NCBI GenBank assembly: GCA_002702705.1
Contig: PABH01000044.1
Coordinates: 1 to 64,000, forward strand
DNA: 64,000 nt
Reading direction: 5' to 3'
Source of the DNA: Anaerolineaceae bacterium
GTDB lineage: Bacteria > Chloroflexota > Anaerolineae > Anaerolineales > Anaerolineaceae
Shown here one piece after another: positions 1 through 64,000 of this stretch. A model generated the notes under the pieces. The model saw nothing but the letters and a program-made list of their open reading frames with translations, had not been told where the DNA came from and did no database searches. A program made the translations under genes and the position numbers. How positions within the stretch are numbered: position 1 is the first letter of the stretch; the number at the start of each line of letters is the position of its first letter.

Positions 1-789
1 CAAGCTGTGTTCGTCGACTAAGGCTCTGCTCAGTTTGTGGTGGTGATCCAGCCTGGTGTTTTGCACAACTTCGTGCAAGATAGCTACTTTTTGTTTTTGC
101 TTCTGCCATCTTTGGCTGCCTTGTTTCCTGCGCGATAGTTTCCGTTGATATCTCCGCAGCTGCTTCTCTTTCTTTTGCAAATGCCAAGAATTTTCATAGG
201 TCTGCCCGTCAGACAAAACAACAAATGTTTGGATTCCCAAATCGATCCCGTTTTCTTTCCCTTTGTATTCCGGTTCTTCTTTTTCCATCTCTACCTGAAA
301 GGATGCGAAATATTTTCCGCTCTTGGTTTTCGAAACGGTAACATTTTTTACCACCCCTTCGATTTCTTGATGGAATTTGGTTTTTAGCCAACCTACTTTG
401 GGAAGATAGGTGCGCTTGTTTTCCAGGTTTACCTTGACCCGCTGGGGGTAGCGGATGCTCTGTTTTCCTTTCCTGCTCTTGAATTTGGGGTATCCACTTC
501 GTTTGCTGAAAAAGTTCTGAAAAGCTCGTTCCTGATCCTTTAATCCTTGCTGCATGGCCTGGCTGTCCCCTTCTTTCAACCATGTGGTTGCCTCTTGGTA
601 TTTAAGTTCGGTTAGCTGCCTTGCGATTTCGTAATAGTTCAGTCCTTTCCCTGTTTCACGATAGGTTGTGATCCTCTGATCCAGAAAGTGGTTGTAGACA
701 AAGCGCACGATCCCGAATTGTTTTGCCAATGCTTTCATTTGGGTCTGATTTGGGTAGATCCTGAATTTGTAGGCTTTTCTGATCTTCAT
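1..789 (-). CDS. tnpB: TnpB (IS200/IS605-family OrfB), 3' end outside window
   Basis: The frame runs open from an ATG at 789 to the window edge (263 codons, no stop), so the C-terminal part is missing. The protein starts MKIRKAYKFRIYPN, the usual TnpB N-terminal beta-strand, continues through a basic helical segment (SGYPKFKSRKGKQ, residues 98-110) and reaches GIDLGI at 181-186, whose Asp183 is the first RuvC catalytic acid. TnpB is an RNA-guided nuclease carried by IS200/IS605-type elements. The remaining RuvC and zinc-finger motifs would lie outside the window. No tnpA is seen on the inner side. The gene sits directly against a broken DUF2085 gene, suggesting that insertion interrupted it. 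Family assignment is firm; activity cannot be judged. Confidence 0.88.
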   Translation of the reverse strand, partial: MKIRKAYKFRIYPNQTQMKALAKQFGIVRFVYNHFLDQRITTYRETGKGLNYYEIARQLTELKYQEATTWLKEGDSQAMQQGLKDQERAFQNFFSKRSGYPKFKSRKGKQSIRYPQRVKVNLENKRTYLPKVGWLKTKFHQEIEGVVKNVTVSKTKSGKYFASFQVEMEKEEPEYKGKENGIDLGIQTFVVLSDGQTYENSWHLQKKEKQLRRYQRKLSRRKQGSQRWQKQKQKVAILHEVVQNTRLDHHHKLSRALVDEHSL

Positions 790-871
790 ATTTATTATTA
801 TAGCTTGTTTGTTCTATATTGAGTGTGCAATTTTTCATCCCACCGCAAACTACGAGGTTTTCAATTTGCTT

Positions 872-1062
872 TGGGATAAAATCATAAAATCCCTTTGTGG
901 GGCCTGTCAATCCTATTACCATTAATACTGGGGCTAGGAATGGGGTGAACACAAAAACCCCATACAAAATTACGAATCCGTATAACCAATAACGACTTAA
1001 CCAAAGGGGAAACTGATCGATTCTATTTTTATTTTAAATGATTCTTTATTAACTAAAGTCAT
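872..1062 (-). pseudogene. N-terminal fragment of a DUF2085 membrane-protein gene
   Basis: Read on the minus strand, this stretch encodes DQFPLWLSRYW, then PFLAPVLMVIGL. These match residues 16-26 and the first hydrophobic segment of the intact DUF2085 protein at 51068-51928 (DQIILWLSRHW, PFVAPALMAIGL). A plausible ATG at 1062 (MTLVNKESFK) is one base out of frame with this segment, and similarity stops just before the family's CHQ motif, where tnpB-element sequence follows. It is therefore a frameshifted and truncated remnant lying downstream of operon A on the same strand. The boundary at 872 is approximate. Confidence 0.7.
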
Positions 1063-1136
1063 AGGCAATGCTCCGGTCTATTTATCTTAAACGGAATGAA
1101 TCAGAGCAGTAAGGGCCGAATTGCGCCTGTTAATAT

Positions 1137-1150
1137 GGGTAATTATGCCT
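1137..1150. promoter_or_regulatory. Partial AGGCA-N4-TGCCT palindrome
   Basis: On the minus strand the site reads AGGCA-TAAT-TACCC: one perfect arm and one degraded arm of the palindrome that precedes operons A and B. It lies about 75 bp before the start of the DUF2085 remnant and overlaps the stop end of the kinase gene. It may be a decayed operator or a chance match. Confidence 0.3.
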
Positions 1151-2900
1151 ATTCAATAGAAAAAATTTCACGAGCTGGCAAACGAATAAATATGGTTGTG
1201 CCTCTACCTGGTTTTGATTTAATCGATAATTCTGCGTTTATTAACTCAGCACGCTCTTGTAAACCCAACAAACCAAAATGTCCTTTTTTAGGAAATTCTG
1301 CGGAATTTTTGGGCATAATGAAACCTATACCATCATCTTGAATGGTAAGTTCCACTCCGTCCTCGGCAAATGTCAGTGTAACAGAGGATTGTTTCGCATC
1401 CGAATGGTGCAGCACGTTATTTAAGGATTCCTGAACCATCCGGTAAAAAGACATTTCGACCTGTGGGGTAAAACGTCTTTCGTCACCCACGACGTTGAAT
1501 TTAATAGGTATTTGTGCAGATTGTTCCATTTCCCGTACCAACATATCCAGGGAGGCGGCTAAACCTAAATCCTCCAGATAAATTGGTCTTAAGCCACGAA
1601 TCATTCGCCGTAAGTTTTCCATGGTCTGTCTCATTAAATCCAATAATGTTACTAAATCGTCTTTTTGGTCTTCTGAAGCGTTCATCATCAGAATTTGAAT
1701 ACGTTGATTAAGCGCGATCAGAGACTGAATGGTATCGTCGTGTATTTCCCGTGCCAAACTGCGCCGTTCATTTTCAATCCCTTCTGTCATCGCTCCAATA
1801 TAACTTCGCAAATTTTGTTGTGCTTCTTTAAGCCTTGTTGCCATTTCCTTTAATTCAGCTTGTACTGTTTGAATTTCTTCAATTCCACCCACCGGCTGCT
1901 GGATCGCCTCAAAATCACCGCCCGCTAAACTGGCTGCTTGTTTTTCCAATTTTTGCAATGGGCTGACAATACGGCTTGCGCCAAACCAGATAACAAGTAA
2001 GGAGAGTAAGAATACCGGCACGATCACTAACGGCGCGTATTGGGTTGTGCTTAAATTAGGACTGGTTATGTTTTCCCAAGGTTCTTCACCAATTATTCCC
2101 CAACCTAAAGAGGGAATTGGGGCAAAAGCAATCACATGCTCACCATCTTCTGTTTGGAAAAAATCAGTTCCACTTGTGCCGTTTAATGATTCACGTATTC
2201 CTGGATGATCAAACTCAAATTCCGCTGTCTCAAAACTGCGGGATTGGTAAATTGGTATATATGATTTACCTTCATCAATTGGAGCTACAATTACAATTGT
2301 CGTGTTTCCCGGATAGACCAAAGCACCAACGGTTTTTTGGATCAGTTGAGCAGTGGAAAATGCTCCCACCAACACATGACCATTTTCTGTGGTTTTACCA
2401 ACCAAAATATACCGATTGGAATCATTACCTAAAATAGTTTGATCGGAATAAAAATACGGTTTTTTCGTATCGACTATATTTTTTAACAAAAAATGAATTT
2501 CAGGTGAGTTTATCGTCCAATCAATTTCAGTGGACAATGAGTTGGTAAGTATTCCATCAAGCGTGTATAAAGCCAGCCCTCCATCAAATATTGAAGTGAT
2601 CTCAACCGGAGAAAGAATCAAAGCGGACAGGTCAACGTTTGACTTCAAATCACGGGATAAAATCTCTAGTGTGTTAGTAAAATCGAAAATTTGTTGTTCA
2701 ATAGAAGTTGCAGCAACCTGAACTGTTCTTAAATCACGTTCTCCCACCATGTTGCGCATTGCCTGACGATGCAGAGATTGGCTGCCAAAAGCGACAAGCA
2801 GCAGTAAAGCCGCCACCGGAATGGTGATGACCATAAATAATTGGAGGGAAAAACCTTTCCACTTAAATTTATTTTGGCGATCAGAAATTTTTTTTGACAA
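1149..2900 (-). CDS. NarL-system sensor histidine kinase, operon A
   Basis: Membrane sensor kinase. Residue numbers here count from a GTG one codon upstream of the chosen start. TM1 is near residues 21-42, an extracytoplasmic sensor region (about 43-288) follows, then TM2 (289-308), HAMP (309-362), a HisKA_3 dimerisation domain with phospho-acceptor His388 in REIHDD, and a C-terminal HATPase_c domain with DDGIGF and GLLGLQER. Nothing in the sensor region reveals the ligand. I chose the TTG at 2900 because its operon B paralogue keeps the same AAGGTG-like ribosome site and TTG-TCN-AAA start. It is the last gene of operon A and follows its presumed partner regulator. The paralogue at 44874-46607 aligns along its length. 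Confidence 0.9.
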   Translation of the reverse strand: MSKKISDRQNKFKWKGFSLQLFMVITIPVAALLLLVAFGSQSLHRQAMRNMVGERDLRTVQVAATSIEQQIFDFTNTLEILSRDLKSNVDLSALILSPVEITSIFDGGLALYTLDGILTNSLSTEIDWTINSPEIHFLLKNIVDTKKPYFYSDQTILGNDSNRYILVGKTTENGHVLVGAFSTAQLIQKTVGALVYPGNTTIVIVAPIDEGKSYIPIYQSRSFETAEFEFDHPGIRESLNGTSGTDFFQTEDGEHVIAFAPIPSLGWGIIGEEPWENITSPNLSTTQYAPLVIVPVFLLSLLVIWFGASRIVSPLQKLEKQAASLAGGDFEAIQQPVGGIEEIQTVQAELKEMATRLKEAQQNLRSYIGAMTEGIENERRSLAREIHDDTIQSLIALNQRIQILMMNASEDQKDDLVTLLDLMRQTMENLRRMIRGLRPIYLEDLGLAASLDMLVREMEQSAQIPIKFNVVGDERRFTPQVEMSFYRMVQESLNNVLHHSDAKQSSVTLTFAEDGVELTIQDDGIGFIMPKNSAEFPKKGHFGLLGLQERAELINAELSIKSKPGRGTTIFIRLPAREIFSIE

Positions 2901-2954
2901 CACACACCTTTTTTACCACCTGATGGAAAATTACGCCGCTTTCTTTAAAACCAT

Positions 2955-3623
2955 TTATTCAATATCATCAAAGAACGCTGAAATTAATCCTAAGGAAACA
3001 CCACGCATGACCGCTTCCGTACGGCTTTCAACGTTCATCTTTTGGAAGATATTTGCTAAATGATTTTGTACAGTGCGGTCGCTGATACTTAACTGAACCC
3101 CAATTGCCTTATTCGTAAATCCTTTTGCGGTCAGGGATAAAACTTGCAGTTCGCGCGGAGTGAGCGTTTCAGCCATCTCGTTTTCTGTTTTTCCAGCCAG
3201 ATTCGCCATTAATTTATGGGTGAGACTTGAATCCAAAACAGATTTTCCGTGATAAACATCCCGAACTGCCTGTACAATTTCAACCGGTTCAGCGTTTTTT
3301 AACACATATCCATTGGCACCAGCTTGTAAAACAGCTCGCACATAGGGTTCATCCTCATAGGCAGTCAAAATTAATACTCCCATTGATAATTGCTGTGAAC
3401 GAATCCACCGGGTTACTTCAATGCCGCTTTTTAATGGCATTTGGATATCCAAAACCACCACATCGGGTTTATGGGACTCGATCAATTCACATGCCTCTTG
3501 ACCATTGGATGCCTCAGCGATCACTTTAATATCAGGGCTTTGTTCTAAAAATTGTCGAATACCAGCCCGCACCACAATGTGATCATCTGCTAACAGGGTG
3601 GAAATTTCTGGTAAAGGGATCAT
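2955..3623 (-). CDS. NarL/LuxR-type response regulator, operon A
   Basis: Receiver domain plus LuxR-type helix-turn-helix. Acidic residues ADD open the receiver, the phospho-acceptor Asp lies in VVVLDIQMP (Asp59 from this start), and the C-terminal segment GFTNKAIGVQLSISDRTVQNHL is the DNA-binding helix pair. The ATG at 3623 is preferred over an upstream GTG at 3641, which only adds a short hydrophobic tail. The gene lies between the CuA-cytochrome gene and the kinase and is probably phosphorylated by that kinase. Close paralogues are at 44109 and 51912. It is one candidate to bind the palindrome upstream of operon A. Confidence 0.92.
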   Translation of the reverse strand: MIPLPEISTLLADDHIVVRAGIRQFLEQSPDIKVIAEASNGQEACELIESHKPDVVVLDIQMPLKSGIEVTRWIRSQQLSMGVLILTAYEDEPYVRAVLQAGANGYVLKNAEPVEIVQAVRDVYHGKSVLDSSLTHKLMANLAGKTENEMAETLTPRELQVLSLTAKGFTNKAIGVQLSISDRTVQNHLANIFQKMNVESRTEAVMRGVSLGLISAFFDDIE

Positions 3624-3688
3624 AAACCATATTATACCCACAGCCTGAACAGTTTAACAACTATAGTTAAATAGCCTTGTTAAATATC

Positions 3689-4696
3689 CTACCAAGCAAA
3701 AGTATAAATATAACTTACCAAGGCATTAATTTGTTCTTCCGTAAAAATTGGACCCCAATACGGCATACCGGTACCCATTCCTCCGCGAATTATCTTTCCA
3801 GAAAATAAAGCAGGGCTAGCCCCTAACACATGATTCGCGTCGGTAAAATCATGTGGACGGATCAATCCGCCCATACCCGATTCAGAATGGGGGTCATTCG
3901 TACTGTGCTCATCGGAATCGTGTTTTGGGAGATCACGGACCATTATCCCATCACCTTTCCCCGTTTCACCGTGGCAAGCCGCACAATTCTCAGCATAAAG
4001 CGTCTGTCCGGTTTCAATCATGGACGGAGAAGTGTTTTTCTGCCAAATCCAGGCGACCACATCCCAAACTTCCTGATCACTTAACTCGGATAAAGTTGGT
4101 TCTGCTCGTAATCGCATCCATATTTTTGCAGGACTATTCGAAAAATAGGTCTCCTGATCCAAAACGTAACTCGGTAGATCATCTGCAAATAATGATCCTG
4201 TTTGGGGAGAAACATCAGTAGCTGGAATAACTTCGGCTTCATGCTCTGTATCAATATCAATTCCTAACTGAAGGTAAGCTGGTGGCGGATTGGTTACTAA
4301 AGGTCCCTCACCACGCACATCAATCGTACCACGCATGCGCCAATGATTTACGCCGCACCAACGAGTGCAGTAGAATGTGTATGTTCCGGGTTTGTCAAAC
4401 AACAAAGTAGTCTCCACAAATTCACCCGGAAAAATATCAACTGCCGGATGATTTGTTTTTCCTATTGCAAAACCATGAACCACATCATCACTGGTTAATT
4501 TCAAGTGAATGGGCTGGTTTGTTTCAGCATTAATAGAAGTAACGCTCCATCCCCCATTTTCCGGCATGCGTGCATGAATTTGAATACTATCTGCATTTAG
4601 ATTCTGGTTTTTTAACCACCCAACAACAAAAATTAGAACTGCAATGAAAACAAATAAAACCACCAAGACCCGGGCAATACGTTCCTTTTTTACCAA
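3689..4696 (-). CDS. Membrane-anchored CuA-cytochrome c fusion protein, operon A
   Basis: 335 residues: one N-terminal membrane anchor (about 8-27), a cupredoxin domain with a full CuA ligand set (His74 in DVVHGF, Cys110, Cys114, His118, Met121 in CTRWCGVNHWRM), and a C-terminal class I cytochrome c domain with CAACH at 238-242 and a likely axial Met in GMGTGMPYWGP. This resembles the soluble half of a caa3-type oxidase subunit II, but it has one membrane helix instead of two, the usual Glu between the CuA cysteines is Arg, and no oxidase subunit I is adjacent. It probably accepts electrons from the neighbouring CuA or polyferredoxin proteins on the outer membrane face. The start is a TTG with AGGA upstream; the preceding gene ends 4 bp earlier. 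Confidence 0.88.
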   Translation of the reverse strand: MVKKERIARVLVVLFVFIAVLIFVVGWLKNQNLNADSIQIHARMPENGGWSVTSINAETNQPIHLKLTSDDVVHGFAIGKTNHPAVDIFPGEFVETTLLFDKPGTYTFYCTRWCGVNHWRMRGTIDVRGEGPLVTNPPPAYLQLGIDIDTEHEAEVIPATDVSPQTGSLFADDLPSYVLDQETYFSNSPAKIWMRLRAEPTLSELSDQEVWDVVAWIWQKNTSPSMIETGQTLYAENCAACHGETGKGDGIMVRDLPKHDSDEHSTNDPHSESGMGGLIRPHDFTDANHVLGASPALFSGKIIRGGMGTGMPYWGPIFTEEQINALVSYIYTFAW

Positions 4697-4700
4697 TTTT

Positions 4701-6026
4701 TTATCCTATCAATAACCATAACATACCTGCCGAAAACAAACACGAAAAAGTGATGATCGGAAAGGCTTGTTTTGATGTTTCACTTATTTGGTTTGCAACT
4801 CTGCTCGCCCAAAACAATCCCACACATAAAAGCAAGATTTGAATCCAAATACTGAATGGTGTCGATTGTCCTACTTGCGCTTTACCGGTAAAACCAATCA
4901 AATTCCAGCCCCAACCAAATGGATCCGAAATGACAGGTAAAACATACGAAAACTTTACAAAAGCAAATGAAACAGTAAAGGCGATCCATGCCATCAAGCC
5001 TAACGGTACCAATACCTGACCGTAATTCATAAGCGTTTTCCGAAAGGTGGTTTTTGCCGAACCTAGTTTGGTTGCTGCCCAAACAGCTGTAGAAAATAGA
5101 CTTGGCAGTACACCAAAAGAAACAAAAAGAAACAAGCCAGCAAAACCCAGCCAGGATAGGCTGCCGATTTCATAAGCTGCGGTTTTTAACTGTCCCCACG
5201 GACCTAAAAATACAGCCGAATCTACAAGAACACTTGCCAGCATCACCAATCCGAGGAAAACTTCATCAAGTGATTGTTTTGATTTTGGACCAAGATCACT
5301 ACCCCAAGGACGGAGATTAACTGCAATATTATCGGATGGACATACCCGCAAACATTCCATGCACAATCCGCAATCCGCACTCGATTTTAATGCTAGTGGA
5401 TACTGTCCCCATGGGCAGGCGGTATAACAGGTTTTTTCGCTATGTTCGGCACAAACCTGTTTTTCTTTTACACGCACCTCAACTGGACCAGCCTGAGCAT
5501 ATAAACCTGTAAAGCCGCCAATCGGGCATAAGTAATTACAAAAAGAACGCCGTTCAAAAACCAGACTAAGTACAAAAGCCAAGATGATGATAAATAACAA
5601 GATCAAGGCAGTTACCCGAGCAGAAGTCAGTGTGACTGCCCCAAATAATCCAATCAAAAGAAAACCACCTGCCTGGAGCCAATTACCGCGTAATTTTTTT
5701 GGCCATCGTTTGCCCAAACCAAAACCTTTTCCGGAAGGTGAAAATAAACCACCTTTTTGCATCCATTCTCCGGGCATTGGAATGGGGCAAATACTACACC
5801 AGGATCGTCCACCAAATGGAATAAAAAACAACTTAAGGGCACTCCACCAAGCAATCCAAACAAAAATTATGGCGAAATTATGGCTGCCGACCACGGAACC
5901 AAATAAACCAGCTAAAATGGTGAAGACAAATCCCGCCAATGTAACTGCTCGAAGTAAAAACTGAGGCCAGCGGCTGCGCAATAAAGCACTCGTTTTAGGA
6001 AAACGGGTTAGATCTACACGATTCAT
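4701..6026 (-). CDS. NapH/NosR-like membrane polyferredoxin, operon A
   Basis: 441 residues with several transmembrane helices. Three cysteine groups are visible: SWCSICP near residue 77, the CNYLCPIGG motif typical of the NapH/NosR/CcoG group, and a ferredoxin-like region with CxxCxxCxxxCP (CGLCMECLRVCP) plus additional Cys residues just before it (VCAEHSEKTCYTACPWG). Members of this group pass electrons across or along the membrane between quinol or flavin donors and periplasmic acceptors. The ATG at 6026 overlaps the upstream CuA gene's stop as ATGA, implying translational coupling. A longer upstream reading is excluded because it would run through that gene and is absent from the paralogue at 41738. 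Confidence 0.85.
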   Translation of the reverse strand: MNRVDLTRFPKTSALLRSRWPQFLLRAVTLAGFVFTILAGLFGSVVGSHNFAIIFVWIAWWSALKLFFIPFGGRSWCSICPIPMPGEWMQKGGLFSPSGKGFGLGKRWPKKLRGNWLQAGGFLLIGLFGAVTLTSARVTALILLFIIILAFVLSLVFERRSFCNYLCPIGGFTGLYAQAGPVEVRVKEKQVCAEHSEKTCYTACPWGQYPLALKSSADCGLCMECLRVCPSDNIAVNLRPWGSDLGPKSKQSLDEVFLGLVMLASVLVDSAVFLGPWGQLKTAAYEIGSLSWLGFAGLFLFVSFGVLPSLFSTAVWAATKLGSAKTTFRKTLMNYGQVLVPLGLMAWIAFTVSFAFVKFSYVLPVISDPFGWGWNLIGFTGKAQVGQSTPFSIWIQILLLCVGLFWASRVANQISETSKQAFPIITFSCLFSAGMLWLLIG

Positions 6027-6520
6027 GATACCGTGCTTTTTTGGATATGGGATGACTGACGAAAGGATAAAAAAGCAGCAAACACAGCTAGTACACCCAA
6101 AATAATGCCGCGAACCAAAACCCAATTCGGGCCAACTTGAAGTTTTCCAATCATAAATGGATGCATATTTCCACAAGCAATGGAACAGCGAAAACGGAAA
6201 ACACCTGTTTTATTGGCAATAAAAGTAGCCGTTTGTGACTGACCCGGATCAGCAATTAATTCAAAATCATAACCATCGATTGAAAGCCCGTGAACGACAT
6301 CTGTTGAAATCAACTCCAAGGTAATCCGGTCACCTTGGTTAACTTGTATTCTACCCGGTATAAATTGGAACATACTCGCCTCAACCTGAAAATGGCGGTC
6401 TGCTGCATCATTCTGGGATTGAGGTAGAGGAATAAAAATAATCAGTAGGGCTAAAAGCACGATGAGAGATATCCACCAATTTTTTTTCACGAGATTTTTT
6501 AAAACGCTGTCAGATTTCAT
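6023..6520 (-). CDS. Small CuA-domain membrane protein, operon A
   Basis: 165 residues with a membrane helix at each end (about 17-31 and 136-152) and a cupredoxin domain between them. All expected CuA ligands are present: His77 in DVVHGL, Cys112, Cys116, His120 and Met123 in CSIACGNMHPFM. It has no haem motif. The fold is that of cytochrome oxidase subunit II or the CuA domain of N2O reductase, but two membrane anchors at opposite ends is unusual. ATG at 6520 was chosen over an upstream TTG that would overlap the preceding gene. It probably relays electrons to or from the CuA-cytochrome c protein encoded two genes downstream. Confidence 0.86.
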   Translation of the reverse strand: MKSDSVLKNLVKKNWWISLIVLLALLIIFIPLPQSQNDAADRHFQVEASMFQFIPGRIQVNQGDRITLELISTDVVHGLSIDGYDFELIADPGQSQTATFIANKTGVFRFRCSIACGNMHPFMIGKLQVGPNWVLVRGIILGVLAVFAAFLSFRQSSHIQKSTVS

Positions 6521-6530
6521 TAAACGCAGT

Positions 6531-7013
6531 CTAATCAACAGGGATCATATTGGATGGACCATATTGGGAATAGGTCAAATCGATAAAGGTCCTGATTTCA
6601 GGAGATGATTTCCCCTCCCGAGTCATCTTCATCACATCTTGTGAAATATCAACACAAATCGAACAACCCAAGGCATGATCATCAAAGACAATTTCACCCG
6701 ATGGTTTGATATCCTGAACATAACAATCGTAATTAGAAGTATGTCCCATTGCATTACAGCCACAATAACATGGAACATTTTTTAAGGCATCTGGATTCGA
6801 GAGCGCGAATTGATATGATTCACGCACCGTAACCGGAGATTGTTGCATTTCAACCGGCAAATCAGAGAGGGGTGCCAAATTTAGTGAATCCTTTTCGATA
6901 GGATTAACATTTGCACAAGCACTCAATAAACCGGACAAGAGTACAAAAAGGCCGAAAAATAAGACATAGCTGCGAACACTAGAAATAATATTAAAAAATT
7001 TGTAGTTTTTCAT
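6531..7013 (-). CDS. PCYCGC-motif lipoprotein, operon A
   Basis: 160 residues: signal peptide ending in a lipobox (LLSAC, lipidated Cys33), then the PCYCGC motif at 81-86 and additional cysteines at 97, 117 and 120 (GCSIC). The family (PCYCGC-motif proteins) is known from sequence only; six conserved cysteines suggest a metal or thiol role on the outer face of the membrane. It sits between the presumed selenoprotein and the small CuA protein in both operons. ATG at 7013 is chosen because a GGTGA element precedes it; a GTG two codons earlier is possible. Calling it a copper carrier for CuA is inference. Confidence 0.85.
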   Translation of the reverse strand: MKNYKFFNIISSVRSYVLFFGLFVLLSGLLSACANVNPIEKDSLNLAPLSDLPVEMQQSPVTVRESYQFALSNPDALKNVPCYCGCNAMGHTSNYDCYVQDIKPSGEIVFDDHALGCSICVDISQDVMKMTREGKSSPEIRTFIDLTYSQYGPSNMIPVD

Positions 7014-7127
7014 AGTCACCTATTAATCAAAGTTACCGTTTTAAAAATTTAAAACTGGAATATGATCCATTTGGGATAGAAGAATGATCGAACTTTCGTT
7101 TTTGGCTTAGGGAAAATTTTTCAATCA

Positions 7128-7622
7128 CTACGGAACCCAGTTAGACAGCACAGTTAATGACAAATCTTGTTTGGAGGGATCGTTGTTGGGTAAGTGGAGA
7201 CGAAAATCATGTGGGCCTCCCATATTACCATGCATCATAAATTGCATTGTGACTGTAGTGGATTCACCTGGTTTGAGGGTCATCGAACCGATGACAGGAG
7301 TAGGCGGTCAACACCCCTCCTTAACTTCTACATACGGCTTTTGGGTGAATCGGAGCTCTTGATCACCCACATTACTGATTTTAAAAGAGGTTTGTACCGT
7401 TTTTCCAAGTTGAACATCACCAAGATCAACCAATTCTTCATCTACCTGTAAGCTGGGTGAACCTGAAACTTCAGGAGTATATTTTTCCGGTTTATTATTA
7501 AAGACGAGTAAGGAGGCAATCAGTAAAACGAGAATCCCACCTGCTATAAGGAATAAAGGGTTTTTGTTCTGTTTAGCCTGTGAGCGTTTTGAAATCACCT
7601 TGTTTTTTTTCTTTGTTGGCAT
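7128..7622 (-). CDS. DUF1573-like putative selenoprotein (in-frame UGA, codon 105), operon A
   Basis: The protein has a basic N-terminus, one membrane helix (about 18-36) and a DUF1573-like Ig-type domain. The frame meets TGA (7308-7310) straight after Gly-Cys, and continues without another stop for 59 codons to TAG at 7128. The continuation (PPTPVIGSMTLKPGEST, then a Met-rich MMHGNMGG segment, ending LSNWVP) is plainly the rest of the domain. The operon B paralogue has the same interruption and a matching continuation. A hairpin with a GGUUC loop lies 12 nt after the UGA. Read as selenocysteine, this gives a Cys-Sec pair next to a Met/His-rich copper-type segment. ATG at 7622 has GGAGGGG upstream. 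No sel genes are in the window, so insertion is inferred. A gene-ending UGA or a readthrough event are the alternatives. Confidence 0.75.
7279..7295 (-). promoter_or_regulatory. Candidate bacterial SECIS hairpin (operon A)
   Basis: On the minus strand GTCATC and GATGAC form a perfect six-pair stem closed by a GGTTC loop. The stem begins 12 nt after the in-frame TGA and the loop begins 18 nt after it. Bacterial SECIS elements are short stem-loops at about this distance with G in the first loop positions, recognised by SelB. The identical hairpin occurs in the paralogue although neighbouring third-codon positions differ. Confidence 0.7.
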
Positions 7623-7942
7623 CACTGCCCCTCCTACAATTGGATTAAATTTAAATAATTGTAAAGGGCAGAAAATATTTCCACAATAGGCATATTTGCC
7701 TGTTAAGCGTATCAAAAACAGCCTATTTAATCAGTTAAGAAACTTGTTTTGAGAATGCGAGGTGAGAAACAATAGTGAACTAAAAAAACAGTTTCTTAAA
7801 ATTTAATGAAGGTTTATTGTTTATTTATGGGGAATACGGCGTTTGTGGCAAGTACATGTAAGTGATTCTCCTTATTTCAGTAATCTTTTCCCGACCCTAT
7901 AATTAAAAAAGGGGAAATAATTGCAAATTGAAAAGGATTATC
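7623..7942. other. Divergent intergenic region
   Basis: About 320 bp separate operon A from the divergent cytochrome c lipoprotein gene. Besides the palindrome described separately I see only AT-rich sequence; promoters for both directions must lie here, but I cannot place them with confidence. Confidence 0.5.
7688..7701. promoter_or_regulatory. AGGCA-N4-TGCCT palindrome upstream of operon A
   Basis: Read toward operon A this is AGGCA-AATA-TGCCT, with core end about 65 bp before the first start codon. Arms are perfect, and flanking bases (AACAGGCA, TGCCTATTG) match the site in front of operon B. Likely binding site for a dimeric regulator; the protein is unknown. Confidence 0.6.
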
Positions 7943-8458
7943 ATGAAAGAAAAAAATTTTATATTTGGCACAGCCCTCCTGGTTTTGATCGCAATGATTC
8001 TGGTGGGATGTAATGCTTTAAACCGCCAACAGTCCAGGCAATCAGGTAAGGAACTCTCTGTTACCGAAAATGGAGAGCGGATTTACTTCACCGGTGTAGA
8101 TCGAAATGGAGATCGTATACCATATTCCGGTGGGCCAAATTTTGGCGGTATGATGATGGGTTCTTACCTGACCTGTGCAGCTTGTCATGGGCCCCAGGCA
8201 CAAGGTGGCGAACATATGATGATGATGCAAATTATGAGTGCCCCACCTATTAACGGAGAAGCTTTAAATGAAATGATGCTGGAAGAATCCGATGAAACCG
8301 ATCCAGAGTCAGAGTACAGTCTGGACAGTTTTCGGTCCGCTGTGGTCGAAGGCAAACATCCGGACGGCGACATCCTCAATACTCAGATGCCACGCTGGCA
8401 GATCAATGATCAGGACCTGGCTGACCTATTTTCATTTTTAAATACGCTTCCAAAATAA
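7943..8458 (+). CDS. Monohaem cytochrome c lipoprotein
   Basis: 171 residues. A signal peptide ends in LVGC (lipobox), followed by a cytochrome c domain with one CAACH haem site (LTCAACHGPQ). Met-rich stretches surround the haem (GGMMMG, HMMMMQIM), and a C-terminal helix (LADLFSFLNTLPK) is typical of class I cytochromes. It would be anchored on the outer membrane face as an electron shuttle, perhaps between operon A products and the cbb3 oxidase; this is inference. ATG at 7943 has AAAGGA at proper spacing, better than the TTG 15 bp earlier. It is transcribed divergently from operon A. Confidence 0.85.
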   Translation: MKEKNFIFGTALLVLIAMILVGCNALNRQQSRQSGKELSVTENGERIYFTGVDRNGDRIPYSGGPNFGGMMMGSYLTCAACHGPQAQGGEHMMMMQIMSAPPINGEALNEMMLEESDETDPESEYSLDSFRSAVVEGKHPDGDILNTQMPRWQINDQDLADLFSFLNTLPK

Positions 8459-8565
8459 CAGGGTGAAATTAAACTATTTTAATGGATCTCCCTAGAGAGT
8501 TTATATAAACCATTAAATATCCCTCTCACAAAACCTATCTTGATTGAGCTAAGTGATAGACATTC

Positions 8566-8811
8566 TTATCGTTCAATATCCTTAAGAAGTTGCTGATATT
8601 CGTCTCGACTAATTTCACCTCTGGCATAACGGATCTGGGCGATTTCCTTTGCGGACTGTCCGGAAACACTTCTACTCCCAGAGGAATCTGAATTCTGACT
8701 TATCCGTCGAACAGCCCATACAACCATAAAAACAAAACCAACGATTAAAGCAACCACAAAAATTAAACTGATGATCATTCCAATCCAACCATATCCACCA
8801 TATCCCATCAT
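8566..8811 (-). CDS. SHOCT-domain small membrane protein
   Basis: 81 residues: Gly/Tyr-rich N-terminus, one membrane helix (about 10-33), a short linker and a C-terminal SHOCT domain (AKEIAQIRYARGEISRDEYQQLLKDI). SHOCT domains are short helical hairpins of unknown function at protein ends. Its closest relative in the window is at 32794-33051, beside a two-component system. Translation starts at tandem ATGs after AAGGAAGG. The function is unknown. Confidence 0.8.
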   Translation of the reverse strand: MMGYGGYGWIGMIISLIFVVALIVGFVFMVVWAVRRISQNSDSSGSRSVSGQSAKEIAQIRYARGEISRDEYQQLLKDIER

Positions 8812-8962
8812 GATACTTACCTTCCTTTCTTATTCTTATTACGGTTTGTATATGAAATAATCATAACACTTCGATGTAACGGAATATAAAAGCAATTGTA
8901 AAGCTATTATAAGGATTAAATAATTTTCACCTTAAGTTGTAAAATAAATTGAGGATAAAAAT

Positions 8963-10117
8963 ATGTCAAAAACTTTATTTAATAAAAAACCGATCTGGCT
9001 CACGACCCTGATCCTTTTGTTTCTAATTTCCGCCTGTCAGCTCTCAACCCCAACGCCCACTCCAACTACAACGATTCCTACTTTACCCCCCACTGTGGAA
9101 ATCATCCCTACCAACACAGTGGAAGTTACCGATACACCAACCACTGCACCCACCGCTACTACCGAACCCAGTCCTACGATTACAAACACACCGGAGCCAA
9201 CCATTCCTTCTTATCTGGATGATCGCAGCACGGCGACCGGTTTAATGGACTCATTTTTTAACGCCATCAACCGCGCCGAGTATTTACGTGCATACAACTA
9301 TTGGCGCGATCCAGCTGCACAACTTGGAAATTTTAATGATTTTGCAGCCGGTTACGATACCACTTCGAATGTAGAAGTCACCTATGGACAAATCGGTGGG
9401 GATGCCGGCGCAGGTCAGATGTATTACAGCGTACCGCTTATTTTAACCGTAACAAACACCGATTCAAGCATACAATATTATTCCGCCTGTTATATTTTAA
9501 GACTTTCACAACCCGCTGTTCAAGCCACCCCGCCATTCAAACCACTGGGCATTGAGCGCGCCATTGCGGTCACTTTATCTTCCGATGCGGATCTACCTAA
9601 CGTTTTAGAAACTGCCTGCACTGCTTATGATTTCCCGGTAGGTGCGCCGCTGCCCACGAACCCGGTCACTAACCATGAGGTGTATACTGCCGATAACTAT
9701 CTTGATGAACGTAGTGAACCGATTCTAGTAATCCGTTCATTTTACAACGCACTTAACCGGCACGAATTCTTACGAGCTTACAGTTATTGGAAAAACCCGG
9801 TTGAAACGATTGGCAGTTATTCTGATTTTCTCTTATCACATCAGAACATCGATTCTGTTGAGTTTGTATCGGGTGAAACCACGGTGGATGCCGGCGCAGG
9901 TCAGCGCTACTACCAGGTTCCTGTGGCAGTACGTTTGACCCAAACTGGCGGCAGTATACAAACCCTCCAGGGTTGTTATACCCTACATCTTTCGCTGCCA
10001 GGTATTCAGGCCACACCTCCCTTCGAACCAATCGGCATCCGGGAAAGAAATCTCACAGCCGCTGATAATACCACGTCATTAATGGACATCCTCAACACGG
10101 TCAGTTGCGGATTCTGA
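8963..10117 (+). CDS. Lipoprotein with Thr/Pro linker and two internal repeats
   Basis: 384 residues. The signal peptide ends in ISAC (lipobox near residue 25). A Thr/Pro-rich spacer (about 28-78) follows, then two copies of a roughly 140-residue domain. Copy 1 contains FFNAINRAEYLRAYNYW and DAGAGQMYYSVP; copy 2 contains FYNALNRHEFLRAYSYW and DAGAGQRYYQVP, so they arose by internal duplication. Each copy has a Cys before a beta-rich segment (SACYILRLS, QGCYTLHLS). The layout suggests a surface domain held away from the membrane by a wall-spanning linker. I do not recognise the family. A terminator follows. Confidence 0.8.
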   Translation: MSKTLFNKKPIWLTTLILLFLISACQLSTPTPTPTTTIPTLPPTVEIIPTNTVEVTDTPTTAPTATTEPSPTITNTPEPTIPSYLDDRSTATGLMDSFFNAINRAEYLRAYNYWRDPAAQLGNFNDFAAGYDTTSNVEVTYGQIGGDAGAGQMYYSVPLILTVTNTDSSIQYYSACYILRLSQPAVQATPPFKPLGIERAIAVTLSSDADLPNVLETACTAYDFPVGAPLPTNPVTNHEVYTADNYLDERSEPILVIRSFYNALNRHEFLRAYSYWKNPVETIGSYSDFLLSHQNIDSVEFVSGETTVDAGAGQRYYQVPVAVRLTQTGGSIQTLQGCYTLHLSLPGIQATPPFEPIGIRERNLTAADNTTSLMDILNTVSCGF

Positions 10118-10137
10118 AACCTTTGCTTTGTATGAAA

Positions 10138-10176
10138 ACCTCACCGCAAAGAACTTCATTATGGTGAGGTTTTTTG
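10138..10176 (+). terminator. Rho-independent terminator
   Basis: AACCTCACC pairs with GGTGAGGTT across a 16-nt loop and is followed by TTTTTT. It closes the two-repeat lipoprotein gene. Confidence 0.8.
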
Positions 10177-10284
10177 AATTTAAGTGCAGGTTTAATTCTA
10201 CAAGGTAAAACAACTGTTCAAAAATCATTATTTATTATCAGATGACCTGCAAAAGATAAGTAATTCTAGTATCAAACAACCAAT

Positions 10285-10434
10285 TAAAAGAGATAGAAGC
10301 GGATGTACATCCATCTCCATCTAAAGATGGAGAAATATCTCATCCCTCGAAGAGTAAAAAAATCCCCTTTTTCCATGATTGCATCATGCAATTATTTTTT
10401 GCATGATTAAACAGGAGGGATTATTTTGGCAGGG
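10285..10434 (+). repeat. Leader repeat, copy 1 (before the cbb3 locus)
   Basis: About 130-150 bp similar to the stretch at 21640-21790. Shared parts in order: a GGAT..ATCC palindrome, the inverted repeat CTCCATCT/AGATGGAG, CTCATCCC, a run AAAAAATCCCC, a TTGCA..TGCAA hairpin followed by T-rich sequence, and the ribosome site plus start GGAGGGATTATTTTGG. The hairpin upstream of a T run suggests attenuation of the receiver gene. Copy 1 lacks the strong outer stem found in copy 2. Confidence 0.6.
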
Positions 10435-10884
10435 ATTAACAAGCCAATTCGGGTAATGATCGTTGATGATCACAAGAAGATTCGTGATAGCTTACAGCTC
10501 TTTCTTTCTACTTATGATGATCTTGAATATGTCGGTGAAGCTGAAGATGGAGAGGAGGCACTTTCAACTTGCGATGACGTTAAACCGAATGTGATTTTAA
10601 TGGATATTCTAATGCCGAAAATGAACGGAATAGAAGCTACACGTTCATTACAAAAAAAATTTCCAACAGTAAAAATAATTGCTCTAACAAGTTTTAAGGA
10701 TGAAGGACTGATTTCAGAAATTTTATCAGCTGGCGCTACTGGCGCATTACTCAAGAATGCCCCGATTGATGCAATTGCAAACGCAATCCGATCTGCTTAT
10801 TTTGGTACACAAATTCTCCCAAAAATATACGATCAATCGAAACAAAATCCCTTGAACAAAAAAACAAATTTTAATAATGATTAA
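10426..10884 (+). CDS. Single-domain response regulator (receiver only)
   Basis: 152 residues, a CheY-like receiver domain: VDDH acidic pocket at about 13-16, phospho-acceptor Asp60 in VILMDILMP, and Lys in LLKNAPID. It resembles the receiver half of the regulator at 21000-21680 but has no DNA-binding domain; the tail (KQNPLNKKTNFNND) is short and polar. The start is TTG behind a strong GGAGGG site. It ends 32 bp before ccoN, so it is probably cotranscribed with the oxidase. It may act through protein contact or buffer phosphate from the kinase at 18860. It could also be a truncated regulator. Confidence 0.85.
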   Translation: MAGINKPIRVMIVDDHKKIRDSLQLFLSTYDDLEYVGEAEDGEEALSTCDDVKPNVILMDILMPKMNGIEATRSLQKKFPTVKIIALTSFKDEGLISEILSAGATGALLKNAPIDAIANAIRSAYFGTQILPKIYDQSKQNPLNKKTNFNND

Positions 10885-10916
10885 TTCTTACGAATGGATA
10901 TTGTGGAGGTGAGTTA

Positions 10917-12320
10917 ATGAATAAAGAAAATAGTGCAAGTAGAAATTTCATTCTTACAGCAGTTTTGTGGCTGCTCATAGGCGTATTAATGGGATTAACA
11001 TTGGCACTCTTATTTGTATTCCCAGATATGTTCCGTGGAGTCCCCTGGTTGGTTTTTGGCCGATTACGGCAGGCGCATGTAAATACGGTTATGTTCGCAT
11101 GGCTTTCCGGCGGTATGATGGGCTTGTGGTTATATATTGTTCCGAGGTTAACGGGAAGAAAACTATGGAGTGAATTTCTCGGTAATATATGTGTAATTTT
11201 ATGGAACATTGCGCTGCTGGTGGGAATTGTTGGCATTTTAAATGCTTACACCCAGAGTCGTGAGTATGCAGAAATGATCTGGGTTATTGATATAGCCGTG
11301 ATGGTCGTTTTAATCCTAAACCTGATTAACATCTACATGACCATTGCAAACCGGACAGAACCAAAACTTTACGTTTCATTATGGTATATCACAGGTACAT
11401 TAGTCTGGATGCCGTTACTTTATTTTCTTGGCAATGTCATGTGGAATCCCCCAACAGGTGCATTGACAGGTATCAACGATGCAATTTTTAACTGGTTCTA
11501 CGGCCATAATGTCTTAGGGTTATGGTTTACAACCGGCTTACTACCAGTCATTTATTACATTGTCCCCAAAGAAACGAGAACACCTTTATACAGTCATTTT
11601 CTTTCCATGGTCGCTTTTTGGGGAATTATATTGTTTTACACTGGCGTAGGCGCACACCATCTCGAATGGGCACCAATTCCATATTGGTTGAAAACAATTG
11701 CTGTAGCTGAAAGCATCGGAATGATCCTGCCTGTCATTGCTTTTATGATGAACATATTTCTAACAATGCGGGGAAACTGGAATCGCTTTATGACCAGTAT
11801 ACCTTTACGTTATATCATTACAGGTTGGGCTGCCTACATTCTCGTTTCCTATCAGGGTTCTCATCAAGCCTTAAGAAGTATCAATTTGATTACGCACTTT
11901 ACACAATACGTGCCTGGTCATGCTCATTTAGCACTATTGTTTTTTGCAGCTTCAACCATTATAGGCGCAGCATATTATATTATTCCTAGAATCTATAAAT
12001 GCCGTATATACAGCAGGACATTGGCGAATGTTCAATACAGCCTGTATGTAATCGGGTTTACGGCATTCTTTGGTGGATTCCTTCTAACCGGCTTGGTACA
12101 GGGCTCAAACTGGTTGCATCAGGGTCTTCCGGTTTGGAGTGTTCTACCAGGGATTAGGCCTTACATGGCACTGCGAGCCAGCGGCGGGATTTTATTAGTC
12201 ATTAGCTTTGGTTTGTTCGCATACAATATTTTCGCAACCGTGATCAGCCAGAAAGAGGATATTCAACCATCCTTCCATGTTAAACACGTTGAAAGTAGAG
12301 CAACCGGAACAGCAGACTGA
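10917..12320 (+). CDS. ccoN: cbb3-type cytochrome c oxidase subunit I
   Basis: 467 residues with about 12 membrane helices. Metal ligands are visible: His54 (RQAHVNTV, low-spin haem b), His197 (FYGHNVLG) and His247-His248 (GAHHLEW) for CuB, and His335/His337 (VPGHAHLAL) for the two haems. This subunit reduces O2 to water with high affinity and pumps protons. The length is close to the family norm. The ribosome site GGAGGTGAG precedes the ATG. ccoO follows after 15 bp. Confidence 0.93.
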   Translation: MNKENSASRNFILTAVLWLLIGVLMGLTLALLFVFPDMFRGVPWLVFGRLRQAHVNTVMFAWLSGGMMGLWLYIVPRLTGRKLWSEFLGNICVILWNIALLVGIVGILNAYTQSREYAEMIWVIDIAVMVVLILNLINIYMTIANRTEPKLYVSLWYITGTLVWMPLLYFLGNVMWNPPTGALTGINDAIFNWFYGHNVLGLWFTTGLLPVIYYIVPKETRTPLYSHFLSMVAFWGIILFYTGVGAHHLEWAPIPYWLKTIAVAESIGMILPVIAFMMNIFLTMRGNWNRFMTSIPLRYIITGWAAYILVSYQGSHQALRSINLITHFTQYVPGHAHLALLFFAASTIIGAAYYIIPRIYKCRIYSRTLANVQYSLYVIGFTAFFGGFLLTGLVQGSNWLHQGLPVWSVLPGIRPYMALRASGGILLVISFGLFAYNIFATVISQKEDIQPSFHVKHVESRATGTAD

Positions 12321-12335
12321 AACGGAGAGAATAAA

Positions 12336-14246
12336 ATGAAAATGACATTTAAAGTAATTTTAATTGGCGGGTTAATCGTTTTTTTTGCCGTGGTAATTGT
12401 TGCTGTATTTACGCCTGCCTTAGTCTGGAAACCACAGCAAACTACGATAGCTATTCCTTACAGTGACAACCGAGAAGCTGGAAGAGAAATTTTTTATTCG
12501 AATGGTTGTAATTACTGTCACACCCAATATGTGCGTGAAGAAGATACGGCAATGGGCGCAGTTTCATTGGGAGGAAATTATGTTTTTGACGATCCATTGA
12601 TACTTGGTTCAGAACGAACTGGTCCGGACCTTTCCTACGTTGGTGCAAAACGCAGCCACAGCTGGGAAGTAGATCACTTAAAAGATCCAAGAAAATATTC
12701 CCCACTCTCAATTATGCCTAGTTTTGATTTTTTGCCTGACGAAGACCTTAATTTGATTGCAGATTATTTATTTGGCCTAGGAGACCGGGTGGCACTCGAG
12801 CGAATGATTTCCCCGCCGGATGTTTATAAAAATCTAACCAATCCAATCTCTGATCCAATGGTTTCATCCGATTCACAGGCAAATGGTTGGGATCTTTGGA
12901 ACGCCACTCAATTACAGGCTGGCAAAGAATTATATACGGATAAATGCCTTACCTGTCATGGTTGTTCAGGAAATGGACTCGGCAGTTACGGCGGTACGTT
13001 GGCTGTAACCCCTGCGAATTTCAAACAAGAACCATTCAGAAGTATGCCGGATAATGAATACTTCTGGCACATCTCTGAAGGCATCCCAGGCACAATCATG
13101 CCAACCTGGAAGGTTAGTCTAAGCGAAAATGAACGTTGGCAAGTTGTTCAATATATCCAGACGATTTTTGCAAAACCAAATATGCATGATCCTTCCGAAG
13201 GTGACCCCAGCGGCAGTTATGCTGGATTAACCAATGCTGTCCCATTGAATGACCAAACTTTGCAAGAAGGAAAAGAGATTTTCATTCGTGAATGCATGGT
13301 TTGTCACGGTGATGCAGGTCGAGGACATGGTCCGTACCACCAGATAATCCAACCAGGACCACCAGACTTTGGCGACGGAGGTTATGGCGATTACACTGAT
13401 GCGGATTATTTCTGGCGCATCAGTGAAGGGGTGCCATGGTCTGCCATGCCGGCCTGGAAAATGGAATATAATGAAGAAGATCGCTGGAAAATCGTTCATT
13501 ATATCCGCACGATTTTCACTCAAACCGAAGATCCCCTGGAACCAAAAGGATCTGCCCCAGAACATCCAGCCATTTATGATGAACAAAGAATTCCTGAGAG
13601 TGCTTCGTTTGAACGAGGTCGGAAAGTATTCCTTGAAAATTGTGTTCACTGCCATGGTTTGACCGGAAACGGTCAGGGATGGGATGGACAGTATCTTAAT
13701 CCCACGCCAGCAAACTTCCAGGGTATGGCGGGTAAACAAATGACACCTAAAGCACAAGGAGAGCACCTTGTAAAGGTTTCCTTTGGCATTCAAAATACAG
13801 CTATGCCTACCTGGGGTCAGTGGATGCCACAAGAAGAACGCTGGGATGCCATAAAATATCTAATGGCTGTTTTTATGCAAGGCAAGCCAGTAACCACAAG
13901 TGTGTATAACAATGGGGAAATAGCAAATAACTATGCTTTATTGAGCAGCGATGTTTACATATCAGAGGGACACTCCATTAATCCGGATCATGGTGGTGAA
14001 TTATATACCCAGTATTGTGCAGACTGTCACGCCGAAGACGGTCAGGGCAATGGACCTGGTACGAAAGATAGTGCCAGCAAAGGACCGGCAGCCTTTCCGA
14101 ATAATATGAGTGAAGCCTACATTTACTGGCGTATTATGGAAGGTGTACCGGATAGCATGATGTATGCTTTTCAAGGAACACTAACGGATAACGATGCCTG
14201 GGATATAACCATCAACCTAATAAACAAATTGGGAGGTGGCAAATGA
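12336..14246 (+). CDS. ccoO: CcoO fused to four extra cytochrome c domains (pentahaem)
   Basis: 636 residues. The first 160 or so are CcoO-like: an N-terminal membrane anchor (5-29) and a haem c site CNYCH at 58-62 followed by the CcoO-type QYVREED and RTGPDLS segments. Then come four tandem class I cytochrome c domains with haem sites CLTCH (204-208), CMVCH (320-324), CVHCH (436-440) and CADCH (561-565), each with a candidate axial Met (IMP, AMP, AMP or MMY). Usual CcoO is about 200-250 residues with one haem, and CcoP carries two. Here the extra domains probably replace CcoP, as no separate CcoP gene is present. They would extend the electron path outward. The stop overlaps the next start as ATGA. 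Confidence 0.9.
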   Translation: MKMTFKVILIGGLIVFFAVVIVAVFTPALVWKPQQTTIAIPYSDNREAGREIFYSNGCNYCHTQYVREEDTAMGAVSLGGNYVFDDPLILGSERTGPDLSYVGAKRSHSWEVDHLKDPRKYSPLSIMPSFDFLPDEDLNLIADYLFGLGDRVALERMISPPDVYKNLTNPISDPMVSSDSQANGWDLWNATQLQAGKELYTDKCLTCHGCSGNGLGSYGGTLAVTPANFKQEPFRSMPDNEYFWHISEGIPGTIMPTWKVSLSENERWQVVQYIQTIFAKPNMHDPSEGDPSGSYAGLTNAVPLNDQTLQEGKEIFIRECMVCHGDAGRGHGPYHQIIQPGPPDFGDGGYGDYTDADYFWRISEGVPWSAMPAWKMEYNEEDRWKIVHYIRTIFTQTEDPLEPKGSAPEHPAIYDEQRIPESASFERGRKVFLENCVHCHGLTGNGQGWDGQYLNPTPANFQGMAGKQMTPKAQGEHLVKVSFGIQNTAMPTWGQWMPQEERWDAIKYLMAVFMQGKPVTTSVYNNGEIANNYALLSSDVYISEGHSINPDHGGELYTQYCADCHAEDGQGNGPGTKDSASKGPAAFPNNMSEAYIYWRIMEGVPDSMMYAFQGTLTDNDAWDITINLINKLGGGK

Positions 14247-14419
14247 TGCCAATAGGAATGTGGGTTGTGGTTGGCTGGATGGCATTTGTAATCTTAACTG
14301 GTGTAATCCTATTCATTTGGGGTATGAAACGTGGTCAATTTAAGGATATTGAAGAAGCAAAATATAAAATGTTAGAAGATCACGAACCTCAAGATTGGCC
14401 TAAAGGAGAGAAAAAATGA
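14243..14419 (+). CDS. ccoS: CcoS-like cbb3 oxidase maturation protein
   Basis: 58 residues: one N-terminal membrane helix (about 4-26) followed by WGMKRGQFKDIEEAKYKML, which fits the CcoS signature (W-x3-GQF-x-D-x-E, then a short acidic tail). CcoS is needed to insert haem b and CuB into cbb3 oxidases. It overlaps both neighbours as ATGA, so it is translationally coupled to ccoO and the next gene. Its position between structural genes, rather than after the copper ATPase, is unusual; CcoQ is the alternative name for so small a protein. Confidence 0.72.
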   Translation: MMPIGMWVVVGWMAFVILTGVILFIWGMKRGQFKDIEEAKYKMLEDHEPQDWPKGEKK

Positions 14420-14724
14420 CAGTAAGCAGTATTTCGCTTTGGTCTGAAATATTTGGTGTCGTTATAGGCGCTTTAGTGTTATTCATTTTCGGATTAACAT
14501 TAGGTTTACCGCAAAAACCTGGCACAAACCCTGGCAGTAAAGGACATAGACCTGAGGGTGAATCCGGAGAAACTGAAGAAATCCGACCGGATGGTTATAT
14601 CGACAGTTTTGCAAAAGACATTGAAGAAGCTGGTGGAGGTTTGCCACCAATCTTAAAAATAGCATTACCGGGTGTTTTAATTTGGTGGTTGCTTTACCTA
14701 ATCTTGTTCTGGACCCAAAGATAG
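14416..14724 (+). CDS. Two-helix membrane protein of the cbb3 locus
   Basis: 102 residues with a membrane helix at each end (about 8-30 and 78-98) and a hydrophilic central loop rich in Gly, Glu and Pro. The segment DGYIDSFAKDIEEAGGGLPPILKIAL before the second helix recalls the region ahead of the CcoP membrane anchor, but there is no haem motif. It starts inside the stop of the CcoS-like gene (ATGA). It may be a diverged CcoP anchor or CcoQ equivalent; I cannot assign it further. Confidence 0.65.
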   Translation: MTVSSISLWSEIFGVVIGALVLFIFGLTLGLPQKPGTNPGSKGHRPEGESGETEEIRPDGYIDSFAKDIEEAGGGLPPILKIALPGVLIWWLLYLILFWTQR

Positions 14725-14734
14725 GAGGCAAATC

Positions 14735-15055
14735 ATGGCATACATTTTTCAAGTAAGCTTTAATATTTCCGCTTCTGAAATAAGTAAATTGGAAATTGGC
14801 GGGTCAATCGAGAGAACGCTTGGATACCTAAAAACACTTCTGCCGAGCCAAACCGGATTTATTGATACACGTGTACTTTACTCCCTGGACGATGAGGAAA
14901 AAACTTATGTCGTTGTCGTAAGCGAATGGAATAACTGGGAGGATTTGCAAAACCATCGCAATTCTTCATTGTCGGAAGACAAGGTATTAGAAGAATTTCA
15001 ACCTCATATCAAACCGGAGGATCTCATCATCCGAGTCTATGGTGAGGTCCAGTAG
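14735..15055 (+). CDS. ABM-type dimeric alpha/beta-barrel protein
   Basis: 106 residues. The pattern of strands and the phrases TGFIDTRVLY, VVVVSEWNNWEDLQNHRNS match antibiotic-biosynthesis-monooxygenase-like small barrels. These include haem-degrading enzymes and proteins of unknown role. It is a soluble protein with no signal peptide and has a strong ribosome site (TAGGAGG). It is the last gene before a terminator in the oxidase operon, so a role in haem handling is possible, but the usual haem-binding residues cannot be confirmed. Confidence 0.65.
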   Translation: MAYIFQVSFNISASEISKLEIGGSIERTLGYLKTLLPSQTGFIDTRVLYSLDDEEKTYVVVVSEWNNWEDLQNHRNSSLSEDKVLEEFQPHIKPEDLIIRVYGEVQ

Positions 15056-15068
15056 TCCCTTCCTTTTA

Positions 15069-15108
15069 GGGTCACGGGAAACTAAAAAAATTTCCGTGAC
15101 CCAGGTTT
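15069..15108 (+). terminator. Rho-independent terminator inside the cbb3 locus
   Basis: GGGTCACGG and its partner CCGTGACCC, extended by AAA/TTT, form a long stem; AGGTTTTATT follows. It separates the structural genes from the maturation genes that follow. Confidence 0.7.
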
Positions 15109-15137
15109 TATTCAAATAATTTAGTTTTTGGAGTAAT

Positions 15138-15533
15138 ATGCGTATCAGAAATTATTTTTTGTTTTTAGTTTTTTTAGGTTTGTTATTCCTTACGGGTTGT
15201 AGTGAAAAATCTAATAATTTATTAATCAGTCAGGACAATGGCGTTACCGCAACATTAACCATTGAACCATCCACTCCAGTTTCCATGGAAAATACCAGGT
15301 TTATGATTACCTTGATGGAAGGTGATCAACCTGTAAAAGGCGCAGACATGATTCTCAATTTGACCATGCCAGGTATGAAAATGCCAGAGAATAAAATTAA
15401 TGCTGTAGAAAAAGAACCAGGCTCTTATTCAAACACCACGCTCTTATCTATGGCTGGTGACTGGCATTTACAAGCTGATGTGACTCATAACGCAAAAGTT
15501 TATACGTTTGATTTTGATTTTAAAGCCAAATAA
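15138..15533 (+). CDS. FixH/YtkA-like lipoprotein
   Basis: 131 residues: signal peptide with lipobox (FLTGC) and one beta-sandwich domain with a Met-rich patch (NLTMPGMKMPENK) and the closing strand WHLQADVTHNAKVYTFDFDF. This resembles the YtkA/FixH group, which accompanies copper ATPases and oxidase maturation genes. It lies 3 bp before a SafE-like gene and ahead of the CcoI-type ATPase, the usual order of ccoH-ccoS-ccoI-type maturation operons. Role in copper delivery is inferred from context. Confidence 0.75.
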   Translation: MRIRNYFLFLVFLGLLFLTGCSEKSNNLLISQDNGVTATLTIEPSTPVSMENTRFMITLMEGDQPVKGADMILNLTMPGMKMPENKINAVEKEPGSYSNTTLLSMAGDWHLQADVTHNAKVYTFDFDFKAK

Positions 15534-15536
15534 TTT

Positions 15537-16244
15537 ATGAACATAAGCATTCTCAGCGCCTTATTCATAAGCGGTTTATTAGGAAGCTTTGGACATTGTT
15601 TGGGTATGTGTGGACCATTAATTCTTATGGTTAGTGCTCAAATAAAAAAGACAGGGAAACAAGCAGCCCCTCTTTGGTTCTTGTATCATGGATCAAGGAT
15701 ATTCGTTTATATCGTTTTGGGCTCGATTGTAGGAGGACTTGGATCATTAATCGGTTTTGGTTCATCCTTAAGTAAAGTCGCTGGTGCCTTTAGTATTTTA
15801 TTGGGATTAGGAATTATTTTATTTGGTTTTAGTTATCTGGGATGGATTCCATTTGGAAAATTGAAAGGTTTTGGGTGGTGGTGGGGTAATACGATAAATA
15901 AAGTTATGGAAATTGGGGGATGGCGAGGAGTAATAATTTTGGGTTTTATGAACGGAATTTTACCTTGTGGGTTGGTTTATAGCGCACTTCTGGCTGCAGC
16001 AGCCTCCGGAAGTATATCCGGTGGTGCTGCTGCAATGTTTTCATTCGGGGCAGGCACTGTGCCGGTATTATTAGTTTTAGCGATGGGTGCGAGTTCAATC
16101 CGTCAGAGAGCAAAACTGAGGTCAACATTAACCAAAATCGCCGGTATATTCATGTTACTCATTGGAACACAAATAATTCTTCGTGGTTTATCAGCTCTCC
16201 ACCTTGTTTCAGGATTTAAAATAGGAAAGGTAGTACTTTGGTGA
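15537..16244 (+). CDS. SafE/DsbD_2-like membrane protein
   Basis: 235 residues, about six membrane helices. Two cysteine signatures sit in helices: FGHCLGMCGPL near the N-terminus and GILPCGLVYSAL in the middle, as in the DsbD-like transmembrane family often annotated sulfite exporter TauE/SafE. Family members next to FixI/CcoI ATPases are thought to move thiol or copper equivalents during cbb3 assembly. Its stop overlaps the ATPase start (GTGA). Confidence 0.8.
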   Translation: MNISILSALFISGLLGSFGHCLGMCGPLILMVSAQIKKTGKQAAPLWFLYHGSRIFVYIVLGSIVGGLGSLIGFGSSLSKVAGAFSILLGLGIILFGFSYLGWIPFGKLKGFGWWWGNTINKVMEIGGWRGVIILGFMNGILPCGLVYSALLAAAASGSISGGAAAMFSFGAGTVPVLLVLAMGASSIRQRAKLRSTLTKIAGIFMLLIGTQIILRGLSALHLVSGFKIGKVVLW

Positions 16245-18619
16245 AAAATATTAAAGAAAAACAAGTATGCGACTTATGTGGACTTGATATTGAAGGGCAG
16301 CCAATCACTGAAGAATATGATGGGGAAGAAAAAAATTTTTGCTGCCAAGGATGTAAACAGGTATATAAAGCAGCCTATGATAATAATATGTTGGATGAAG
16401 TATGCCCAAAGCCGATTAAACAACCAAGTTTTAAACCATCTTTTGTGTTGGACAGCGGTGAAACCACCTACTTTTCAATGAGCGGTATGTGGTGTGCTGG
16501 ATGTGCTACAGCTGCAGAACAAATCTTGCTTCACCAGTCCGGAATTAAAAAAGCCGATATCAGTTTTGCCGCGGAAAAAGGCAGAATCCAATACGACCCG
16601 AAGACTATCAAACCCCAGGAAGTTTTGGACAAACTCTCAAAGTTAGGCTACCATGCCCAGGTAATTGGTGATGAAGAAGAAAAACAAAAAAATAAACAAC
16701 AACAAAAAACACTGATTCAATTATTGGTTGCGGTCGGTTTTGGCATGCAAATTATGATCCTCTACCTTGTTCAACTTTATCCTTTATACGCTCAAGGAGA
16801 CTTCAACAGCACCAATGTCAGGAATATCCAATACATCGTTTTGGTTTTGGCAACACCGGTAATGTTTTATGGAGGAAGTTCGTTCTTACGTGGCGCCTGG
16901 AGAGCAATAAAATCTACTACTGCAACGATGGATACATTGGTCGCACTTGGTACTCTCTCAGCCTATGGCTATAGCACATATATTACATTTACCGGAAACC
17001 GTGAGGTGTATTTTGACTCGGTTGTGATGATTACAACTTTTATTATGCTCGGAAGGTATATCGAATCGCTTGGAGGCAGTGAAGCACGCAAAGACATCCA
17101 CAAACTTCTTAATCTGCGTCCAAAAACAGCTTGGAAAAAAGTAGACGATGAATGGAAGCAAGTAAAAGCGCATGAATTAAAACCAGGGGATTTGATTCTT
17201 ATCAAACCTGGTGAAAGTGTTCCAGCTGATTCTGTCGTCATTAGTGGAGAAGCAACGATTAATGAATCCATGTTAACTGGAGAATCGAAACCGGTCGCGA
17301 TCGAAAATGGCAGCCACGTTTATGCCGGTACAGTATCATATGATGGTGCTATAAATGCCCATGTAGAAAAACCATTAATGGACTCTCGCTTCACTCAAAT
17401 TGTAGATCTTGTAGAACAAACCCTTACCGCAAAACCACCCATTCAGCGTCTGGCAGATAAAGTATCGGTTTATTTTGCCTTTGGTATTATTGGGATTGCA
17501 ATCATTACCCTGATCGTGCGCCTTTCATTTGGTGAAGGATTCTCGACTTCAATCCTTACCGCTATTGCTGTACTCGTTGTAGCGTGTCCCTGTGCATTGG
17601 GTCTGGCGACACCTTTAGCCCTGGTTGTTACACTGGGTCAGACAACAAAAGCTGGTTTGTATGTACGTAAACCTGCCGCACTGGAAACTGCCGCGAAAAT
17701 CAACCGGGTGGTTTTTGATAAAACAGGCACAATTACGCAAGGAAAATTATCTGTTGAAAAGACCTATGTAAACCCGGCAATACAAATTTCTGAAAATGAA
17801 CTTTTATGCCGGGCTGCATCTGTAGAAAAATATTCGGAACATCCAATTGGAACAGCAATTATTAGTGCTTGCCCAGGTAAAATCCAGGATGTTGAACAAT
17901 TCAAATCGATAAAAGGATTAGGTGCCAGTGCTACTTACAATGACGTTCGAATTTTAGTAGGATCATCAGAATTTTTATCGGTTGACGAAAACTCTGAAAT
18001 CGCTAAAGCAGCAGAGAAATATTTGGCAAAAGGGGAATCAGTAGTATGGGTTGGCTGGGAAAACAAAATTGGCGGTTTCATTGTCCTTAGTGATCAGCCC
18101 AATAAAACTGCATCTGGTGCTCTGGAACAGCTTTCCAAAATGGAAATTGATTCCGTTTTACTTTCTGGTGATAATCCAATAACAACCAATGCGATTGCTA
18201 AAACTTTAAATCTTAACGATTTTGAGGGAAGCTGTTCACCCATTGAAAAATCTAACCGGATCAAAAAATGGCAGGAATCCGGAATGAATGTTGCGATGGT
18301 TGGCGACGGGATCAATGACGCACCTGCATTAGCCCAGGCCAACCTGAGTTTTACTGTAGCAGGCGGAACAGATATTGCCGGTGAAACTTCCGATGTTGTT
18401 TTGGTCGTTAACGATTTATCATTGGTTCCATGGTTCATAAAACGTTCCCAAAAAACCCGAAAAATTATCATGGAAAATCTGGGATGGGCATTTGCTTACA
18501 ATTTGTTTGCGGTGCCTCTAGCTGCATTCGGACTGATTTCCCCAGTAATCGCAGCTGCCTCAATGGCAACCAGCAGTCTACTTGTCGTTGGAAATTCATT
18601 ACGTTTAAGAAAGAGTTAA
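16241..18619 (+). CDS. ccoI: CcoI/FixI-type copper-exporting P-type ATPase
   Basis: 792 residues. The N-terminus has a Cys-rich domain (CDLCGLDI and FCCQGC) typical of CcoI/FixI, then a heavy-metal domain with CAGC in the GMWCAGCATAAE segment. P1B ATPase motifs follow in order: [14 protein letters not shown] (Cu site), DKTGTIT (phosphorylated Asp), HPIG, and [10 protein letters not shown]. It exports Cu(I) for loading the cbb3 CuB site. GTG at 16241 overlaps the preceding stop; a TTG one codon earlier is also possible. The second copper ATPase at 52822 has a different N-terminus (YHS). Confidence 0.92.
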   Translation: MKNIKEKQVCDLCGLDIEGQPITEEYDGEEKNFCCQGCKQVYKAAYDNNMLDEVCPKPIKQPSFKPSFVLDSGETTYFSMSGMWCAGCATAAEQILLHQSGIKKADISFAAEKGRIQYDPKTIKPQEVLDKLSKLGYHAQVIGDEEEKQKNKQQQKTLIQLLVAVGFGMQIMILYLVQLYPLYAQGDFNSTNVRNIQYIVLVLATPVMFYGGSSFLRGAWRAIKSTTATMDTLVALGTLSAYGYSTYITFTGNREVYFDSVVMITTFIMLGRYIESLGGSEARKDIHKLLNLRPKTAWKKVDDEWKQVKAHELKPGDLILIKPGESVPADSVVISGEATINESMLTGESKPVAIENGSHVYAGTVSYDGAINAHVEKPLMDSRFTQIVDLVEQTLTAKPPIQRLADKVSVYFAFGIIGIAIITLIVRLSFGEGFSTSILTAIAVLVVACPCALGLATPLALVVTLGQTTKAGLYVRKPAALETAAKINRVVFDKTGTITQGKLSVEKTYVNPAIQISENELLCRAASVEKYSEHPIGTAIISACPGKIQDVEQFKSIKGLGASATYNDVRILVGSSEFLSVDENSEIAKAAEKYLAKGESVVWVGWENKIGGFIVLSDQPNKTASGALEQLSKMEIDSVLLSGDNPITTNAIAKTLNLNDFEGSCSPIEKSNRIKKWQESGMNVAMVGDGINDAPALAQANLSFTVAGGTDIAGETSDVVLVVNDLSLVPWFIKRSQKTRKIIMENLGWAFAYNLFAVPLAAFGLISPVIAAASMATSSLLVVGNSLRLRKS

Positions 18620-18859
18620 CACTCCGACAACAAAATCAATAATAGGGGGGTATAAATGGAATTTTTACTACCCTTATATAGGAAAACATGTGGGGAAAAC
18701 ATCTACAATAGACTCACTTTTTATTACATTTTTGTTAATATACAATTATTATTTGTAATAATGACAAATAAATTCCATTATGAGTTAGATAGTTTTATAA
18801 AAACTATGCTATTATGAATTTACGCGAAATAATTTACAGAATTATTTCATTAATTAACT

Positions 18860-21007
18860 ATGAAACTAGAGCAAGAAATTTTAGAAATTCAAGACCAACT
18901 CAAAAAAATTTCAGGATCACTCAACTTAGATAAAAAGCACAATAAAAGAGATCCCGCATATTTACAATTAACAAATAAACTTTACGATATCTCAGAACAA
19001 TTAATTGAAATTTCAAAAATTAAACAAAGCACTTCTGCTAATGCAGATATCAAAAAGCAGGAATCCGAATTATTTCCAAAAGATAGCCAAATTAGCGATC
19101 ATGCTTTTCCCAATGCCATTATCGAGAATACACATGTCCAATTAGCCTATCTAGATAAAAACCTGACTTATCTTTTTGTGAATGAAGCGTACATTAAAGG
19201 ATGTAGAATATCCGAAAAAGAATTAATTGGCAAGAATCACTTTCATTTCTTCCCAAATGAAAATAATGAAAAAAAATTTCATAATGTGATTCAAACCGGT
19301 AAACCGGTTTTTTTTCATGCCCACCCCTTTACCAGTTCAGATTTTTCAGAATCAGAAACATTATATTGGGATTGGTCTCTCGTTCCAACCAGAGATAAAA
19401 ATGGAACAGTTAGTGGATTGGTTTTATCTTTGGTTGATGTGCCTAATTCGGAACGAATCAATATGCAATTGGAAGAGATACAAGACCGCTGGGATATCGA
19501 TCTTAGAAATATCCCTACCGGTGTAATAATTATTGATGAGTTTAATAAACAAATAAAAATCAATGATACCGGTAAAGAAATTATAAACAGATTTACAAAA
19601 AATAAAATTAGAAGTGATATCAATTATCCTTTCAATTCAGCGTTGGGCTCCAGAATCCTTAGCGCAATAACAACATTAACTCAGGACATCAAAGAAGGCG
19701 ACATAATAAAAAACAGTCTGATGAAATTCAAGGATAATGATCAGGTTGAGATTACTCTTTCAGTCCATATTGTACTTCTGGTTAACAATCAAACAGAAAT
19801 TTCCGGAAGTATTTGCACATTTCATGACATAACAGAAATGTTGTTTTTAGAAAAAAAGATGAATAAAAGGAATTTTGACCTGTCCTTATTACATAACCTT
19901 AGTAGAAACGTAATCATTTCGTTAAATTTCGACGATGTAATCAACAATTTAATAAGTGCTATTAAAGAACTCATCCATTGTTCCGGATGTATTGTCTGGA
20001 CCGTGGATGAGCAGTACTCTGATTTGCTGGTATGTGCTGGTTCTTTCATTTCAGAAAATGTCAATCTACCCAAACAAAAAATTTCTTTCAATGAAAATTT
20101 GACTGGATGGGTTGCCAAGCATGGCGAAAGCGTTTTGGTAAATAATGTTCTTGAAGAAAGTCGTCTTCCTGCTCATTTTTCAAAAACAATTAATTTTCCA
20201 ATCCATTCATTAATCGCAGTTCCTCTTCAGCATCTTGACAAGAACTTTGGGGTTTTAGAAGTCTTCAACGATACATTCGATACATTTAATAACCAAGACA
20301 AGGTTATGTTGGAAATGCTGGCTAATACGGCTGTTATCGCAATCAAGAATGCCGCATTTTACGAGCACGTGCAAGAAGTGGCAGCAATAGAAGAACGTGC
20401 ACATCTGGCTCGGGAACTGCATGATGCAGTCAGCCAAACCTTGTTTTCAACAAGTATCATCGCTGAATCATTACCGCGATTGTGGGAAAAGAAACCAGAA
20501 CTTATTCTCCAGGGTCTGGATCAATTACAAATATTGACCAAAAGCGCCTTAGCCGAAATGCGCACTTTATTATTAGAGTTGCGCCCTCAATTTTTAAGTG
20601 AAACGAATTTAAATGAGCTATTGATTCAGTTAACCGAATCATTTCAGAATAGAAGCAACATACAAATCATTTATAAAAACAACCGCCAGCCAAAACTTCC
20701 AAAAAACGTTCAGATTGTCTTATACCGCATTGCACAGGAAGCTATGCAAAATGTTCTTAAACACTCGTATGCTGACAAAGTTGAATTGATTTTGAACTAC
20801 AGCCCTTCGAAAACAATCCTTCAAATTAAAGACAATGGAAGGGGCTTTCAACCTGATCAAAAACTGGCTGGGCATTTGGGTGTTGAAATCATGCGAGAAA
20901 GAGCAAAAAGTGCTAATATTATTTTAGATATTGAATCATCTCCTGGAAAGGGCTCGAATATAACTGCCATTTGGGAAAATTCAAGCGACGAGGTGGGGAA
21001 TGATTGA
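18860..21007 (+). CDS. Soluble PAS/GAF sensor histidine kinase
   Basis: 715 residues with no membrane segment. Order: N-terminal coiled coil (1-60), PAS-like domain (about 84-195, PNAIIENTHVQLAYLDKN), a second PAS-like domain (about 210-330), GAF (345-500), HisKA_3 with phospho-acceptor His521 (AHLARELHDAVSQTLF) and HATPase_c (DNGRGF). The kinase is cytoplasmic and would sense redox, gas or a small ligand. Cysteines are few and give no obvious Fe-S site. The stop overlaps the next gene's start by 8 bp, so the pair is a two-component system. It follows the cbb3 locus and may control it. Confidence 0.9.
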   Translation: MKLEQEILEIQDQLKKISGSLNLDKKHNKRDPAYLQLTNKLYDISEQLIEISKIKQSTSANADIKKQESELFPKDSQISDHAFPNAIIENTHVQLAYLDKNLTYLFVNEAYIKGCRISEKELIGKNHFHFFPNENNEKKFHNVIQTGKPVFFHAHPFTSSDFSESETLYWDWSLVPTRDKNGTVSGLVLSLVDVPNSERINMQLEEIQDRWDIDLRNIPTGVIIIDEFNKQIKINDTGKEIINRFTKNKIRSDINYPFNSALGSRILSAITTLTQDIKEGDIIKNSLMKFKDNDQVEITLSVHIVLLVNNQTEISGSICTFHDITEMLFLEKKMNKRNFDLSLLHNLSRNVIISLNFDDVINNLISAIKELIHCSGCIVWTVDEQYSDLLVCAGSFISENVNLPKQKISFNENLTGWVAKHGESVLVNNVLEESRLPAHFSKTINFPIHSLIAVPLQHLDKNFGVLEVFNDTFDTFNNQDKVMLEMLANTAVIAIKNAAFYEHVQEVAAIEERAHLARELHDAVSQTLFSTSIIAESLPRLWEKKPELILQGLDQLQILTKSALAEMRTLLLELRPQFLSETNLNELLIQLTESFQNRSNIQIIYKNNRQPKLPKNVQIVLYRIAQEAMQNVLKHSYADKVELILNYSPSKTILQIKDNGRGFQPDQKLAGHLGVEIMRERAKSANIILDIESSPGKGSNITAIWENSSDEVGND

Positions 21008-21680
21008 TCAGAAAAAAACCAGTGTGTTTATAGTAGATGATCATGATATGGTGCGTGCAGGATTAACCTATTTTCTGCAAAGTTTTGATGACCTTGAACT
21101 AATCGGGGAAACAAATAATGGAAACAAAGCATTAGAAATGATACAGATGCTTAATCCTGATGTGGTGCTGATGGATCTTGTTATGCCTGGAATAAGCGGT
21201 ATAGAAATTATTAAGGCGGTCCACCAATCTTGCACTGCGACTAAGATTCTGGCATTGACAAGTTTTAATGATAAACAATTGATTTTTGATGCCATGCACG
21301 CTGGAGCAATCGGATATATTTTAAAAAATGTTTCAATTGACGAACTTGCCAATGCAATACGATCTGCTGCTGAAGGAAAACCTACAGTGAATGCAGACGT
21401 TCTTCAAGTATTGATCGAATTTCCTCTAAAAGAGGATAAAACCGATGCTGACGATTTTCAGCTTACGAACAGAGAACATGAAGTTCTATCTTTGATAGTA
21501 AACGGTCTTACGAACCAAAAAATTGCGGAAACCTTAATGATCGAAACTTCAACCGTAAAATCCCATGTGAGCAATATACTCAAAAAACTTGATGCAAGCA
21601 GCCGTACAGAAGCAGCTGCGTTGGCAACTCAACTTCACTTAATAAAAGAGAAACCGGACGGATATCCATCTCCATCTTAA
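21000..21680 (+). CDS. NarL/LuxR-type response regulator
   Basis: 226 residues: receiver with VDDHD and phospho-acceptor Asp in VVLMDLVMP, then LuxR-type helix-turn-helix (LTNQKIAETLMIETSTVKSHVSNIL). It overlaps the upstream kinase gene, its likely partner. The last codons (DGYPSPS) lie in the leader repeat also found before the receiver gene at 10426, so the extreme C-terminus may not be ancestral. Its receiver is clearly related to that single-domain protein. Confidence 0.92.
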   Translation: MIDQKKTSVFIVDDHDMVRAGLTYFLQSFDDLELIGETNNGNKALEMIQMLNPDVVLMDLVMPGISGIEIIKAVHQSCTATKILALTSFNDKQLIFDAMHAGAIGYILKNVSIDELANAIRSAAEGKPTVNADVLQVLIEFPLKEDKTDADDFQLTNREHEVLSLIVNGLTNQKIAETLMIETSTVKSHVSNILKKLDASSRTEAAALATQLHLIKEKPDGYPSPS

Positions 21681-21790
21681 GATGGAGAAAAATTTCATCC
21701 CGAAAAGCGTAAAAAATCCCCTGCTTGCACGATGCAAACAGGGGATTTTTTTTGGATTAATAAAAAGGAGGGATTATTTTGGTAAATAAT
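21640..21790 (+). repeat. Leader repeat, copy 2 (after the cbb3 locus)
   Basis: Imperfect direct repeat of 10285-10434, about 11.3 kb away. It begins in the last codons of the regulator gene with a GGATATCC palindrome and the perfect inverted repeat CTCCATCTTAAGATGGAG. It contains the terminator described separately and ends in the same ribosome site and TTG start (GGAGGGATTATTTTGG). Confidence 0.6.
21715..21753 (+). terminator. Rho-independent terminator in leader repeat copy 2
   Basis: AATCCCCTG pairs with CAGGGGATT, with an inner TTGCA/TGCAA stem, followed by a run of T. Being directly upstream of a ribosome site, it may act as an attenuator as well as ending the kinase-regulator transcript. 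Confidence 0.8.
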
Positions 21791-21922
21791 GAATTGCCGA
21801 ATTGTACAATTCCCGGAACAAAGAAAAAGCGCAAGCGATCTTCTTCCAACTTTACCGACAGGAACGGTGGAAAACACGCTCATCAAAACCATTATGATGC
21901 TTCCAAAATTGGATTGCATTAA
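21779..21922 (+). CDS. Possible 47-residue basic peptide
   Basis: A TTG start sits behind the same GGAGGG ribosome site used by the receiver gene at 10426. The frame encodes a basic, His-rich peptide (KKKRKRSSS, HAHQNHY) and ends at TAA. It matches no family I know. It may be a real small protein, or a leftover start signal carried by the repeat with random sequence behind it. Confidence 0.3.
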   Translation: MVNNELPNCTIPGTKKKRKRSSSNFTDRNGGKHAHQNHYDASKIGLH

Positions 21923-22160
21923 GTAAGAATGGGTGACAAAGTGGTCAATTTCATAAACTTGTCTCAACCCATTAGCTTGTTGTGAAAATAAATTCATGTC
22001 ACAGCTGCCTTGGTTTTAGAGATATCATTTGCTCACCCATTCTGTAACCTGTTTCTCACTGTGTTAAATATTATGCAATGATGGAAAAGATATAAACAAA
22101 AAACGGATCGCGCATAACTAACAAAACCTGTGAATTAAAAACTGAAGGAGATAATTCGTG

Positions 22161-24659
22161 ATGGAAACTAATCCGAACCCACCGAAAGCTTCTGAACTGA
22201 AACCAAACGAAAAAGCAGATCTAAAATCTCTATCCCTAAACGAATTAGAGAAAAAACTGGAATCATCACCAAACGGACTAAGTCAATCTGAGGCTCAAAA
22301 AAGGTTGGATCAATATGGTCCAAATGAGATTGAAGAAAAGAAAACCAATCCGATTTTGAAATTTCTCACCTATTTTTGGGGACCTATTCCCTGGATGATC
22401 GAAATAGCGGTGATTCTCTCGGCGATAGTCCAACATTGGCCAGATTTTTTTATCATTCTCATTCTCCTTCTTTCCAATGCCGTGGTCGGATTCTGGGAGG
22501 AACACCAAGCAAGCAACGCCATCGAAGCGTTAAAGGGCAAGTTAGCCGTTAATGCTAAAGTTAAACGGGATGGAAAGTGGACGACAGTGGCTTCGCGTGA
22601 GCTTGTACCTGGTGACATCATCCGCGTACGCTTGGGAGATATCGTACCAGCGGATGCACGCTTGCTAACAGGAGATTCGGTGAAGGTGGATCAATCTGCT
22701 TTGACAGGTGAATCTTTACCAGTCACTCGCAAAACCAGTGAAGCCGTGTATTCTGGCTCAATTATTCGACAAGGAGAGATTGATGCCATGGTTTATGCGA
22801 CTGGTGGGCATACCTACTTCGGAAAAACAGCTCAACTGGTGCAGGAAGCGCATACTGATAGCCATTTCCAACGCGCTGTGCTAAAAATTGGTGACTATCT
22901 GATCATCCTCGCTGTGTTTCTGGTGGCAGTAATTATTATTATCTCTCTCTTCCGGGGCGACCCTTTTCTTACCACGTTGCAGTTTTCCCTTGTACTGACC
23001 GTCGCTGCAATACCCGTTGCAATGCCGACTGTGTTATCAATAACGATGGCAGTTGGAGCTCGATTACTGGCCAAAAAAGATGTCATTGTGACCCGTTTGG
23101 CAGCCATTGAAGAATTGGCAGGTGTAGACGTGCTTTGCTCAGACAAGACGGGTACACTGACCCAAAATAAACTGACTTTGGGTGACCCTTTTTGCATGAA
23201 CGAAATCCCTGCTAGTCAGGTTATTCTTTGGGCCGCACTGGCTTCACGTGCAGAAGACAAAGACACCATCGACTTAGCCGTAATTGAGAGTCTAAAAAAC
23301 GATCAGAACTTAAAAGATTATGTGGTTTTACATTTCATGTCGTTTGACCCGGTGCACAAACGCACCGAAGCCACGGTCAAAAACTCGGATGGGAAACAAT
23401 TCTGGGTAACGAAAGGAGCACCACAAGTCATCTTAGCATTATCGGATAATATGGAAGAGATCAAAACCTCAGTTGAGAAGGCAGTCGACGAATTTGCGGT
23501 TCACGGGTTCCGTTCGTTGGGCGTAGCCTGGGCAGATCAGGAAGGTAAGTGGCAGTTTGCGGGTGTGTTACCCCTTTATGACCCACCGCGTGAAGGTGCC
23601 AAAGAGACAATAACCACAGCCCGACAGATGGGTGTCAACGTTAAAATGGTAACAGGCGATCAAATAGCCATCGCTTGCGAAACCGCTCGAAAATTAGGAT
23701 TGGGGACAAATATCCTTGATGCCAGTGCTTTCGGCGCTACGAAGGCTCATGAAACAGCACAGTTGGTCGAGTCCATCGAAAAAGCAGACGGATTTGCAGA
23801 GGTGTTCCCCGAACACAAATTCCATATTGTAGATGTCCTGCAGAAACGTGATCACATCGTAGGTATGACCGGTGATGGAGTAAACGATGCCCCAGCCCTT
23901 AAAAAAGCTGACTGCGGCATCTCCGTTTCGGGAGCGACGGATGCAGCGCGTGCTGCCGCATCTATCGTACTGCTGACACCTGGTCTGTCCGTAATAATTG
24001 ACGCAATCAAAGAGAGCCGGAAAATTTTCCATCGGATGAACAGCTATGCGATTTATCGCATCTCCGAAACGGTACGCGTTTTATTTTTCATGACACTGGC
24101 GATTCTGGTATTTAACTTCTATCCGGTCACTGCAGTAATGATTGTAATGTTGGCATTGCTTAACGATGGTGCTATTCTGGCCATTGCCTATGATAATGTC
24201 CATTATAAGGATAAGCCGGAAGCGTGGAATATGCGTTTGGTCTTGGGCATTTCCACGGTACTGGGCATTACAGGGGTCGTGGCTGCTTTTGGTTTGTTTT
24301 ATCTTGGAGAACGCGTCTTTAATCTTGACCAGGCACAAATTCAGACACTGATGTATTTAAAACTTTCCGTAGCAGGACATCTGACAATTTTCCTAACACG
24401 TACACGTGGCCCATTTTATTCCATACGCCCTGCCAAGATATTATGGATGGCCGTACTTGGAACACAAATTGTGGCAACTTTGATTGCTGTGTATGGATTG
24501 TTTATGACTCCTCTTGGCTGGGGTTGGGCGTTGTTTGTTTGGGGTTATTCGCTGGCATGGTTCCTCATAAATGACCGCGTAAAATTATTCGCGTATCGAA
24601 TTTTTGATCCCACTCAATCATCTCTATTAAATAGGAAACCGTTCAATCCCAAATCTTAA
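22161..24659 (+). CDS. Plasma-membrane-type H+-ATPase (P3A P-type)
   Basis: 832 residues. Motifs: TGESLPVT, catalytic DKTGTLTQNKL, KGAPQ in the nucleotide domain, and GMTGDGVNDAPALKKADCGISVSGATDAAR in two adjoining motif blocks. No heavy-metal domain or CPC motif is present. In helix 4, AAIPVAMPTVLSIT is the P3A pattern. It exports protons at the cost of ATP and may support pH balance or membrane potential. The ATG at 22161 is preferred; the GTG directly before it has slightly better spacing to GAAGGAG. It appears to be a single-gene unit. Confidence 0.9.
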   Translation: METNPNPPKASELKPNEKADLKSLSLNELEKKLESSPNGLSQSEAQKRLDQYGPNEIEEKKTNPILKFLTYFWGPIPWMIEIAVILSAIVQHWPDFFIILILLLSNAVVGFWEEHQASNAIEALKGKLAVNAKVKRDGKWTTVASRELVPGDIIRVRLGDIVPADARLLTGDSVKVDQSALTGESLPVTRKTSEAVYSGSIIRQGEIDAMVYATGGHTYFGKTAQLVQEAHTDSHFQRAVLKIGDYLIILAVFLVAVIIIISLFRGDPFLTTLQFSLVLTVAAIPVAMPTVLSITMAVGARLLAKKDVIVTRLAAIEELAGVDVLCSDKTGTLTQNKLTLGDPFCMNEIPASQVILWAALASRAEDKDTIDLAVIESLKNDQNLKDYVVLHFMSFDPVHKRTEATVKNSDGKQFWVTKGAPQVILALSDNMEEIKTSVEKAVDEFAVHGFRSLGVAWADQEGKWQFAGVLPLYDPPREGAKETITTARQMGVNVKMVTGDQIAIACETARKLGLGTNILDASAFGATKAHETAQLVESIEKADGFAEVFPEHKFHIVDVLQKRDHIVGMTGDGVNDAPALKKADCGISVSGATDAARAAASIVLLTPGLSVIIDAIKESRKIFHRMNSYAIYRISETVRVLFFMTLAILVFNFYPVTAVMIVMLALLNDGAILAIAYDNVHYKDKPEAWNMRLVLGISTVLGITGVVAAFGLFYLGERVFNLDQAQIQTLMYLKLSVAGHLTIFLTRTRGPFYSIRPAKILWMAVLGTQIVATLIAVYGLFMTPLGWGWALFVWGYSLAWFLINDRVKLFAYRIFDPTQSSLLNRKPFNPKS

Positions 24660-25008
24660 TTTGTTTCCCGGATTTGGGAACTAAACGATGATTGTTGTTA
24701 TTATGTTAAGCTTACGACCAAAGATACGAATAGGCAGAGAAGGAGTTTCACAAGAGGACCTCCCAAAAAAGCAGATATAAAAATCAAATTAGAAACTGAT
24801 TTTTTGTATTGTATAAACTCCTTTCCAAAGCAGGTATTCTGTGAAATATCAATCGTTTATAATATTAAAATGTGCAGCCCGCTTTTTAGCTCCAGTTCAA
24901 TAAAGTTCTCAAATGGTGTTTGAATGAACTGATTGATTTAAAAGCCCTGTGCCAAAAAAATTCTTTTTTCATTTGGGATTTCGAAAATCATGTTGATAAA
25001 AACCGAAC
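24660..25008 (+). other. Gene-free AT-rich stretch
   Basis: No coding frame or strong hairpin stands out. It probably carries the promoter for the small gene and serine hydrolase that follow. Confidence 0.5.
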
Positions 25009-25167
25009 ATGGATCATCAAAAATCAATCTTGCCTAAGAACACAGAATGGCAAAAACGATTCTTCAACCAAATTAAACTTCCGGATAAAAACCCGATAGC
25101 CTCTCTGACATCAATGATAAACGATATTATCGAGGCAAGACACCTACACAAAAGAGTGGAATTATGA
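25009..25167 (+). CDS. 52-residue protein coupled to the serine hydrolase
   Basis: A short frame with an in-frame stop just upstream, so this ATG is the only usual start. It encodes a charged helical peptide (TEWQKRFFNQIKLPDK, INDIIEARHLHKR). Its TGA overlaps the hydrolase start as ATGA, the arrangement of coupled genes, which is the main reason to accept it. The ribosome site is weak. It has no family assignment and could be a leader peptide. Confidence 0.45.
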   Translation: MDHQKSILPKNTEWQKRFFNQIKLPDKNPIASLTSMINDIIEARHLHKRVEL

Positions 25168-26453
25168 ATGAAGATACCAATCTTAAGAAAATCGAATGGC
25201 AGAATGGTGTTGGTCTTGCTGCCAAACAGCTTTGTTCACTGATTTATGTCTCCCAACTCGCCCCTACGCAGGCACAGTCGCTCTATATCGATCCGCTCCT
25301 TAATCGCTTAAATCAAGAGATCACTGTGTTTTATGATCCCTCCCAAAGAAGTGTTACCGTTACCAGTCATGGTTTATATTGTGCGACTGCACAAATGCGA
25401 GATGGGGTTGGGTGCACCATCACAACCAGATTACCAAAAACCTCAACTTTACCCGAAGTCAATTTACCAAAAATTCAAGATAAACCATTGCTGAATGCTT
25501 TTCCAGAGGAAATAGAAAAAAGTTTTGATCAAACATTTCTTACTGAAGCGCTTAACACAGCCTTTACACCAAGCCACAATTCTTTGGCGATTGCCATTTT
25601 ACATAAAGGGAAACTGGTTGCCGAAAAATATGCTGCTGGAATCAAATCCACAACACCTTTACCCGGATGGTCCATGGCAAAAAGCCTTACGGCTACGTTC
25701 GTGGGACTACTTGTAAAAGAAGGAAAACTTGATATCAATAAACCAGGTATCGTACCGGCGTGGCGCGATCGGATGGATGGCAGTGAACAGGTCACCATGG
25801 ACCACCTTTTACGGATGACCAGCGGACTGGACGTTTTAGAAGACCAATCTGGTGCTGACCCAAATTCCCGCATGATTTTTGAAGAACCAGATGCTTCCGC
25901 ATTTGCAGCCAATCGAGGAATCAAACAACAACCCGGAACCCATTGGGAATATATGAGCGGTAATACGATTCTGGCTTGTAGAGCAATCTTTGAAGCAGTT
26001 AGTGGAACATTGGAAAACAGTCAAAGATTTTACCGCGAAAGTTTTATGAAACCTTTGGGTGCAGCCAGTTTTGTTTTTGAAACCGATGCCGCCGGGACAT
26101 TTATTGGTTCATCCTATGCAATTGCCAATCCGCACGACTGGGCTAAATTTGGTCAACTCTATCTGGATAATGGTGTTTGGGAAAACGAAAGAATTTTACC
26201 TGATGGTTGGGTAAATTATGTAACAAGCCACACACCACAAAGTGGCAGCAACAGTTATGGCGCTGGCTTCTGGACCGTAGAAAAGAGTGACCTTGAGTTT
26301 TTGCCAAAAGATACTTTTTATGCAAATGGTTTTCAAGGTCAATACGTGATTGTGATTCCGTCTCATTCGTTAGTGATTGTGAGACTTGGTGCCAGCCTTG
26401 GTCCGGATGGCATCTGGCAATTGGTAAAGGACGTAGTCGCTGCCAAACGATAA
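25164..26453 (+). CDS. Serine hydrolase, beta-lactamase class C-like fold
   Basis: 429 residues. Penicillin-binding-protein motifs: SMAK with nucleophile Ser170 and Lys173, YMSGN as the YxN motif, and a C-terminal NGFQGQ in place of the KTG motif. Similar proteins are esterases and 6-aminohexanoate-dimer hydrolases. The first 110 residues form an extra N-terminal region rich in polar strands (TVFYDPSQRSVTVTSHG), not part of the catalytic domain. No signal peptide is seen, so it is likely cytoplasmic. The substrate is unknown. Confidence 0.85.
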   Translation: MNEDTNLKKIEWQNGVGLAAKQLCSLIYVSQLAPTQAQSLYIDPLLNRLNQEITVFYDPSQRSVTVTSHGLYCATAQMRDGVGCTITTRLPKTSTLPEVNLPKIQDKPLLNAFPEEIEKSFDQTFLTEALNTAFTPSHNSLAIAILHKGKLVAEKYAAGIKSTTPLPGWSMAKSLTATFVGLLVKEGKLDINKPGIVPAWRDRMDGSEQVTMDHLLRMTSGLDVLEDQSGADPNSRMIFEEPDASAFAANRGIKQQPGTHWEYMSGNTILACRAIFEAVSGTLENSQRFYRESFMKPLGAASFVFETDAAGTFIGSSYAIANPHDWAKFGQLYLDNGVWENERILPDGWVNYVTSHTPQSGSNSYGAGFWTVEKSDLEFLPKDTFYANGFQGQYVIVIPSHSLVIVRLGASLGPDGIWQLVKDVVAAKR

Positions 26454-26460
26454 TCTTTTT

Positions 26461-26690
26461 GGTTTTGTTTTAATTAAAAAAACCACCAACCTATGAGGTT
26501 AAGCTGTTGTTTGCTTAAATGGATTCGAACACATTGGGTTCACACTAATAACCTCCGGGTTATGAGTCAAAATCCTGAATCCGTGTCATTTGTCCGGCGG
26601 GCTCTGCAAAACAGCTAACCTGACGAACTCTGGTCCACGCTTGCCGGGCACGCTGCGATAGCTAATCGATGTTCGTATAGTATCTGTTTT
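26461..26690 (-). other. tRNA-like, structured minus-strand region (possible tRNA relics)
   Basis: Read on the minus strand, GACTCATAACCCGGAGG matches the anticodon loop and 3' side of a tRNA-Met (CAT), and GTTCGAATCC matches a T arm. However, the anticodon stem does not pair and the spacing between the two is about 15 nt too long. Upstream pieces such as TTAGCTGTTTTGCAGAGC look like D arms. The end AACCTCATAGGTTGGTGG followed by T7 resembles a terminator. A row of decayed tRNA genes, or another structured RNA, is possible. It is not a functional tRNA by eye. Confidence 0.3.
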
Positions 26691-27408
26691 ACATGGGTTC
26701 GTCAAGTACTTAATTTTTTTTAAACTTTAATACACAACTACTGCTCTTTCTGTACGTCCTTTGATCCTCCAAACAAAGACTCTGTGTGCCTTATATTTAA
26801 TTGGATACCCCGTAGGATCATATTTGTCCAACACGAAATATGCAAAAAGTATAGATACCGATTCCTCGAATCGAAAATGTATATTTATCATCCAATGTCA
26901 GGGAATAATTACGCGTTTTGTGTTGATAACTATCGATCAAGATAATAAAAATAATTTTAACCTCGGTTGCGGATGATCCACTCTCTCGTATAATAATAAC
27001 TGAAATTAACTTTGATCAGTTTATACATTACCTGTTTTTCATCATCAATATAAATTTGAGAAAATGTGGTCCGTCTGTCAATAAAAACGGCGCTTCTTAA
27101 AAATCAAAGAACTGATCATACAATTACGGTCCATTAGCAGTTTTAATATAGTCATTCACCATGCCCCCTTTCCACTTTTCAATTTTGATTCATTATGAAC
27201 TTCATATAGGAATACGGGGTTATGTTACTTCTTCATTATTTTTAATTTGACCCGCAAGAGAATAAATAGGTATCTCCCATTGCTCTTTGTCTATCTCACC
27301 TCAACAAATAAAGCTGAATTCTAATTTACATGTCATTTCATTTGCAATGAGGTTATCATAAACATTAAATTAAGATTTTCAATTATATATGGATGAATTT
27401 TTATATTG
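26691..27408. other. Long gene-free stretch
   Basis: About 700 bp of AT-rich sequence between convergent genes. Short frames exist but lack ribosome sites and protein-like composition. I see no repeat or strong hairpin. Confidence 0.5.
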
Positions 27409-28485
27409 TTAAGATTCAATTACCTCAACCATCGTTCCCCCCGGCATACCCACAGTTAAATCTCCAGGATCATACATAACAATTGGATTTGTCCATCGAA
27501 AAATCCATTTTGCATCTTCAGGGGCACAATTTACACATCCATGAGACATTTCTTCTCCGAAATTATTGTGCCAATAAGTTGAATGAATTGCCACACCATT
27601 TCCTTCAAACAAACTTGTCCAACTTACACCCGGTAGATCGTACCCGCCACCTGTTGAACCGCCTGACATATGAACGGAAATTAATTTTCGCCATATCGGA
27701 CGCACACCCAAAGGCGTTTCCCATTGTTCTGTCCGATTCCCATTCATATCTGCACGAATCCCTGTAGAGACAAGTGTAAAATAAACTTCTTCTTTCCCTT
27801 CAAAACAGGATAAGGTTTGGTGGCCAATATGAACGACAATTCTTTTGTTTTCATGTTCTGGATTGATAGGTGATACGTCTTCCTCTTTTAAAGGTCGAAA
27901 AGCTTCAGCTTTTACCCAAAAAAGATCACCGTACCCGTACCGTTCATTAACACGATACCAGGTTTGCCCTGCTTCATCCCGTTTAATTTGATCAATCCAA
28001 AGCACTTGCGAATAGTATAATCGTGGCGTTTGATCCTCTTTTAACCAAGGTGAACGCGCTGGGGGATTGGATAAAATCAGGTCGACATAAGGTATTGTAA
28101 CTTCTGCCCAAAACCCCGCCCCCAAACTGGTTTCTGGCAATGAATTTACTGGCAAGTTTGGTCTATTCTTTACAGGCTGAAGGTATGCAGACCAGATGAA
28201 ACCATCTGGGGTTTCGACCCATCGTTGATTATTACGGAAAGGCCGCCGACCAACGATCTCTCTCAGCCATGGCACCACTGAATCTTCATAAATTTTGGAA
28301 ACTGTAGCGCTGTCCTGGTCTGGTTTTGCCTTGATTTCTACCATCCCTACCGTTACCCTACCCAATCGTTCTGATTCTGGGAATTGGACCAAAGGTATTC
28401 GACTTATAGCAGGAAGAAACACAAAAGATGTTATCCCAAAAACAGTTTTTTTTATTAAATCTCGCCGTGTAAGCCTGTAATCCAT
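27409..28485 (-). CDS. Exported L,D-transpeptidase (YkuD)
   Basis: 358 residues. The N-terminus (TRRDLIKKTVFGIT) has a twin-arginine signal. The central part contains two SH3-like stretches, and the C-terminal YkuD domain has the catalytic set HSTYWHNNFGEEMSHGCVN with nucleophile Cys near 317. These enzymes make 3-3 peptidoglycan cross-links or attach proteins to the wall using a Cys acyl-enzyme. A wall-modifying role outside the membrane fits, alongside the sortase and LysM proteins at 33-35 kb. It appears to be transcribed alone. Confidence 0.88.
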   Translation of the reverse strand: MDYRLTRRDLIKKTVFGITSFVFLPAISRIPLVQFPESERLGRVTVGMVEIKAKPDQDSATVSKIYEDSVVPWLREIVGRRPFRNNQRWVETPDGFIWSAYLQPVKNRPNLPVNSLPETSLGAGFWAEVTIPYVDLILSNPPARSPWLKEDQTPRLYYSQVLWIDQIKRDEAGQTWYRVNERYGYGDLFWVKAEAFRPLKEEDVSPINPEHENKRIVVHIGHQTLSCFEGKEEVYFTLVSTGIRADMNGNRTEQWETPLGVRPIWRKLISVHMSGGSTGGGYDLPGVSWTSLFEGNGVAIHSTYWHNNFGEEMSHGCVNCAPEDAKWIFRWTNPIVMYDPGDLTVGMPGGTMVEVIES

Positions 28486-28812
28486 TTCGTTTAAATCCCA
28501 CGATCCTGAAAGAAGGTTTCAACCCATTTCAATATGCCAGTCTTTTTTATTTTCAATAATAGGTGTAATTTCATTTGTATTGGTTGTTATTTCTTATCAC
28601 CAAATTGGTGTTACTCAAAAATTTATTATTGCAAAACAGACAAAATTTTTTGAGGTCAAAAGAAAAATGAAAACCTGTAATCAAGGAATCGATCATCTTG
28701 AGGATAAAAAGCCTGGTCTTAAAAATGGCGACTTTGTTTTATCGAGAAAGATTCTTTTTAAATCGATTTCTTCAATTTAAGCGTAAATTCACATCGAATT
28801 GCAACGACCGTC
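28486..28812. other. Intergenic stretch
   Basis: The sequence holds the promoter side of the L,D-transpeptidase. A short plus-strand frame exists (TTG start, no ribosome site) and I do not regard it as a gene. Confidence 0.5.
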
Positions 28813-29367
28813 CTATTTATTAATCTGCCAGGAAAAAATACGAGAAGGCGCATCAACATCACGAATTGTTAATGTTACGCTTTTCGCATCTGTCAAAATG
28901 TTTTCGCCATCTACAATCGTTTGAAAAACCAATTGACCGCTTACATGATGTCCGCCTTTAGGTCCATCCCATTGCATTCCTTTCACAGATTTTCCAGTAT
29001 CCGTTGATAGTTCAGATAATTGAGCTAGATCCATATCTAAACTGACCGAATGAGTATTCATTGAAACTTCAAAAATCAAAGCATCGTTAGAACTATTAAG
29101 ATCCGATGGGGTAATCTCAAAGGTAACAGCACCCTGTTCATCCACGCGAACCAGATCTGATTGTGTGTCAAATACTGGTATTGGTGCAGTCGGAAAAGCA
29201 TTTGGTTCAACCGATTCTGTCTTTTCATCCTCAACACTTGTATCCGTCAAATTTACGGCTGGTGAAGATTGTTCACTCGCATTTTTTTTCGTTTCATTAG
29301 CAGCGGTACATGCTGTTAATAAAAATATGAACAATATCATAAAAATGAGTGCACTTTTTATTTTCAT
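28813..29367 (-). CDS. Lipoprotein of unknown function
   Basis: 184 residues from an ATG with CCAGGAG upstream; a longer reading adds an unlikely N-terminus. Signal peptide and lipobox (LLTAC), an acidic Ser/Thr spacer, then a beta-sandwich domain (VTFEITPSDLN, FEVSMNTHSVSLDMDL, VSGQLVFQ, SVTLTIRDV). The pattern is like a copper- or haem-associated beta-sandwich of the YtkA/FixH sort, but no metal motif is convincing beyond Met/His residues (MNTHS, KGGHHVSG). Family not recognised. Confidence 0.7.
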   Translation of the reverse strand: MKIKSALIFMILFIFLLTACTAANETKKNASEQSSPAVNLTDTSVEDEKTESVEPNAFPTAPIPVFDTQSDLVRVDEQGAVTFEITPSDLNSSNDALIFEVSMNTHSVSLDMDLAQLSELSTDTGKSVKGMQWDGPKGGHHVSGQLVFQTIVDGENILTDAKSVTLTIRDVDAPSRIFSWQINK

Positions 29368-29790
29368 TTTTTTCTCCTGGTTTAAATTGGAAAGTAATAT
29401 AAACCATTCGTTTCCAAATAAATTTTTTCCAATGCTATGAATCATACAAACTGAGTTTGCAATTGTCATGGGCTGTGTTGCTTAATTTTTTTTAAGCAAA
29501 AACGCCTATAAGACAATGTCATCTTTTGGGAATTTTGAGGGTTCTCTTCTAAAATTTAGAATCCGGTATCAGCGTTATTTCTCGATTCCATTTAAAAGCA
29601 CTAAGTGGGGCACAAGAAATTGCATGAACAGGTCATTAATACCTCCTTTTATACAGGAAATCCCATAACCATAACTTGCCAAATGAAAACCTTTACAAAA
29701 GCTTTAGAAATGCTTCACCATTACTTTACCTTCACCTTGTAAACTTCAATTATTCATAAAGAAATTAGATACTAGATAGGAGATTAAAAA
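29368..29790. other. Divergent intergenic region
   Basis: About 420 bp between the lipoprotein and the Met-rich repeat protein, transcribed away from each other. AT-rich with no gene. Both promoters are expected here; GATAGGAG at the right end is the ribosome site for the repeat protein. Confidence 0.5.
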
Positions 29791-30720
29791 ATGAATAAAA
29801 CATTAACGATTGTGTTAATTGTGATCGCGGGTATTGTGTTGAGCGCTTTGGTTTTTGGCGCAGGTATGTTTTTGGGACATGCGAATTATGGATTTACAAA
29901 TTTCTCACCAGCCGGAATGATGGGCTGGCGCTCAAATTATAATAACACCGGACCTGGCATGATGGGCAATAGCTACAGTGGCATGATGGGCAACGGCTAC
30001 GGTGGCATGATGGGCAATGGCTACGGTGGTATGATGGGCAATGGCTACGGTGGTATGATGGGCAATGGCTACGGTGGTATGATGGGCAACGGCTACGGTG
30101 GTATGATGGGCAACGGCTACGGTGGTATGATGGGCAACGGCTACGGTGGCATGATGGGTGGTTATCCATCCAATTCGAATCCCAATACCAAACCTCTTAC
30201 GCTTGATCAAGCAAAACAAGCTTTTGAAGGATATTTGAAAGATTTAAACAATTCAGATCTTGAAATCAAAGAAATAATGGTTTTCGATAATAATGGTTAC
30301 GCTATTATTAATGAAAAGAGCACTGGTATTGGTGCAATGGAACTTCTGGTAGACCCTGAGAGTCTTTCCGTATTCCCTGAATATGGTCCTAATATGATGT
30401 GGAATCTGAAGTACGGGCACATGAATGGTGCCGGTATGATGGGAGGTTTCGGCATGATGGGCAATCGTTACGCTTCTCCTGATGCTTCAACGTCAACAAT
30501 GTCAGTCTCGCCAGATGAAGCCGCTGCTATCGCTCAACAATATTTAGATCAACAATTCCCTGGATCTAAGACATCTGAGGATGTAAATACATTTTATGGT
30601 TATTACACAATTGATATACTCAATAATGGTAGCCCAACCGGAATGCTTAGTGTGAATGGTTTTAGTGGTCAGGTGTTCTTACACACATGGCATGGTAACT
30701 TTATTGACATGGTTGAATAA
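29791..30720 (+). CDS. Met/Gly-rich repeat protein with PepSY-like domains
   Basis: 309 residues. One N-terminal membrane helix (4-30) anchors the protein outside. Next comes a tandem octapeptide block, GMMGNGYG seven times plus variants, then two similar globular parts, each beginning with a helix (LDQAKQAFEGYLKDLN and DEAAAIAQQYLDQQF) and followed by strands, like PepSY domains. A second Met-rich patch (GAGMMGGFGMMGN) lies between them. Met pairs in such repeats often bind Cu(I) or Ag(I), so copper storage or buffering is a reasonable guess. The two-component system that follows could control it. Confidence 0.75.
   Translation: MNKTLTIVLIVIAGIVLSALVFGAGMFLGHANYGFTNFSPAGMMGWRSNYNNTGPGMMGNSYSGMMGNGYGGMMGNGYGGMMGNGYGGMMGNGYGGMMGNGYGGMMGNGYGGMMGNGYGGMMGGYPSNSNPNTKPLTLDQAKQAFEGYLKDLNNSDLEIKEIMVFDNNGYAIINEKSTGIGAMELLVDPESLSVFPEYGPNMMWNLKYGHMNGAGMMGGFGMMGNRYASPDASTSTMSVSPDEAAAIAQQYLDQQFPGSKTSEDVNTFYGYYTIDILNNGSPTGMLSVNGFSGQVFLHTWHGNFIDMVE
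29955..30160 (+). repeat. 24-bp tandem repeat coding GMMGNGYG
   Basis: About eight units of GGCATGATGGGCAACGGCTA plus CGGT, nearly identical, with mainly synonymous C/T variation. It lies within the coding sequence and keeps frame, so copy number can change without breaking the protein. Confidence 0.9.
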
Positions 30721-30745
30721 TAATATTAACCATTTTCATGATGCA

Positions 30746-30778
30746 GGGATCGGTGTAAACACCGATCCCTGCTTTATT
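30746..30778 (+). terminator. Rho-independent terminator
   Basis: GGGATCGGTGT and ACACCGATCCC form an 11-pair stem with a two-base loop, followed by a moderately T-rich tail. It lies between the Met-rich protein gene and the OmpR-type regulator. Confidence 0.7.
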
Positions 30779-30830
30779 GCAAAAATATATATATATATAA
30801 TTAAAATGGAAACACTGGAAGGAATTTTTA

Positions 30831-31514
30831 ATGCCTGTTGGTAAAATCCTCATAATCGATGATGAAACTGCCATCCATACCATCGTAAGTGCTTATCTGA
30901 AAGCAGAAGGTTATGAATATTTTTCTGCAATGAATGGGCTGGATGGATTAGCCGCATCCAGAACTTTCAAGCCAGATATTATTGTTCTTGATGTCATGCT
31001 TCCAGGAATGGATGGTATTGAGCTACTAGCGAATTTGCGGCGCGAATCGAACGTATATGTGATTATGCTCACAGCCCGCTCAGAGGAAACCGATAAAATT
31101 GTCGGACTCTCAGTAGGCGCAGATGACTATTTGACCAAACCTTTCAGTCCTCGCGAATTGATTGCCAGAATCAAAGCTGCTCTTAGGCGTATGCAAAGTG
31201 ATACCACTCCGCTGGAAAAATCTTCACAACTAGTTTTTTCACATATACGAATTGATCCCTCTCAACGCCGTATCTGGTTTGATGGTCAAATAATAGACCT
31301 CACAACGGTGGAATTCGATCTTATCCTTGCGTTGGCAAACCATCACGGCATGGTTCTTAGTCGTGATCAATTATTGGAAAAAGCATGGGGGTACGATTAT
31401 TATGGTGATACGCGCGTGGTTGATGTGCACATTGGTCACATCCGACAAAAATTAGGTAGCGACCGTTTTATCGAAACTATTCGTGGGGTGGGTTACCGTT
31501 TTGAAGATAAATAG
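30831..31514 (+). CDS. OmpR/PhoB-type response regulator
   Basis: 227 residues: receiver with IIDDE and phospho-acceptor Asp in IIVLDVMLP, Lys in YLTKPFSP, then a winged-helix domain (DLTTVEFDLI, YYGDTRVVDVHIGHIRQKL). The ribosome site GGAAGGAA precedes the ATG. The sensor kinase gene follows after 8 bp and is its partner. Confidence 0.93.
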   Translation: MPVGKILIIDDETAIHTIVSAYLKAEGYEYFSAMNGLDGLAASRTFKPDIIVLDVMLPGMDGIELLANLRRESNVYVIMLTARSEETDKIVGLSVGADDYLTKPFSPRELIARIKAALRRMQSDTTPLEKSSQLVFSHIRIDPSQRRIWFDGQIIDLTTVEFDLILALANHHGMVLSRDQLLEKAWGYDYYGDTRVVDVHIGHIRQKLGSDRFIETIRGVGYRFEDK

Positions 31515-31522
31515 GTGAAATC

Positions 31523-32659
31523 ATGTTTACTTTTATCCGCTCTCACTTAGCCTGGAAGTTATTTCTTTCGTATGTTATTGTCATAGTAATTGGAGTCGCA
31601 GTTCTTTCGACAGCTACCAGTTTATCGATTCCAGCAGCATTTGATCGTCACATGGCTGGAATGAGTGCTATGATGGGGGGCTCACAAACCATGGAAATGG
31701 ATTTATTTTCCAATTACCAGGCGGCTGTTGTTGAATCTCTTTCCTTAGCGACCATAACAGCTTTAATCGCTGCGGTTTTGGCTAGTTTTTTCATAAGCCG
31801 TCAGGTTGTTAACCCTGTAAAAAAAATGATGGCAATTAGCCATCGAATTGCGGATGGTGAATATCACGAAAGACTTAAAATATCTGGAAATTTACATTTG
31901 AATCAACTGGATGAACTCGATCAATTAGCGCTTACATTCAATCAGATGACTGATAAACTTGAAAAAATAGAAATCATGCGCAGACAGCTAATTGGGGACG
32001 TTTCTCATGAATTGCGAACACCTCTTTCAGCCATTAAAGGATATATGGAAGGCTTAATCGACGGAATTCTTCCCACCACCCCTGAAACTTTTGAACAAAT
32101 TTACAGTGAGGCAGATCGTTTACAAAGATTGGTAAATGACCTTCAAGAACTAAGCCGTGTCGAAGCCGGAGCTTATCAACTCGAATTGAAATCAATATCG
32201 CCTTTTGACCTTGTCGAATCCGTAATCAATCATTTAAGTTTACAATTTGAAGAGAAGAAGATTAATCTTGAAAAAAAGGTTGATAGGCAACTTCCAAATG
32301 TGTTAGCAGATAAAGATCGAATGCTGCAGGTGCTGACCAATTTAATTGGCAATGCTTTACAATATACGCCAGAAGGTGGAAAAATAAGGATTTCGGCATC
32401 ACTTGTAAAATCTGAAATTATTTTTTCCATAAAAGATACCGGAATAGGTATTTCAGCGGATCATTTGCCATTAATATTTAATCGCTTTTACCGTACTGAT
32501 AAATCTAGGGCTCGTTTGAGTGGGGGCAGTGGAATTGGCTTAACGATCGCTCATGCACTTGTTAAAGCGCACCAAGGACGCATATGGGCAGAAAGTAATG
32601 GAGAAGGAAAAGGCAGCACCTTTTCCTTTTCGCTGCCAGTCGTAATTCACAAACAATGA
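31523..32659 (+). CDS. Sensor histidine kinase with Met-rich outer loop
   Basis: 378 residues. TM1 about 12-33, outer loop 34-72, TM2 73-93, HAMP, HisKA with phospho-acceptor His162 (GDVSHELRTPLSAIKGY) and HATPase_c (DTGIGI, GSGIGLTIAH). The short outer loop contains HMAGMSAMMGGSQTMEM, six Met and a His in 17 residues, reminiscent of Cu(I)/Ag(I)-sensing loops. Together with the Met-rich protein upstream it suggests a copper or silver sensor; this is inference. Confidence 0.92.
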   Translation: MFTFIRSHLAWKLFLSYVIVIVIGVAVLSTATSLSIPAAFDRHMAGMSAMMGGSQTMEMDLFSNYQAAVVESLSLATITALIAAVLASFFISRQVVNPVKKMMAISHRIADGEYHERLKISGNLHLNQLDELDQLALTFNQMTDKLEKIEIMRRQLIGDVSHELRTPLSAIKGYMEGLIDGILPTTPETFEQIYSEADRLQRLVNDLQELSRVEAGAYQLELKSISPFDLVESVINHLSLQFEEKKINLEKKVDRQLPNVLADKDRMLQVLTNLIGNALQYTPEGGKIRISASLVKSEIIFSIKDTGIGISADHLPLIFNRFYRTDKSRARLSGGSGIGLTIAHALVKAHQGRIWAESNGEGKGSTFSFSLPVVIHKQ

Positions 32660-32793
32660 TTTCCCTGGGATATCTTTACTAAAACTTTACATTTACTTCA
32701 AAGTACCTTTATCTTTCTGCATTATCATCAGTTTATAAGTTTCAAATTGATAATAAACGACGGTATATCGTCTAAGAAAGGTAGGATAGTAAT

Positions 32794-33051
32794 ATGATGG
32801 GTGGCTTTGGTAGCTTTGGGGGATTTGGTTGGATCGGTATGGTTTTGAATTTGATCATATCGATTGCGGTCATCATTGGTCTGATTTTGTTGGTAGTGTG
32901 GGCAGTTCGTCGATTCAGCGGCAGTAACTATCAATCAGGGATTCAGAGTCCTGGAAGTCAATCGGCAAAAGAAATCGCCCAGGCCAGATATGCAAGAGGT
33001 GAAATCAGCAGAGAAGAATACCAACAAATTTTGTCAGATTTGATACACTAG
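32794..33051 (+). CDS. SHOCT-domain small membrane protein
   Basis: 85 residues: Gly/Phe-rich N-terminus, one membrane helix (about 12-38) and a C-terminal SHOCT domain (AKEIAQARYARGEISREEY). Paralogue of the protein at 8566-8811. It lies after the two-component genes and 12 bp before another SHOCT gene. Function unknown. Confidence 0.8.
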   Translation: MMGGFGSFGGFGWIGMVLNLIISIAVIIGLILLVVWAVRRFSGSNYQSGIQSPGSQSAKEIAQARYARGEISREEYQQILSDLIH

Positions 33052-33063
33052 AGAAGGTATAAA

Positions 33064-33273
33064 ATGATGGTGTTTGGGATGATTGGCGGTATGTTGATAT
33101 TCTGGATTATACTGATTGGGTTATCGATTTTAGTGGTTCGCAGCTTATTTCATGCTGGTCAATCCACAGAATTGAAAAAACCATTGTCTGCACAAAAGAT
33201 ATTGGAAGAGCGCTATGCCAGAGGTGAAATTAACCAAGAACAATACAAATTAATGTTGAAAGATATTCAATAG
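33064..33273 (+). CDS. SHOCT-domain small membrane protein, second
   Basis: 69 residues: membrane helix (about 5-27) and a C-terminal SHOCT segment (ILEERYARGEINQEQYKLML). Shorter and more divergent than its neighbour. AGAAGG precedes the ATG. The close spacing suggests cotranscription with the preceding SHOCT gene. Confidence 0.75.
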   Translation: MMVFGMIGGMLIFWIILIGLSILVVRSLFHAGQSTELKKPLSAQKILEERYARGEINQEQYKLMLKDIQ

Positions 33274-33283
33274 TCTAGAAAAA

Positions 33284-33322
33284 AAAGAGCAATCCAACAA
33301 AGTTATGGGTTGCTCTTTTCAT
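33284..33322 (+). terminator. Rho-independent terminator
   Basis: AAAAGAGCAATCC pairs with GGGTTGCTCTTTT (one G-T pair), loop about 10 nt, ending in T-rich sequence. It lies between the SHOCT genes and the convergent sortase gene and may work in both directions. Confidence 0.75.
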
Positions 33323-33364
33323 TATTAATTCTCAAAAACCATACAATTTCATAAAAATACTTAT

Positions 33365-34042
33365 TCAACTCTTTTGCAAAAAACCTTTTACAATTATCCG
33401 CTGATTATCAACCAAATAAGGGTAACAAGAAATCAAAGTAATGCTTTCATAAGATGTTGGGTCCATTACTTCGACTTGAAACGGTTCTACCAAAGTCCAA
33501 TCGGCAACGATATAGGTAAATGAACGCGTAAATGTATAAATGATGATCTTATCGCCTGATTTCAGGCGATCCAAATATCGAAAAACTTCACCATACGTAT
33601 CGTTGTGACCTGAAAGAACCAAATTACCAATTTCTCCAGGATTAGCCGATCCTAAGTGCTGGCCAACGCCTTTCTTAAGTTGTTCCAATTCATCCCCCAG
33701 CACAATCGGAGCATCAATATTTAGAGCTGGGATTTGTATACGAATAGCTTGTTGTACCGTAGGTGTAGGAATGGAAACTTTTAGGCTTGATTGAATTACT
33801 GGTTGCAAATGAGTCGGAATACCTTTAATGTTTTTTTGTGATTCTAAAGAATAATCCTTTGAAGCACTTCCCCCTGGCAAAATGAGCGATTGGATAAGAG
33901 GGGTCGCTGTCAAAGTAGGTGAAACCCAATCCAATTTGGACGCTTTATTCAAATTGGACATTAATATACCACCATATCCAATCATAGCTATTAACACGAT
34001 TAAGATTACTCCTTCCACGAAACGTAATATCTGATTGAACAT
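33365..34042 (-). CDS. Sortase family transpeptidase
   Basis: 225 residues: one N-terminal membrane helix (about 10-30), a linker, and a C-terminal sortase domain with catalytic His in LSGHNDTYGEVFRYLD, Cys in TLISCYPY and Arg in DNQRIIVKG. Sortases cleave sorting signals and attach proteins to the surface or build pili. No LPXTG-like substrate gene is visible next to it. Class D or E is likely from the size and the SGHNDTYG phrase. Probably in one operon with the LysM/M23 and Agl23 genes upstream. Confidence 0.88.
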   Translation of the reverse strand: MFNQILRFVEGVILIVLIAMIGYGGILMSNLNKASKLDWVSPTLTATPLIQSLILPGGSASKDYSLESQKNIKGIPTHLQPVIQSSLKVSIPTPTVQQAIRIQIPALNIDAPIVLGDELEQLKKGVGQHLGSANPGEIGNLVLSGHNDTYGEVFRYLDRLKSGDKIIIYTFTRSFTYIVADWTLVEPFQVEVMDPTSYESITLISCYPYLVDNQRIIVKGFLQKS

Positions 34043-34145
34043 TTTTACCTGATCTTTTTTGGATGTATGAATTAAACTGAAAAAGCCAAAATTTGTTTTC
34101 TAAATCACCAAATTTGTTATAACTGAACTTTTGTTTCGAATATTA

Positions 34146-35183
34146 TCAAGGTAAAAAATTTGCAGGGTTAAGGAAACCACCACCTTCTATACGAATTCGA
34201 AAATCGAGGTGATCACCGGTCGAATTGCCAGTACTCCCGGATTCTGCAATTTGCTGACCTTGCAACACACCATCTCCTGCTGCTACAAGATTATAAGAAT
34301 TATGGGCATAATATGTCCAATATCCATTCCCATGATCAACGATGATCAAGTTACCATACCCTGTTGTTGACCACCCGGAAAAGATCACGGTCCCGTTATC
34401 GGACGCAAAAACAGGTTGTCGATAATATGTATCAATGTCAATTGCAGGATGCCCACCCCAATACGGCTGCGTAATAACAACTGGAAACACTGGCCACGCA
34501 AAATAACCAGTACCAATATATTTAGCCGGTCCTGCATAATAACCTGGCGAACCTCGCCCCTTACCCGGCACCAGCTGAGGGCCTGGCTCTACCCAGGTAA
34601 CCTGATTCTGTCCACCTGGAATAATAATTTTTTGTCCGACCGAAAGATTGAACGGAGGGTTCGCGGGGAAATCATTGCCAATAAATCCGACAATATCTTC
34701 TATCGAAGTACCATGTAAAAGTTGTAAACGCTCCAGCGTATCACCATCCTTTACCGTATGCAGCACCCCATTGACTGGAAGAATATTGATCTCATCACCA
34801 ATTTGCAAACTGCCTGCGTCTGCACTCATACCTTCATTTCCCCATAAAATTGTTTCAATGGATATGTCAAATTTTTCTGCGATGGACCACGCCGTGTCAC
34901 CCTTTTGTATTGTATAACGATAGACCTTAAACCTCGGCCGTTCCGGTTTTTGGGTGTGAATCTCTACCAGCCTAGTAATTGCCTTTTTCTGGGAAATATT
35001 TTTAAAATCCGGTAAAGATATGTTTGGTGATTTGTCACTAATAATTGTCGGTGTAGCGGTATTGATTTCTGAAACTGCTTGAACGCTTTCCCAACGATTT
35101 ATATTAACGAAAATTAAAGCGCCTAATACTGCTGGTATAAAAAACAAAATCCACTGGTATTTTTTCAGAAAACTATTTGACAT
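34146..35183 (-). CDS. LysM + M23-like peptidase with altered zinc ligand
   Basis: 345 residues from an ATG behind GTAGGAG; longer readings overlap the upstream gene. N-terminal membrane helix, two LysM modules (YTIQKGDTAWSIAEKFDIS and HTVKDGDTLERLQLLHG) that bind peptidoglycan, and a C-terminal LytM/M23 domain. The first metal pair is present (GHPAIDID) and YAHN fits, but the usual HxH of HLHF reads HLD in DHLDFRI. The second His of this motif is a zinc ligand, so the enzyme may be inactive or use Asp. It may be a scaffold that activates other wall enzymes. Confidence 0.85.
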   Translation of the reverse strand: MSNSFLKKYQWILFFIPAVLGALIFVNINRWESVQAVSEINTATPTIISDKSPNISLPDFKNISQKKAITRLVEIHTQKPERPRFKVYRYTIQKGDTAWSIAEKFDISIETILWGNEGMSADAGSLQIGDEINILPVNGVLHTVKDGDTLERLQLLHGTSIEDIVGFIGNDFPANPPFNLSVGQKIIIPGGQNQVTWVEPGPQLVPGKGRGSPGYYAGPAKYIGTGYFAWPVFPVVITQPYWGGHPAIDIDTYYRQPVFASDNGTVIFSGWSTTGYGNLIIVDHGNGYWTYYAHNSYNLVAAGDGVLQGQQIAESGSTGNSTGDHLDFRIRIEGGGFLNPANFLP

Positions 35184-35191
35184 ACAATCTC

Positions 35192-38188
35192 CTACCTCAA
35201 CAATCCGGAATATCGTAACAAACGATTGTTTTCTGCGTCTGCCAGCCATATGGTGGCATCCAACCCACTGGAAATACCATTTGTTATCCCAAAAGACCCT
35301 TCATCAACACCGTTTTGCCCAAAAACAGATAACGGCTTCCCTTCACCAGAAAACACGAGCACCCGGTATCCTTCTGGATCTGTTATATAAATATTACCCT
35401 GATAGTCACTAGTAAGAAAAGGTTTGTTATCTATCGACATACTTTCCCACCCTTGAATAGGAAAACTTGCGACATACGATCCATCCTGTGTAAAAATCGC
35501 TACTCGCATGTTCCAGGTGTCTGCTATATATACCTTTTCATCCTTCCCTAATGTGATTCCTACTGGCTCATCTAATTTGGATTCACCTTCTTTTTCGAAT
35601 TCAAACAAAGCCTTACCTTCTGAAGAATAAGCTACAACACGTTTATTGCCTGTATCTGTAACAAAAATTCTTCCATCGGGAGAAACTGCTATTCCACGAG
35701 GACCCCACAACCGGTCTAATCCTTCTTCCGCAAGTCCAGACTTACCCCATTGAATCAAAAAATTTCCTTGGGAATCAAATTTTTGAATACGATGATTCCA
35801 GGTGTCTGCCACATAAACATTGTTTTCACTATCTATCGTTATTCCCCACGGTTCATTAAACGTTCCCGGCAATGGAGGATTTTGATTTTCCAAAGTTTGT
35901 CTTCCCCAACTATTTACCAGATCCCCATTCTGGTTATATTTAACTACGCGCGAATTACCAGTGTCTAAAACGTACAAGCTGCCATCTGGACCAACAGAAA
36001 TATTTCTGGGATTATTTAATCCACCAGATGAAATTGTTAAATCTGCGTTTATATTTTTCCAAATGCCGGCGTAAAGATCTGTTTTTTCAGATTTTTCCTC
36101 AAGCATTGTATTTCCCAAACTCATTCTTAACATTTCCAAAGCGATATCTTTTTTTACATAAACACGCATTTTTTCTGCCAGTGACCAGTTTGAAGGAGGG
36201 TAAAGAGAAGAACCGGTCAAGCTTGCATAACGAGTGTAGTCTCTCGCCCAAAAGATATCCCAAAGGGCGGCACGCATATCAGCATCAGAAATCGCACTTT
36301 GAATGCGCTCCCAGGTCAGATTCTTGTAATCCTCAATAGGCCACCACAAGCGAACAACCTCAAATCGATGATACTTTGAACCCAGAAAAGCATCTAACTT
36401 ATTCCAATTTTTAGGACCGGCAATCACAACCGGTGCATCAAAAGCTTCTCGGCCTGATTCTTTTCCAAACAACACCCTGTTTGGATAATCCTTTAGGTAC
36501 CAACTCATCGGCCACGAAACCTCATCGTCATATGCAATCTTCAAATCTTTGCCAATACCTGTATGATTGGCAATAGCCTGAAGTTCATTCATGACCCATT
36601 TAACACCTGGGGCACCATGGGCATAATCAATAAACTCCGTAACATAATCAAAATTAACATAATTCACCAAAAAAGAAGTTCGGACTGTAAGTAAAAACAA
36701 TATACTAATGGCAACAAAACCAATTCTTTTTAATATCCTTACCCACTTCGGGGAAGAAATATTTACACCTCGGTTTCTTTCTACGATTTGTCCTATCCAC
36801 CATGCAGTTAATAAAAGAAATGGCACTGTGATATGTGTAGAAAGCCATGGCATTTTCTCACCGGCTAATGAGAGAGCGATAAAAATAAATATTGCCCACC
36901 ACAACACAAACGGTATGAATATATTGGACAATTTTGGTAGTTCTTTGCGGTTTTTCAAATAATACACAGCCGCGCAAAACCCGCCAATCACCGTAAAGTA
37001 TTCATACATCGGCATCACGATCAAATAATAGTACAGGGGTTGACCGCCTCGTGCGATCTGCTGCTGAGACAACCAGTAACCCAACGACCCGATAAAACCA
37101 CTAGCGAAACCGGAAAAGTTTGTAAAGAAGGTTGTATATAGCAAAACCGTAATTGTCAGAAATATCGAGAATAATTTAAGCCACCGGAATTTTCCCCAAA
37201 CATAACCCAGAACAAATGAAATTGCCGCGAATATGAAAAAAAGTAGCCATAATCGTTCACCTGTTTCACCCAGAGTCCATTCCATCCCCTGGCTTCCCAA
37301 AACAGACAGATTGATAAATGGAACGCCCGCTATCTGAACAAACAATGGATTCAGAACCAGCAATATAATTGGGGAGGAAAAGAGTAAACCCAAAGTAATC
37401 ATTAATATTAAAAGATCAAACTCTGCAGAGGCTCGCAGCGCTTTCCACTGCAAACCATGTTCTGAAATCATCCGAACCAATAAAAAACCGGCAAAAATTG
37501 CCAGATATATAAATGTGATCTCCATTGAAGAAAACATTAATGCCAATGCAGCAGCAAACAGCACTAAATACCGATCATTTCGGGTAAACAGGTAACCCAT
37601 AATCGAAAAAACCAACAGTAACATCCACGCAATAATCAGCATATCGTGCCGAATATAGCGAGAATAATACAGCATGTAGGGTGAAATCAAAAACAATGTC
37701 GATCCAACCAATGCACCCAATCTTCCGATCCATGGTTTGAGAAGTTGGGGGATTCCAATCGTAATAAAAACTCCAAGGATGGTAGGAAGTAACCGTGATG
37801 TAAAATCATTAGCGCCAAACAAAAAATTTAACAGTGCAGTTAGCTCAAATAATAATGGACCATGCATCATTGGAGTATGTACAAAACCATTTCCTGTTGA
37901 AAGCAACCATGAAAAATAAACGTGTAAACTTTCATCATGGCTCATTACCCTTGCACTTAAACCTAAAAATCGGGAAAGTATAGCAAAAGTAGTAAGTGCA
38001 AATAATAAAACTTGCTCCCAATTAAGCGAAGCAGAACGATTGAGCCAGGAAATTATTTTTGAACTACTGATTAATTCAAACTTTATTTTTTTATGAATCG
38101 CTGTCGATTCTTGTATTGTTTCCAAAAAAAAGTGATCTCCTATACGTAAAGAAATTATCAAAATTCTGAGATATACCGGATACTTCAT
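35192..38188 (-). CDS. Agl23-like membrane glycosyltransferase fused to NHL repeats
   Basis: 998 residues. After an extended cytoplasmic N-terminus come about 12 membrane helices with the glycosyltransferase-C-like signature SHDESLH and MMHGPLLFEL, as in the TIGR03663 (Agl23-like) group. A soluble region follows, then a C-terminal beta-propeller of NHL repeats (LNNPRNISVGPDGSLYVLDTG, FNEPWGITIDSENNVYVADTW, and three more). It probably transfers sugars from lipid carriers on the outer side, with the propeller binding substrates or partners. The start could be an internal Met. It ends 8 bp before the LysM/M23 gene's start. Confidence 0.82.
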   Translation of the reverse strand: MKYPVYLRILIISLRIGDHFFLETIQESTAIHKKIKFELISSSKIISWLNRSASLNWEQVLLFALTTFAILSRFLGLSARVMSHDESLHVYFSWLLSTGNGFVHTPMMHGPLLFELTALLNFLFGANDFTSRLLPTILGVFITIGIPQLLKPWIGRLGALVGSTLFLISPYMLYYSRYIRHDMLIIAWMLLLVFSIMGYLFTRNDRYLVLFAAALALMFSSMEITFIYLAIFAGFLLVRMISEHGLQWKALRASAEFDLLILMITLGLLFSSPIILLVLNPLFVQIAGVPFINLSVLGSQGMEWTLGETGERLWLLFFIFAAISFVLGYVWGKFRWLKLFSIFLTITVLLYTTFFTNFSGFASGFIGSLGYWLSQQQIARGGQPLYYYLIVMPMYEYFTVIGGFCAAVYYLKNRKELPKLSNIFIPFVLWWAIFIFIALSLAGEKMPWLSTHITVPFLLLTAWWIGQIVERNRGVNISSPKWVRILKRIGFVAISILFLLTVRTSFLVNYVNFDYVTEFIDYAHGAPGVKWVMNELQAIANHTGIGKDLKIAYDDEVSWPMSWYLKDYPNRVLFGKESGREAFDAPVVIAGPKNWNKLDAFLGSKYHRFEVVRLWWPIEDYKNLTWERIQSAISDADMRAALWDIFWARDYTRYASLTGSSLYPPSNWSLAEKMRVYVKKDIALEMLRMSLGNTMLEEKSEKTDLYAGIWKNINADLTISSGGLNNPRNISVGPDGSLYVLDTGNSRVVKYNQNGDLVNSWGRQTLENQNPPLPGTFNEPWGITIDSENNVYVADTWNHRIQKFDSQGNFLIQWGKSGLAEEGLDRLWGPRGIAVSPDGRIFVTDTGNKRVVAYSSEGKALFEFEKEGESKLDEPVGITLGKDEKVYIADTWNMRVAIFTQDGSYVASFPIQGWESMSIDNKPFLTSDYQGNIYITDPEGYRVLVFSGEGKPLSVFGQNGVDEGSFGITNGISSGLDATIWLADAENNRLLRYSGLLR

Positions 38189-38317
38189 TTTATATCGCCC
38201 CGATAGACTACAAAATAAGCTCTTATACCTGTTTTAAATAAGGCATTTAAGCTTACCCTTCCCCCGTGACAGCAGCCAGTTTCAAGGATATGATGTTAAC
38301 AACATGGAGAATTCAAT

Positions 38318-38980
38318 ATGCAAAAACATTCATTTCTCTACAAACGCAAGTTAAATCCTTTACCTTATGTTTTATTTGCAGGATTATTCATCGGATTAAT
38401 TTCAAGCTGGTTCATATTTTCGAATCAAAATCCAGTGAAAGAATTAATCCTTTCAGAAACACCTATATCTTCACCAACCGCGACCCTCAATTCTCCAACC
38501 CGGTCAAAAATTGTTGAAACCACCACACCCCAAATAAGCGTGCCAGAAACTGCAGAAATTGGAAAACCGGCTCCTGATTTCATCTTAAAGACGATTAACG
38601 GAAAAGAAGTTAAACTATCCAATTTTGTAGGTAAAGCGGTTCTGATAAATATTTGGGCAAGCTGGTGTCCACCATGTCGATATGAAATGCCTGCGATTCA
38701 GAAGGCTTATGAGAAATACGAAAAAGACAAATTGATCGTTTTAGGAATAAACTTTACAGCACAGGATAATATTAAAGATGTTGAATCCTTTGTAAAAGAG
38801 TTTTCGCTTACCTTCCCTATTTTGCTCGATGAAACCGGTGAAGTTAGTTCAAAATTGTATGGAATGCGTGGATTACCTACCAGCTATTTCATAAACCAAG
38901 ACGGCATTCTTAAACGCATACAAGTAGGCGCCATGCAGCCGGAAGAGTTAGAAGATTACCTAGCTGAAATCATACAGTAA
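38318..38980 (+). CDS. TlpA/ResA-like membrane thioredoxin
   Basis: 220 residues: N-terminal membrane anchor (about 15-34), Ser/Thr/Pro linker, then a thioredoxin domain with WASWCPPCRYEMP and the cis-Pro loop GLPTSYFI. Such proteins reduce thiols of apocytochromes or copper proteins (CcmG, ResA, TlpA) outside the membrane. It is convergent with a CcdA-like gene 23 bp away, which could supply its electrons. GGAG lies upstream of the ATG. Confidence 0.9.
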   Translation: MQKHSFLYKRKLNPLPYVLFAGLFIGLISSWFIFSNQNPVKELILSETPISSPTATLNSPTRSKIVETTTPQISVPETAEIGKPAPDFILKTINGKEVKLSNFVGKAVLINIWASWCPPCRYEMPAIQKAYEKYEKDKLIVLGINFTAQDNIKDVESFVKEFSLTFPILLDETGEVSSKLYGMRGLPTSYFINQDGILKRIQVGAMQPEELEDYLAEIIQ

Positions 38981-39003
38981 TCAAAATTTTTTCTCAGCTT
39001 TTG

Positions 39004-39744
39004 TCAGGTTGTTTTTACAGCCTTTCCACTCAGATAACCCACATAAGCTGGGACAAGCGGCAAAACACAGGGAGAAAGAAAAGAAAGCAGCCCTGCCGCC
39101 ACGGCAATTATGTAAGTTGGTGTTGCTGTACTCCCAAGCGGTAAATCAATAAAATAACCATTCTGCAATGCCCATATTGCAATCACTGTCATACGATCAA
39201 AAACCATCATTAATCCGATGATAATCAACATTCCGCCGCTAACAATCTCAACCCAGCGCACATAATGCCGAAAACGTGAGATAAAACGCACCGCCTGCCC
39301 CATACCAAGACTTATCGCCAAAAAAGGTATACCTAATCCTAGCGCATATCCACTAGAAAGAATCATAGCCTGAAGAGATGTTTGCTGGCTCAAACCAAGG
39401 GTAAGAATAGCGCCTAACGTTGTTCCGATGCAAGGCGTCCAACCTGCGGCAAAAAACACTCCCATCATCACAGAAGATAATAATGTCCCTCCTTTTCCCG
39501 GGTTCCAATGGATTCTCATTTCATTATTTAACCAGGGGATTTTGATAATCTTTAATGTGAAGAGCCCTAATAATATTACGACAATCCCACCAATTCTGCC
39601 TAAAATTGATTTGTAATTTCCAAAAACTTGTCCAATAACAGTTGCTGCCCCGCCCCAGCCAACAATAAATACGATTGAAAAACCCAATACAAATAATATT
39701 GCATGTAAAAATGTATTGATACGGATATTGATATTTTTTTTCAT
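39004..39744 (-). CDS. ccdA: CcdA-like thiol transporter, circularly permuted
   Basis: 246 residues from an ATG with GGGAAAAG upstream. The protein begins with what is normally the second part of CcdA (FLHAILFVLGFSIVF), continues through the second active-site helix (FFAAGWTPCIGTTLGAIL) and the remaining helices, and ends with the segment that normally starts CcdA (AAGLLSFLSPCVLPLVP, then AYVGYLSG). Both redox cysteines are therefore kept, but the helix order is 2-6 then 1. Nothing like the missing first helix lies upstream of the start. It should still pass electrons from cytoplasmic thioredoxin to TlpA. Confidence 0.8.
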   Translation of the reverse strand: MKKNINIRINTFLHAILFVLGFSIVFIVGWGGAATVIGQVFGNYKSILGRIGGIVVILLGLFTLKIIKIPWLNNEMRIHWNPGKGGTLLSSVMMGVFFAAGWTPCIGTTLGAILTLGLSQQTSLQAMILSSGYALGLGIPFLAISLGMGQAVRFISRFRHYVRWVEIVSGGMLIIIGLMMVFDRMTVIAIWALQNGYFIDLPLGSTATPTYIIAVAAGLLSFLSPCVLPLVPAYVGYLSGKAVKTT

Positions 39745-40054
39745 GAGAACTTTTCCCGCGTCCTTGAATGCCAATTTTTTTCTTTCATTTTATAAAGTGA
39801 ATTGCCATTAATGAAATATAGTTTCCACCTGTGTTTCCTCCAAGTAGTGAAAACAAACGAGATGGCGTTCGAATAAATATGAATCTGTTCATATTAGTAA
39901 GCACAATTTGATTCAATTGATCATAACAGCGTCTTTTGTGATCATCCATGCGCCAAATTGCCGGCAATTTAACAGGCAAATATGCCTATTGCCCATCATT
40001 TCTATGCCTTTTACAATTTATACAGCTTCATAATATTAAAAAGGAGGGGCAGGA
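39745..40054. other. Divergent region between ccdA and operon B
   Basis: About 310 bp with no gene. It carries the palindrome described separately, and AAGGAGGGGC ribosome site for the first gene of operon B. Confidence 0.5.
39974..39987. promoter_or_regulatory. AGGCA-N4-TGCCT palindrome upstream of operon B
   Basis: AGGCA-AATA-TGCCT in the flank AACAGGCA..TGCCTATTG, the same as the site before operon A and at almost the same distance (68 bp) from the first start codon. Confidence 0.62.
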
Positions 40055-40552
40055 ATGCCAAGACCAAAGAAAATTCCATCAAAACTTAGAAATCAAAAAC
40101 CCCAATCAAAAAAAAATATCATGCCGATTTTTTTAATTATCGGTGGATTATTAGTACTGATTGCAGCTTTTTTCGCATTTCAAAAAAAACCGGTTCAATA
40201 TACTCCAGAAGTTGTTGGAAATCCCAGTTTACGCGTAGATAAAGAAAAAATAGATATGGGTAATGTAAGATTAGGGAATACCGTTCAAGCCTCTTTTGAG
40301 ATTACTAATGTTGGTGATAAACCACTGAAATTTTCTAAGGAACCTTATGTAGAAGTCAAACAAGGGTGTTGACCGCCCACCCCTGTCATCGGTTCGATGA
40401 CTCTCAAACCTGGCGAATCAACAACAGTGTCAATGCAATTTATGATGCACGGAAATATGGGCGGCTTTCATGACTTTAGAGTCCACCTTCCTAACAATGA
40501 CCCAGAAAATAAAGATATCACGCTCGTCGTTCTCTCAAACTGGGTACCATAA
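40055..40552 (+). CDS. DUF1573-like putative selenoprotein (in-frame UGA, codon 106), operon B
   Basis: 165 residues if UGA at 40370-40372 is read through. Layout: basic N-terminus, one membrane helix (about 27-45), Ig-like domain with ITNVGDKPLKFS, then Gly-Cys-UGA and a 59-codon continuation (PPTPVIGSMTLKPGEST, Met-rich MMHGNMGG, LSNWVP) ending in TAA. The continuation matches the operon A copy closely with mostly synonymous changes, so it is under protein-level selection. ATG has a strong ribosome site (AAGGAGGGGC). A Cys-Sec pair near Met/His residues suggests a thiol/copper redox step such as CuA loading, comparable in role to Sco; this is inference. The selenium machinery lies outside the window if present. 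Confidence 0.77.
40385..40401 (+). promoter_or_regulatory. Candidate bacterial SECIS hairpin (operon B)
   Basis: GTCATC-GGTTC-GATGAC, six pairs with a five-base loop whose first two bases are G. The stem starts 12 nt after the TGA. The sequence is identical to that in operon A across the stem and loop. Confidence 0.72.
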
Positions 40553-40646
40553 TTATTCAGTGATCTTTGAAATTTAGTGTACAAATAGGGTTCAAGGCAG
40601 GCATAATGCCTGCCTTGGATTCATTAAATAGTCAATCAATTTTTAT

Positions 40647-40660
40647 AGGCAATTATGCCT
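40647..40660. promoter_or_regulatory. AGGCA-N4-TGCCT palindrome before the PCYCGC gene, operon B
   Basis: AGGCA-ATTA-TGCCT with flanks ATA..ATT that extend the symmetry. It sits in the gap between the putative selenoprotein and the PCYCGC lipoprotein, 93 bp before the latter. Operon A has no equivalent, so operon B may have a second, internal promoter. Confidence 0.6.
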
Positions 40661-40752
40661 ATTGTTAACCATGTGCTTTAACTCTCATAAATTAGCTTAT
40701 TACACAATATACTTCAATATAAGAAAAGTCCTCTAACACAACAAAGGTGCAC

Positions 40753-41229
40753 ATGAAACATACTATTTTTTCTCGATTTACTTCTCACAGCCTCCAACTG
40801 GCCCTAATAATCATTCTTTTAGTTTCAGCCCTTCTCCTGACTGGCTGCGGCGCATCAACAACAAACAATGATCAAATTGAAATGGCATCTATGTCCAGTA
40901 TGCCTGCTGAAGTTCAAAATGCTCCCTCTATAGTGCGCGAAGCTTACCAATTTGCGGTAGCAAATCCGGAAGCACTAAAAAACGTACCTTGTTACTGTGG
41001 TTGCAATGCAGTAGGGCACACATCAAATTATTCTTGTTATGTAAAAGAAGTCAAAGAAACGGGTGAAATCATTTTTGATCAACATGCTCTCGGATGTTCG
41101 ATTTGTGTAGATATTGCACAAGATGTGATTAAGATGACAAAAGATGGAAAAACGCCATCCGAAATTCGGACAATCATTGATAGCACTTATGCTCAATTTG
41201 GGCCATCAAACATGCCTCCTGTTCAATAA
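40753..41229 (+). CDS. PCYCGC-motif lipoprotein, operon B
   Basis: 158 residues with lipobox (LLTGC) and the same six cysteines as its operon A paralogue: PCYCGC, SCYVK and GCSIC. Sequence around the motif (CNAVGHTSNYSCYV) is nearly the same in both copies, marking the functional core, while the signal peptide differs. ATG at 40753 follows AAAGGTG; a GTG two codons upstream mirrors the operon A arrangement. Confidence 0.86.
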   Translation: MKHTIFSRFTSHSLQLALIIILLVSALLLTGCGASTTNNDQIEMASMSSMPAEVQNAPSIVREAYQFAVANPEALKNVPCYCGCNAVGHTSNYSCYVKEVKETGEIIFDQHALGCSICVDIAQDVIKMTKDGKTPSEIRTIIDSTYAQFGPSNMPPVQ

Positions 41230-41235
41230 ACAATC

Positions 41236-41718
41236 ATGATGCGTCAATCGCCAAACATTTTAAAACAAAATAAATTGAAACAGTGGACAAGAATCACAAT
41301 ACTGCTTCTATTATGTCTGGTAATTCTTTTCGTGCCTTTTCCCATTCCTGATGCTCCTCCAACAGATAGACATATCCGTATTGAAGCCAGCATGTTTCAA
41401 TTCACACCGAGTGAAATAAAGATTAATAAAGGTGACCATGTAACGGTCGATCTTGTTTCAACTGATGTAGTGCACGGTTTTTCATTGGATGGTTACAACT
41501 TTGAACTAAAAGCTGATCCAGGACAAACAAGCAGCGGCTCATTTATCGCAAATCGAACAGGTGTTTTCCGTTTTCGATGTTCCGTTGCTTGTGGAAATCT
41601 TCATCCGTTCATGATCGGAAAGCTTCAAATTGGTCCAAACCTTTTATTATTCAGAGGAATTATCCTCGGATTTTTGGCAATCATCGTGGCTTTACTTTCT
41701 ATAAAAACAAAAAAATAA
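41236..41718 (+). CDS. Small CuA-domain membrane protein, operon B
   Basis: 160 residues with a membrane helix at each end (about 19-34 and 137-154). CuA ligands: His80 (DVVHGF), Cys115, Cys119, His123 and Met126 (CSVACGNLHPFM). Starts 6 bp after the PCYCGC gene. All ligands are retained in both paralogues, so both are probably functional. Confidence 0.87.
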   Translation: MMRQSPNILKQNKLKQWTRITILLLLCLVILFVPFPIPDAPPTDRHIRIEASMFQFTPSEIKINKGDHVTVDLVSTDVVHGFSLDGYNFELKADPGQTSSGSFIANRTGVFRFRCSVACGNLHPFMIGKLQIGPNLLLFRGIILGFLAIIVALLSIKTKK

Positions 41719-41737
41719 ATGAAAACCAGGTTTATAA

Positions 41738-43063
41738 ATGACTCGTCTTGATTTAACACAATTTCCAATAATTCAAAAAATACTTTATAGTCGTTGGCCG
41801 CAGTTTCTTGTACGTGCAATTACATTAGCTGGTTTTATTTTCACCATCTTAGCCGGCATTTTGGGATCGATTGTAGGCAGCCACAATTTTGCCATCATTT
41901 TTGTTTGGATTGCCTGGTGGACCGCCTTAAAACTTTTTTTCATACCATTTGGCGGCCGGTCGTGGTGTTCGATCTGTCCAATTCCAATGCCTGGCGAGTG
42001 GCTGCAGAATGGCGGCATACTACAACCCTCTGGTAAAGGCATCGGGCTGCGAAAAAAATGGCCTAAAGTTCTTCGTGGAAACTGGCTGCAAGCAGGCGGA
42101 TTCTTAATGGTTGGATTGTTTGGCGCATTAACTTTGACATCTGCTCGAATAACCGCAATTATTTTATTGGCGATAATCGTTCTGGCTCTTTTGCTCAGTC
42201 TGATCTACGAACGCCGGTCTTTTTGTAATTACCTTTGCCCCATAGGTGGTTTTACAGGGTTATATGCTCAGGCAGGACCGGTGGAAGTTCGTGTTAAAAA
42301 TGCGAAAGTCTGTGCCGAACACGCTGAAAAAACCTGCTACAATGCATGCCCATGGGGTCAGTATCCTCTGGCGTTAAAATCAAGTGCAAACTGCGGATTG
42401 TGCATGGAATGTTTACGTGTATGCCCCACCGATAATATTGCAGTAAACATGCGTCCTTGGGGCAGTGATTTTGGTCCGAAAACTAAACATCGTCTGGATG
42501 AAGCGTTTCTTGGGTTGGTGATGTTGGCAAGCGTTCTAGTGGATTCCGCAGTTTTTCTCGGACCTTGGGGACAGCTCAAGACTGCGGCCTACGAAATAGG
42601 CAGTATTCCATGGTTTATCTTTGCCGGTATTTTTCTTTTTGGAGCTTTGGTCGTTCTACCTGGTTTTTATGCGGCATCGGTATGGGTCGCGAATCGAATG
42701 GGCAATATACAGAACTCTTTTCGTAAATCCCTGTCCCATTTTAGCCAGGTTCTCGTCCCGCTGGGATTAATCGCCTGGATTGCTTTTACAGTTTCTTTTG
42801 CATTTGTTAAATTCACCTACATATTACCAGTGATTTCCGATCCTTTTGGGTGGGGATGGAACCTGATTGGGAATTCCAACACTGCCTGGGTAGGAGAAAC
42901 GACCACTTTTAGTTTATTTTTTCAGGTAATTCTCCTGTCGCTTGGTTTGTTTTGGGCAAGTCGTGTAGCAAGGCAAATTAGCGATTCGACGAAACAGGCG
43001 CTACCTTTAATCGCATTTTGTGCTGTATTTAACCTCAGCCTCTTATGGCTATTGATTGGATAA
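41738..43063 (+). CDS. NapH/NosR-like membrane polyferredoxin, operon B
   Basis: 441 residues, the same length as the operon A copy. Cys77/Cys80 (SWCSICP), Cys163/Cys167 (CNYLCPIGG), Cys192, Cys200, Cys204 (TCYNACPWG), and ferredoxin cysteines 219, 222, 225 and 229 (CGLCMECLRVCP). The number of complete 4Fe-4S clusters is uncertain: one is clear, and another may form from the remaining cysteines. No FMN-binding domain like NosR is present. It could oxidise quinol and feed the CuA proteins, or run the other way. Confidence 0.86.
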   Translation: MTRLDLTQFPIIQKILYSRWPQFLVRAITLAGFIFTILAGILGSIVGSHNFAIIFVWIAWWTALKLFFIPFGGRSWCSICPIPMPGEWLQNGGILQPSGKGIGLRKKWPKVLRGNWLQAGGFLMVGLFGALTLTSARITAIILLAIIVLALLLSLIYERRSFCNYLCPIGGFTGLYAQAGPVEVRVKNAKVCAEHAEKTCYNACPWGQYPLALKSSANCGLCMECLRVCPTDNIAVNMRPWGSDFGPKTKHRLDEAFLGLVMLASVLVDSAVFLGPWGQLKTAAYEIGSIPWFIFAGIFLFGALVVLPGFYAASVWVANRMGNIQNSFRKSLSHFSQVLVPLGLIAWIAFTVSFAFVKFTYILPVISDPFGWGWNLIGNSNTAWVGETTTFSLFFQVILLSLGLFWASRVARQISDSTKQALPLIAFCAVFNLSLLWLLIG

Positions 43064-43070
43064 GAACGGT

Positions 43071-44102
43071 ATGAAAAAAGAATTATTAGCTCGTTTGATA
43101 ATAATATTGTTTATTTCGTTAGCCATTGCGATTCCAGTCATAGGTCGCCTTAAATTATCGGTTAACCATAACAATGTTGTTGAATTACATGCTCGAATGC
43201 CAGAAAATGGCGGATGGAGTTTGAGCACAATCGAAGTTAAAGCCGGAAAACCATTAAAACTGCACATCACAAGCGATGATGTTATGCATGGATTTTCAAT
43301 CGGCAAATCCGATCAACCAGCATTGGAAATTACCCCTGGAGAATTCGTAGACACCACCCTTATTTTTGATACGCCTGGAAGATATACTTTTTACTGTGAT
43401 CGTTGGTGTGGACCAAACCACTGGCGAATGCGTGGAACTATTGTGGTGACCGGTGACAACCAAACCAGTCAACCAGAGCCACAACCATTATTTCTCAAAT
43501 TAGGCATTGACATTGATTCACCCTCTGATGCCGAAACAATCCCTTCCAAGCCGGTTTCTGCCGAAAATGGAGCAAAGTTCCAACATTTGTTACCCGAATA
43601 CGCCCTGCAGCGTGATACTTACAACGCAACCAGTCCAGCAAAATTGTGGATGCGATTACGTAAAGAATCCACTTTAGCCAATCTACCAGACAGCGATTTA
43701 TGGGATATCATTGCATGGATCTGGCAGCAAAATACCACAAACGACCAAGTAATAAACGGGCAAGAAATTTTTGCTAAAAATTGTGCAGCTTGCCATGGAG
43801 AAACAGGAGAAGGAGATGGCGTAATGGTGCGCGGGTTACCTGTTTGGGATCCGGGAAACCATAATTCCGGTAATGTTATGCATGAAGCAACCGGTGAAGG
43901 ATTAGTCAGACCGCCTGATTTCACAGATCCTATCCATCTTTTAGGGGTCAGCCCGGCGTTACTTGAAGGTAAAATTATTCGCGGAGGTATGGGAACCGGG
44001 ATGCCTTATTGGGGACCAATTTTCACCAATCAACAAATTGACTCACTGATAAGTTATCTATATACTTTTGCATGGAACACCAGGGCAAAAAATTCAAATT
44101 AA
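43071..44102 (+). CDS. Membrane-anchored CuA-cytochrome c fusion protein, operon B
   Basis: 343 residues: N-terminal anchor (about 5-24), CuA domain (His73 in DVMHGF; Cys109, Cys113, His117, Met120 in CDRWCGPNHWRM) and a cytochrome c domain with CAACH and the GMGTGMPYWGP axial Met region. As in operon A the residue between the CuA cysteines is Arg. It begins 7 bp after the polyferredoxin gene; a TTG 15 bp upstream would overlap that gene. Confidence 0.88.
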   Translation: MKKELLARLIIILFISLAIAIPVIGRLKLSVNHNNVVELHARMPENGGWSLSTIEVKAGKPLKLHITSDDVMHGFSIGKSDQPALEITPGEFVDTTLIFDTPGRYTFYCDRWCGPNHWRMRGTIVVTGDNQTSQPEPQPLFLKLGIDIDSPSDAETIPSKPVSAENGAKFQHLLPEYALQRDTYNATSPAKLWMRLRKESTLANLPDSDLWDIIAWIWQQNTTNDQVINGQEIFAKNCAACHGETGEGDGVMVRGLPVWDPGNHNSGNVMHEATGEGLVRPPDFTDPIHLLGVSPALLEGKIIRGGMGTGMPYWGPIFTNQQIDSLISYLYTFAWNTRAKNSN

Positions 44103-44108
44103 TTAATC

Positions 44109-44819
44109 ATGGAATTGTATAATAATATTGCTATGAAACCACAACCACAACCACAACCACAACAAATTATCCATGTTTTACTTGCTGACGATCATATCAT
44201 CGTTCGTGCTGGCATTCGCCAGTTTTTGGAACAAACACAGGACATTCAAGTCATTGCTGAGGCATCAAATGGTCAAGAAGCATGTGAGCTTCTCGAACAA
44301 CTTAAACCGGATGTCGCCGTATTAGATATACAGATGCCTCTAATGAGCGGAATTGAAGTTACCCGGTGGATACGTGCCAATCGATTACCCATAGGAATAT
44401 TGGTATTAACCGCCTATGATGATGAGCCTTACGTCCAGGCCGTCCTTCAGGCCGGAGCTAATGGATATGTTCTTAAAACGGCTGAACCTCAAGAGATCAT
44501 TCAAGGGGTGAGAGATGTTTTTCAAGGTAAATCTGTTTTAGATGTAAGCCTCGCACAAAAATTAATTGCGAGATTAGCCGGTAATGAAGACACCATGACC
44601 GTTGAACCGCTCACAGATCGCGAACTACAAGTTCTCACATTAACTGCAAAAGGATTTACCAATAAATCTATCGGCGTACAGCTTGGCATAAGCGATCGAA
44701 CCGTACAGAATCATTTGGCAAATATATTTCAAAAAATGAATGCTGAAAGCCGCACTGAAGCAGTTATGCGTGCAGTTACACTCGGGTTGATTCCTGCAAA
44801 CATTGACGAAATATCTTGA
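44109..44819 (+). CDS. NarL/LuxR-type response regulator, operon B
   Basis: 236 residues: a short Pro-Gln run (KPQPQPQPQQ), receiver with ADDH and phospho-acceptor Asp in AVLDIQMP, and LuxR-type DNA-binding domain (GFTNKSIGVQLGISDRTVQNHL). Paralogue of the operon A regulator, with almost the same recognition helix, so both could bind the same sites. The internal ATG at 44133 is an alternative start; neither has a good ribosome site. Confidence 0.92.
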   Translation: MELYNNIAMKPQPQPQPQQIIHVLLADDHIIVRAGIRQFLEQTQDIQVIAEASNGQEACELLEQLKPDVAVLDIQMPLMSGIEVTRWIRANRLPIGILVLTAYDDEPYVQAVLQAGANGYVLKTAEPQEIIQGVRDVFQGKSVLDVSLAQKLIARLAGNEDTMTVEPLTDRELQVLTLTAKGFTNKSIGVQLGISDRTVQNHLANIFQKMNAESRTEAVMRAVTLGLIPANIDEIS

Positions 44820-44873
44820 AAACCCTACAAACAAGAGTAAAACTTGTTTTCAGACATCTGTGAAAGGTGCATT

Positions 44874-46607
44874 TTGTCTAAAAAAGAACCTGGGTATAAG
44901 AAAAAATTTAATTGGAGGGGATTTACCCTCCAATCATTTTTAATTACAATATTACCTTTGACAGTGTTGCTAATGGTTGTTGCTTTTGGCAGCCAGACAT
45001 TACATCACAAAGCTATGCGCAGTTTGGTGGGAGATAGAGATTTAAGAACTGTTCGCGCTGCTTCCAGTTCTTTGGAACGCGATATTTTTCATCTCATCGA
45101 TACGCTCACAATATTATCGCGTGACCTGAACGACAATTCAGATTTTTCTTCTCTGATACTCCACCCAGAAGAAATATCTTCAGTTTTTGATGGCGGAATT
45201 GCTTTATACACAGCCAACGGACAGTTGATTCATTCCACAACCAATCTGGTTAATTGGCAAACACTCCCTTCATTGATACCTGATACCTTCAAAACGTTGA
45301 TCCAAAACAATCACCAACCAATTTTTTCCGACTTGATTTCATTTGGAAGTTCCAAATCTTATATGATTATTGGTTTGTCCACAAATAAAGATGAAGTCTT
45401 ATTAGGTGCATTTTCTCCAAAACGGCTCATCACGAATTCAATCAGCGATCTGATCAGTTCAGGAGGAACAACCGTTTTTGTCATAAGTTCCACGAAAGAA
45501 AAAGGGCAATATGACGAACTTTTTCAATCAGGAATTAGTATCAATGAAAACAGCACGATACACCCTGGAATTAGCGATGCATTAAATGGGGAAAGCGGAA
45601 TAAATTATTATCAGAGTGGTGAGGGCGAACATGTCATAGCATTTGCCCCAATCTTACCAGTTGGATGGGGCTTAATTATTGAAGAAACATGGGAAGAAAT
45701 CGCTAATCCCTACTTAAATACAACTCAATCTGCGCCATTGGTTTTTGTTCCTGCATTCTTATTAGCTTTAATTGCTATATGGTTTGGAGTCAGCCGCATA
45801 GTTAAACCTTTACAAAAATTAGAAAAACAAGCAAACAGCTTAGCCGCGGGAAATTTTGAAGAAATTCGTCATTCGGTCGGTGGCATTGAAGAAATTCAAA
45901 ATCTCCAATCAGAATTGATTGAAATGGCTGAAAAGCTGAAAGGTGCTCAACAAAACTTGCGAAGTTATATTGGGGCAATCACAGCCGGTATAGAAAATGA
46001 ACGCCGCAGTCTTGCTCGTGATATGCATGATGATACGATTCAGGCATTAATTGCTCTCAACCAACAAATACAAATCATTTTGATGAAATCTCCTGAAAAA
46101 CAAAAAAATGAATTGAGCGAACTACAATCTTTAGTAAAACAAATTATGAGTAACCTTCGACGCATGATCCGCGGTTTGAGACCAATTTACCTGGAAGATC
46201 TAGGGCTGGTTGCCTCTTTAGAAATGTTAGTTCGTGAAATGGAACAAACATCAAATCTCTCAATCTTTTTCAATGCTATTGGTGTTGAAAATCGATTTAC
46301 CCCTCAAGTCGAGATGTCTCTGTATCGAATGGTCCAGGAATCGCTTAACAATGTAATTCACCACGCAGAAGCGAAGCATGCCTGGGTAGAAATAAAATTT
46401 ACCAATCAAAATTTTTCTGCCCAGATTCGTGATGACGGAAAAGGGTTCATGGTTCCAGATAATTCGGCAGAATTCCCTCAAAAAGGACATTTCGGTTTAT
46501 TAGGTTTAAAAGAACGGTCGGAACTGATTAATGCTGAATTAGAAATCAAATCCTTGTTAAACAAGGGTACAACCATTTCAATTCGATTTAAAAATTCGAG
46601 CAGTTAA
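44874..46607 (+). CDS. NarL-system sensor histidine kinase, operon B
   Basis: 577 residues. Two membrane helices enclose an outer sensor region, followed by HAMP, HisKA_3 (RDMHDDTIQAL phospho-acceptor His) and HATPase_c (DDGKGF, GLLGLKER). The start is TTG with GAAAGGTG upstream, as in the operon A copy; an earlier TTG at 44844 is possible. The sensor regions have diverged more than the kinase cores, so the two systems may answer to different signals. Confidence 0.9.
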   Translation: MSKKEPGYKKKFNWRGFTLQSFLITILPLTVLLMVVAFGSQTLHHKAMRSLVGDRDLRTVRAASSSLERDIFHLIDTLTILSRDLNDNSDFSSLILHPEEISSVFDGGIALYTANGQLIHSTTNLVNWQTLPSLIPDTFKTLIQNNHQPIFSDLISFGSSKSYMIIGLSTNKDEVLLGAFSPKRLITNSISDLISSGGTTVFVISSTKEKGQYDELFQSGISINENSTIHPGISDALNGESGINYYQSGEGEHVIAFAPILPVGWGLIIEETWEEIANPYLNTTQSAPLVFVPAFLLALIAIWFGVSRIVKPLQKLEKQANSLAAGNFEEIRHSVGGIEEIQNLQSELIEMAEKLKGAQQNLRSYIGAITAGIENERRSLARDMHDDTIQALIALNQQIQIILMKSPEKQKNELSELQSLVKQIMSNLRRMIRGLRPIYLEDLGLVASLEMLVREMEQTSNLSIFFNAIGVENRFTPQVEMSLYRMVQESLNNVIHHAEAKHAWVEIKFTNQNFSAQIRDDGKGFMVPDNSAEFPQKGHFGLLGLKERSELINAELEIKSLLNKGTTISIRFKNSSS

Positions 46608-46923
46608 CACGGTATTATCTTTTTTTGAAAAATACTTTTTTCTTGAATTAATAAAATCAACTTACTTATTGGCTAAGATTTTGTTAGGAGAAAATGCACC
46701 GGACCTTTCGGATAGTGTCCAGAAATTTTCTGACCAATAATTAAAGTTAAGGGGGGTAAGCAATAGAACCATTCAACTTCTTTGACTAACTTTCATATAG
46801 GCAATTTTACTTGGCATTGTTACAGCAACATGGCGCTTTTCATTGGTTAATTAGCGTCATATACTGAAGTTATCAGTAAATGATTGGATAATCAATCAAG
46901 ATAAGTGAATGAAAGGAGAAAAA
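46608..46923 (+). other. Intergenic region before the YHS gene
   Basis: About 315 bp with no gene. It includes a half-site of the palindrome (below) and a strong AAAGGAG ribosome site at its right end. Confidence 0.5.
46799..46812. promoter_or_regulatory. Half-site of the AGGCA palindrome
   Basis: AGGCA-ATTT-TACTT: one intact arm with the same spacing, 112 bp before the YHS gene. A weak member of the set. Confidence 0.3.
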
Positions 46924-47100
46924 ATGATTAAAGATCCAGTTTGTGGTATGGAGGTTGATCCTAAAACAGCTGCTGTCAAAACAGATTATCAAGGGAAAAC
47001 TTACTATTTTTGCTCAAATGGTTGCAAAAAAGCCTTTGAAAAAGAACCGCAGAAATACGTAGGAAAATCTGAAGATAGCCACACTAGCCATCATCACTAG
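46924..47100 (+). CDS. YHS-domain metal-binding protein
   Basis: 58 residues: a single YHS domain (KDPVCGMEVDP, FCSNGCKKAFEKEP) with a His-rich end (SHTSHHH). YHS domains bind transition metals, often copper, and this one resembles the N-terminus of the copper ATPase at 52822 ([17 protein letters not shown]). A small copper chaperone is likely. ATG at 46924 follows AAAGGAG. A terminator follows. Confidence 0.85.
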   Translation: MIKDPVCGMEVDPKTAAVKTDYQGKTYYFCSNGCKKAFEKEPQKYVGKSEDSHTSHHH

Positions 47101-47112
47101 TCCCCTCTCCCT

Positions 47113-47150
47113 CCTTCCCCGTTTCGCTCTATCGCAAACGGGGAAGGTTA
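47113..47150 (+). terminator. Rho-independent terminator
   Basis: CCTTCCCCGTTT and AAACGGGGAAGG form a 12-pair stem, followed by TTATTATT. Confidence 0.8.
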
Positions 47151-47175
47151 TTATTAATTTTTATTAGAAGGAATC

Positions 47176-47958
47176 ATGATAAAAATTTCTATTAATCCAA
47201 TAATTTTTTCAATTGGTCATTTCCATTTACGTTGGTACAGCTTGATTGTTACATCTGCTATTGCTATTGCTATATGGTTAGTGATTCGTGAATCTAACCG
47301 AAAAGGTTTTGATGTAGAAGAAGTCTACAATAGCGCAATCTGGATGGTCATTGCTGGCTTAATTGGAGCACGTTTATTCCACGTTCTTGACCACTGGGCC
47401 GATGTATTTGCTGCGAATCCCATTCGCGCATTCTATATTTGGGAAGGTGGTCTCGCAATTTGGGGTGGCGTGATTGGCGGTTTGATAGCAGCGATTATCC
47501 TTGCTCGCACTAAACATTGGAAGTTGTCACAATTTTTAGATACCCTGGTTCCCGGTGTTGTACTTGGACAGGCTGTTGGTAGACTTGCATGCATCATTAC
47601 AGGGGATTCAATTGGAAAGCCAACTAGCGGCCCTTTTGGATTTGCTTATAACAACCCAAACGCAATGGTGCCAAAACTCGGCGTTTACTATACGCCTACA
47701 CCCGTATATGAAATTATGATGAATCTGGCAATTTTTGCTTTATTGTGGAGTTTGCGAAAGAAAAATATGCCAGATGGAGTCTTAACACTCATATATTTCA
47801 TCTCATATTCCGCTATTCGTTTTTTTATTGCATTTACCAGTTCTTACAAAATTATCGCATTCAATCTCAATCAAGCCCAGCTAATCAGTATCGCAATTTT
47901 TACTGTTAGTGTTCCGCTTCTATTTTTTGCCTTAAATAGGTCACGGCAGCATTCGTAA
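47176..47958 (+). CDS. lgt: Prolipoprotein diacylglyceryl transferase
   Basis: 260 residues, about seven membrane helices. Family marks: WEGGLAIWGGVIGG and GQAVGRLACIITGDSIG, with a C-terminal region typical of Lgt. It adds diacylglycerol to the lipobox Cys of exported lipoproteins. Several lipoproteins in this window would depend on it. The usual N-F-x-N-x-E motif reads differently (TGDSIG), so it may be a second, divergent Lgt. Confidence 0.85.
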   Translation: MIKISINPIIFSIGHFHLRWYSLIVTSAIAIAIWLVIRESNRKGFDVEEVYNSAIWMVIAGLIGARLFHVLDHWADVFAANPIRAFYIWEGGLAIWGGVIGGLIAAIILARTKHWKLSQFLDTLVPGVVLGQAVGRLACIITGDSIGKPTSGPFGFAYNNPNAMVPKLGVYYTPTPVYEIMMNLAIFALLWSLRKKNMPDGVLTLIYFISYSAIRFFIAFTSSYKIIAFNLNQAQLISIAIFTVSVPLLFFALNRSRQHS

Positions 47959-47985
47959 TTGTTTATTTTAGGAATAAATTGAAAT

Positions 47986-48117
47986 ATGGATGAATCCCAA
48001 AACAATCCACATCCTCCAACTAGAATTCAAAAAACAGCCTTTTACCTGTTGGTAATAATTTTTTTTGTTTTTGGAATTTATACATTCATCGAAGGAATTT
48101 TTCAATTCTTTCAATAA
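47986..48117 (+). CDS. 43-residue single-helix membrane peptide
   Basis: A short frame between lgt and the cupredoxin gene: polar N-terminus (MDESQNNPHPPTRIQK) and one membrane helix (AFYLLVIIFFVFGIY). It ends 12 bp before the next gene. The membrane-helix composition and position suggest a real small protein, but the ribosome site is weak. Confidence 0.5.
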   Translation: MDESQNNPHPPTRIQKTAFYLLVIIFFVFGIYTFIEGIFQFFQ

Positions 48118-48129
48118 AGGACTACTTCA

Positions 48130-48591
48130 ATGAATAAGAACAAGAATCTTAAAAAAACGACCAAACATAATCACAATGCATCTAAAAAACGCAATAAACT
48201 GGTTTTCATCGGCATCATACTGGCTACTTTAGGGATGGCAGGCGTATTACTGACAAATGCTTTTTTCAAACCCGCTTTGCCAACAGCCGATAATGTCATT
48301 GATATTTCTGCAGATATGGGCGGGTTTGACAAACAAGAAATTAAAGTGAAAGTTGGTGAACCAGTCACAATACGCCTACGCAGCCAGGACAACTCCCATC
48401 ACACGGATGGGGGAGGAAAACATCAATGGGCGGTGGATGAATTCAATGTAAGTGTAATAGCGCAACCTTTAAGTGCTGCTACAACCACTTTCACGCCAAA
48501 TAAACCCGGAACTTACATTTTTTACTGCGATATTTGCTGCGGTGGTCGTGCTAATCCCTCTATGAGCGGCAAATTAATTGTTGAAGGATAG
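48130..48591 (+). CDS. Cupredoxin-like membrane-anchored protein
   Basis: 153 residues: membrane anchor (about 24-43) and a cupredoxin domain. The C-terminal metal loop reads YCDICCGGRANPSMSG. This has the spacing of a CuA loop (Cys, Cys, Met) but lacks its His, where Ala and Asn occur, and has an additional Cys. A His-rich segment (NSHHTDGGGKHQW) lies where the first ligand would be. It may bind copper in a different way, perhaps as a chaperone. It lies 5 bp before a DsbD/CcdA-like gene. Confidence 0.8.
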   Translation: MNKNKNLKKTTKHNHNASKKRNKLVFIGIILATLGMAGVLLTNAFFKPALPTADNVIDISADMGGFDKQEIKVKVGEPVTIRLRSQDNSHHTDGGGKHQWAVDEFNVSVIAQPLSAATTTFTPNKPGTYIFYCDICCGGRANPSMSGKLIVEG

Positions 48592-48596
48592 CCTTT

Positions 48597-49418
48597 ATGC
48601 GGTCTTCCACTATTCGTCGTAATCTCATTTTATTGGCATTGGGGACTTTAGCAATAGCTGCTGTTGGAATGGCTGGTTTTTGGCATCCTAACGCCCCTGA
48701 TATTGCCATGCAGCATTATTTACCTGTCATCACGCTCCCTACGGTCATAATCGCTGGTGTAGTGGATGGTATAAACCCATGCGCATTTACTGTTTTATTA
48801 TTATTTATTACCGCATTGTTAACGACACTTAAAGCAGGAGAGCAAAACACCGTGTCAACGCGGGCACGACTGATTGGCATGGGTACAATTTATATAAGTG
48901 CAATTTTCTTAACTTACCTTTCAATCGGGGTAGGCATACTAAAAACAGCCGATATTTTTACACGCCAACATCTTCCCGCTCGTCTGGGCGCTTTAATTGC
49001 CATTTTAATTGGTTTATGGATGATGAAGGATTATTTTCTGCCAGATTTGGGGTGGAAACTACAAGCACCTGGTAAAGTCGCTGAAATTGCAAGGATTTCT
49101 GCAAAAAAAGCGACTATCCCGGCACTTATCTTAGGCGGTTTCTTGATCGGTTTGTGCACCATACCTTGCAGTGGCGCAGTTTATCTCAGCATTCTCAGTC
49201 TCCTTGCATTGCAACCAACGGCTTTGCTTGGATACAGTTATCTGGTACTTTACAATATTGTCTTTGTTTTACCACTGGTCATAATCTTGATTCTGGCTTC
49301 ATCCCGGCCAACACTCAATCAGTTAGCCCATTGGAATTTACACCATAAAGAATGGGTTCGCCTGGCTTTAGGAATTGGCGTCGTTATAATGGGATTGATT
49401 ATCCTGGCCACAGTCTGA
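48597..49418 (+). CDS. CcdA/DsbD-like thiol transporter, usual helix order
   Basis: 273 residues, about six to seven membrane helices. Redox cysteines appear as DGINPCAFTVLLLF and GLCTIPCSGAVYLS, in the order normal for CcdA/DsbD beta domains. It passes reducing equivalents outward, probably for cupredoxin or cytochrome assembly, and is coupled to the cupredoxin gene before it. It differs from the permuted CcdA at 39004. Confidence 0.83.
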   Translation: MRSSTIRRNLILLALGTLAIAAVGMAGFWHPNAPDIAMQHYLPVITLPTVIIAGVVDGINPCAFTVLLLFITALLTTLKAGEQNTVSTRARLIGMGTIYISAIFLTYLSIGVGILKTADIFTRQHLPARLGALIAILIGLWMMKDYFLPDLGWKLQAPGKVAEIARISAKKATIPALILGGFLIGLCTIPCSGAVYLSILSLLALQPTALLGYSYLVLYNIVFVLPLVIILILASSRPTLNQLAHWNLHHKEWVRLALGIGVVIMGLIILATV

Positions 49419-50182
49419 AATTTTTAAAAAGCTTGCCAACATGCAGATTTTCAGTTCTGAAGATTGATCATTAAACTATATTCAAGTTTTATGTAAATAA
49501 AATTGTGAGTATTTTCAACACCTGAGAGTAATTATCCGGATTAAATGCAATTTCTTAAGAATGAAACATAAATCCGGATAATCAACCTCTTGCTCTACGC
49601 TTAGATCTCAAAATTTTTTCTCACAGGCTCTTTTAGCCGTAAAACAAGATTTTTTTACTTGAGTCACGCCTAGATTTCATTTTTACCTGAAAAAAATTAT
49701 CATTCTTTTTTGTTCTTTTCTCCAAATATGATTTAATCGCAAGGCAAAAACACACATTCTCCTTATTATAAAAAGTGAATTCGCTGCGTTGTTTCATTTA
49801 ATACTTAATAATTAAAAAATAAAGGCAGCGTTGCAAATCATTAACAGGAAACATTTTTAGCATTCGATTTCTTGGATGGATAATCAATCTTGAAAAGATA
49901 ACCATTTTTTGGGAGAATTGCATGCAAAACAACAGGTAGCCTGGTCAATAGGTGTGATCTGAACGTTGTCATGGTCTTGAACCATGTTAGGTGCCTATTT
50001 TGCTTGTTAACAGTTGCTGTTCTATTAATACATTTTCTTGTCAAAAGAAACCATCAAACTATCAGTGAAAAAAATAAGAAGTAACAAAACACTCGATTTT
50101 TTCTGAAGTAGGCAAAATCACTTATGGTTGTATCCGTTATTTTACGCTATTCAACATAATCTAGACCTCTTATACTAAAACT
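49419..50182. other. Gene-free stretch with a 12-bp inverted repeat
   Basis: ATTATCCGGATT (49531-49542) and AATCCGGATAAT (49570-49581) are perfect partners 27 nt apart. No T run follows, so this may be an RNA hairpin or protein site rather than a terminator. Small frames on both strands look random. A palindrome half-site lies near the right end. Confidence 0.5.
50110..50123. promoter_or_regulatory. Half-site of the AGGCA palindrome
   Basis: AGGCA-AAAT-CACTT, one intact arm, 60 bp before the Cys-rich hypothetical gene. Confidence 0.3.
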
Positions 50183-50566
50183 ATGAACACAGGAAAACAG
50201 CCCATATTAATATTGAATCAAGATTGCAATTGCTCTGTTACTAAAGTTACGGATCAATTACATGAAGCTGGTTTCTCAGTTGTACGGTCATTTGATTTAC
50301 TTTCTGCCCGTGGCAATTTACGAAATTGTATCTGTCAAAAGGTCATTTTATTAGTATACGAACAAGAAGGACCGCCGGTAACGCTCATTTTTGATGGGAA
50401 TGCCATCAGTACTTCCATTTTTTTGGAAAATTTTCAAAGTCACAGCACACGTTCTCGCGTTACCAATCTTTTATCACAATTATCACCAGTAGATCAAACC
50501 TTGGACAATAATCAATTGAATGGTAGTGATGAAAAATCAAATCCTCTCATGCCGCCTTGTGAATAA
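50183..50566 (+). CDS. Hypothetical Cys-containing protein
   Basis: 127 residues, no signal peptide. Alpha/beta pattern in the first 80 residues (QPILILNQDCNCSVTKV, TDQLHEAGFSVVRSFDL) with four cysteines in two pairs (CNC, CIC), then a polar tail. The CxC pairs could bind a metal. The first strand-helix unit recalls DUF302-type proteins but I cannot confirm this. It stands alone between gene-free stretches. Confidence 0.65.
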   Translation: MNTGKQPILILNQDCNCSVTKVTDQLHEAGFSVVRSFDLLSARGNLRNCICQKVILLVYEQEGPPVTLIFDGNAISTSIFLENFQSHSTRSRVTNLLSQLSPVDQTLDNNQLNGSDEKSNPLMPPCE

Positions 50567-51067
50567 TTTTGAGGAAAACAATGAAAAGCGATGAGAATCA
50601 TTATGTGGGATTAAGACAATTAATCATTCTATCCCTGAAAATTAGCGATGATTACAAATCATCTATATTAGGTTAGGAATAGCTGCTTTGAATAGATATC
50701 AATACCCCGTTTAGAATGAAATGCTCCAACATTATGCTGATTCAGCCCCCAATAAAAACCACCACAAAGCAAACTAAATGTTTTTCTTTGATGAAATGAT
50801 TTGTATCCTGCCGTATATTTACCCAGTAATGTAATAATTGTTGAGAATGAAATTTTTAAACCACTATGGATAACCAAAATTTTCTACTAATTGTGAAAAA
50901 AAATTGATACCAATATTTTTCACATTCAATATGGCACCGCAATATCTTTATGATTGTCTATAACGTTATTAGTTTTGAAATAAATTTATCCTCTGCAAAT
51001 ATTGAAGATTCGCACACCGTTGTTACCTGGCTTTTAGATTTTTCAGAGCAGAAGGGAAAAAATTTTT
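50567..51067. other. Gene-free AT-rich stretch
   Basis: About 500 bp. One minus-strand frame of 69 codons occurs, but without a ribosome site or recognisable protein. I see no repeats. Confidence 0.5.
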
Positions 51068-51928
51068 ATGACCTCTTTGGTTTGGCCTTCAAACACAACC
51101 ATCAGTAAAAGCGATCAAATAATCCTTTGGTTAAGCCGCCATTGGATCTTAGTTTTCGGCGTCTTATTTGGTTTATATGTTTTGATGCCTTTTGTGGCGC
51201 CGGCATTAATGGCAATCGGGCTCTCTAAATTTGGAAAGGCAATTTATTTCGTTTATTCTTTTCTTTGTCACCAATTACCAGAACGATCCTACTTTTTATT
51301 TGGCCAAAAGATTTCCTACACATTGCCAGAGATACAATCGGTATGGAAAAACACGAACAATATCGTTATCTTACGCCAATTTATTGGAAACACGCATATG
51401 GGTTGGAAAGTTGCCTGGTCGGACCGTATGGTGTCTCTGTACACAAGTATCTGGTTATTCGGCATGGCCTGGGGAATAAAAAAGAACAAACATAAACCAA
51501 TTCCTTGGTGGGGTCTTGTTTTATTAATATTACCAATGGCAATTGATGGTACAACGCATATGGTTAGTGACTTTGCAGGCATTGGGAAAGGTTTCCGAGA
51601 CACAAATGTATGGCTGGCAAACCTGACCAACTATAAACTTCCTTTTGATTTTTATGCTGGTGATGCCTGGGGTTCATTCAATGCCTGGATGCGCTTAATA
51701 ACTGGTGTATTATTTGGTTTGGGAATGGTTGGATTTGGTTTTCCTTATTTAAATGAATCCTTTATCTATTCATCTAAAAGTATTACCTATAAATTGCAGC
51801 ACCGAACTTTATTGGAAAAAGAAAAAGAGCGATTAAGGAAATTAGCAGCGTCAAAGGTGGATTACCACAAAGAGTCTTTTGATATAAACGAATTTGAAAT
51901 TGAAGGCAAAAATGAAAAAAATCAATAA
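51068..51928 (+). CDS. DUF2085 membrane protein
   Basis: 286 residues, about five membrane helices, with the family motif FLCHQLPERSYFLFG near residue 60. Cys and His in this motif may bind metal; function is unknown. The C-terminal tail is charged and helical (LEKEKERLRKLAASK). Its end overlaps the following regulator gene by 17 bp. A truncated relative lies beside operon A at 872-1062. Confidence 0.85.
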   Translation: MTSLVWPSNTTISKSDQIILWLSRHWILVFGVLFGLYVLMPFVAPALMAIGLSKFGKAIYFVYSFLCHQLPERSYFLFGQKISYTLPEIQSVWKNTNNIVILRQFIGNTHMGWKVAWSDRMVSLYTSIWLFGMAWGIKKNKHKPIPWWGLVLLILPMAIDGTTHMVSDFAGIGKGFRDTNVWLANLTNYKLPFDFYAGDAWGSFNAWMRLITGVLFGLGMVGFGFPYLNESFIYSSKSITYKLQHRTLLEKEKERLRKLAASKVDYHKESFDINEFEIEGKNEKNQ

Positions 51929-52616
51929 TCCAGGTAATCCTGTAATTAGAGTTGTTTTAGCTGACGATCATGCAGTTGTGAGAGCCGGAATACGCAAGTT
52001 TATTGAACAACCCGGGGATATTCAAGTAGTGGGAGAAGCGATTGATGGTGAAATGGCTTTGGAAATGATTGAAGAAAAGAAACCGGATGTAATCGTTTTG
52101 GATATTCAGATGCCGAAAGCAACAGGAATTGAAGTGTCTCGTGAAATTAGAGCACGCCGCTGGACAATTGGCGTTCTTATCCTGACATCTTACGATGACG
52201 ATCCCTATATTTCAGCAGTCTTAAAAACTGGGGCAAATGGTTATGTACTTAAGACTGCTTCCCCAGAAGAAATTGTCAATGCTGTCCGTGATGTTTACCA
52301 GGGAAAATCAGTGCTTGATGCTACAATCTTGCCAAAAGTTATGGCACAAATAGCAAACCCAAACAGCTCACCATCATTTGAACCATTAACCGATCGAGAA
52401 GTTGAAATTCTAACCCAGGTTGCCAAAGGGCTTACGAACAAAGTGGTTGGCATCAATCTACAAATAAGTGACCGCACGGTTCAAGGACATATCGCTCGCA
52501 TCTTTGAAAAATTGCAGGTCAGCAGCCGCACAGAAGCAGTTATGCGTGGAATTTCTTTAGGTTATATTAGCCTTCCCGAATCAACAAATGATGAATTTGC
52601 TTCCTATGAAATTTAG
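51912..52616 (+). CDS. NarL/LuxR-type response regulator, third paralogue
   Basis: 234 residues. Receiver with ADDHAVVRAG and phospho-acceptor Asp in VIVLDIQMP, and LuxR-type helix-turn-helix (GLTNKVVGINLQISDRTVQGHI). Close relative of the regulators in operons A and B, with a slightly different recognition helix. No kinase is adjacent, so it may be served by one of the two operon kinases. The ATG at 51912 has GAAGG upstream. Confidence 0.92.
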   Translation: MKKINNPGNPVIRVVLADDHAVVRAGIRKFIEQPGDIQVVGEAIDGEMALEMIEEKKPDVIVLDIQMPKATGIEVSREIRARRWTIGVLILTSYDDDPYISAVLKTGANGYVLKTASPEEIVNAVRDVYQGKSVLDATILPKVMAQIANPNSSPSFEPLTDREVEILTQVAKGLTNKVVGINLQISDRTVQGHIARIFEKLQVSSRTEAVMRGISLGYISLPESTNDEFASYEI

Positions 52617-52691
52617 TGATGACCCAGTTTTGCCGATGACCACACAATTTTTACGACCATTTTTTGTTTTTCCTTAATGCGGCTTTCTTAT

Positions 52692-52705
52692 AAGCAATTT
52701 CGCCT
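52692..52705. promoter_or_regulatory. AGGCA-type palindrome before copA
   Basis: AAGCA-ATTT-CGCCT: same spacing with one mismatch per arm, 117 bp upstream of the copper ATPase start. Confidence 0.45.
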
Positions 52706-52821
52706 ATTTTTATGAGGGGATATCAGCTTAGTTTTTTCCTCGCAATTTGACGCTTTTTTTTAAATCTTCGTTTGTTATCATAGTATTATATTTTGAAATA
52801 TTTTTTACAAAGAGGTGTTAA

Positions 52822-55482
52822 ATGGTTAAAGATCCAATTTGTGGAATGGAGATAAATCCTGAAGAAGCCTTTGCTTCCAGAGAACACATGGGGCAAACGT
52901 TTTACTTTTGTTCAGAGAATTGTGTCACCACTTTCGATAACAATCCGCATCAATTTGCTCACCAACAAGAAAAAACCGTTGGTTCAGCATCAACCGGATA
53001 TAATCCAAATTCGCAGCTGCTCCAAATTGAACTGCCCGTCTTGAATTTATCAAAGGAAGGGCAATCTGGCAGAACAATAATTCAATCCGCCCTCAAGAAA
53101 GCGGCTGGAATTGAAAAAGTAATTGCTAATCCGGTTGAAGGTATGGTTGTGATCGACTATGACCCAAAGATAATCCAAGTTCTGGATATCGTTCATTTAA
53201 TCAAAAACACAGGATACCAGGTAGGCGGTGCTCAAAAACGGATTGGCATTGAAAATATTCGTTGTTCATCTTGTGTTGGATTTATTGAAAATGAATTAAT
53301 GTCCACACCAGGTGTTTTACATGCATCTGTTAATTTGGCAACACAGGAAGCAACGATAGATTACTTGCCAGAGCAAACAAATCAAGCCCAAATAAATAAA
53401 GCAATTGAAAATTGGGGATATAAAACTCATGCTGCAACCACTGAAGAACCTGTAGATAAACAGCAATTAGCCCATGAGAAAGAATATAAACGTTTAATGA
53501 GACGTTTTTGGTTTGCTGCATTCATATCCATTCCAGTATTGATCACGGCTTACCCAAAATTTCTTCCGATAATCCGGGACTGGTCGGCAGAAACACTTCG
53601 CTTAGCCTGGTTAGGAACCGCGGTTTTAACTTTACCTGTACTCATCTGGTCTGGCAGCGATTTTTTCACTGGTGCATGGTCTGCAATTAAACATCGAGCA
53701 GCAAACATGAATACTTTGATTACGCTAGGCACAGGTGCAGCCTGGTTATATTCAACATTTGCCATTCTTTTTCCGCAAGTATTTCCGGAAGGCACATCAG
53801 AACCATTTTTTGATGTAGTTGCAGTGGTAATCGCATTAGTAGTGCTTGGGCAAGCTTTGGAGCTTCGCGCAAAAGGGCGTACAAGTGAAGCGATCAAGAA
53901 ATTAATGGGGCTGCAGGCAAAAACAGCTCGTGTAATAAGAAATGACGTTGAAATCGACATTCCTGTGGAAGAAGTTCTGGTTGGTGATATTGTCCAGGTA
54001 CGCCCAGGTGAAAAAGTGCCAGTTGATGGTGTTATTTTAGAAGGCAGCTCAGCAGTGGATGAATCGATGCTGACAGGTGAAAGTCTTCCAGTTTCAAAGA
54101 AAGTGGGTGACGATGTAATTGGAGCTACACTTAACAAAACTGGGGCATTCAAATTTCGTACAACAAAGGTTGGAAAAGATACTGCTTTAGCCCAGATCGT
54201 CAAAATGGTTCAGGATGCGCAGAATAGCAAAGCACCCATTGCACGTTTAGCGGATACGATTTCAGGTTTTTTTGTACCGGTTGTGATGATTTTAGCTATC
54301 CTCACATTTGTGATATGGTTTGATTTCGGTCCTCAACCCCAACTTGTTTACGCGCTAGTCACCGCTGTTTCGGTTCTTATTATCGCTTGCCCATGTGCAT
54401 TAGGGTTAGCCACGCCAATGAGTCTGATGGTTGGAATCGGTAAAGGTGCTGAAAATGGCATTTTAATCCGCTCTGGTGAGGCCTTACAAACCGCTCAGGC
54501 AATCAAAACAGTGGTTTTAGATAAAACCGGCACCATTACAAAGGGTAAGCCAGAATTAACAGACATCGTCGTTGCAAAACAACAAAAAGACATGACCGAA
54601 GACGAATTATTAAAATTAGCCGCATCTGTAGAGACAATCAGTGAACACCCGCTAGCCGAAGCGATTGTTGTAGGAGCAAAAGAAAAAGGCTTAACATTAC
54701 TCAAACCTGAAGCTTTTGAAGCCATACCTGGACACGGGGTAGTAGCGACAATAGATAATCGCAACATTGCGCTGGGAAATCTAAAAATGATGAATCGCCA
54801 AAACATCGCGCTTGGGGATCTTCAAACTCAATCAGAAACATTAGCAAGTAATGGCAAAACACCAATGTTCATTGCGGTTGATGGTAATGCAGCCGGAATT
54901 ATTGCGGTAGCAGACACAGTAAAAGAAGATTCAAAAGAAGCCATCTCAGCTTTGCACAAGATGGGAATCGAGGTAGTTATGATCACCGGTGACAATCGCC
55001 GTACGGCTGAAGCAATTGCCAGACAGGTAGGGGTGGACCGGGTTCTCGCAGAAGTACTGCCGGAAGATAAAGCCCACAATATACACCTTCTTCAAGCAGA
55101 AGGCAAGAAAGTTGCCATGGTCGGCGATGGAATTAACGATGCCCCAGCACTCGCTCAAGCTGATGTCGGTCTTGCAATTGGCACTGGTACCGATGTTGCC
55201 ATTGAGGCTTCGGATATTACATTGATTAAGGGTAGTCTGAAAGGGGTTGTCACTGCTATCGAAGTAAGCCGTGCGACTATGCGCAATATCAGACAGAACC
55301 TTTTAGGTGCGTTTATTTATAACTCTTTAGGCGTCCCCATTGCTATGGGTTTATTATTCCCCTTCTTTGGGTTATTGTTAAGCCCGATGTTGGCAGGTGC
55401 TGCTATGGCATTTTCATCTGTTACAGTTGTAACGAACGCGAATCGGTTACGCGGCTTTCGTCCAAAGTTAAGCGCAAAATGA
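52822..55482 (+). CDS. copA: Copper P1B-ATPase with YHS and two HMA domains
   Basis: 886 residues. Order: YHS domain (1-45; KDPICGM, FCSENC), a heavy-metal-associated fold without CxxC (about 66-132), a second one with CSSC (about 138-205), then eight membrane helices and catalytic domains: [55 protein letters not shown]. It exports Cu(I). The degenerate first HMA domain probably has a regulatory or structural role. A cupredoxin gene follows, which could receive copper outside. Ribosome site AAAGAGG. Confidence 0.93.
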
Positions 55483-55549
55483 AATAAAAAAAGCGAAAAA
55501 CAACAGCATTAAATTTCTTGAACTAGAAAATAATTAAGGAAAACATAAA

Positions 55550-55927
55550 ATGAACACAATACAAATTGCAGTTACAATCGGTGGCCTGGTTCTCAGTCTT
55601 TTTATCGTCTGGTTTTTCTGGTTGGCACCCAAAGGGCAAACCCGTGCGTCAACCGACCATGGCGGTATTCAGGAAGTAGCTATCACAGTAAAAGGCGGTT
55701 ATACTCCTGATATAATCGTGGTAAAAGCTGGGTATCCATTGCGGATGCGCTTTACCCGTCAGGAAAGTTCCACCTGCTCCGAGATGGTGCTTTTTCCGGA
55801 ATTGAATCAAAGTGCAAAACTTCCCGAAGGACAAGAGGTATCCATTGAATTTACACCTGAAAAGCCAGGAGAATATGGTTTTCAATGCCAGATGGGAATG
55901 CTTCGCGGAAAATTGATTGTTGAATAA
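55550..55927 (+). CDS. Membrane-anchored cupredoxin next to CopA
   Basis: 125 residues: N-terminal helix (about 5-27) and a cupredoxin domain with two ligand regions, ESSTCSEMVLFP and FQCQMGMLRGK. The Cys/Met set without His is typical of small cupredoxin-like partners of copper ATPases. It follows copA by 67 bp and precedes a terminator, so the two form an export unit. Confidence 0.84.
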   Translation: MNTIQIAVTIGGLVLSLFIVWFFWLAPKGQTRASTDHGGIQEVAITVKGGYTPDIIVVKAGYPLRMRFTRQESSTCSEMVLFPELNQSAKLPEGQEVSIEFTPEKPGEYGFQCQMGMLRGKLIVE

Positions 55928-55961
55928 AAAATTTATTTCCAATTTTTGAATAAAATCGTCT

Positions 55962-56002
55962 CTTCCCCCTTCTTATAAAAAAGATAGCGGGGAAGTTTTT
56001 TT
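55962..56002 (+). terminator. Rho-independent terminator
   Basis: CTTCCCC pairs with GGGGAAG across a loop of about 20 nt and is followed by TTTTTTT. Confidence 0.75.
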
Positions 56003-56072
56003 AAATACAAATAAGTCTGAATACAATTTTTTTGTACTATTTACACATGCAATATTAATCCATTGAATCTTT

Positions 56073-56086
56073 AGGCAAAATTGCCT
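56073..56086. promoter_or_regulatory. AGGCA-N4-TGCCT palindrome before cystathionine beta-synthase
   Basis: AGGCA-AAAT-TGCCT with flanks TT..AA giving 8-bp arms (TTAGGCAA/TTGCCTAA). It lies 306 bp before the start codon; the long leader between holds the attenuator. Confidence 0.6.
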
Positions 56087-56234
56087 AAAAATTATTCAGC
56101 AAGTTTGCGCATCTATGATTTACGAAAACCAATTAAAATAACAATATTGATGAAAAGAAAATTCTGATTATAGTTTTATGGATGGAAGAAATATGATTAT
56201 GGTTATTGAAAAAAAGAGTAATTGCACCTGTATT

Positions 56235-56380
56235 CGGCGGGAACTGTTTCTTCCGCCGCAGTAATAGTTCGTATTATTAAAAAGACCAACTGCCGCAGGC
56301 GGCAAACAGTTACCCGCTCGATCGCAATTATCGAAAGGCTACATTGTTTGCCGTTTTTTTATTGCAGTTGGTCTTTTTTT
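56235..56380 (+). promoter_or_regulatory. Nested-terminator attenuator in the cbs leader
   Basis: First, a strong hairpin CGGCGG..CCGCCG (56235-56258). Then AAAGACCAACTGC pairs with GCAGTTGGTCTTTTTTT (56281-56380). Inside it CGGCAAACA pairs with TGTTTGCCG followed by seven T (56300-56360). TGCCGCAGGCGGCA (56291-56304) can form a competing hairpin that breaks both stems. Two stems each ending in a T run just before the ribosome site indicate transcription attenuation. I do not see T-box or SAM-riboswitch consensus motifs, so the ligand is unknown. Confidence 0.65.
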
Positions 56381-56391
56381 ATAAGGAAAAT

Positions 56392-57843
56392 ATGATGCTT
56401 ACCACAATATCAAATAAGAATATAGAAATTCGAGATCGCCAAATGAATGTAAACAATACAATTTTAGAAACAATCGGATACACACCTTTAGTACGTCTCA
56501 ATCATGTAATTTCGAGCCATGTGATTGCTAACATTTATGCCAAAGTTGAATTTTTTAATCCGGCAGGTTCAATTAAAGATCGAATTGGTCTTTCAATCAT
56601 CGAAAACGCTGAAAAAGAAGGGCTTCTGAAACCGGGTGGAACAATTGTTGAAGCGACATCAGGAAACACTGGAGCTGGTTTGATTTTGGCAGCTAATGTT
56701 AAAGGTTATAAATGTGTTTTTGTCATGCCAGATAAAATGAGTGAAGAAAAAGTGCAATTTCTTCGAGCGTTTGGTGCACGAGTTGTGATTACCCCAACAG
56801 CAGTTGCTCCGGATGATCCAAGAAGTTATTACAGTGTCGCCGAAAGAATTGTACGGGAAACTCCTAACAGCATTCTTGCTAATCAATACCACAACCCAGC
56901 CAATCCTGAGGCACATTACCGTTTCACGGGTCCAGAAATATGGGAACAAACAGCAGGAAAAATTGATGTGTTTGTCGCCGGTATGGGAACCGGGGGAACA
57001 ATCAGTGGAACTGCCCGTTTTTTAAAACAACAAAACCCGGATATAAAAGTAGTAGGTGTTGATATTAAGGGCTCGCTGCTTTATGAAACCTGGAAAAATG
57101 GATTTGTACCCCCTGACGCACATCCAAAAACTTATAAAATTGAAGGCATTGGAGAAGATTTTCTTCCATCAACTTTAGATCTATCTTTAATTGATGAAGT
57201 TGTCCAGGTTGATGATCGCGAATCATTCCTTATGGCTCGTCGATTGGTAAGGGAAGAAGGCATATTTTCTGGAGGATCATCCGGTTCTGCGGTGGCTGGT
57301 TTATTAAAATCCGAGATTATCCGGTCATTAGATCCTGAAAAAAATGTAGTTGTGATTTTCCCCGATTCTGGAAACCGTTATTTATCAAAAATATATGATG
57401 ATAATTGGATGCGAGAAAATGGATTTTGGACAAATAACCAGATTACGGATTCAATTCTCGCCGTTCTCAAAACAAATGCCCAGATTCCTCTGGTTGTTGC
57501 CCATGCTGCCGAAGAAATGAAGAGTGTCGTAAAAAAAATGAATAAGTATGACATATCGCAATTACCAGTTGTTAATGAATTAAACAAATTAATTGGCATT
57601 GTCAGCGAAACAGACATACTCGATCACCTTCTAAATTCAAATCATACACATGATCCGTTTGAAACAATAGAAACAATTATTAACCCAAACGTATTAACTG
57701 CAGATCAAGAATCAAATATACAAAGCCTGTTTCCAGCCTTTGAACGTGGAAAAGTTGTCATTGTCGTTGATTCTAACAATCAGCCAGTTGGCATGTTAAC
57801 CAAAATTGATTTGATAGATTACCTGACAGGAAAAATTGGGTGA
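56392..57843 (+). CDS. cbs: Cystathionine beta-synthase with CBS pair
   Basis: 483 residues. PLP-dependent fold II domain with Lys62 in NPAGSIKDR, TSGNTGAGL and the glycine loop GMGTGGTISGT, then a C-terminal pair of CBS domains (VVKKMNKYDISQLPVVNE and GKVVIVVDSNNQPVGMLT). It condenses serine with homocysteine to cystathionine and can also release H2S from cysteine. ATG at 56392 follows ATAAGGA; the internal Met18 is a possible start. The gene faces the next enzyme of the pathway. Confidence 0.88.
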   Translation: MMLTTISNKNIEIRDRQMNVNNTILETIGYTPLVRLNHVISSHVIANIYAKVEFFNPAGSIKDRIGLSIIENAEKEGLLKPGGTIVEATSGNTGAGLILAANVKGYKCVFVMPDKMSEEKVQFLRAFGARVVITPTAVAPDDPRSYYSVAERIVRETPNSILANQYHNPANPEAHYRFTGPEIWEQTAGKIDVFVAGMGTGGTISGTARFLKQQNPDIKVVGVDIKGSLLYETWKNGFVPPDAHPKTYKIEGIGEDFLPSTLDLSLIDEVVQVDDRESFLMARRLVREEGIFSGGSSGSAVAGLLKSEIIRSLDPEKNVVVIFPDSGNRYLSKIYDDNWMRENGFWTNNQITDSILAVLKTNAQIPLVVAHAAEEMKSVVKKMNKYDISQLPVVNELNKLIGIVSETDILDHLLNSNHTHDPFETIETIINPNVLTADQESNIQSLFPAFERGKVVIVVDSNNQPVGMLTKIDLIDYLTGKIG

Positions 57844-57854
57844 TATTATAAAAA

Positions 57855-57888
57855 CGGCAGGCCCTTTATTTTTTAGAGGTGCCTGCCG
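57855..57888. terminator. Bidirectional terminator between cbs and the gamma-lyase gene
   Basis: CGGCAGGC pairs with GCCTGCCG. T-rich sequence lies within the loop and AT-rich sequence on both sides. It sits between convergent genes. Confidence 0.6.
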
Positions 57889-57923
57889 CTAACTATAATA
57901 CTAAAAAGTTGCGTAGTTTTTAG

Positions 57924-59090
57924 TTACAAAGTACTTAAAGCCTGATCTAAATCCGCTATTAGATCATCGACACTTTCGATTCCGACCGAAAGCCTCACTA
58001 AACCAGCAGGCACTTCCAACGGGCTGCCTGCAACGGATGCATGCGTCATTACGGCGGGTATCTCAATTAAGGACTCAACCCCACCCAGACTCTCGGCCAA
58101 AGAAAAAATCCGGGTAGCCTCAACCATTTTTCTTGCTGCATTCTCCCCACCTTTAAGAATTATGGATACCATTCCCCCAAACATTTTCATTTGTTTTTTC
58201 GCCACAAGATGTCCAGCGTGATTGACCAATCCCGGATAAATTACGTGATCCACAGCCGGATGTTCATTAAGAAATTTTGAGACTTTAGCTGCATTTTCTG
58301 AATGCCGTTCCATGCGCAATGCAAGCGTTTTTATTCCCCGCAAAGTTAACCAGCAATCCATTATACCTGGTACTGCGCCGATGGAATTTTGTAAGAACTT
58401 TAATTGTTCATAGTGTTTTGCTTCTTTACTGATGATAGCACCGCCAATAACATCAGAATGTCCGCCAATATACTTTGTTGTTGAATGGATTACAAAATCT
58501 GCCCCTTGTGCAAGCGGTTGTTGCAAATAAGGTGATGCAAAGGTATTGTCTACAGCGACAAGAATCTGCGGCGAAAATAATTTCACCCGTCTTAAAATTT
58601 CAGCGATGTCTGCGATTTTTAACAAAGGATTAGTGGGTGTTTCTAACCAAACCAAACGAGTCTCTTCACGTAAGTTTTTTTCTACCTGGTTCGGATCGCC
58701 TATATCTACATAGGAAAATAGTATTCCAAATTCTTTTAAAACTCGCTCAAACAACCGATACGTTCCCCCATAAACGTCATTCGATACCAATACATGTTCA
58801 CCGGGTTTAATCAAACGTAATAACGTATCAATCGCTGCCATTCCTGAAGAAAAAGCCAATCCATAGGTTGGTTGATCCAGTTCAAGCCCTTCCAAAGCCG
58901 CCAAACATTGTTCTAAAGCCAGGCGCGTAGGGTTTGCTGTACGACTATAATCAAATCCTTTTAGAACACCAACTTCTGATTGGATATACGTCGATGTTTG
59001 ATAAATAGGTGTGATCACAGCCCCCGTAGCCGAATCAGGCTCTTGTCCGGCGTGAATCGCCAATGTTTCGATATGAGATTTATAGGTCAT
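57924..59090 (-). CDS. Cystathionine gamma-lyase/gamma-synthase family enzyme
   Basis: 388 residues from an ATG with AAGGAG upstream; longer readings add a tail not found in the family. Cys/Met-metabolism PLP enzyme: AIHAGQEPD start, SGMAAIDTLL, and the PLP Lys in STTKYIGGHSDVIGGA. Paired with cystathionine beta-synthase it most likely splits cystathionine into cysteine (reverse transsulfuration). Gamma-synthase activity cannot be excluded by sequence alone. Confidence 0.88.
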   Translation of the reverse strand: MTYKSHIETLAIHAGQEPDSATGAVITPIYQTSTYIQSEVGVLKGFDYSRTANPTRLALEQCLAALEGLELDQPTYGLAFSSGMAAIDTLLRLIKPGEHVLVSNDVYGGTYRLFERVLKEFGILFSYVDIGDPNQVEKNLREETRLVWLETPTNPLLKIADIAEILRRVKLFSPQILVAVDNTFASPYLQQPLAQGADFVIHSTTKYIGGHSDVIGGAIISKEAKHYEQLKFLQNSIGAVPGIMDCWLTLRGIKTLALRMERHSENAAKVSKFLNEHPAVDHVIYPGLVNHAGHLVAKKQMKMFGGMVSIILKGGENAARKMVEATRIFSLAESLGGVESLIEIPAVMTHASVAGSPLEVPAGLVRLSVGIESVDDLIADLDQALSTL

Positions 59091-59195
59091 CTTAAAATTA
59101 CTCCTTGACTGATCATTAAAGCATTCCGTTTCTTTTGTATAAAAACCGACGTGTTGTTGAATTTCAGGATACCATGCATAATACAACTCTGGAAT

Positions 59196-59209
59196 AAGCA
59201 ATTATGCTC
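59196..59209. promoter_or_regulatory. AGGCA-type palindrome before the gamma-lyase gene
   Basis: AAGCA-ATTA-TGCTC: the same spacing with two or three mismatches, 106 bp upstream of the gamma-lyase start (which reads to the left). Confidence 0.4.
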
Positions 59210-59318
59210 TATGGATTATCAGCTAATTAGCGCTTAAGTATTCAAAAATTTCGATTTACAATTTGAACGGGAAAAAACTCCATTGAATTTATCTTTGTGA
59301 ATAGGAGTCTTGTAATAT

Positions 59319-60305
59319 ATGTTAGACGAAAAATTTGACGACAATCAATATGAATCTACAATCGATTATATAGATACTACTGCGATCCAGATGTTTCCGC
59401 AGACCAGAAGCAAAAAACATCTTATTCTAAGAATATTTCTTATTATCCTAATTTTTAGTTCGGGTCTTGGAAGTGGTTACTTTTTATGGGGTAGAGAATC
59501 CATGACCCACAATAACACAAATGAGCTCACATCATTAGTTAATTCAATATTTCCAAAAGAAGGCATCAATCTCAAAATTCGATACGGAAATATTGGTCCC
59601 GCATTAATTGATTCTGGCACTATCGATCTAAAAACTTTTGTAGAACTTTACGAACAATCTGGTCAGCCGCTTTCCGACCAGGAAATCGAAATTCTAACAA
59701 AAGGCAGCCAAAACGAAATTGTAATAACACGTGAAAATGCCCATTTTCTCCTCAATTACTTTTGGGCATTAGGGTTAACGAATAAAAATCCATTGTTAGA
59801 CAATGGTCCAATTCAACAAGCCAGTAACGGACAAATTGACCGTTTTGCGTCTACTGGTGGTTGGACGATAGGAACAAAACCCGTTAAAGAGCTTTTTTCA
59901 AGCGCAGAAATCGTTACTTTGTCACCTGAACAACAGGCATTCGTCCAGGAAGTCTCTCAGGCAGTCTACCGCCCTTGCTGTGATAACCCCACCCATTTTC
60001 CGGATTGCAACCATGGTATGGCAATGCTTGGCTTACTTGAATTAATGGCTTCTCAGAATGCCACTGAAGAGGAAATGTTCAAAACTGCTAAATATGCCAA
60101 CGCTTTCTGGTTTCCACAACAAACATTAGAACAAGCAATGTATTTCAAAGCCACGCAAAAAGAAAATTATAAAAATATTGACGCAAAACAGATTGTTGGA
60201 TATCAATATTCTTCTGGTAGCGGTTTCCAAAACATTCACCAGTGGCTTTCACAAAATGGTCTTTTGGAAAAAGCACAAAATAGTGGAAGCAATTGCGGCG
60301 TGTAA
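59319..60305 (+). CDS. Membrane-anchored hypothetical protein with Cys/His motif
   Basis: 328 residues: cytoplasmic N-terminus, one membrane helix (about 36-58), and an outer, mostly helical domain. The conserved-looking centre, YRPCCDNPTHFPDCNHGMAM, holds three Cys and two His and is likely a metal site. A final Cys lies in the tail (GSNCGV). I do not recognise a characterised family. It is a single gene between the sulfur enzymes and the ccm cluster, ended by a terminator. Confidence 0.72.
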   Translation: MLDEKFDDNQYESTIDYIDTTAIQMFPQTRSKKHLILRIFLIILIFSSGLGSGYFLWGRESMTHNNTNELTSLVNSIFPKEGINLKIRYGNIGPALIDSGTIDLKTFVELYEQSGQPLSDQEIEILTKGSQNEIVITRENAHFLLNYFWALGLTNKNPLLDNGPIQQASNGQIDRFASTGGWTIGTKPVKELFSSAEIVTLSPEQQAFVQEVSQAVYRPCCDNPTHFPDCNHGMAMLGLLELMASQNATEEEMFKTAKYANAFWFPQQTLEQAMYFKATQKENYKNIDAKQIVGYQYSSGSGFQNIHQWLSQNGLLEKAQNSGSNCGV

Positions 60306-60376
60306 TTGATTCTTAACATCAAACCTCAAAATCAATCTGTATTTTCACAAAACATCAACCGATAATTCGAAAATCG

Positions 60377-60407
60377 AAAATAGCCACGATCTTACGTGGC
60401 TATTTTT
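60377..60407 (+). terminator. Rho-independent terminator
   Basis: AAAATAGCCACG pairs with CGTGGCTATTTT (loop of six), and T continues after the stem. Confidence 0.85.
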
Positions 60408-60790
60408 ATGCCGATATGTTCAGCAGCAAGTGATCGGATTTTGGGTTTACAATTGGAAAATAAACAATCAATCCTTACCCGGAATAAGGCAATTGAACGC
60501 CCAAAAACACACAAAAGAAGTCTATTAAGCAAATGCGCTAACAACAGGGGGGGTGGGAAACAATAAACCACAAACTTCTTGTTTCCAATTTCGCAAAACA
60601 GGTATAAATTGAACAGACATGGTATCCTCTATACCATGTCTGTTCATTATTTTTTTCTAACAACATTCGAACGATCCAACTTTATCATCCAAATTGCTTT
60701 TGCTCGAAAATTAGATGTCGAAAAAGCTTATCATTTGTAGCTGTGTAAAAACATGCAAGTATGTCACAAACTAATGTTTAAAAAAACCTA
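60408..60790. other. Gene-free stretch with perfect 15-bp inverted repeat
   Basis: GAACAGACATGGTAT (60611-60625) and ATACCATGTCTGTTC (60631-60645) form a perfect stem with a five-base loop, followed by ATTATTTTTTTT. It could terminate a short plus-strand RNA or be the end of a lost element; no gene is seen just upstream of it. Confidence 0.55.
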
Positions 60791-61999
60791 TTAATCTTCC
60801 TTGCCAGATTTCGCAGCCTTTGCCATTTGCTGCAATTCCAACCTTCGATTCACATAATCATCATTCTCAATTTCACCACGGTCAAACGCATAATCCAAAA
60901 CAGCAATCTCTGTTATTAAATCATCAAAACTTTTCGTGATAGGCAAATCTTTTTTTCCCGGATGTTTGCTAATCCACCACCCCACAAAAAGCAGTGCTAT
61001 ACCTAAAATCAATCCCGCTAAACCAATACCTACATCAAAATTGCGAGATTCACTATCAGGAAATTTCTTATTACCCAAATCACCGTCAATTTTTAGTAAT
61101 AGCTGCAAACTTTCACCCGCCTTAAGCGCATCATGAGAATAGACAGAAAAATTTTCCCCATTTTGCATAGGCCACACACCAGATAATGCTACACCTTCTC
61201 CTTCAAGAGATACGCCTGAATCTTTTGGAAGTAGAAAGCTCATACTTCCAATTGGTATAGGTGCACGGTAGGAAAAAGAATGATTTGTCTTTTCAGGTAA
61301 TAAAAAAGTGACCATCACGCGGCTTCGTTGTTCACCGGGAACAAGCGGTGCGGTATCCGCAAATCCATTTGGAAATTGCAAGAATCTTCCACCATTGTCA
61401 CCTTTGAAAGACACATTTGTTGCGTCTTCAGGTAACGGAAATTTCACTGTGACATTTGTGCCGTCTTCTAATTGCAGAGCATCTTTAATGGTCTTATCTC
61501 CCAGATTCGATAAAACGTAAACCTCGGAAACCTCCACTCCATACTGGTCATTATAAAACAAAACATGAAGCTGATCTATTTGCGCGTTAGAAAGATCGTT
61601 CGTCTCCTCATATATTGGAATGTCCAACTGTATCGATGTTTGTCCAGAAACAGCTTGTTTAGACTCAGAAAAATACATCGCATCATTGTAATTTGCCATT
61701 ACCGCGTAAATCAATCCGGGCTCAAAAGAAACATCCTCAAACGAATATGTGCCATCCGAAGTGGATTTCCCATGCAGCATAAGTTTATCCGTATTGTGTT
61801 CATCCCAGGCATGAAGCATCAACTCTAAATTATCGGGAACATTCGCTCCAGCAGTTTCATTAATGATTGCACCGAGCACTTTGCCGTTCCACGATTCATT
61901 TCCCTGAGGCGGTGTTGGCGTTTGTGCAGAACTGATGGATGTGGGGATAAATAACACGATAAACAGCAATAATAATATTGGTAATTTTCTTATTTTCAT
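60791..61999 (-). CDS. Exported beta-sandwich membrane protein in the ccm cluster
   Basis: 402 residues: signal peptide, a carboxypeptidase-regulatory-like domain (about 35-125, GKVLGAIINETAG, DGTYSFEDVSF), a second beta-rich domain, one membrane helix (about 335-355, GLAGLILGIALLFVGWW), and a cytoplasmic end (DYAFDRGEIENDDYVNRRLELQ) resembling the short helical tail of CcmI-like proteins. It follows the zinc-ribbon, ccmH and ccmF genes. It may help apocytochrome handling, but this is by context only. Confidence 0.72.
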   Translation of the reverse strand: MKIRKLPILLLLFIVLFIPTSISSAQTPTPPQGNESWNGKVLGAIINETAGANVPDNLELMLHAWDEHNTDKLMLHGKSTSDGTYSFEDVSFEPGLIYAVMANYNDAMYFSESKQAVSGQTSIQLDIPIYEETNDLSNAQIDQLHVLFYNDQYGVEVSEVYVLSNLGDKTIKDALQLEDGTNVTVKFPLPEDATNVSFKGDNGGRFLQFPNGFADTAPLVPGEQRSRVMVTFLLPEKTNHSFSYRAPIPIGSMSFLLPKDSGVSLEGEGVALSGVWPMQNGENFSVYSHDALKAGESLQLLLKIDGDLGNKKFPDSESRNFDVGIGLAGLILGIALLFVGWWISKHPGKKDLPITKSFDDLITEIAVLDYAFDRGEIENDDYVNRRLELQQMAKAAKSGKED

Positions 62000-62025
62000 C
62001 AATCATATTCCTCAAAGCTCTAGTT

Positions 62026-62571
62026 TCAGTCTGTTGAAAATTTATTGGTGGCGTATATCAAAAGTTTTCCGCATTTCGAACAAAAATGTGCTTCCAATTC
62101 AGTTGCAGCGCCGCAATTCGGACAAAATTTAGTCACAGGATGTTGCTTATCTGAATTATTACCAACAGCGCCGCAATTTGGACAAAAATTATCAGTCCCA
62201 TTTAGGTCTGTGCCGCATTTTTCGCATTTGGTCTTTTTGCCAATTTCTTCACGGCGTTTTCGGATTAAATTCTCCAAATCGCCAGAAACATTTTGATCTG
62301 AAAAAAGTGTTCCTGCCTGGTTTAGGAGCTGCACACGCATGATTCGATGGTCATCTTCTGTTATTTTTCCAGTTTGAAAATCGAAATCCAAATCGCTTAG
62401 CGCATATAAAACCTCTTGATAATCGATATTATTATTTGCCCGGTTGGCGCCTTTTTTTTCATTCCCTGAATTTATCGATAAAGACGGTTGGTTTTTCAAA
62501 AAAGGTTTTAATAGCACTGGTAGACAAAATATTAGTACGGCGAATCCAATTAATAATGAGCCAATATCCAT
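62026..62571 (-). CDS. CcmI-like protein with zinc-ribbon end
   Basis: 181 residues: N-terminal membrane helix, a helical segment (YQEVLYALSDLDFDFQTGKITEDD) like those in CcmI-related proteins, and four CxxC knuckles (CEKCG, CPNCG, CPNCG, CSKCG) forming two zinc ribbons. It starts directly at the end of ccmH. It probably assists the haem-ligation complex. Confidence 0.75.
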   Translation of the reverse strand: MDIGSLLIGFAVLIFCLPVLLKPFLKNQPSLSINSGNEKKGANRANNNIDYQEVLYALSDLDFDFQTGKITEDDHRIMRVQLLNQAGTLFSDQNVSGDLENLIRKRREEIGKKTKCEKCGTDLNGTDNFCPNCGAVGNNSDKQHPVTKFCPNCGAATELEAHFCSKCGKLLIYATNKFSTD

Positions 62572-63063
62572 TCAATCGATCTCCTGCAATTCTTTTTCCA
62601 ATTTTGCTAACACATCGGGGGTAATAGAAGGTATGGGTGGCGCATCAGAAACTTGATGGTTTCGTCGATTACGCCAACTTTTCAAAAGTAGGCTGACAAA
62701 ACCCAGACCGATGATCAATACGATTACCGGCAGCATCCACACAAGAGACGTGAAGCCAGAACGCTGCGGTTCTGCTAACACTTTTTCGCCATATTGTGTC
62801 ACAAAATAATCCAATATTTGTTGTTCATTCCAACCCGATGTAAGTTGATCTTTAATTTGTGCGCGCCAATCTTTACACGCTTGCGTTTCGCAAACATCTA
62901 AAGGTGTATTCGGGCAAACAGGGCAATAAAGTTTTTTGGCTATTGCATTTACATCATCATCCGTTGGAAAAACAGGATTACTTTGTTGTGCATATACAAC
63001 AGTCACCGCCGTAAATAAACTTAGCAGCACAACGAACACGGTAAAAAAGAATTTCCTGAGCAT
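62572..63063 (-). CDS. ccmH: Cytochrome c maturation protein CcmH
   Basis: 163 residues: signal peptide, a CcmH domain with four cysteines (LYCPVCPNTPLDVCETQAC) and a C-terminal membrane helix (about 117-137). In ordinary CcmH the motif is LRCxxCQN, so this is a variant with an added Cys pair. It reduces or holds the apocytochrome CxxCH thiols for haem attachment. Starts 3 bp after ccmF ends. Confidence 0.87.
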   Translation of the reverse strand: MLRKFFFTVFVVLLSLFTAVTVVYAQQSNPVFPTDDDVNAIAKKLYCPVCPNTPLDVCETQACKDWRAQIKDQLTSGWNEQQILDYFVTQYGEKVLAEPQRSGFTSLVWMLPVIVLIIGLGFVSLLLKSWRNRRNHQVSDAPPIPSITPDVLAKLEKELQEID

Positions 63064-63066
63064 GAA

Positions 63067-64000
63067 TTAATCTCCTAAGAATGATTCAAAATACAAAGGA
63101 TTGGACTTCATAACATAAGTAACCCGACGTTTGCTTTTTTTTGAAGGACATACAGCGATCAATATGCCAAGAATTAAAACCATTCCTCCAGTCCACACCC
63201 AATTTATTAATGAATTGACATAAATCTTTAGTGTTACTGATTGGGTTGGTTGAGTTTCCCATCCAACCAACATGGTGTAAACATCAACATTCAGAGAAGA
63301 ATACACGCCTGCTACGGTTACAGGTTGTTGTTGAACAACGAAAAAATCGCGCCTTGGTGTTAATTCGCGAATGAACTGGTCATTTTTATAAAGCATCGTT
63401 TTTGCTTCAACGATATCACGGCCATCGGACCCCGGAAACCCTTGCAATCCGTCAAAACGAAGGCTGTATGCACCAATTTTTAACGCTTCACCAACTTTTA
63501 ATGTACCCTGAGTCTCTTGTTTAAAATATGTATCTCCAATTACACCAAGAGCGATCATGATTACTCCCAAATGGATGATATAACCACCGTATCTTCGCTG
63601 GTTTCGGCGAAACAATTTGAATAACGCAATCAAGGGATTCTCACCACGGGAAGCCATGCGAACACGAATACCTCTCCAAAATTCAGTAATAATTGCAAAA
63701 AACACAAAAGAAACCAGCCACAAACCAAATATCGAAAACGGATGAGTGCGATGCACGTATCCCCAAACCGCTGTTGCTCCTAAGGAAATTAGGAAGGGAG
63801 TCAGGAGCACCTTTTTCACTTTAGCCAACGATTGTTTCCGCCAGGAGGAAAACGGTGCGACCCCCATCAAAAGAATTAATGCAAAGAATAGGGGACCGGT
63901 TACTTTCTTAAAATATGGTGGTCCTACCGTTATCTTCGAACCGGTGATAAGTTCTGAAATCAACGGAAAAACCGTTCCCCAAAACACTGCAAACGCAATT
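63067..64000 (-). CDS. ccmF: Haem lyase CcmF, C-terminal part (5' end outside window)
   Basis: The frame is open to the window edge (IAFAVFWGTVFPLISEL at the start), so the N-terminal helices and WWD motif are missing. Present are membrane helices, the P-His region, the outer domain (GSDGRDIVEAKTMLYKN, LTPRRDFFVVQQQP) and the final helix. CcmF joins haem to apocytochromes c, as required by the many cytochromes in this window. First gene of the visible ccm operon. Confidence 0.9.
   Translation of the reverse strand, partial: IAFAVFWGTVFPLISELITGSKITVGPPYFKKVTGPLFFALILLMGVAPFSSWRKQSLAKVKKVLLTPFLISLGATAVWGYVHRTHPFSIFGLWLVSFVFFAIITEFWRGIRVRMASRGENPLIALFKLFRRNQRRYGGYIIHLGVIMIALGVIGDTYFKQETQGTLKVGEALKIGAYSLRFDGLQGFPGSDGRDIVEAKTMLYKNDQFIRELTPRRDFFVVQQQPVTVAGVYSSLNVDVYTMLVGWETQPTQSVTLKIYVNSLINWVWTGGMVLILGILIAVCPSKKSKRRVTYVMKSNPLYFESFLGD

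Follow-up and report, generated by a model that had tools for sequence, protein, structure and literature searches.

Two paralogous genes in a 64,000-nucleotide stretch of an Anaerolineaceae genome (hereafter, the window) very likely belong to a selenoprotein family in which an in-frame UGA is a selenocysteine (Sec) codon and the hairpin behind it is the cognate SECIS element; we put the probability of this reading at about 0.95. It is shown by comparison among homologues, without a measurement of the protein or of selenium. The inference rests on the pattern of UGA and Cys among homologues, the retention of the stem together with UGA, a codon-reshuffling null, and covarying base pairs. The features expected of a bacterial selenoprotein, namely a conserved continuation beyond UGA, replacement by Cys, compliance with SECIS limits, and selA, selB, selC, and selD in the same genome, were all met. 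SelB and tRNA-Sec would thus insert Sec beside a Cys in a membrane-anchored Ig-like (DUF1573) protein. This form is common, 64 of the 396 class genomes having a UGA copy, and is missing from the catalogues examined.

Gene copy A lies at positions 40055–40552 of the plus strand and encodes 165 residues counting Sec106, as supported by the ORF reading and domain matches, and copy B lies at 7128–7622 of the minus strand and encodes 164 residues counting Sec105. The UGA codons occupy 40370–40372 (plus strand; Sec106, after Cys105) and 7308–7310 (minus strand), and in both copies GGG-TGT, encoding Gly-Cys, stands directly 5′ of the TGA. The frame then continues for 59 codons in each copy and ends in SNWVP, followed by TAA in copy A or TAG in copy B. 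Across the first 25 of these codons, the proportion of changed sites between the copies is 0.44 for synonymous and 0.02 for nonsynonymous sites. A preliminary description of the window had claimed two paralogues with an in-frame TGA after Gly-Cys, a 59-codon continuation with mainly synonymous change, and an identical hairpin, GTCATC-GGTTC-GATGAC, 12 nt after the TGA; all of these claims held, with exact coordinates confirmed. Its statement that the gene is present twice holds for the window, and a third copy (copy C; G000:C13:27480-27971), invisible from the window, lies elsewhere in the genome. When both strands of the window were scanned for a read-through TGA with a SECIS-like hairpin, using cut-offs of our own choice, five candidates emerged, copies A and B included. 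Standard ORF calling stops copy A at Sec106 and lists the gene as 40055–40372; consequently, a conserved Met/His loop is lost from the annotation. Searches of two collections gave no match that would point to a plasmid or phage origin.

The identity of codon 106 was followed through the 396 genomes of the class. Matches were found in 73 genomes, 64 of which carry a UGA copy, 5 a Cys copy only, and 4 weak or other matches only. The class matches were combined with 13 loci of named genomes, and removal of identical sites left 117 rows, in which the site reads TGA in 97, TGT in 4, TGC in 4, and GGC in 1; the remaining 11 were not scorable, being split, short, or weak matches, some of them repeated. 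The GGC row is a canonical CGC-type DUF1573 protein and is not among the 105 family sequences, which comprise all homologues with Sec or Cys at the codon, including the genome's own three copies. Within this family (97 UGA, 8 Cys), Cys is the sole replacement for UGA (8/8), and the Sec or Cys is always preceded by Cys and followed by Pro (105/105). These sequences are related, so the counts do not represent independent events. On a quick tree of 110 rows computed with the site masked, at least five changes between Sec and Cys are required. Three of the 105 sequences were left out of this tree, and four outgroup and four other-class sequences were added; it was built on few columns and leaves 43 of its 107 inner branches open, so a smaller number of switches is not excluded.

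The preliminary description had named homologues ending at this codon as a finding that would refute it. They do not end there: conservation reaches the C-terminal end (Ser161 in 98/105, Trp163 in 99/105), and in 17 of 18 pairs picked by hand nonsynonymous change is lower than synonymous change, the exception being a near-identical pair. The Met that follows the hairpin is not conserved as a start, and many copies have Thr there. One UGA copy (L114; G213:C1:4125083-4125534) is split into two frames 3′ of the hairpin and may be broken. Beyond the class, other Chloroflexota classes contributed 12 further UGA copies, chosen by their Gly-Cys-Sec/Cys motif; one TGT row proved to be an unrelated frame and was not counted, and the count also leaves out L183 (Ser-Cys-Sec) and G509:C226. 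The search outside Chloroflexota was limited to a single contig scan for close relatives, which returned 13 loci; 12 of them bear titles of Chloroflexota type, and the remaining one is labelled Clostridiales. The protein of the Clostridiales-labelled contig (LAKY01000076.1) is almost identical to the Levilinea one, and the label is probably a binning error.

The hairpin occupies 40385–40401 (plus strand) in copy A and 7279–7295 (minus strand) in copy B, with the same letters in both, a 6-bp stem, and the 5-nt loop GGTTC. It starts 12 nt after the TGA, and its loop starts 18 nt from the UGA. Bacterial SECIS elements are described as having a 3–9 nt loop, a 4–16 bp stem, a UGA-to-loop distance of 16–37 nt, and a minimum free energy of at most -7.5 kcal/mol, with a G in the first two loop positions and mostly a pair inside the loop (PMC13188914). 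The window hairpins satisfy these limits. Folding of the 38 nt directly 3′ of the TGA gives -8.4 kcal/mol (z -2.5) in copy A and -8.0 kcal/mol (z -2.9) in copy B, and the predicted minimum-energy fold adds one inner pair, giving 7 bp and the loop GTT. An Rfam search of the window found no known element over threshold; five weak matches do not overlap the hairpin.

Across the family, the stem accompanies UGA. All six pairs form in 93 of the 97 UGA copies, at +12 in 91 and at +15, through an insertion of three bases, in 2, and the other four copies miss only the outermost pair (5/6). By comparison, the eight Cys copies form only one to three of the six pairs, with no full stem (0/8). Loss of the hairpin with UGA kept, which the preliminary description had named as a further refutation, was thus not seen. 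The first two loop positions contain a G in 97/97 UGA copies. When codons were reshuffled with the protein preserved (2000 sets), full stems arose in a mean of 14.5 and a maximum of 27 of the 97 copies. At the 88 offsets tested other than +12 and +15, on average 0.3 of 97 copies carry such a stem, and no offset 5′ of the UGA exceeds 5/97. In an alignment of 39 hand-picked sequences (set A3), 99.1% of cells pair, both partners change in four of the six pairs, and the other two pairs are invariant. Double-sided changes total 38 cells, a value reached in 0 of 500 shuffles, and slid stems give 1–9. Two weaker covariation measures were unexceptional, the number of pairs with a double change being matched in 54 and the number of pair types in 77 of 500 shuffles. 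Another set (A1) contained 57 hand-picked sequences. Two other origins of the hairpin were considered and rejected: a by-product of protein conservation is ruled out by the codon-resampling null, and a by-product of relatedness by the slid-stem comparison. The 12 other-class UGA copies have 6/6 pairs in 10 and 5/6 in 2, with C-G, G-C, or A-U as the innermost pair. In L172, which is not in A3, four pairs differ from the window stem and all are still paired. With the folding energies and covariation in four of six pairs, the claim that the hairpin is a SECIS held.

The search for selA, selB, selC, and selD, proposed earlier as a test, found all four in the window's genome: SelA at 537 bits (cut-off 268), SelB at 377 bits (cut-off 242), SelD at 362 bits (cut-off 125), and tRNA-Sec, the selC product, at 72.4 bits (cut-off 47) with anticodon TCA. 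The SelD gene (G000:C22:186400-187335) has one in-frame TGA itself; SelD is therefore probably Sec-containing. Among the 64 UGA-bearing genomes of the class, tRNA-Sec was detected in 57, and SelB exceeds its cut-off in six of the other seven; the seventh, G128, has only a weak SelB C-terminal fragment. The 10 other-class UGA genomes have tRNA-Sec over cut-off in seven and SelB in one more, whereas G509 and G623 have neither over cut-off. One of the two markers was thus found in 71 of 74 UGA genomes, and the three exceptions (G128, G509, G623) are incomplete MAGs. The excess of tRNA-Sec is modest (57/64 UGA genomes versus 253/332 in the rest of the class, p = 0.02), and the association is weak because 310 of the 396 class genomes have tRNA-Sec; genomes with and without it were matched to family genomes by eye. 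Among the Cys-only genomes, G326, a single contig, has neither tRNA-Sec nor SelB. The other four (G222, G246, G252, G288) keep tRNA-Sec, with SelB over cut-off in G246 and G252 and not in G222 and G288; hence, the Cys copies are not simply the result of Sec loss.

Sec has been catalogued in a DUF1573 protein before. One such selenoprotein is listed with the motif UGC (PMC13188914 Table 1; PMC9312934), and OS_HP2 is described as pfam07610 with the motif UxC (PMC2398784); on our reading of these three sources, OS_HP2 is the listed entry. The earlier impression of an undescribed selenoprotein therefore held only in part: a DUF1573 selenoprotein is known, but its Sec stands at another position. 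The two forms share the DUF1573/Ig-like domain, and each has a single Sec close to the same loop. However, the Sec of OS_HP2 lies in UGC/UxC, whereas the window family has Cys-Sec-Pro without a CxC, together with a Met/Met/His loop; the window copies read GCUPP, with no Cys two residues after Sec. Their scores against the OS_HP2 model NF041425 (30.0 and 27.7 bits for copies A and B) do not meet the curated cut-off of 100, and a search of 301 genomes of the phylum with this model gave weak matches in 12 and none over the cut-off. The canonical DUF1573 proteins (PF07610, CGCT) share the fold and profile (hhalign probability 98.8 against eight Chloroflexota sequences), but carry a CxC motif and, in those eight sequences, lack a conserved M-x3-M-x3-H. 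In a pairwise match to a canonical protein (L125), Cys105 aligns with the first Cys of CGC and Sec106 with the Gly, whereas hhalign aligns Cys105 with the second Cys and leaves Sec106 within an insert; the two alignments disagree in detail, and neither sets Sec106 on the first Cys of CGC. A canonical CGCT-type protein is also encoded just right of the window (G000:C46:65800-66096); it scores 70 bits against the OS_HP2 model and has no UGA at its motif.

Adjacent Cys-Sec pairs also occur in SaoL, HgcA, SaoC, CopZ-like form 2, and KCU-star (PMC13188914 Table 1), but in other domains. Since the same domain with another Sec position is treated as a distinct subfamily (PMC13188914), the Cys-Sec DUF1573 form counts as a new subfamily. 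The form was not described in the literature searched (PMC12013277, PMC5330540, and PMC5029168 included) and is absent from the parts of Table 1 of PMC13188914 that were examined; that 2026 review cites three works that were not covered. Zhang and Gladyshev 2007, Haft and Gwadz 2023, and Haft and Tolstoy 2025 fell outside the literature search and might describe it. A new Sec position in the DUF1573 domain is accordingly well supported, although we cannot be certain that it is unpublished.

The protein is likely membrane-anchored and probably extracytoplasmic, as inferred from its sequence. Copy A begins with a Lys/Arg-rich N-terminus, and the AlphaFold2 model predicts a helix at residues 23–42 (40121–40180, plus strand), which we infer from sequence to be a transmembrane anchor. 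Residues 52–165 are modelled as an Ig-like beta-sandwich (mean pLDDT 90.3), with fold matches over 52–163. The best solved structural match is 2qsv (Z 13.6, rmsd 2.5, 105 residues, 22% identity), a Porphyromonas gingivalis protein of unknown function. Copies A and B pass the gathering cut-off of Pfam DUF1573 (PF07610; 38.5 and 31.9 bits, cut-off 26.1) and score higher against the HYDIN/VesB-like Ig profile (PF22544; 44.7 and 44.9 bits). Gly104, Cys105, Sec/Cys106, and Pro107 are present in 105/105 sequences. The segment M-H-x2-M-x3-H (40445–40471, plus strand) supplies Met131, His132, Met135, and His139, conserved in 104, 94, 104, and 104 of 105 sequences, respectively; the exception at Met131, Met135, and His139 is most likely the frame-broken L114, and position 132 is not His in 11/105. 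The Cys-Sec pair beside a Met/His-rich segment, as claimed previously, thus held as a sequence feature. From Ig topology in general, the Cys-Sec loop, which follows strand 98–103, and the Met-Met loop are expected at the same pole. The Met-Met loop lies between strands 122–129 and 137–147, with His139 located at the latter's start.

In the window, both copies head copper-related operons. Operon A continues on the plus strand with a PCYCGC protein, a putative lipoprotein (40747–41229; PF13798, 108 bits; NF041379, 73.8 bits, cut-off 90), a probably membrane-anchored CuA-type domain containing CSVACGNLHPFM (41236–41718; COX2, 36.4 bits), and profile matches to a NapH-like polyferredoxin-type membrane protein (41738–43063), a CuA-cytochrome c fusion (43056–44102), and a NarL-type response regulator with a histidine kinase (44109–46607). 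The PCYCGC partner carries the motifs CYCGC...GHTSNYSCY and ALGCSIC with Cys throughout; a Sec form of the PCYCGC family (OS_HP4) is listed in PMC13188914. Operon B (1149–7019, minus strand) encodes PCYCGC, CuA, NapH-like, CuA-cytochrome c, response regulator, and kinase proteins, as read from ORFs, and each of its genes is matched by a counterpart in operon C. Operons A, B, and C share the same gene order, with the selenoprotein gene first in each, and this three-copy operon connects selenium with copper electron-carrier genes. Directly upstream of copy A lie genes for a TlpA-like thioredoxin (WCPPC; 38318–38980, plus strand) and a CcdA/DsbD-type membrane protein (39004–39774, minus strand), and relatives of both are found approximately 4.5–6 kb upstream of copy C. 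A YHS-HMA-P-type ATPase of the copper/heavy-metal type, identified by domain match, is encoded at 52822–55482 (plus strand).

The operons are likely governed by a shared operator, an inference from sequence. The palindromic box AGGCAAATATGCCTATTG (equivalent to AGGCAWWTATGCCTATTG) stands upstream of copy A (39974–39991, plus strand), upstream of copy B (7684–7701, minus strand), and between the selenoprotein and PCYCGC genes of operon A (40647–40664, plus strand). Seven matches with at most three mismatches were found on both strands, including two overlapping pairs, versus 0.21 expected, and the box also occurs upstream of the homologue in L019.

A wider survey covered 56 loci, taken from 103 family loci after leaving out those shorter than 7 kb and L020, L021, and L022. 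At least one of six copper-set queries matched in 42/56 family loci versus 2/39 control loci; the controls were shorter (138 kb versus 569 kb in total) and were hand-picked among loci without the family rather than drawn at random. PCYCGC was found in 34 loci, CuA in 26, NapH-like in 27, CuA-cytochrome c in 28, and P-type ATPase in 13, and the copper set is missing from 14/56. The six Cys rows within these loci likewise have the copper set. CcdA and TlpA relatives lie near few loci (4 and 7 of 56, respectively). Clustering without queries, in which domains were determined on one representative per cluster, recovered PCYCGC in 28 loci (on the same strand for 29/29 genes), a cupredoxin/CuA cluster in 29, and a P-type ATPase cluster in 20.

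The function we favour is thiol-selenol maturation of copper/CuA proteins, a role inferred from the neighbourhood and from conserved ligand-type residues that remains untested and that we consider slightly more likely to be wrong than right. In Bradyrhizobium, TlpA reduces ScoI and COX II, and what donates the copper for CuA has yet to be settled (PMC6696091); it is this precedent, together with the neighbourhood data, that places the copper/CuA role ahead of general redox and then metal trapping. The vicinal Cys-Sec pair and Met131, Met135, and His139, whose loops should share one pole of the sandwich, would form a thiol-selenol Cu(I)/redox site. This site may hand copper to the CuA and PCYCGC proteins encoded downstream or reduce their cysteines, and a CcdA-TlpA-like relay, whose genes lie near two of the three operons, would re-reduce it. 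The hypothetical analogy is with Sco/TlpA-type CuA assembly (PMC6696091), which has an exposed thiol-type pair, an anchor, a TlpA-like reductant, and a nearby CuA target; Sco, however, has a thioredoxin-like fold with a Cys pair and an extra His, whereas the window protein would present Cys-Sec on an Ig-like fold. Copper loading into the CuA proteins, as suggested in the preliminary description, is compatible with the gene neighbourhood and with the conservation of Met/Met/His, without having been demonstrated. A bolder joint reading, against which we lean slightly, is that the family is an unlisted selenoprotein family using Cys-Sec, two Met, and one His as an extracytoplasmic Cu(I) site, and that it is a selenium-based copper metallochaperone or CuA-maturation factor, widespread in Chloroflexota, whose fold is Ig-like instead of thioredoxin-like.

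Several alternatives concern the codon and the family. Were the UGA a true stop, the product would have 105 residues and the remainder would be a remnant or a separate gene; gene calling that ends at the UGA and the broken frame of L114 speak for this, but it is all but excluded by conservation up to Ser161 and Trp163, the excess of synonymous change in 17/18 pairs, Cys at the codon in eight copies, and a post-hairpin Met that is no conserved start and is often Thr. Nearly as remote is decoding of UGA as another amino acid, with the hairpin acting as a read-through stimulator or other RNA element. Direct chemistry is absent and three UGA genomes lack detected Sec markers, which leaves this formally conceivable; against it, only Cys replaces UGA, beside an invariant Cys, the hairpin falls within SECIS limits and is lost in Cys copies, and 71/74 UGA genomes have Sec markers. 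That the family is simply part of the known OS_HP2/DUF1573 selenoproteins is very unlikely. The Pfam domain is the same and NF041425 matches weakly, but 30 bits fall far from the cut-off of 100, the motif is C-U-P-P rather than UGC/UxC, and neither alignment sets Sec106 on the first Cys of CGC, with the caveat that no OS_HP2 selenoprotein sequence was aligned.

Other alternatives accept the selenoprotein and differ on its role. It remains possible that the protein is a thiol-selenol redox enzyme, such as a disulfide or peroxide reductase, with copper as such not involved. A redox role is assumed for most selenoproteins (PMC13188914), and CcdA/TlpA-type genes lie near copies A and C; however, CuA, PCYCGC, and P-type ATPase genes co-occur with the family, which weighs against it, and simple thiol chemistry needs no conserved Met. 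A role in sequestering toxic soft metals (excess Cu(I), Hg, or As) instead of supplying CuA is unlikely. CU-motif selenoproteins do include SaoL, HgcA, SaoC, and a CopZ-like protein (PMC13188914), and P-type ATPase genes are common neighbours (20/56 loci), but genes for CuA-cytochrome c proteins are no less frequent (28/56 loci), and the regulators inside the window operons are of the two-component type.

Natural Sec and Cys versions of the protein occur side by side in two genomes, G129 and G247, each of which carries both forms and which together offer a clean experimental system. At one G129 locus (L040; G129:C380:18076-19075), the UGA form and the Cys form, with TGT at the codon, stand in tandem as a natural Sec/Cys pair.
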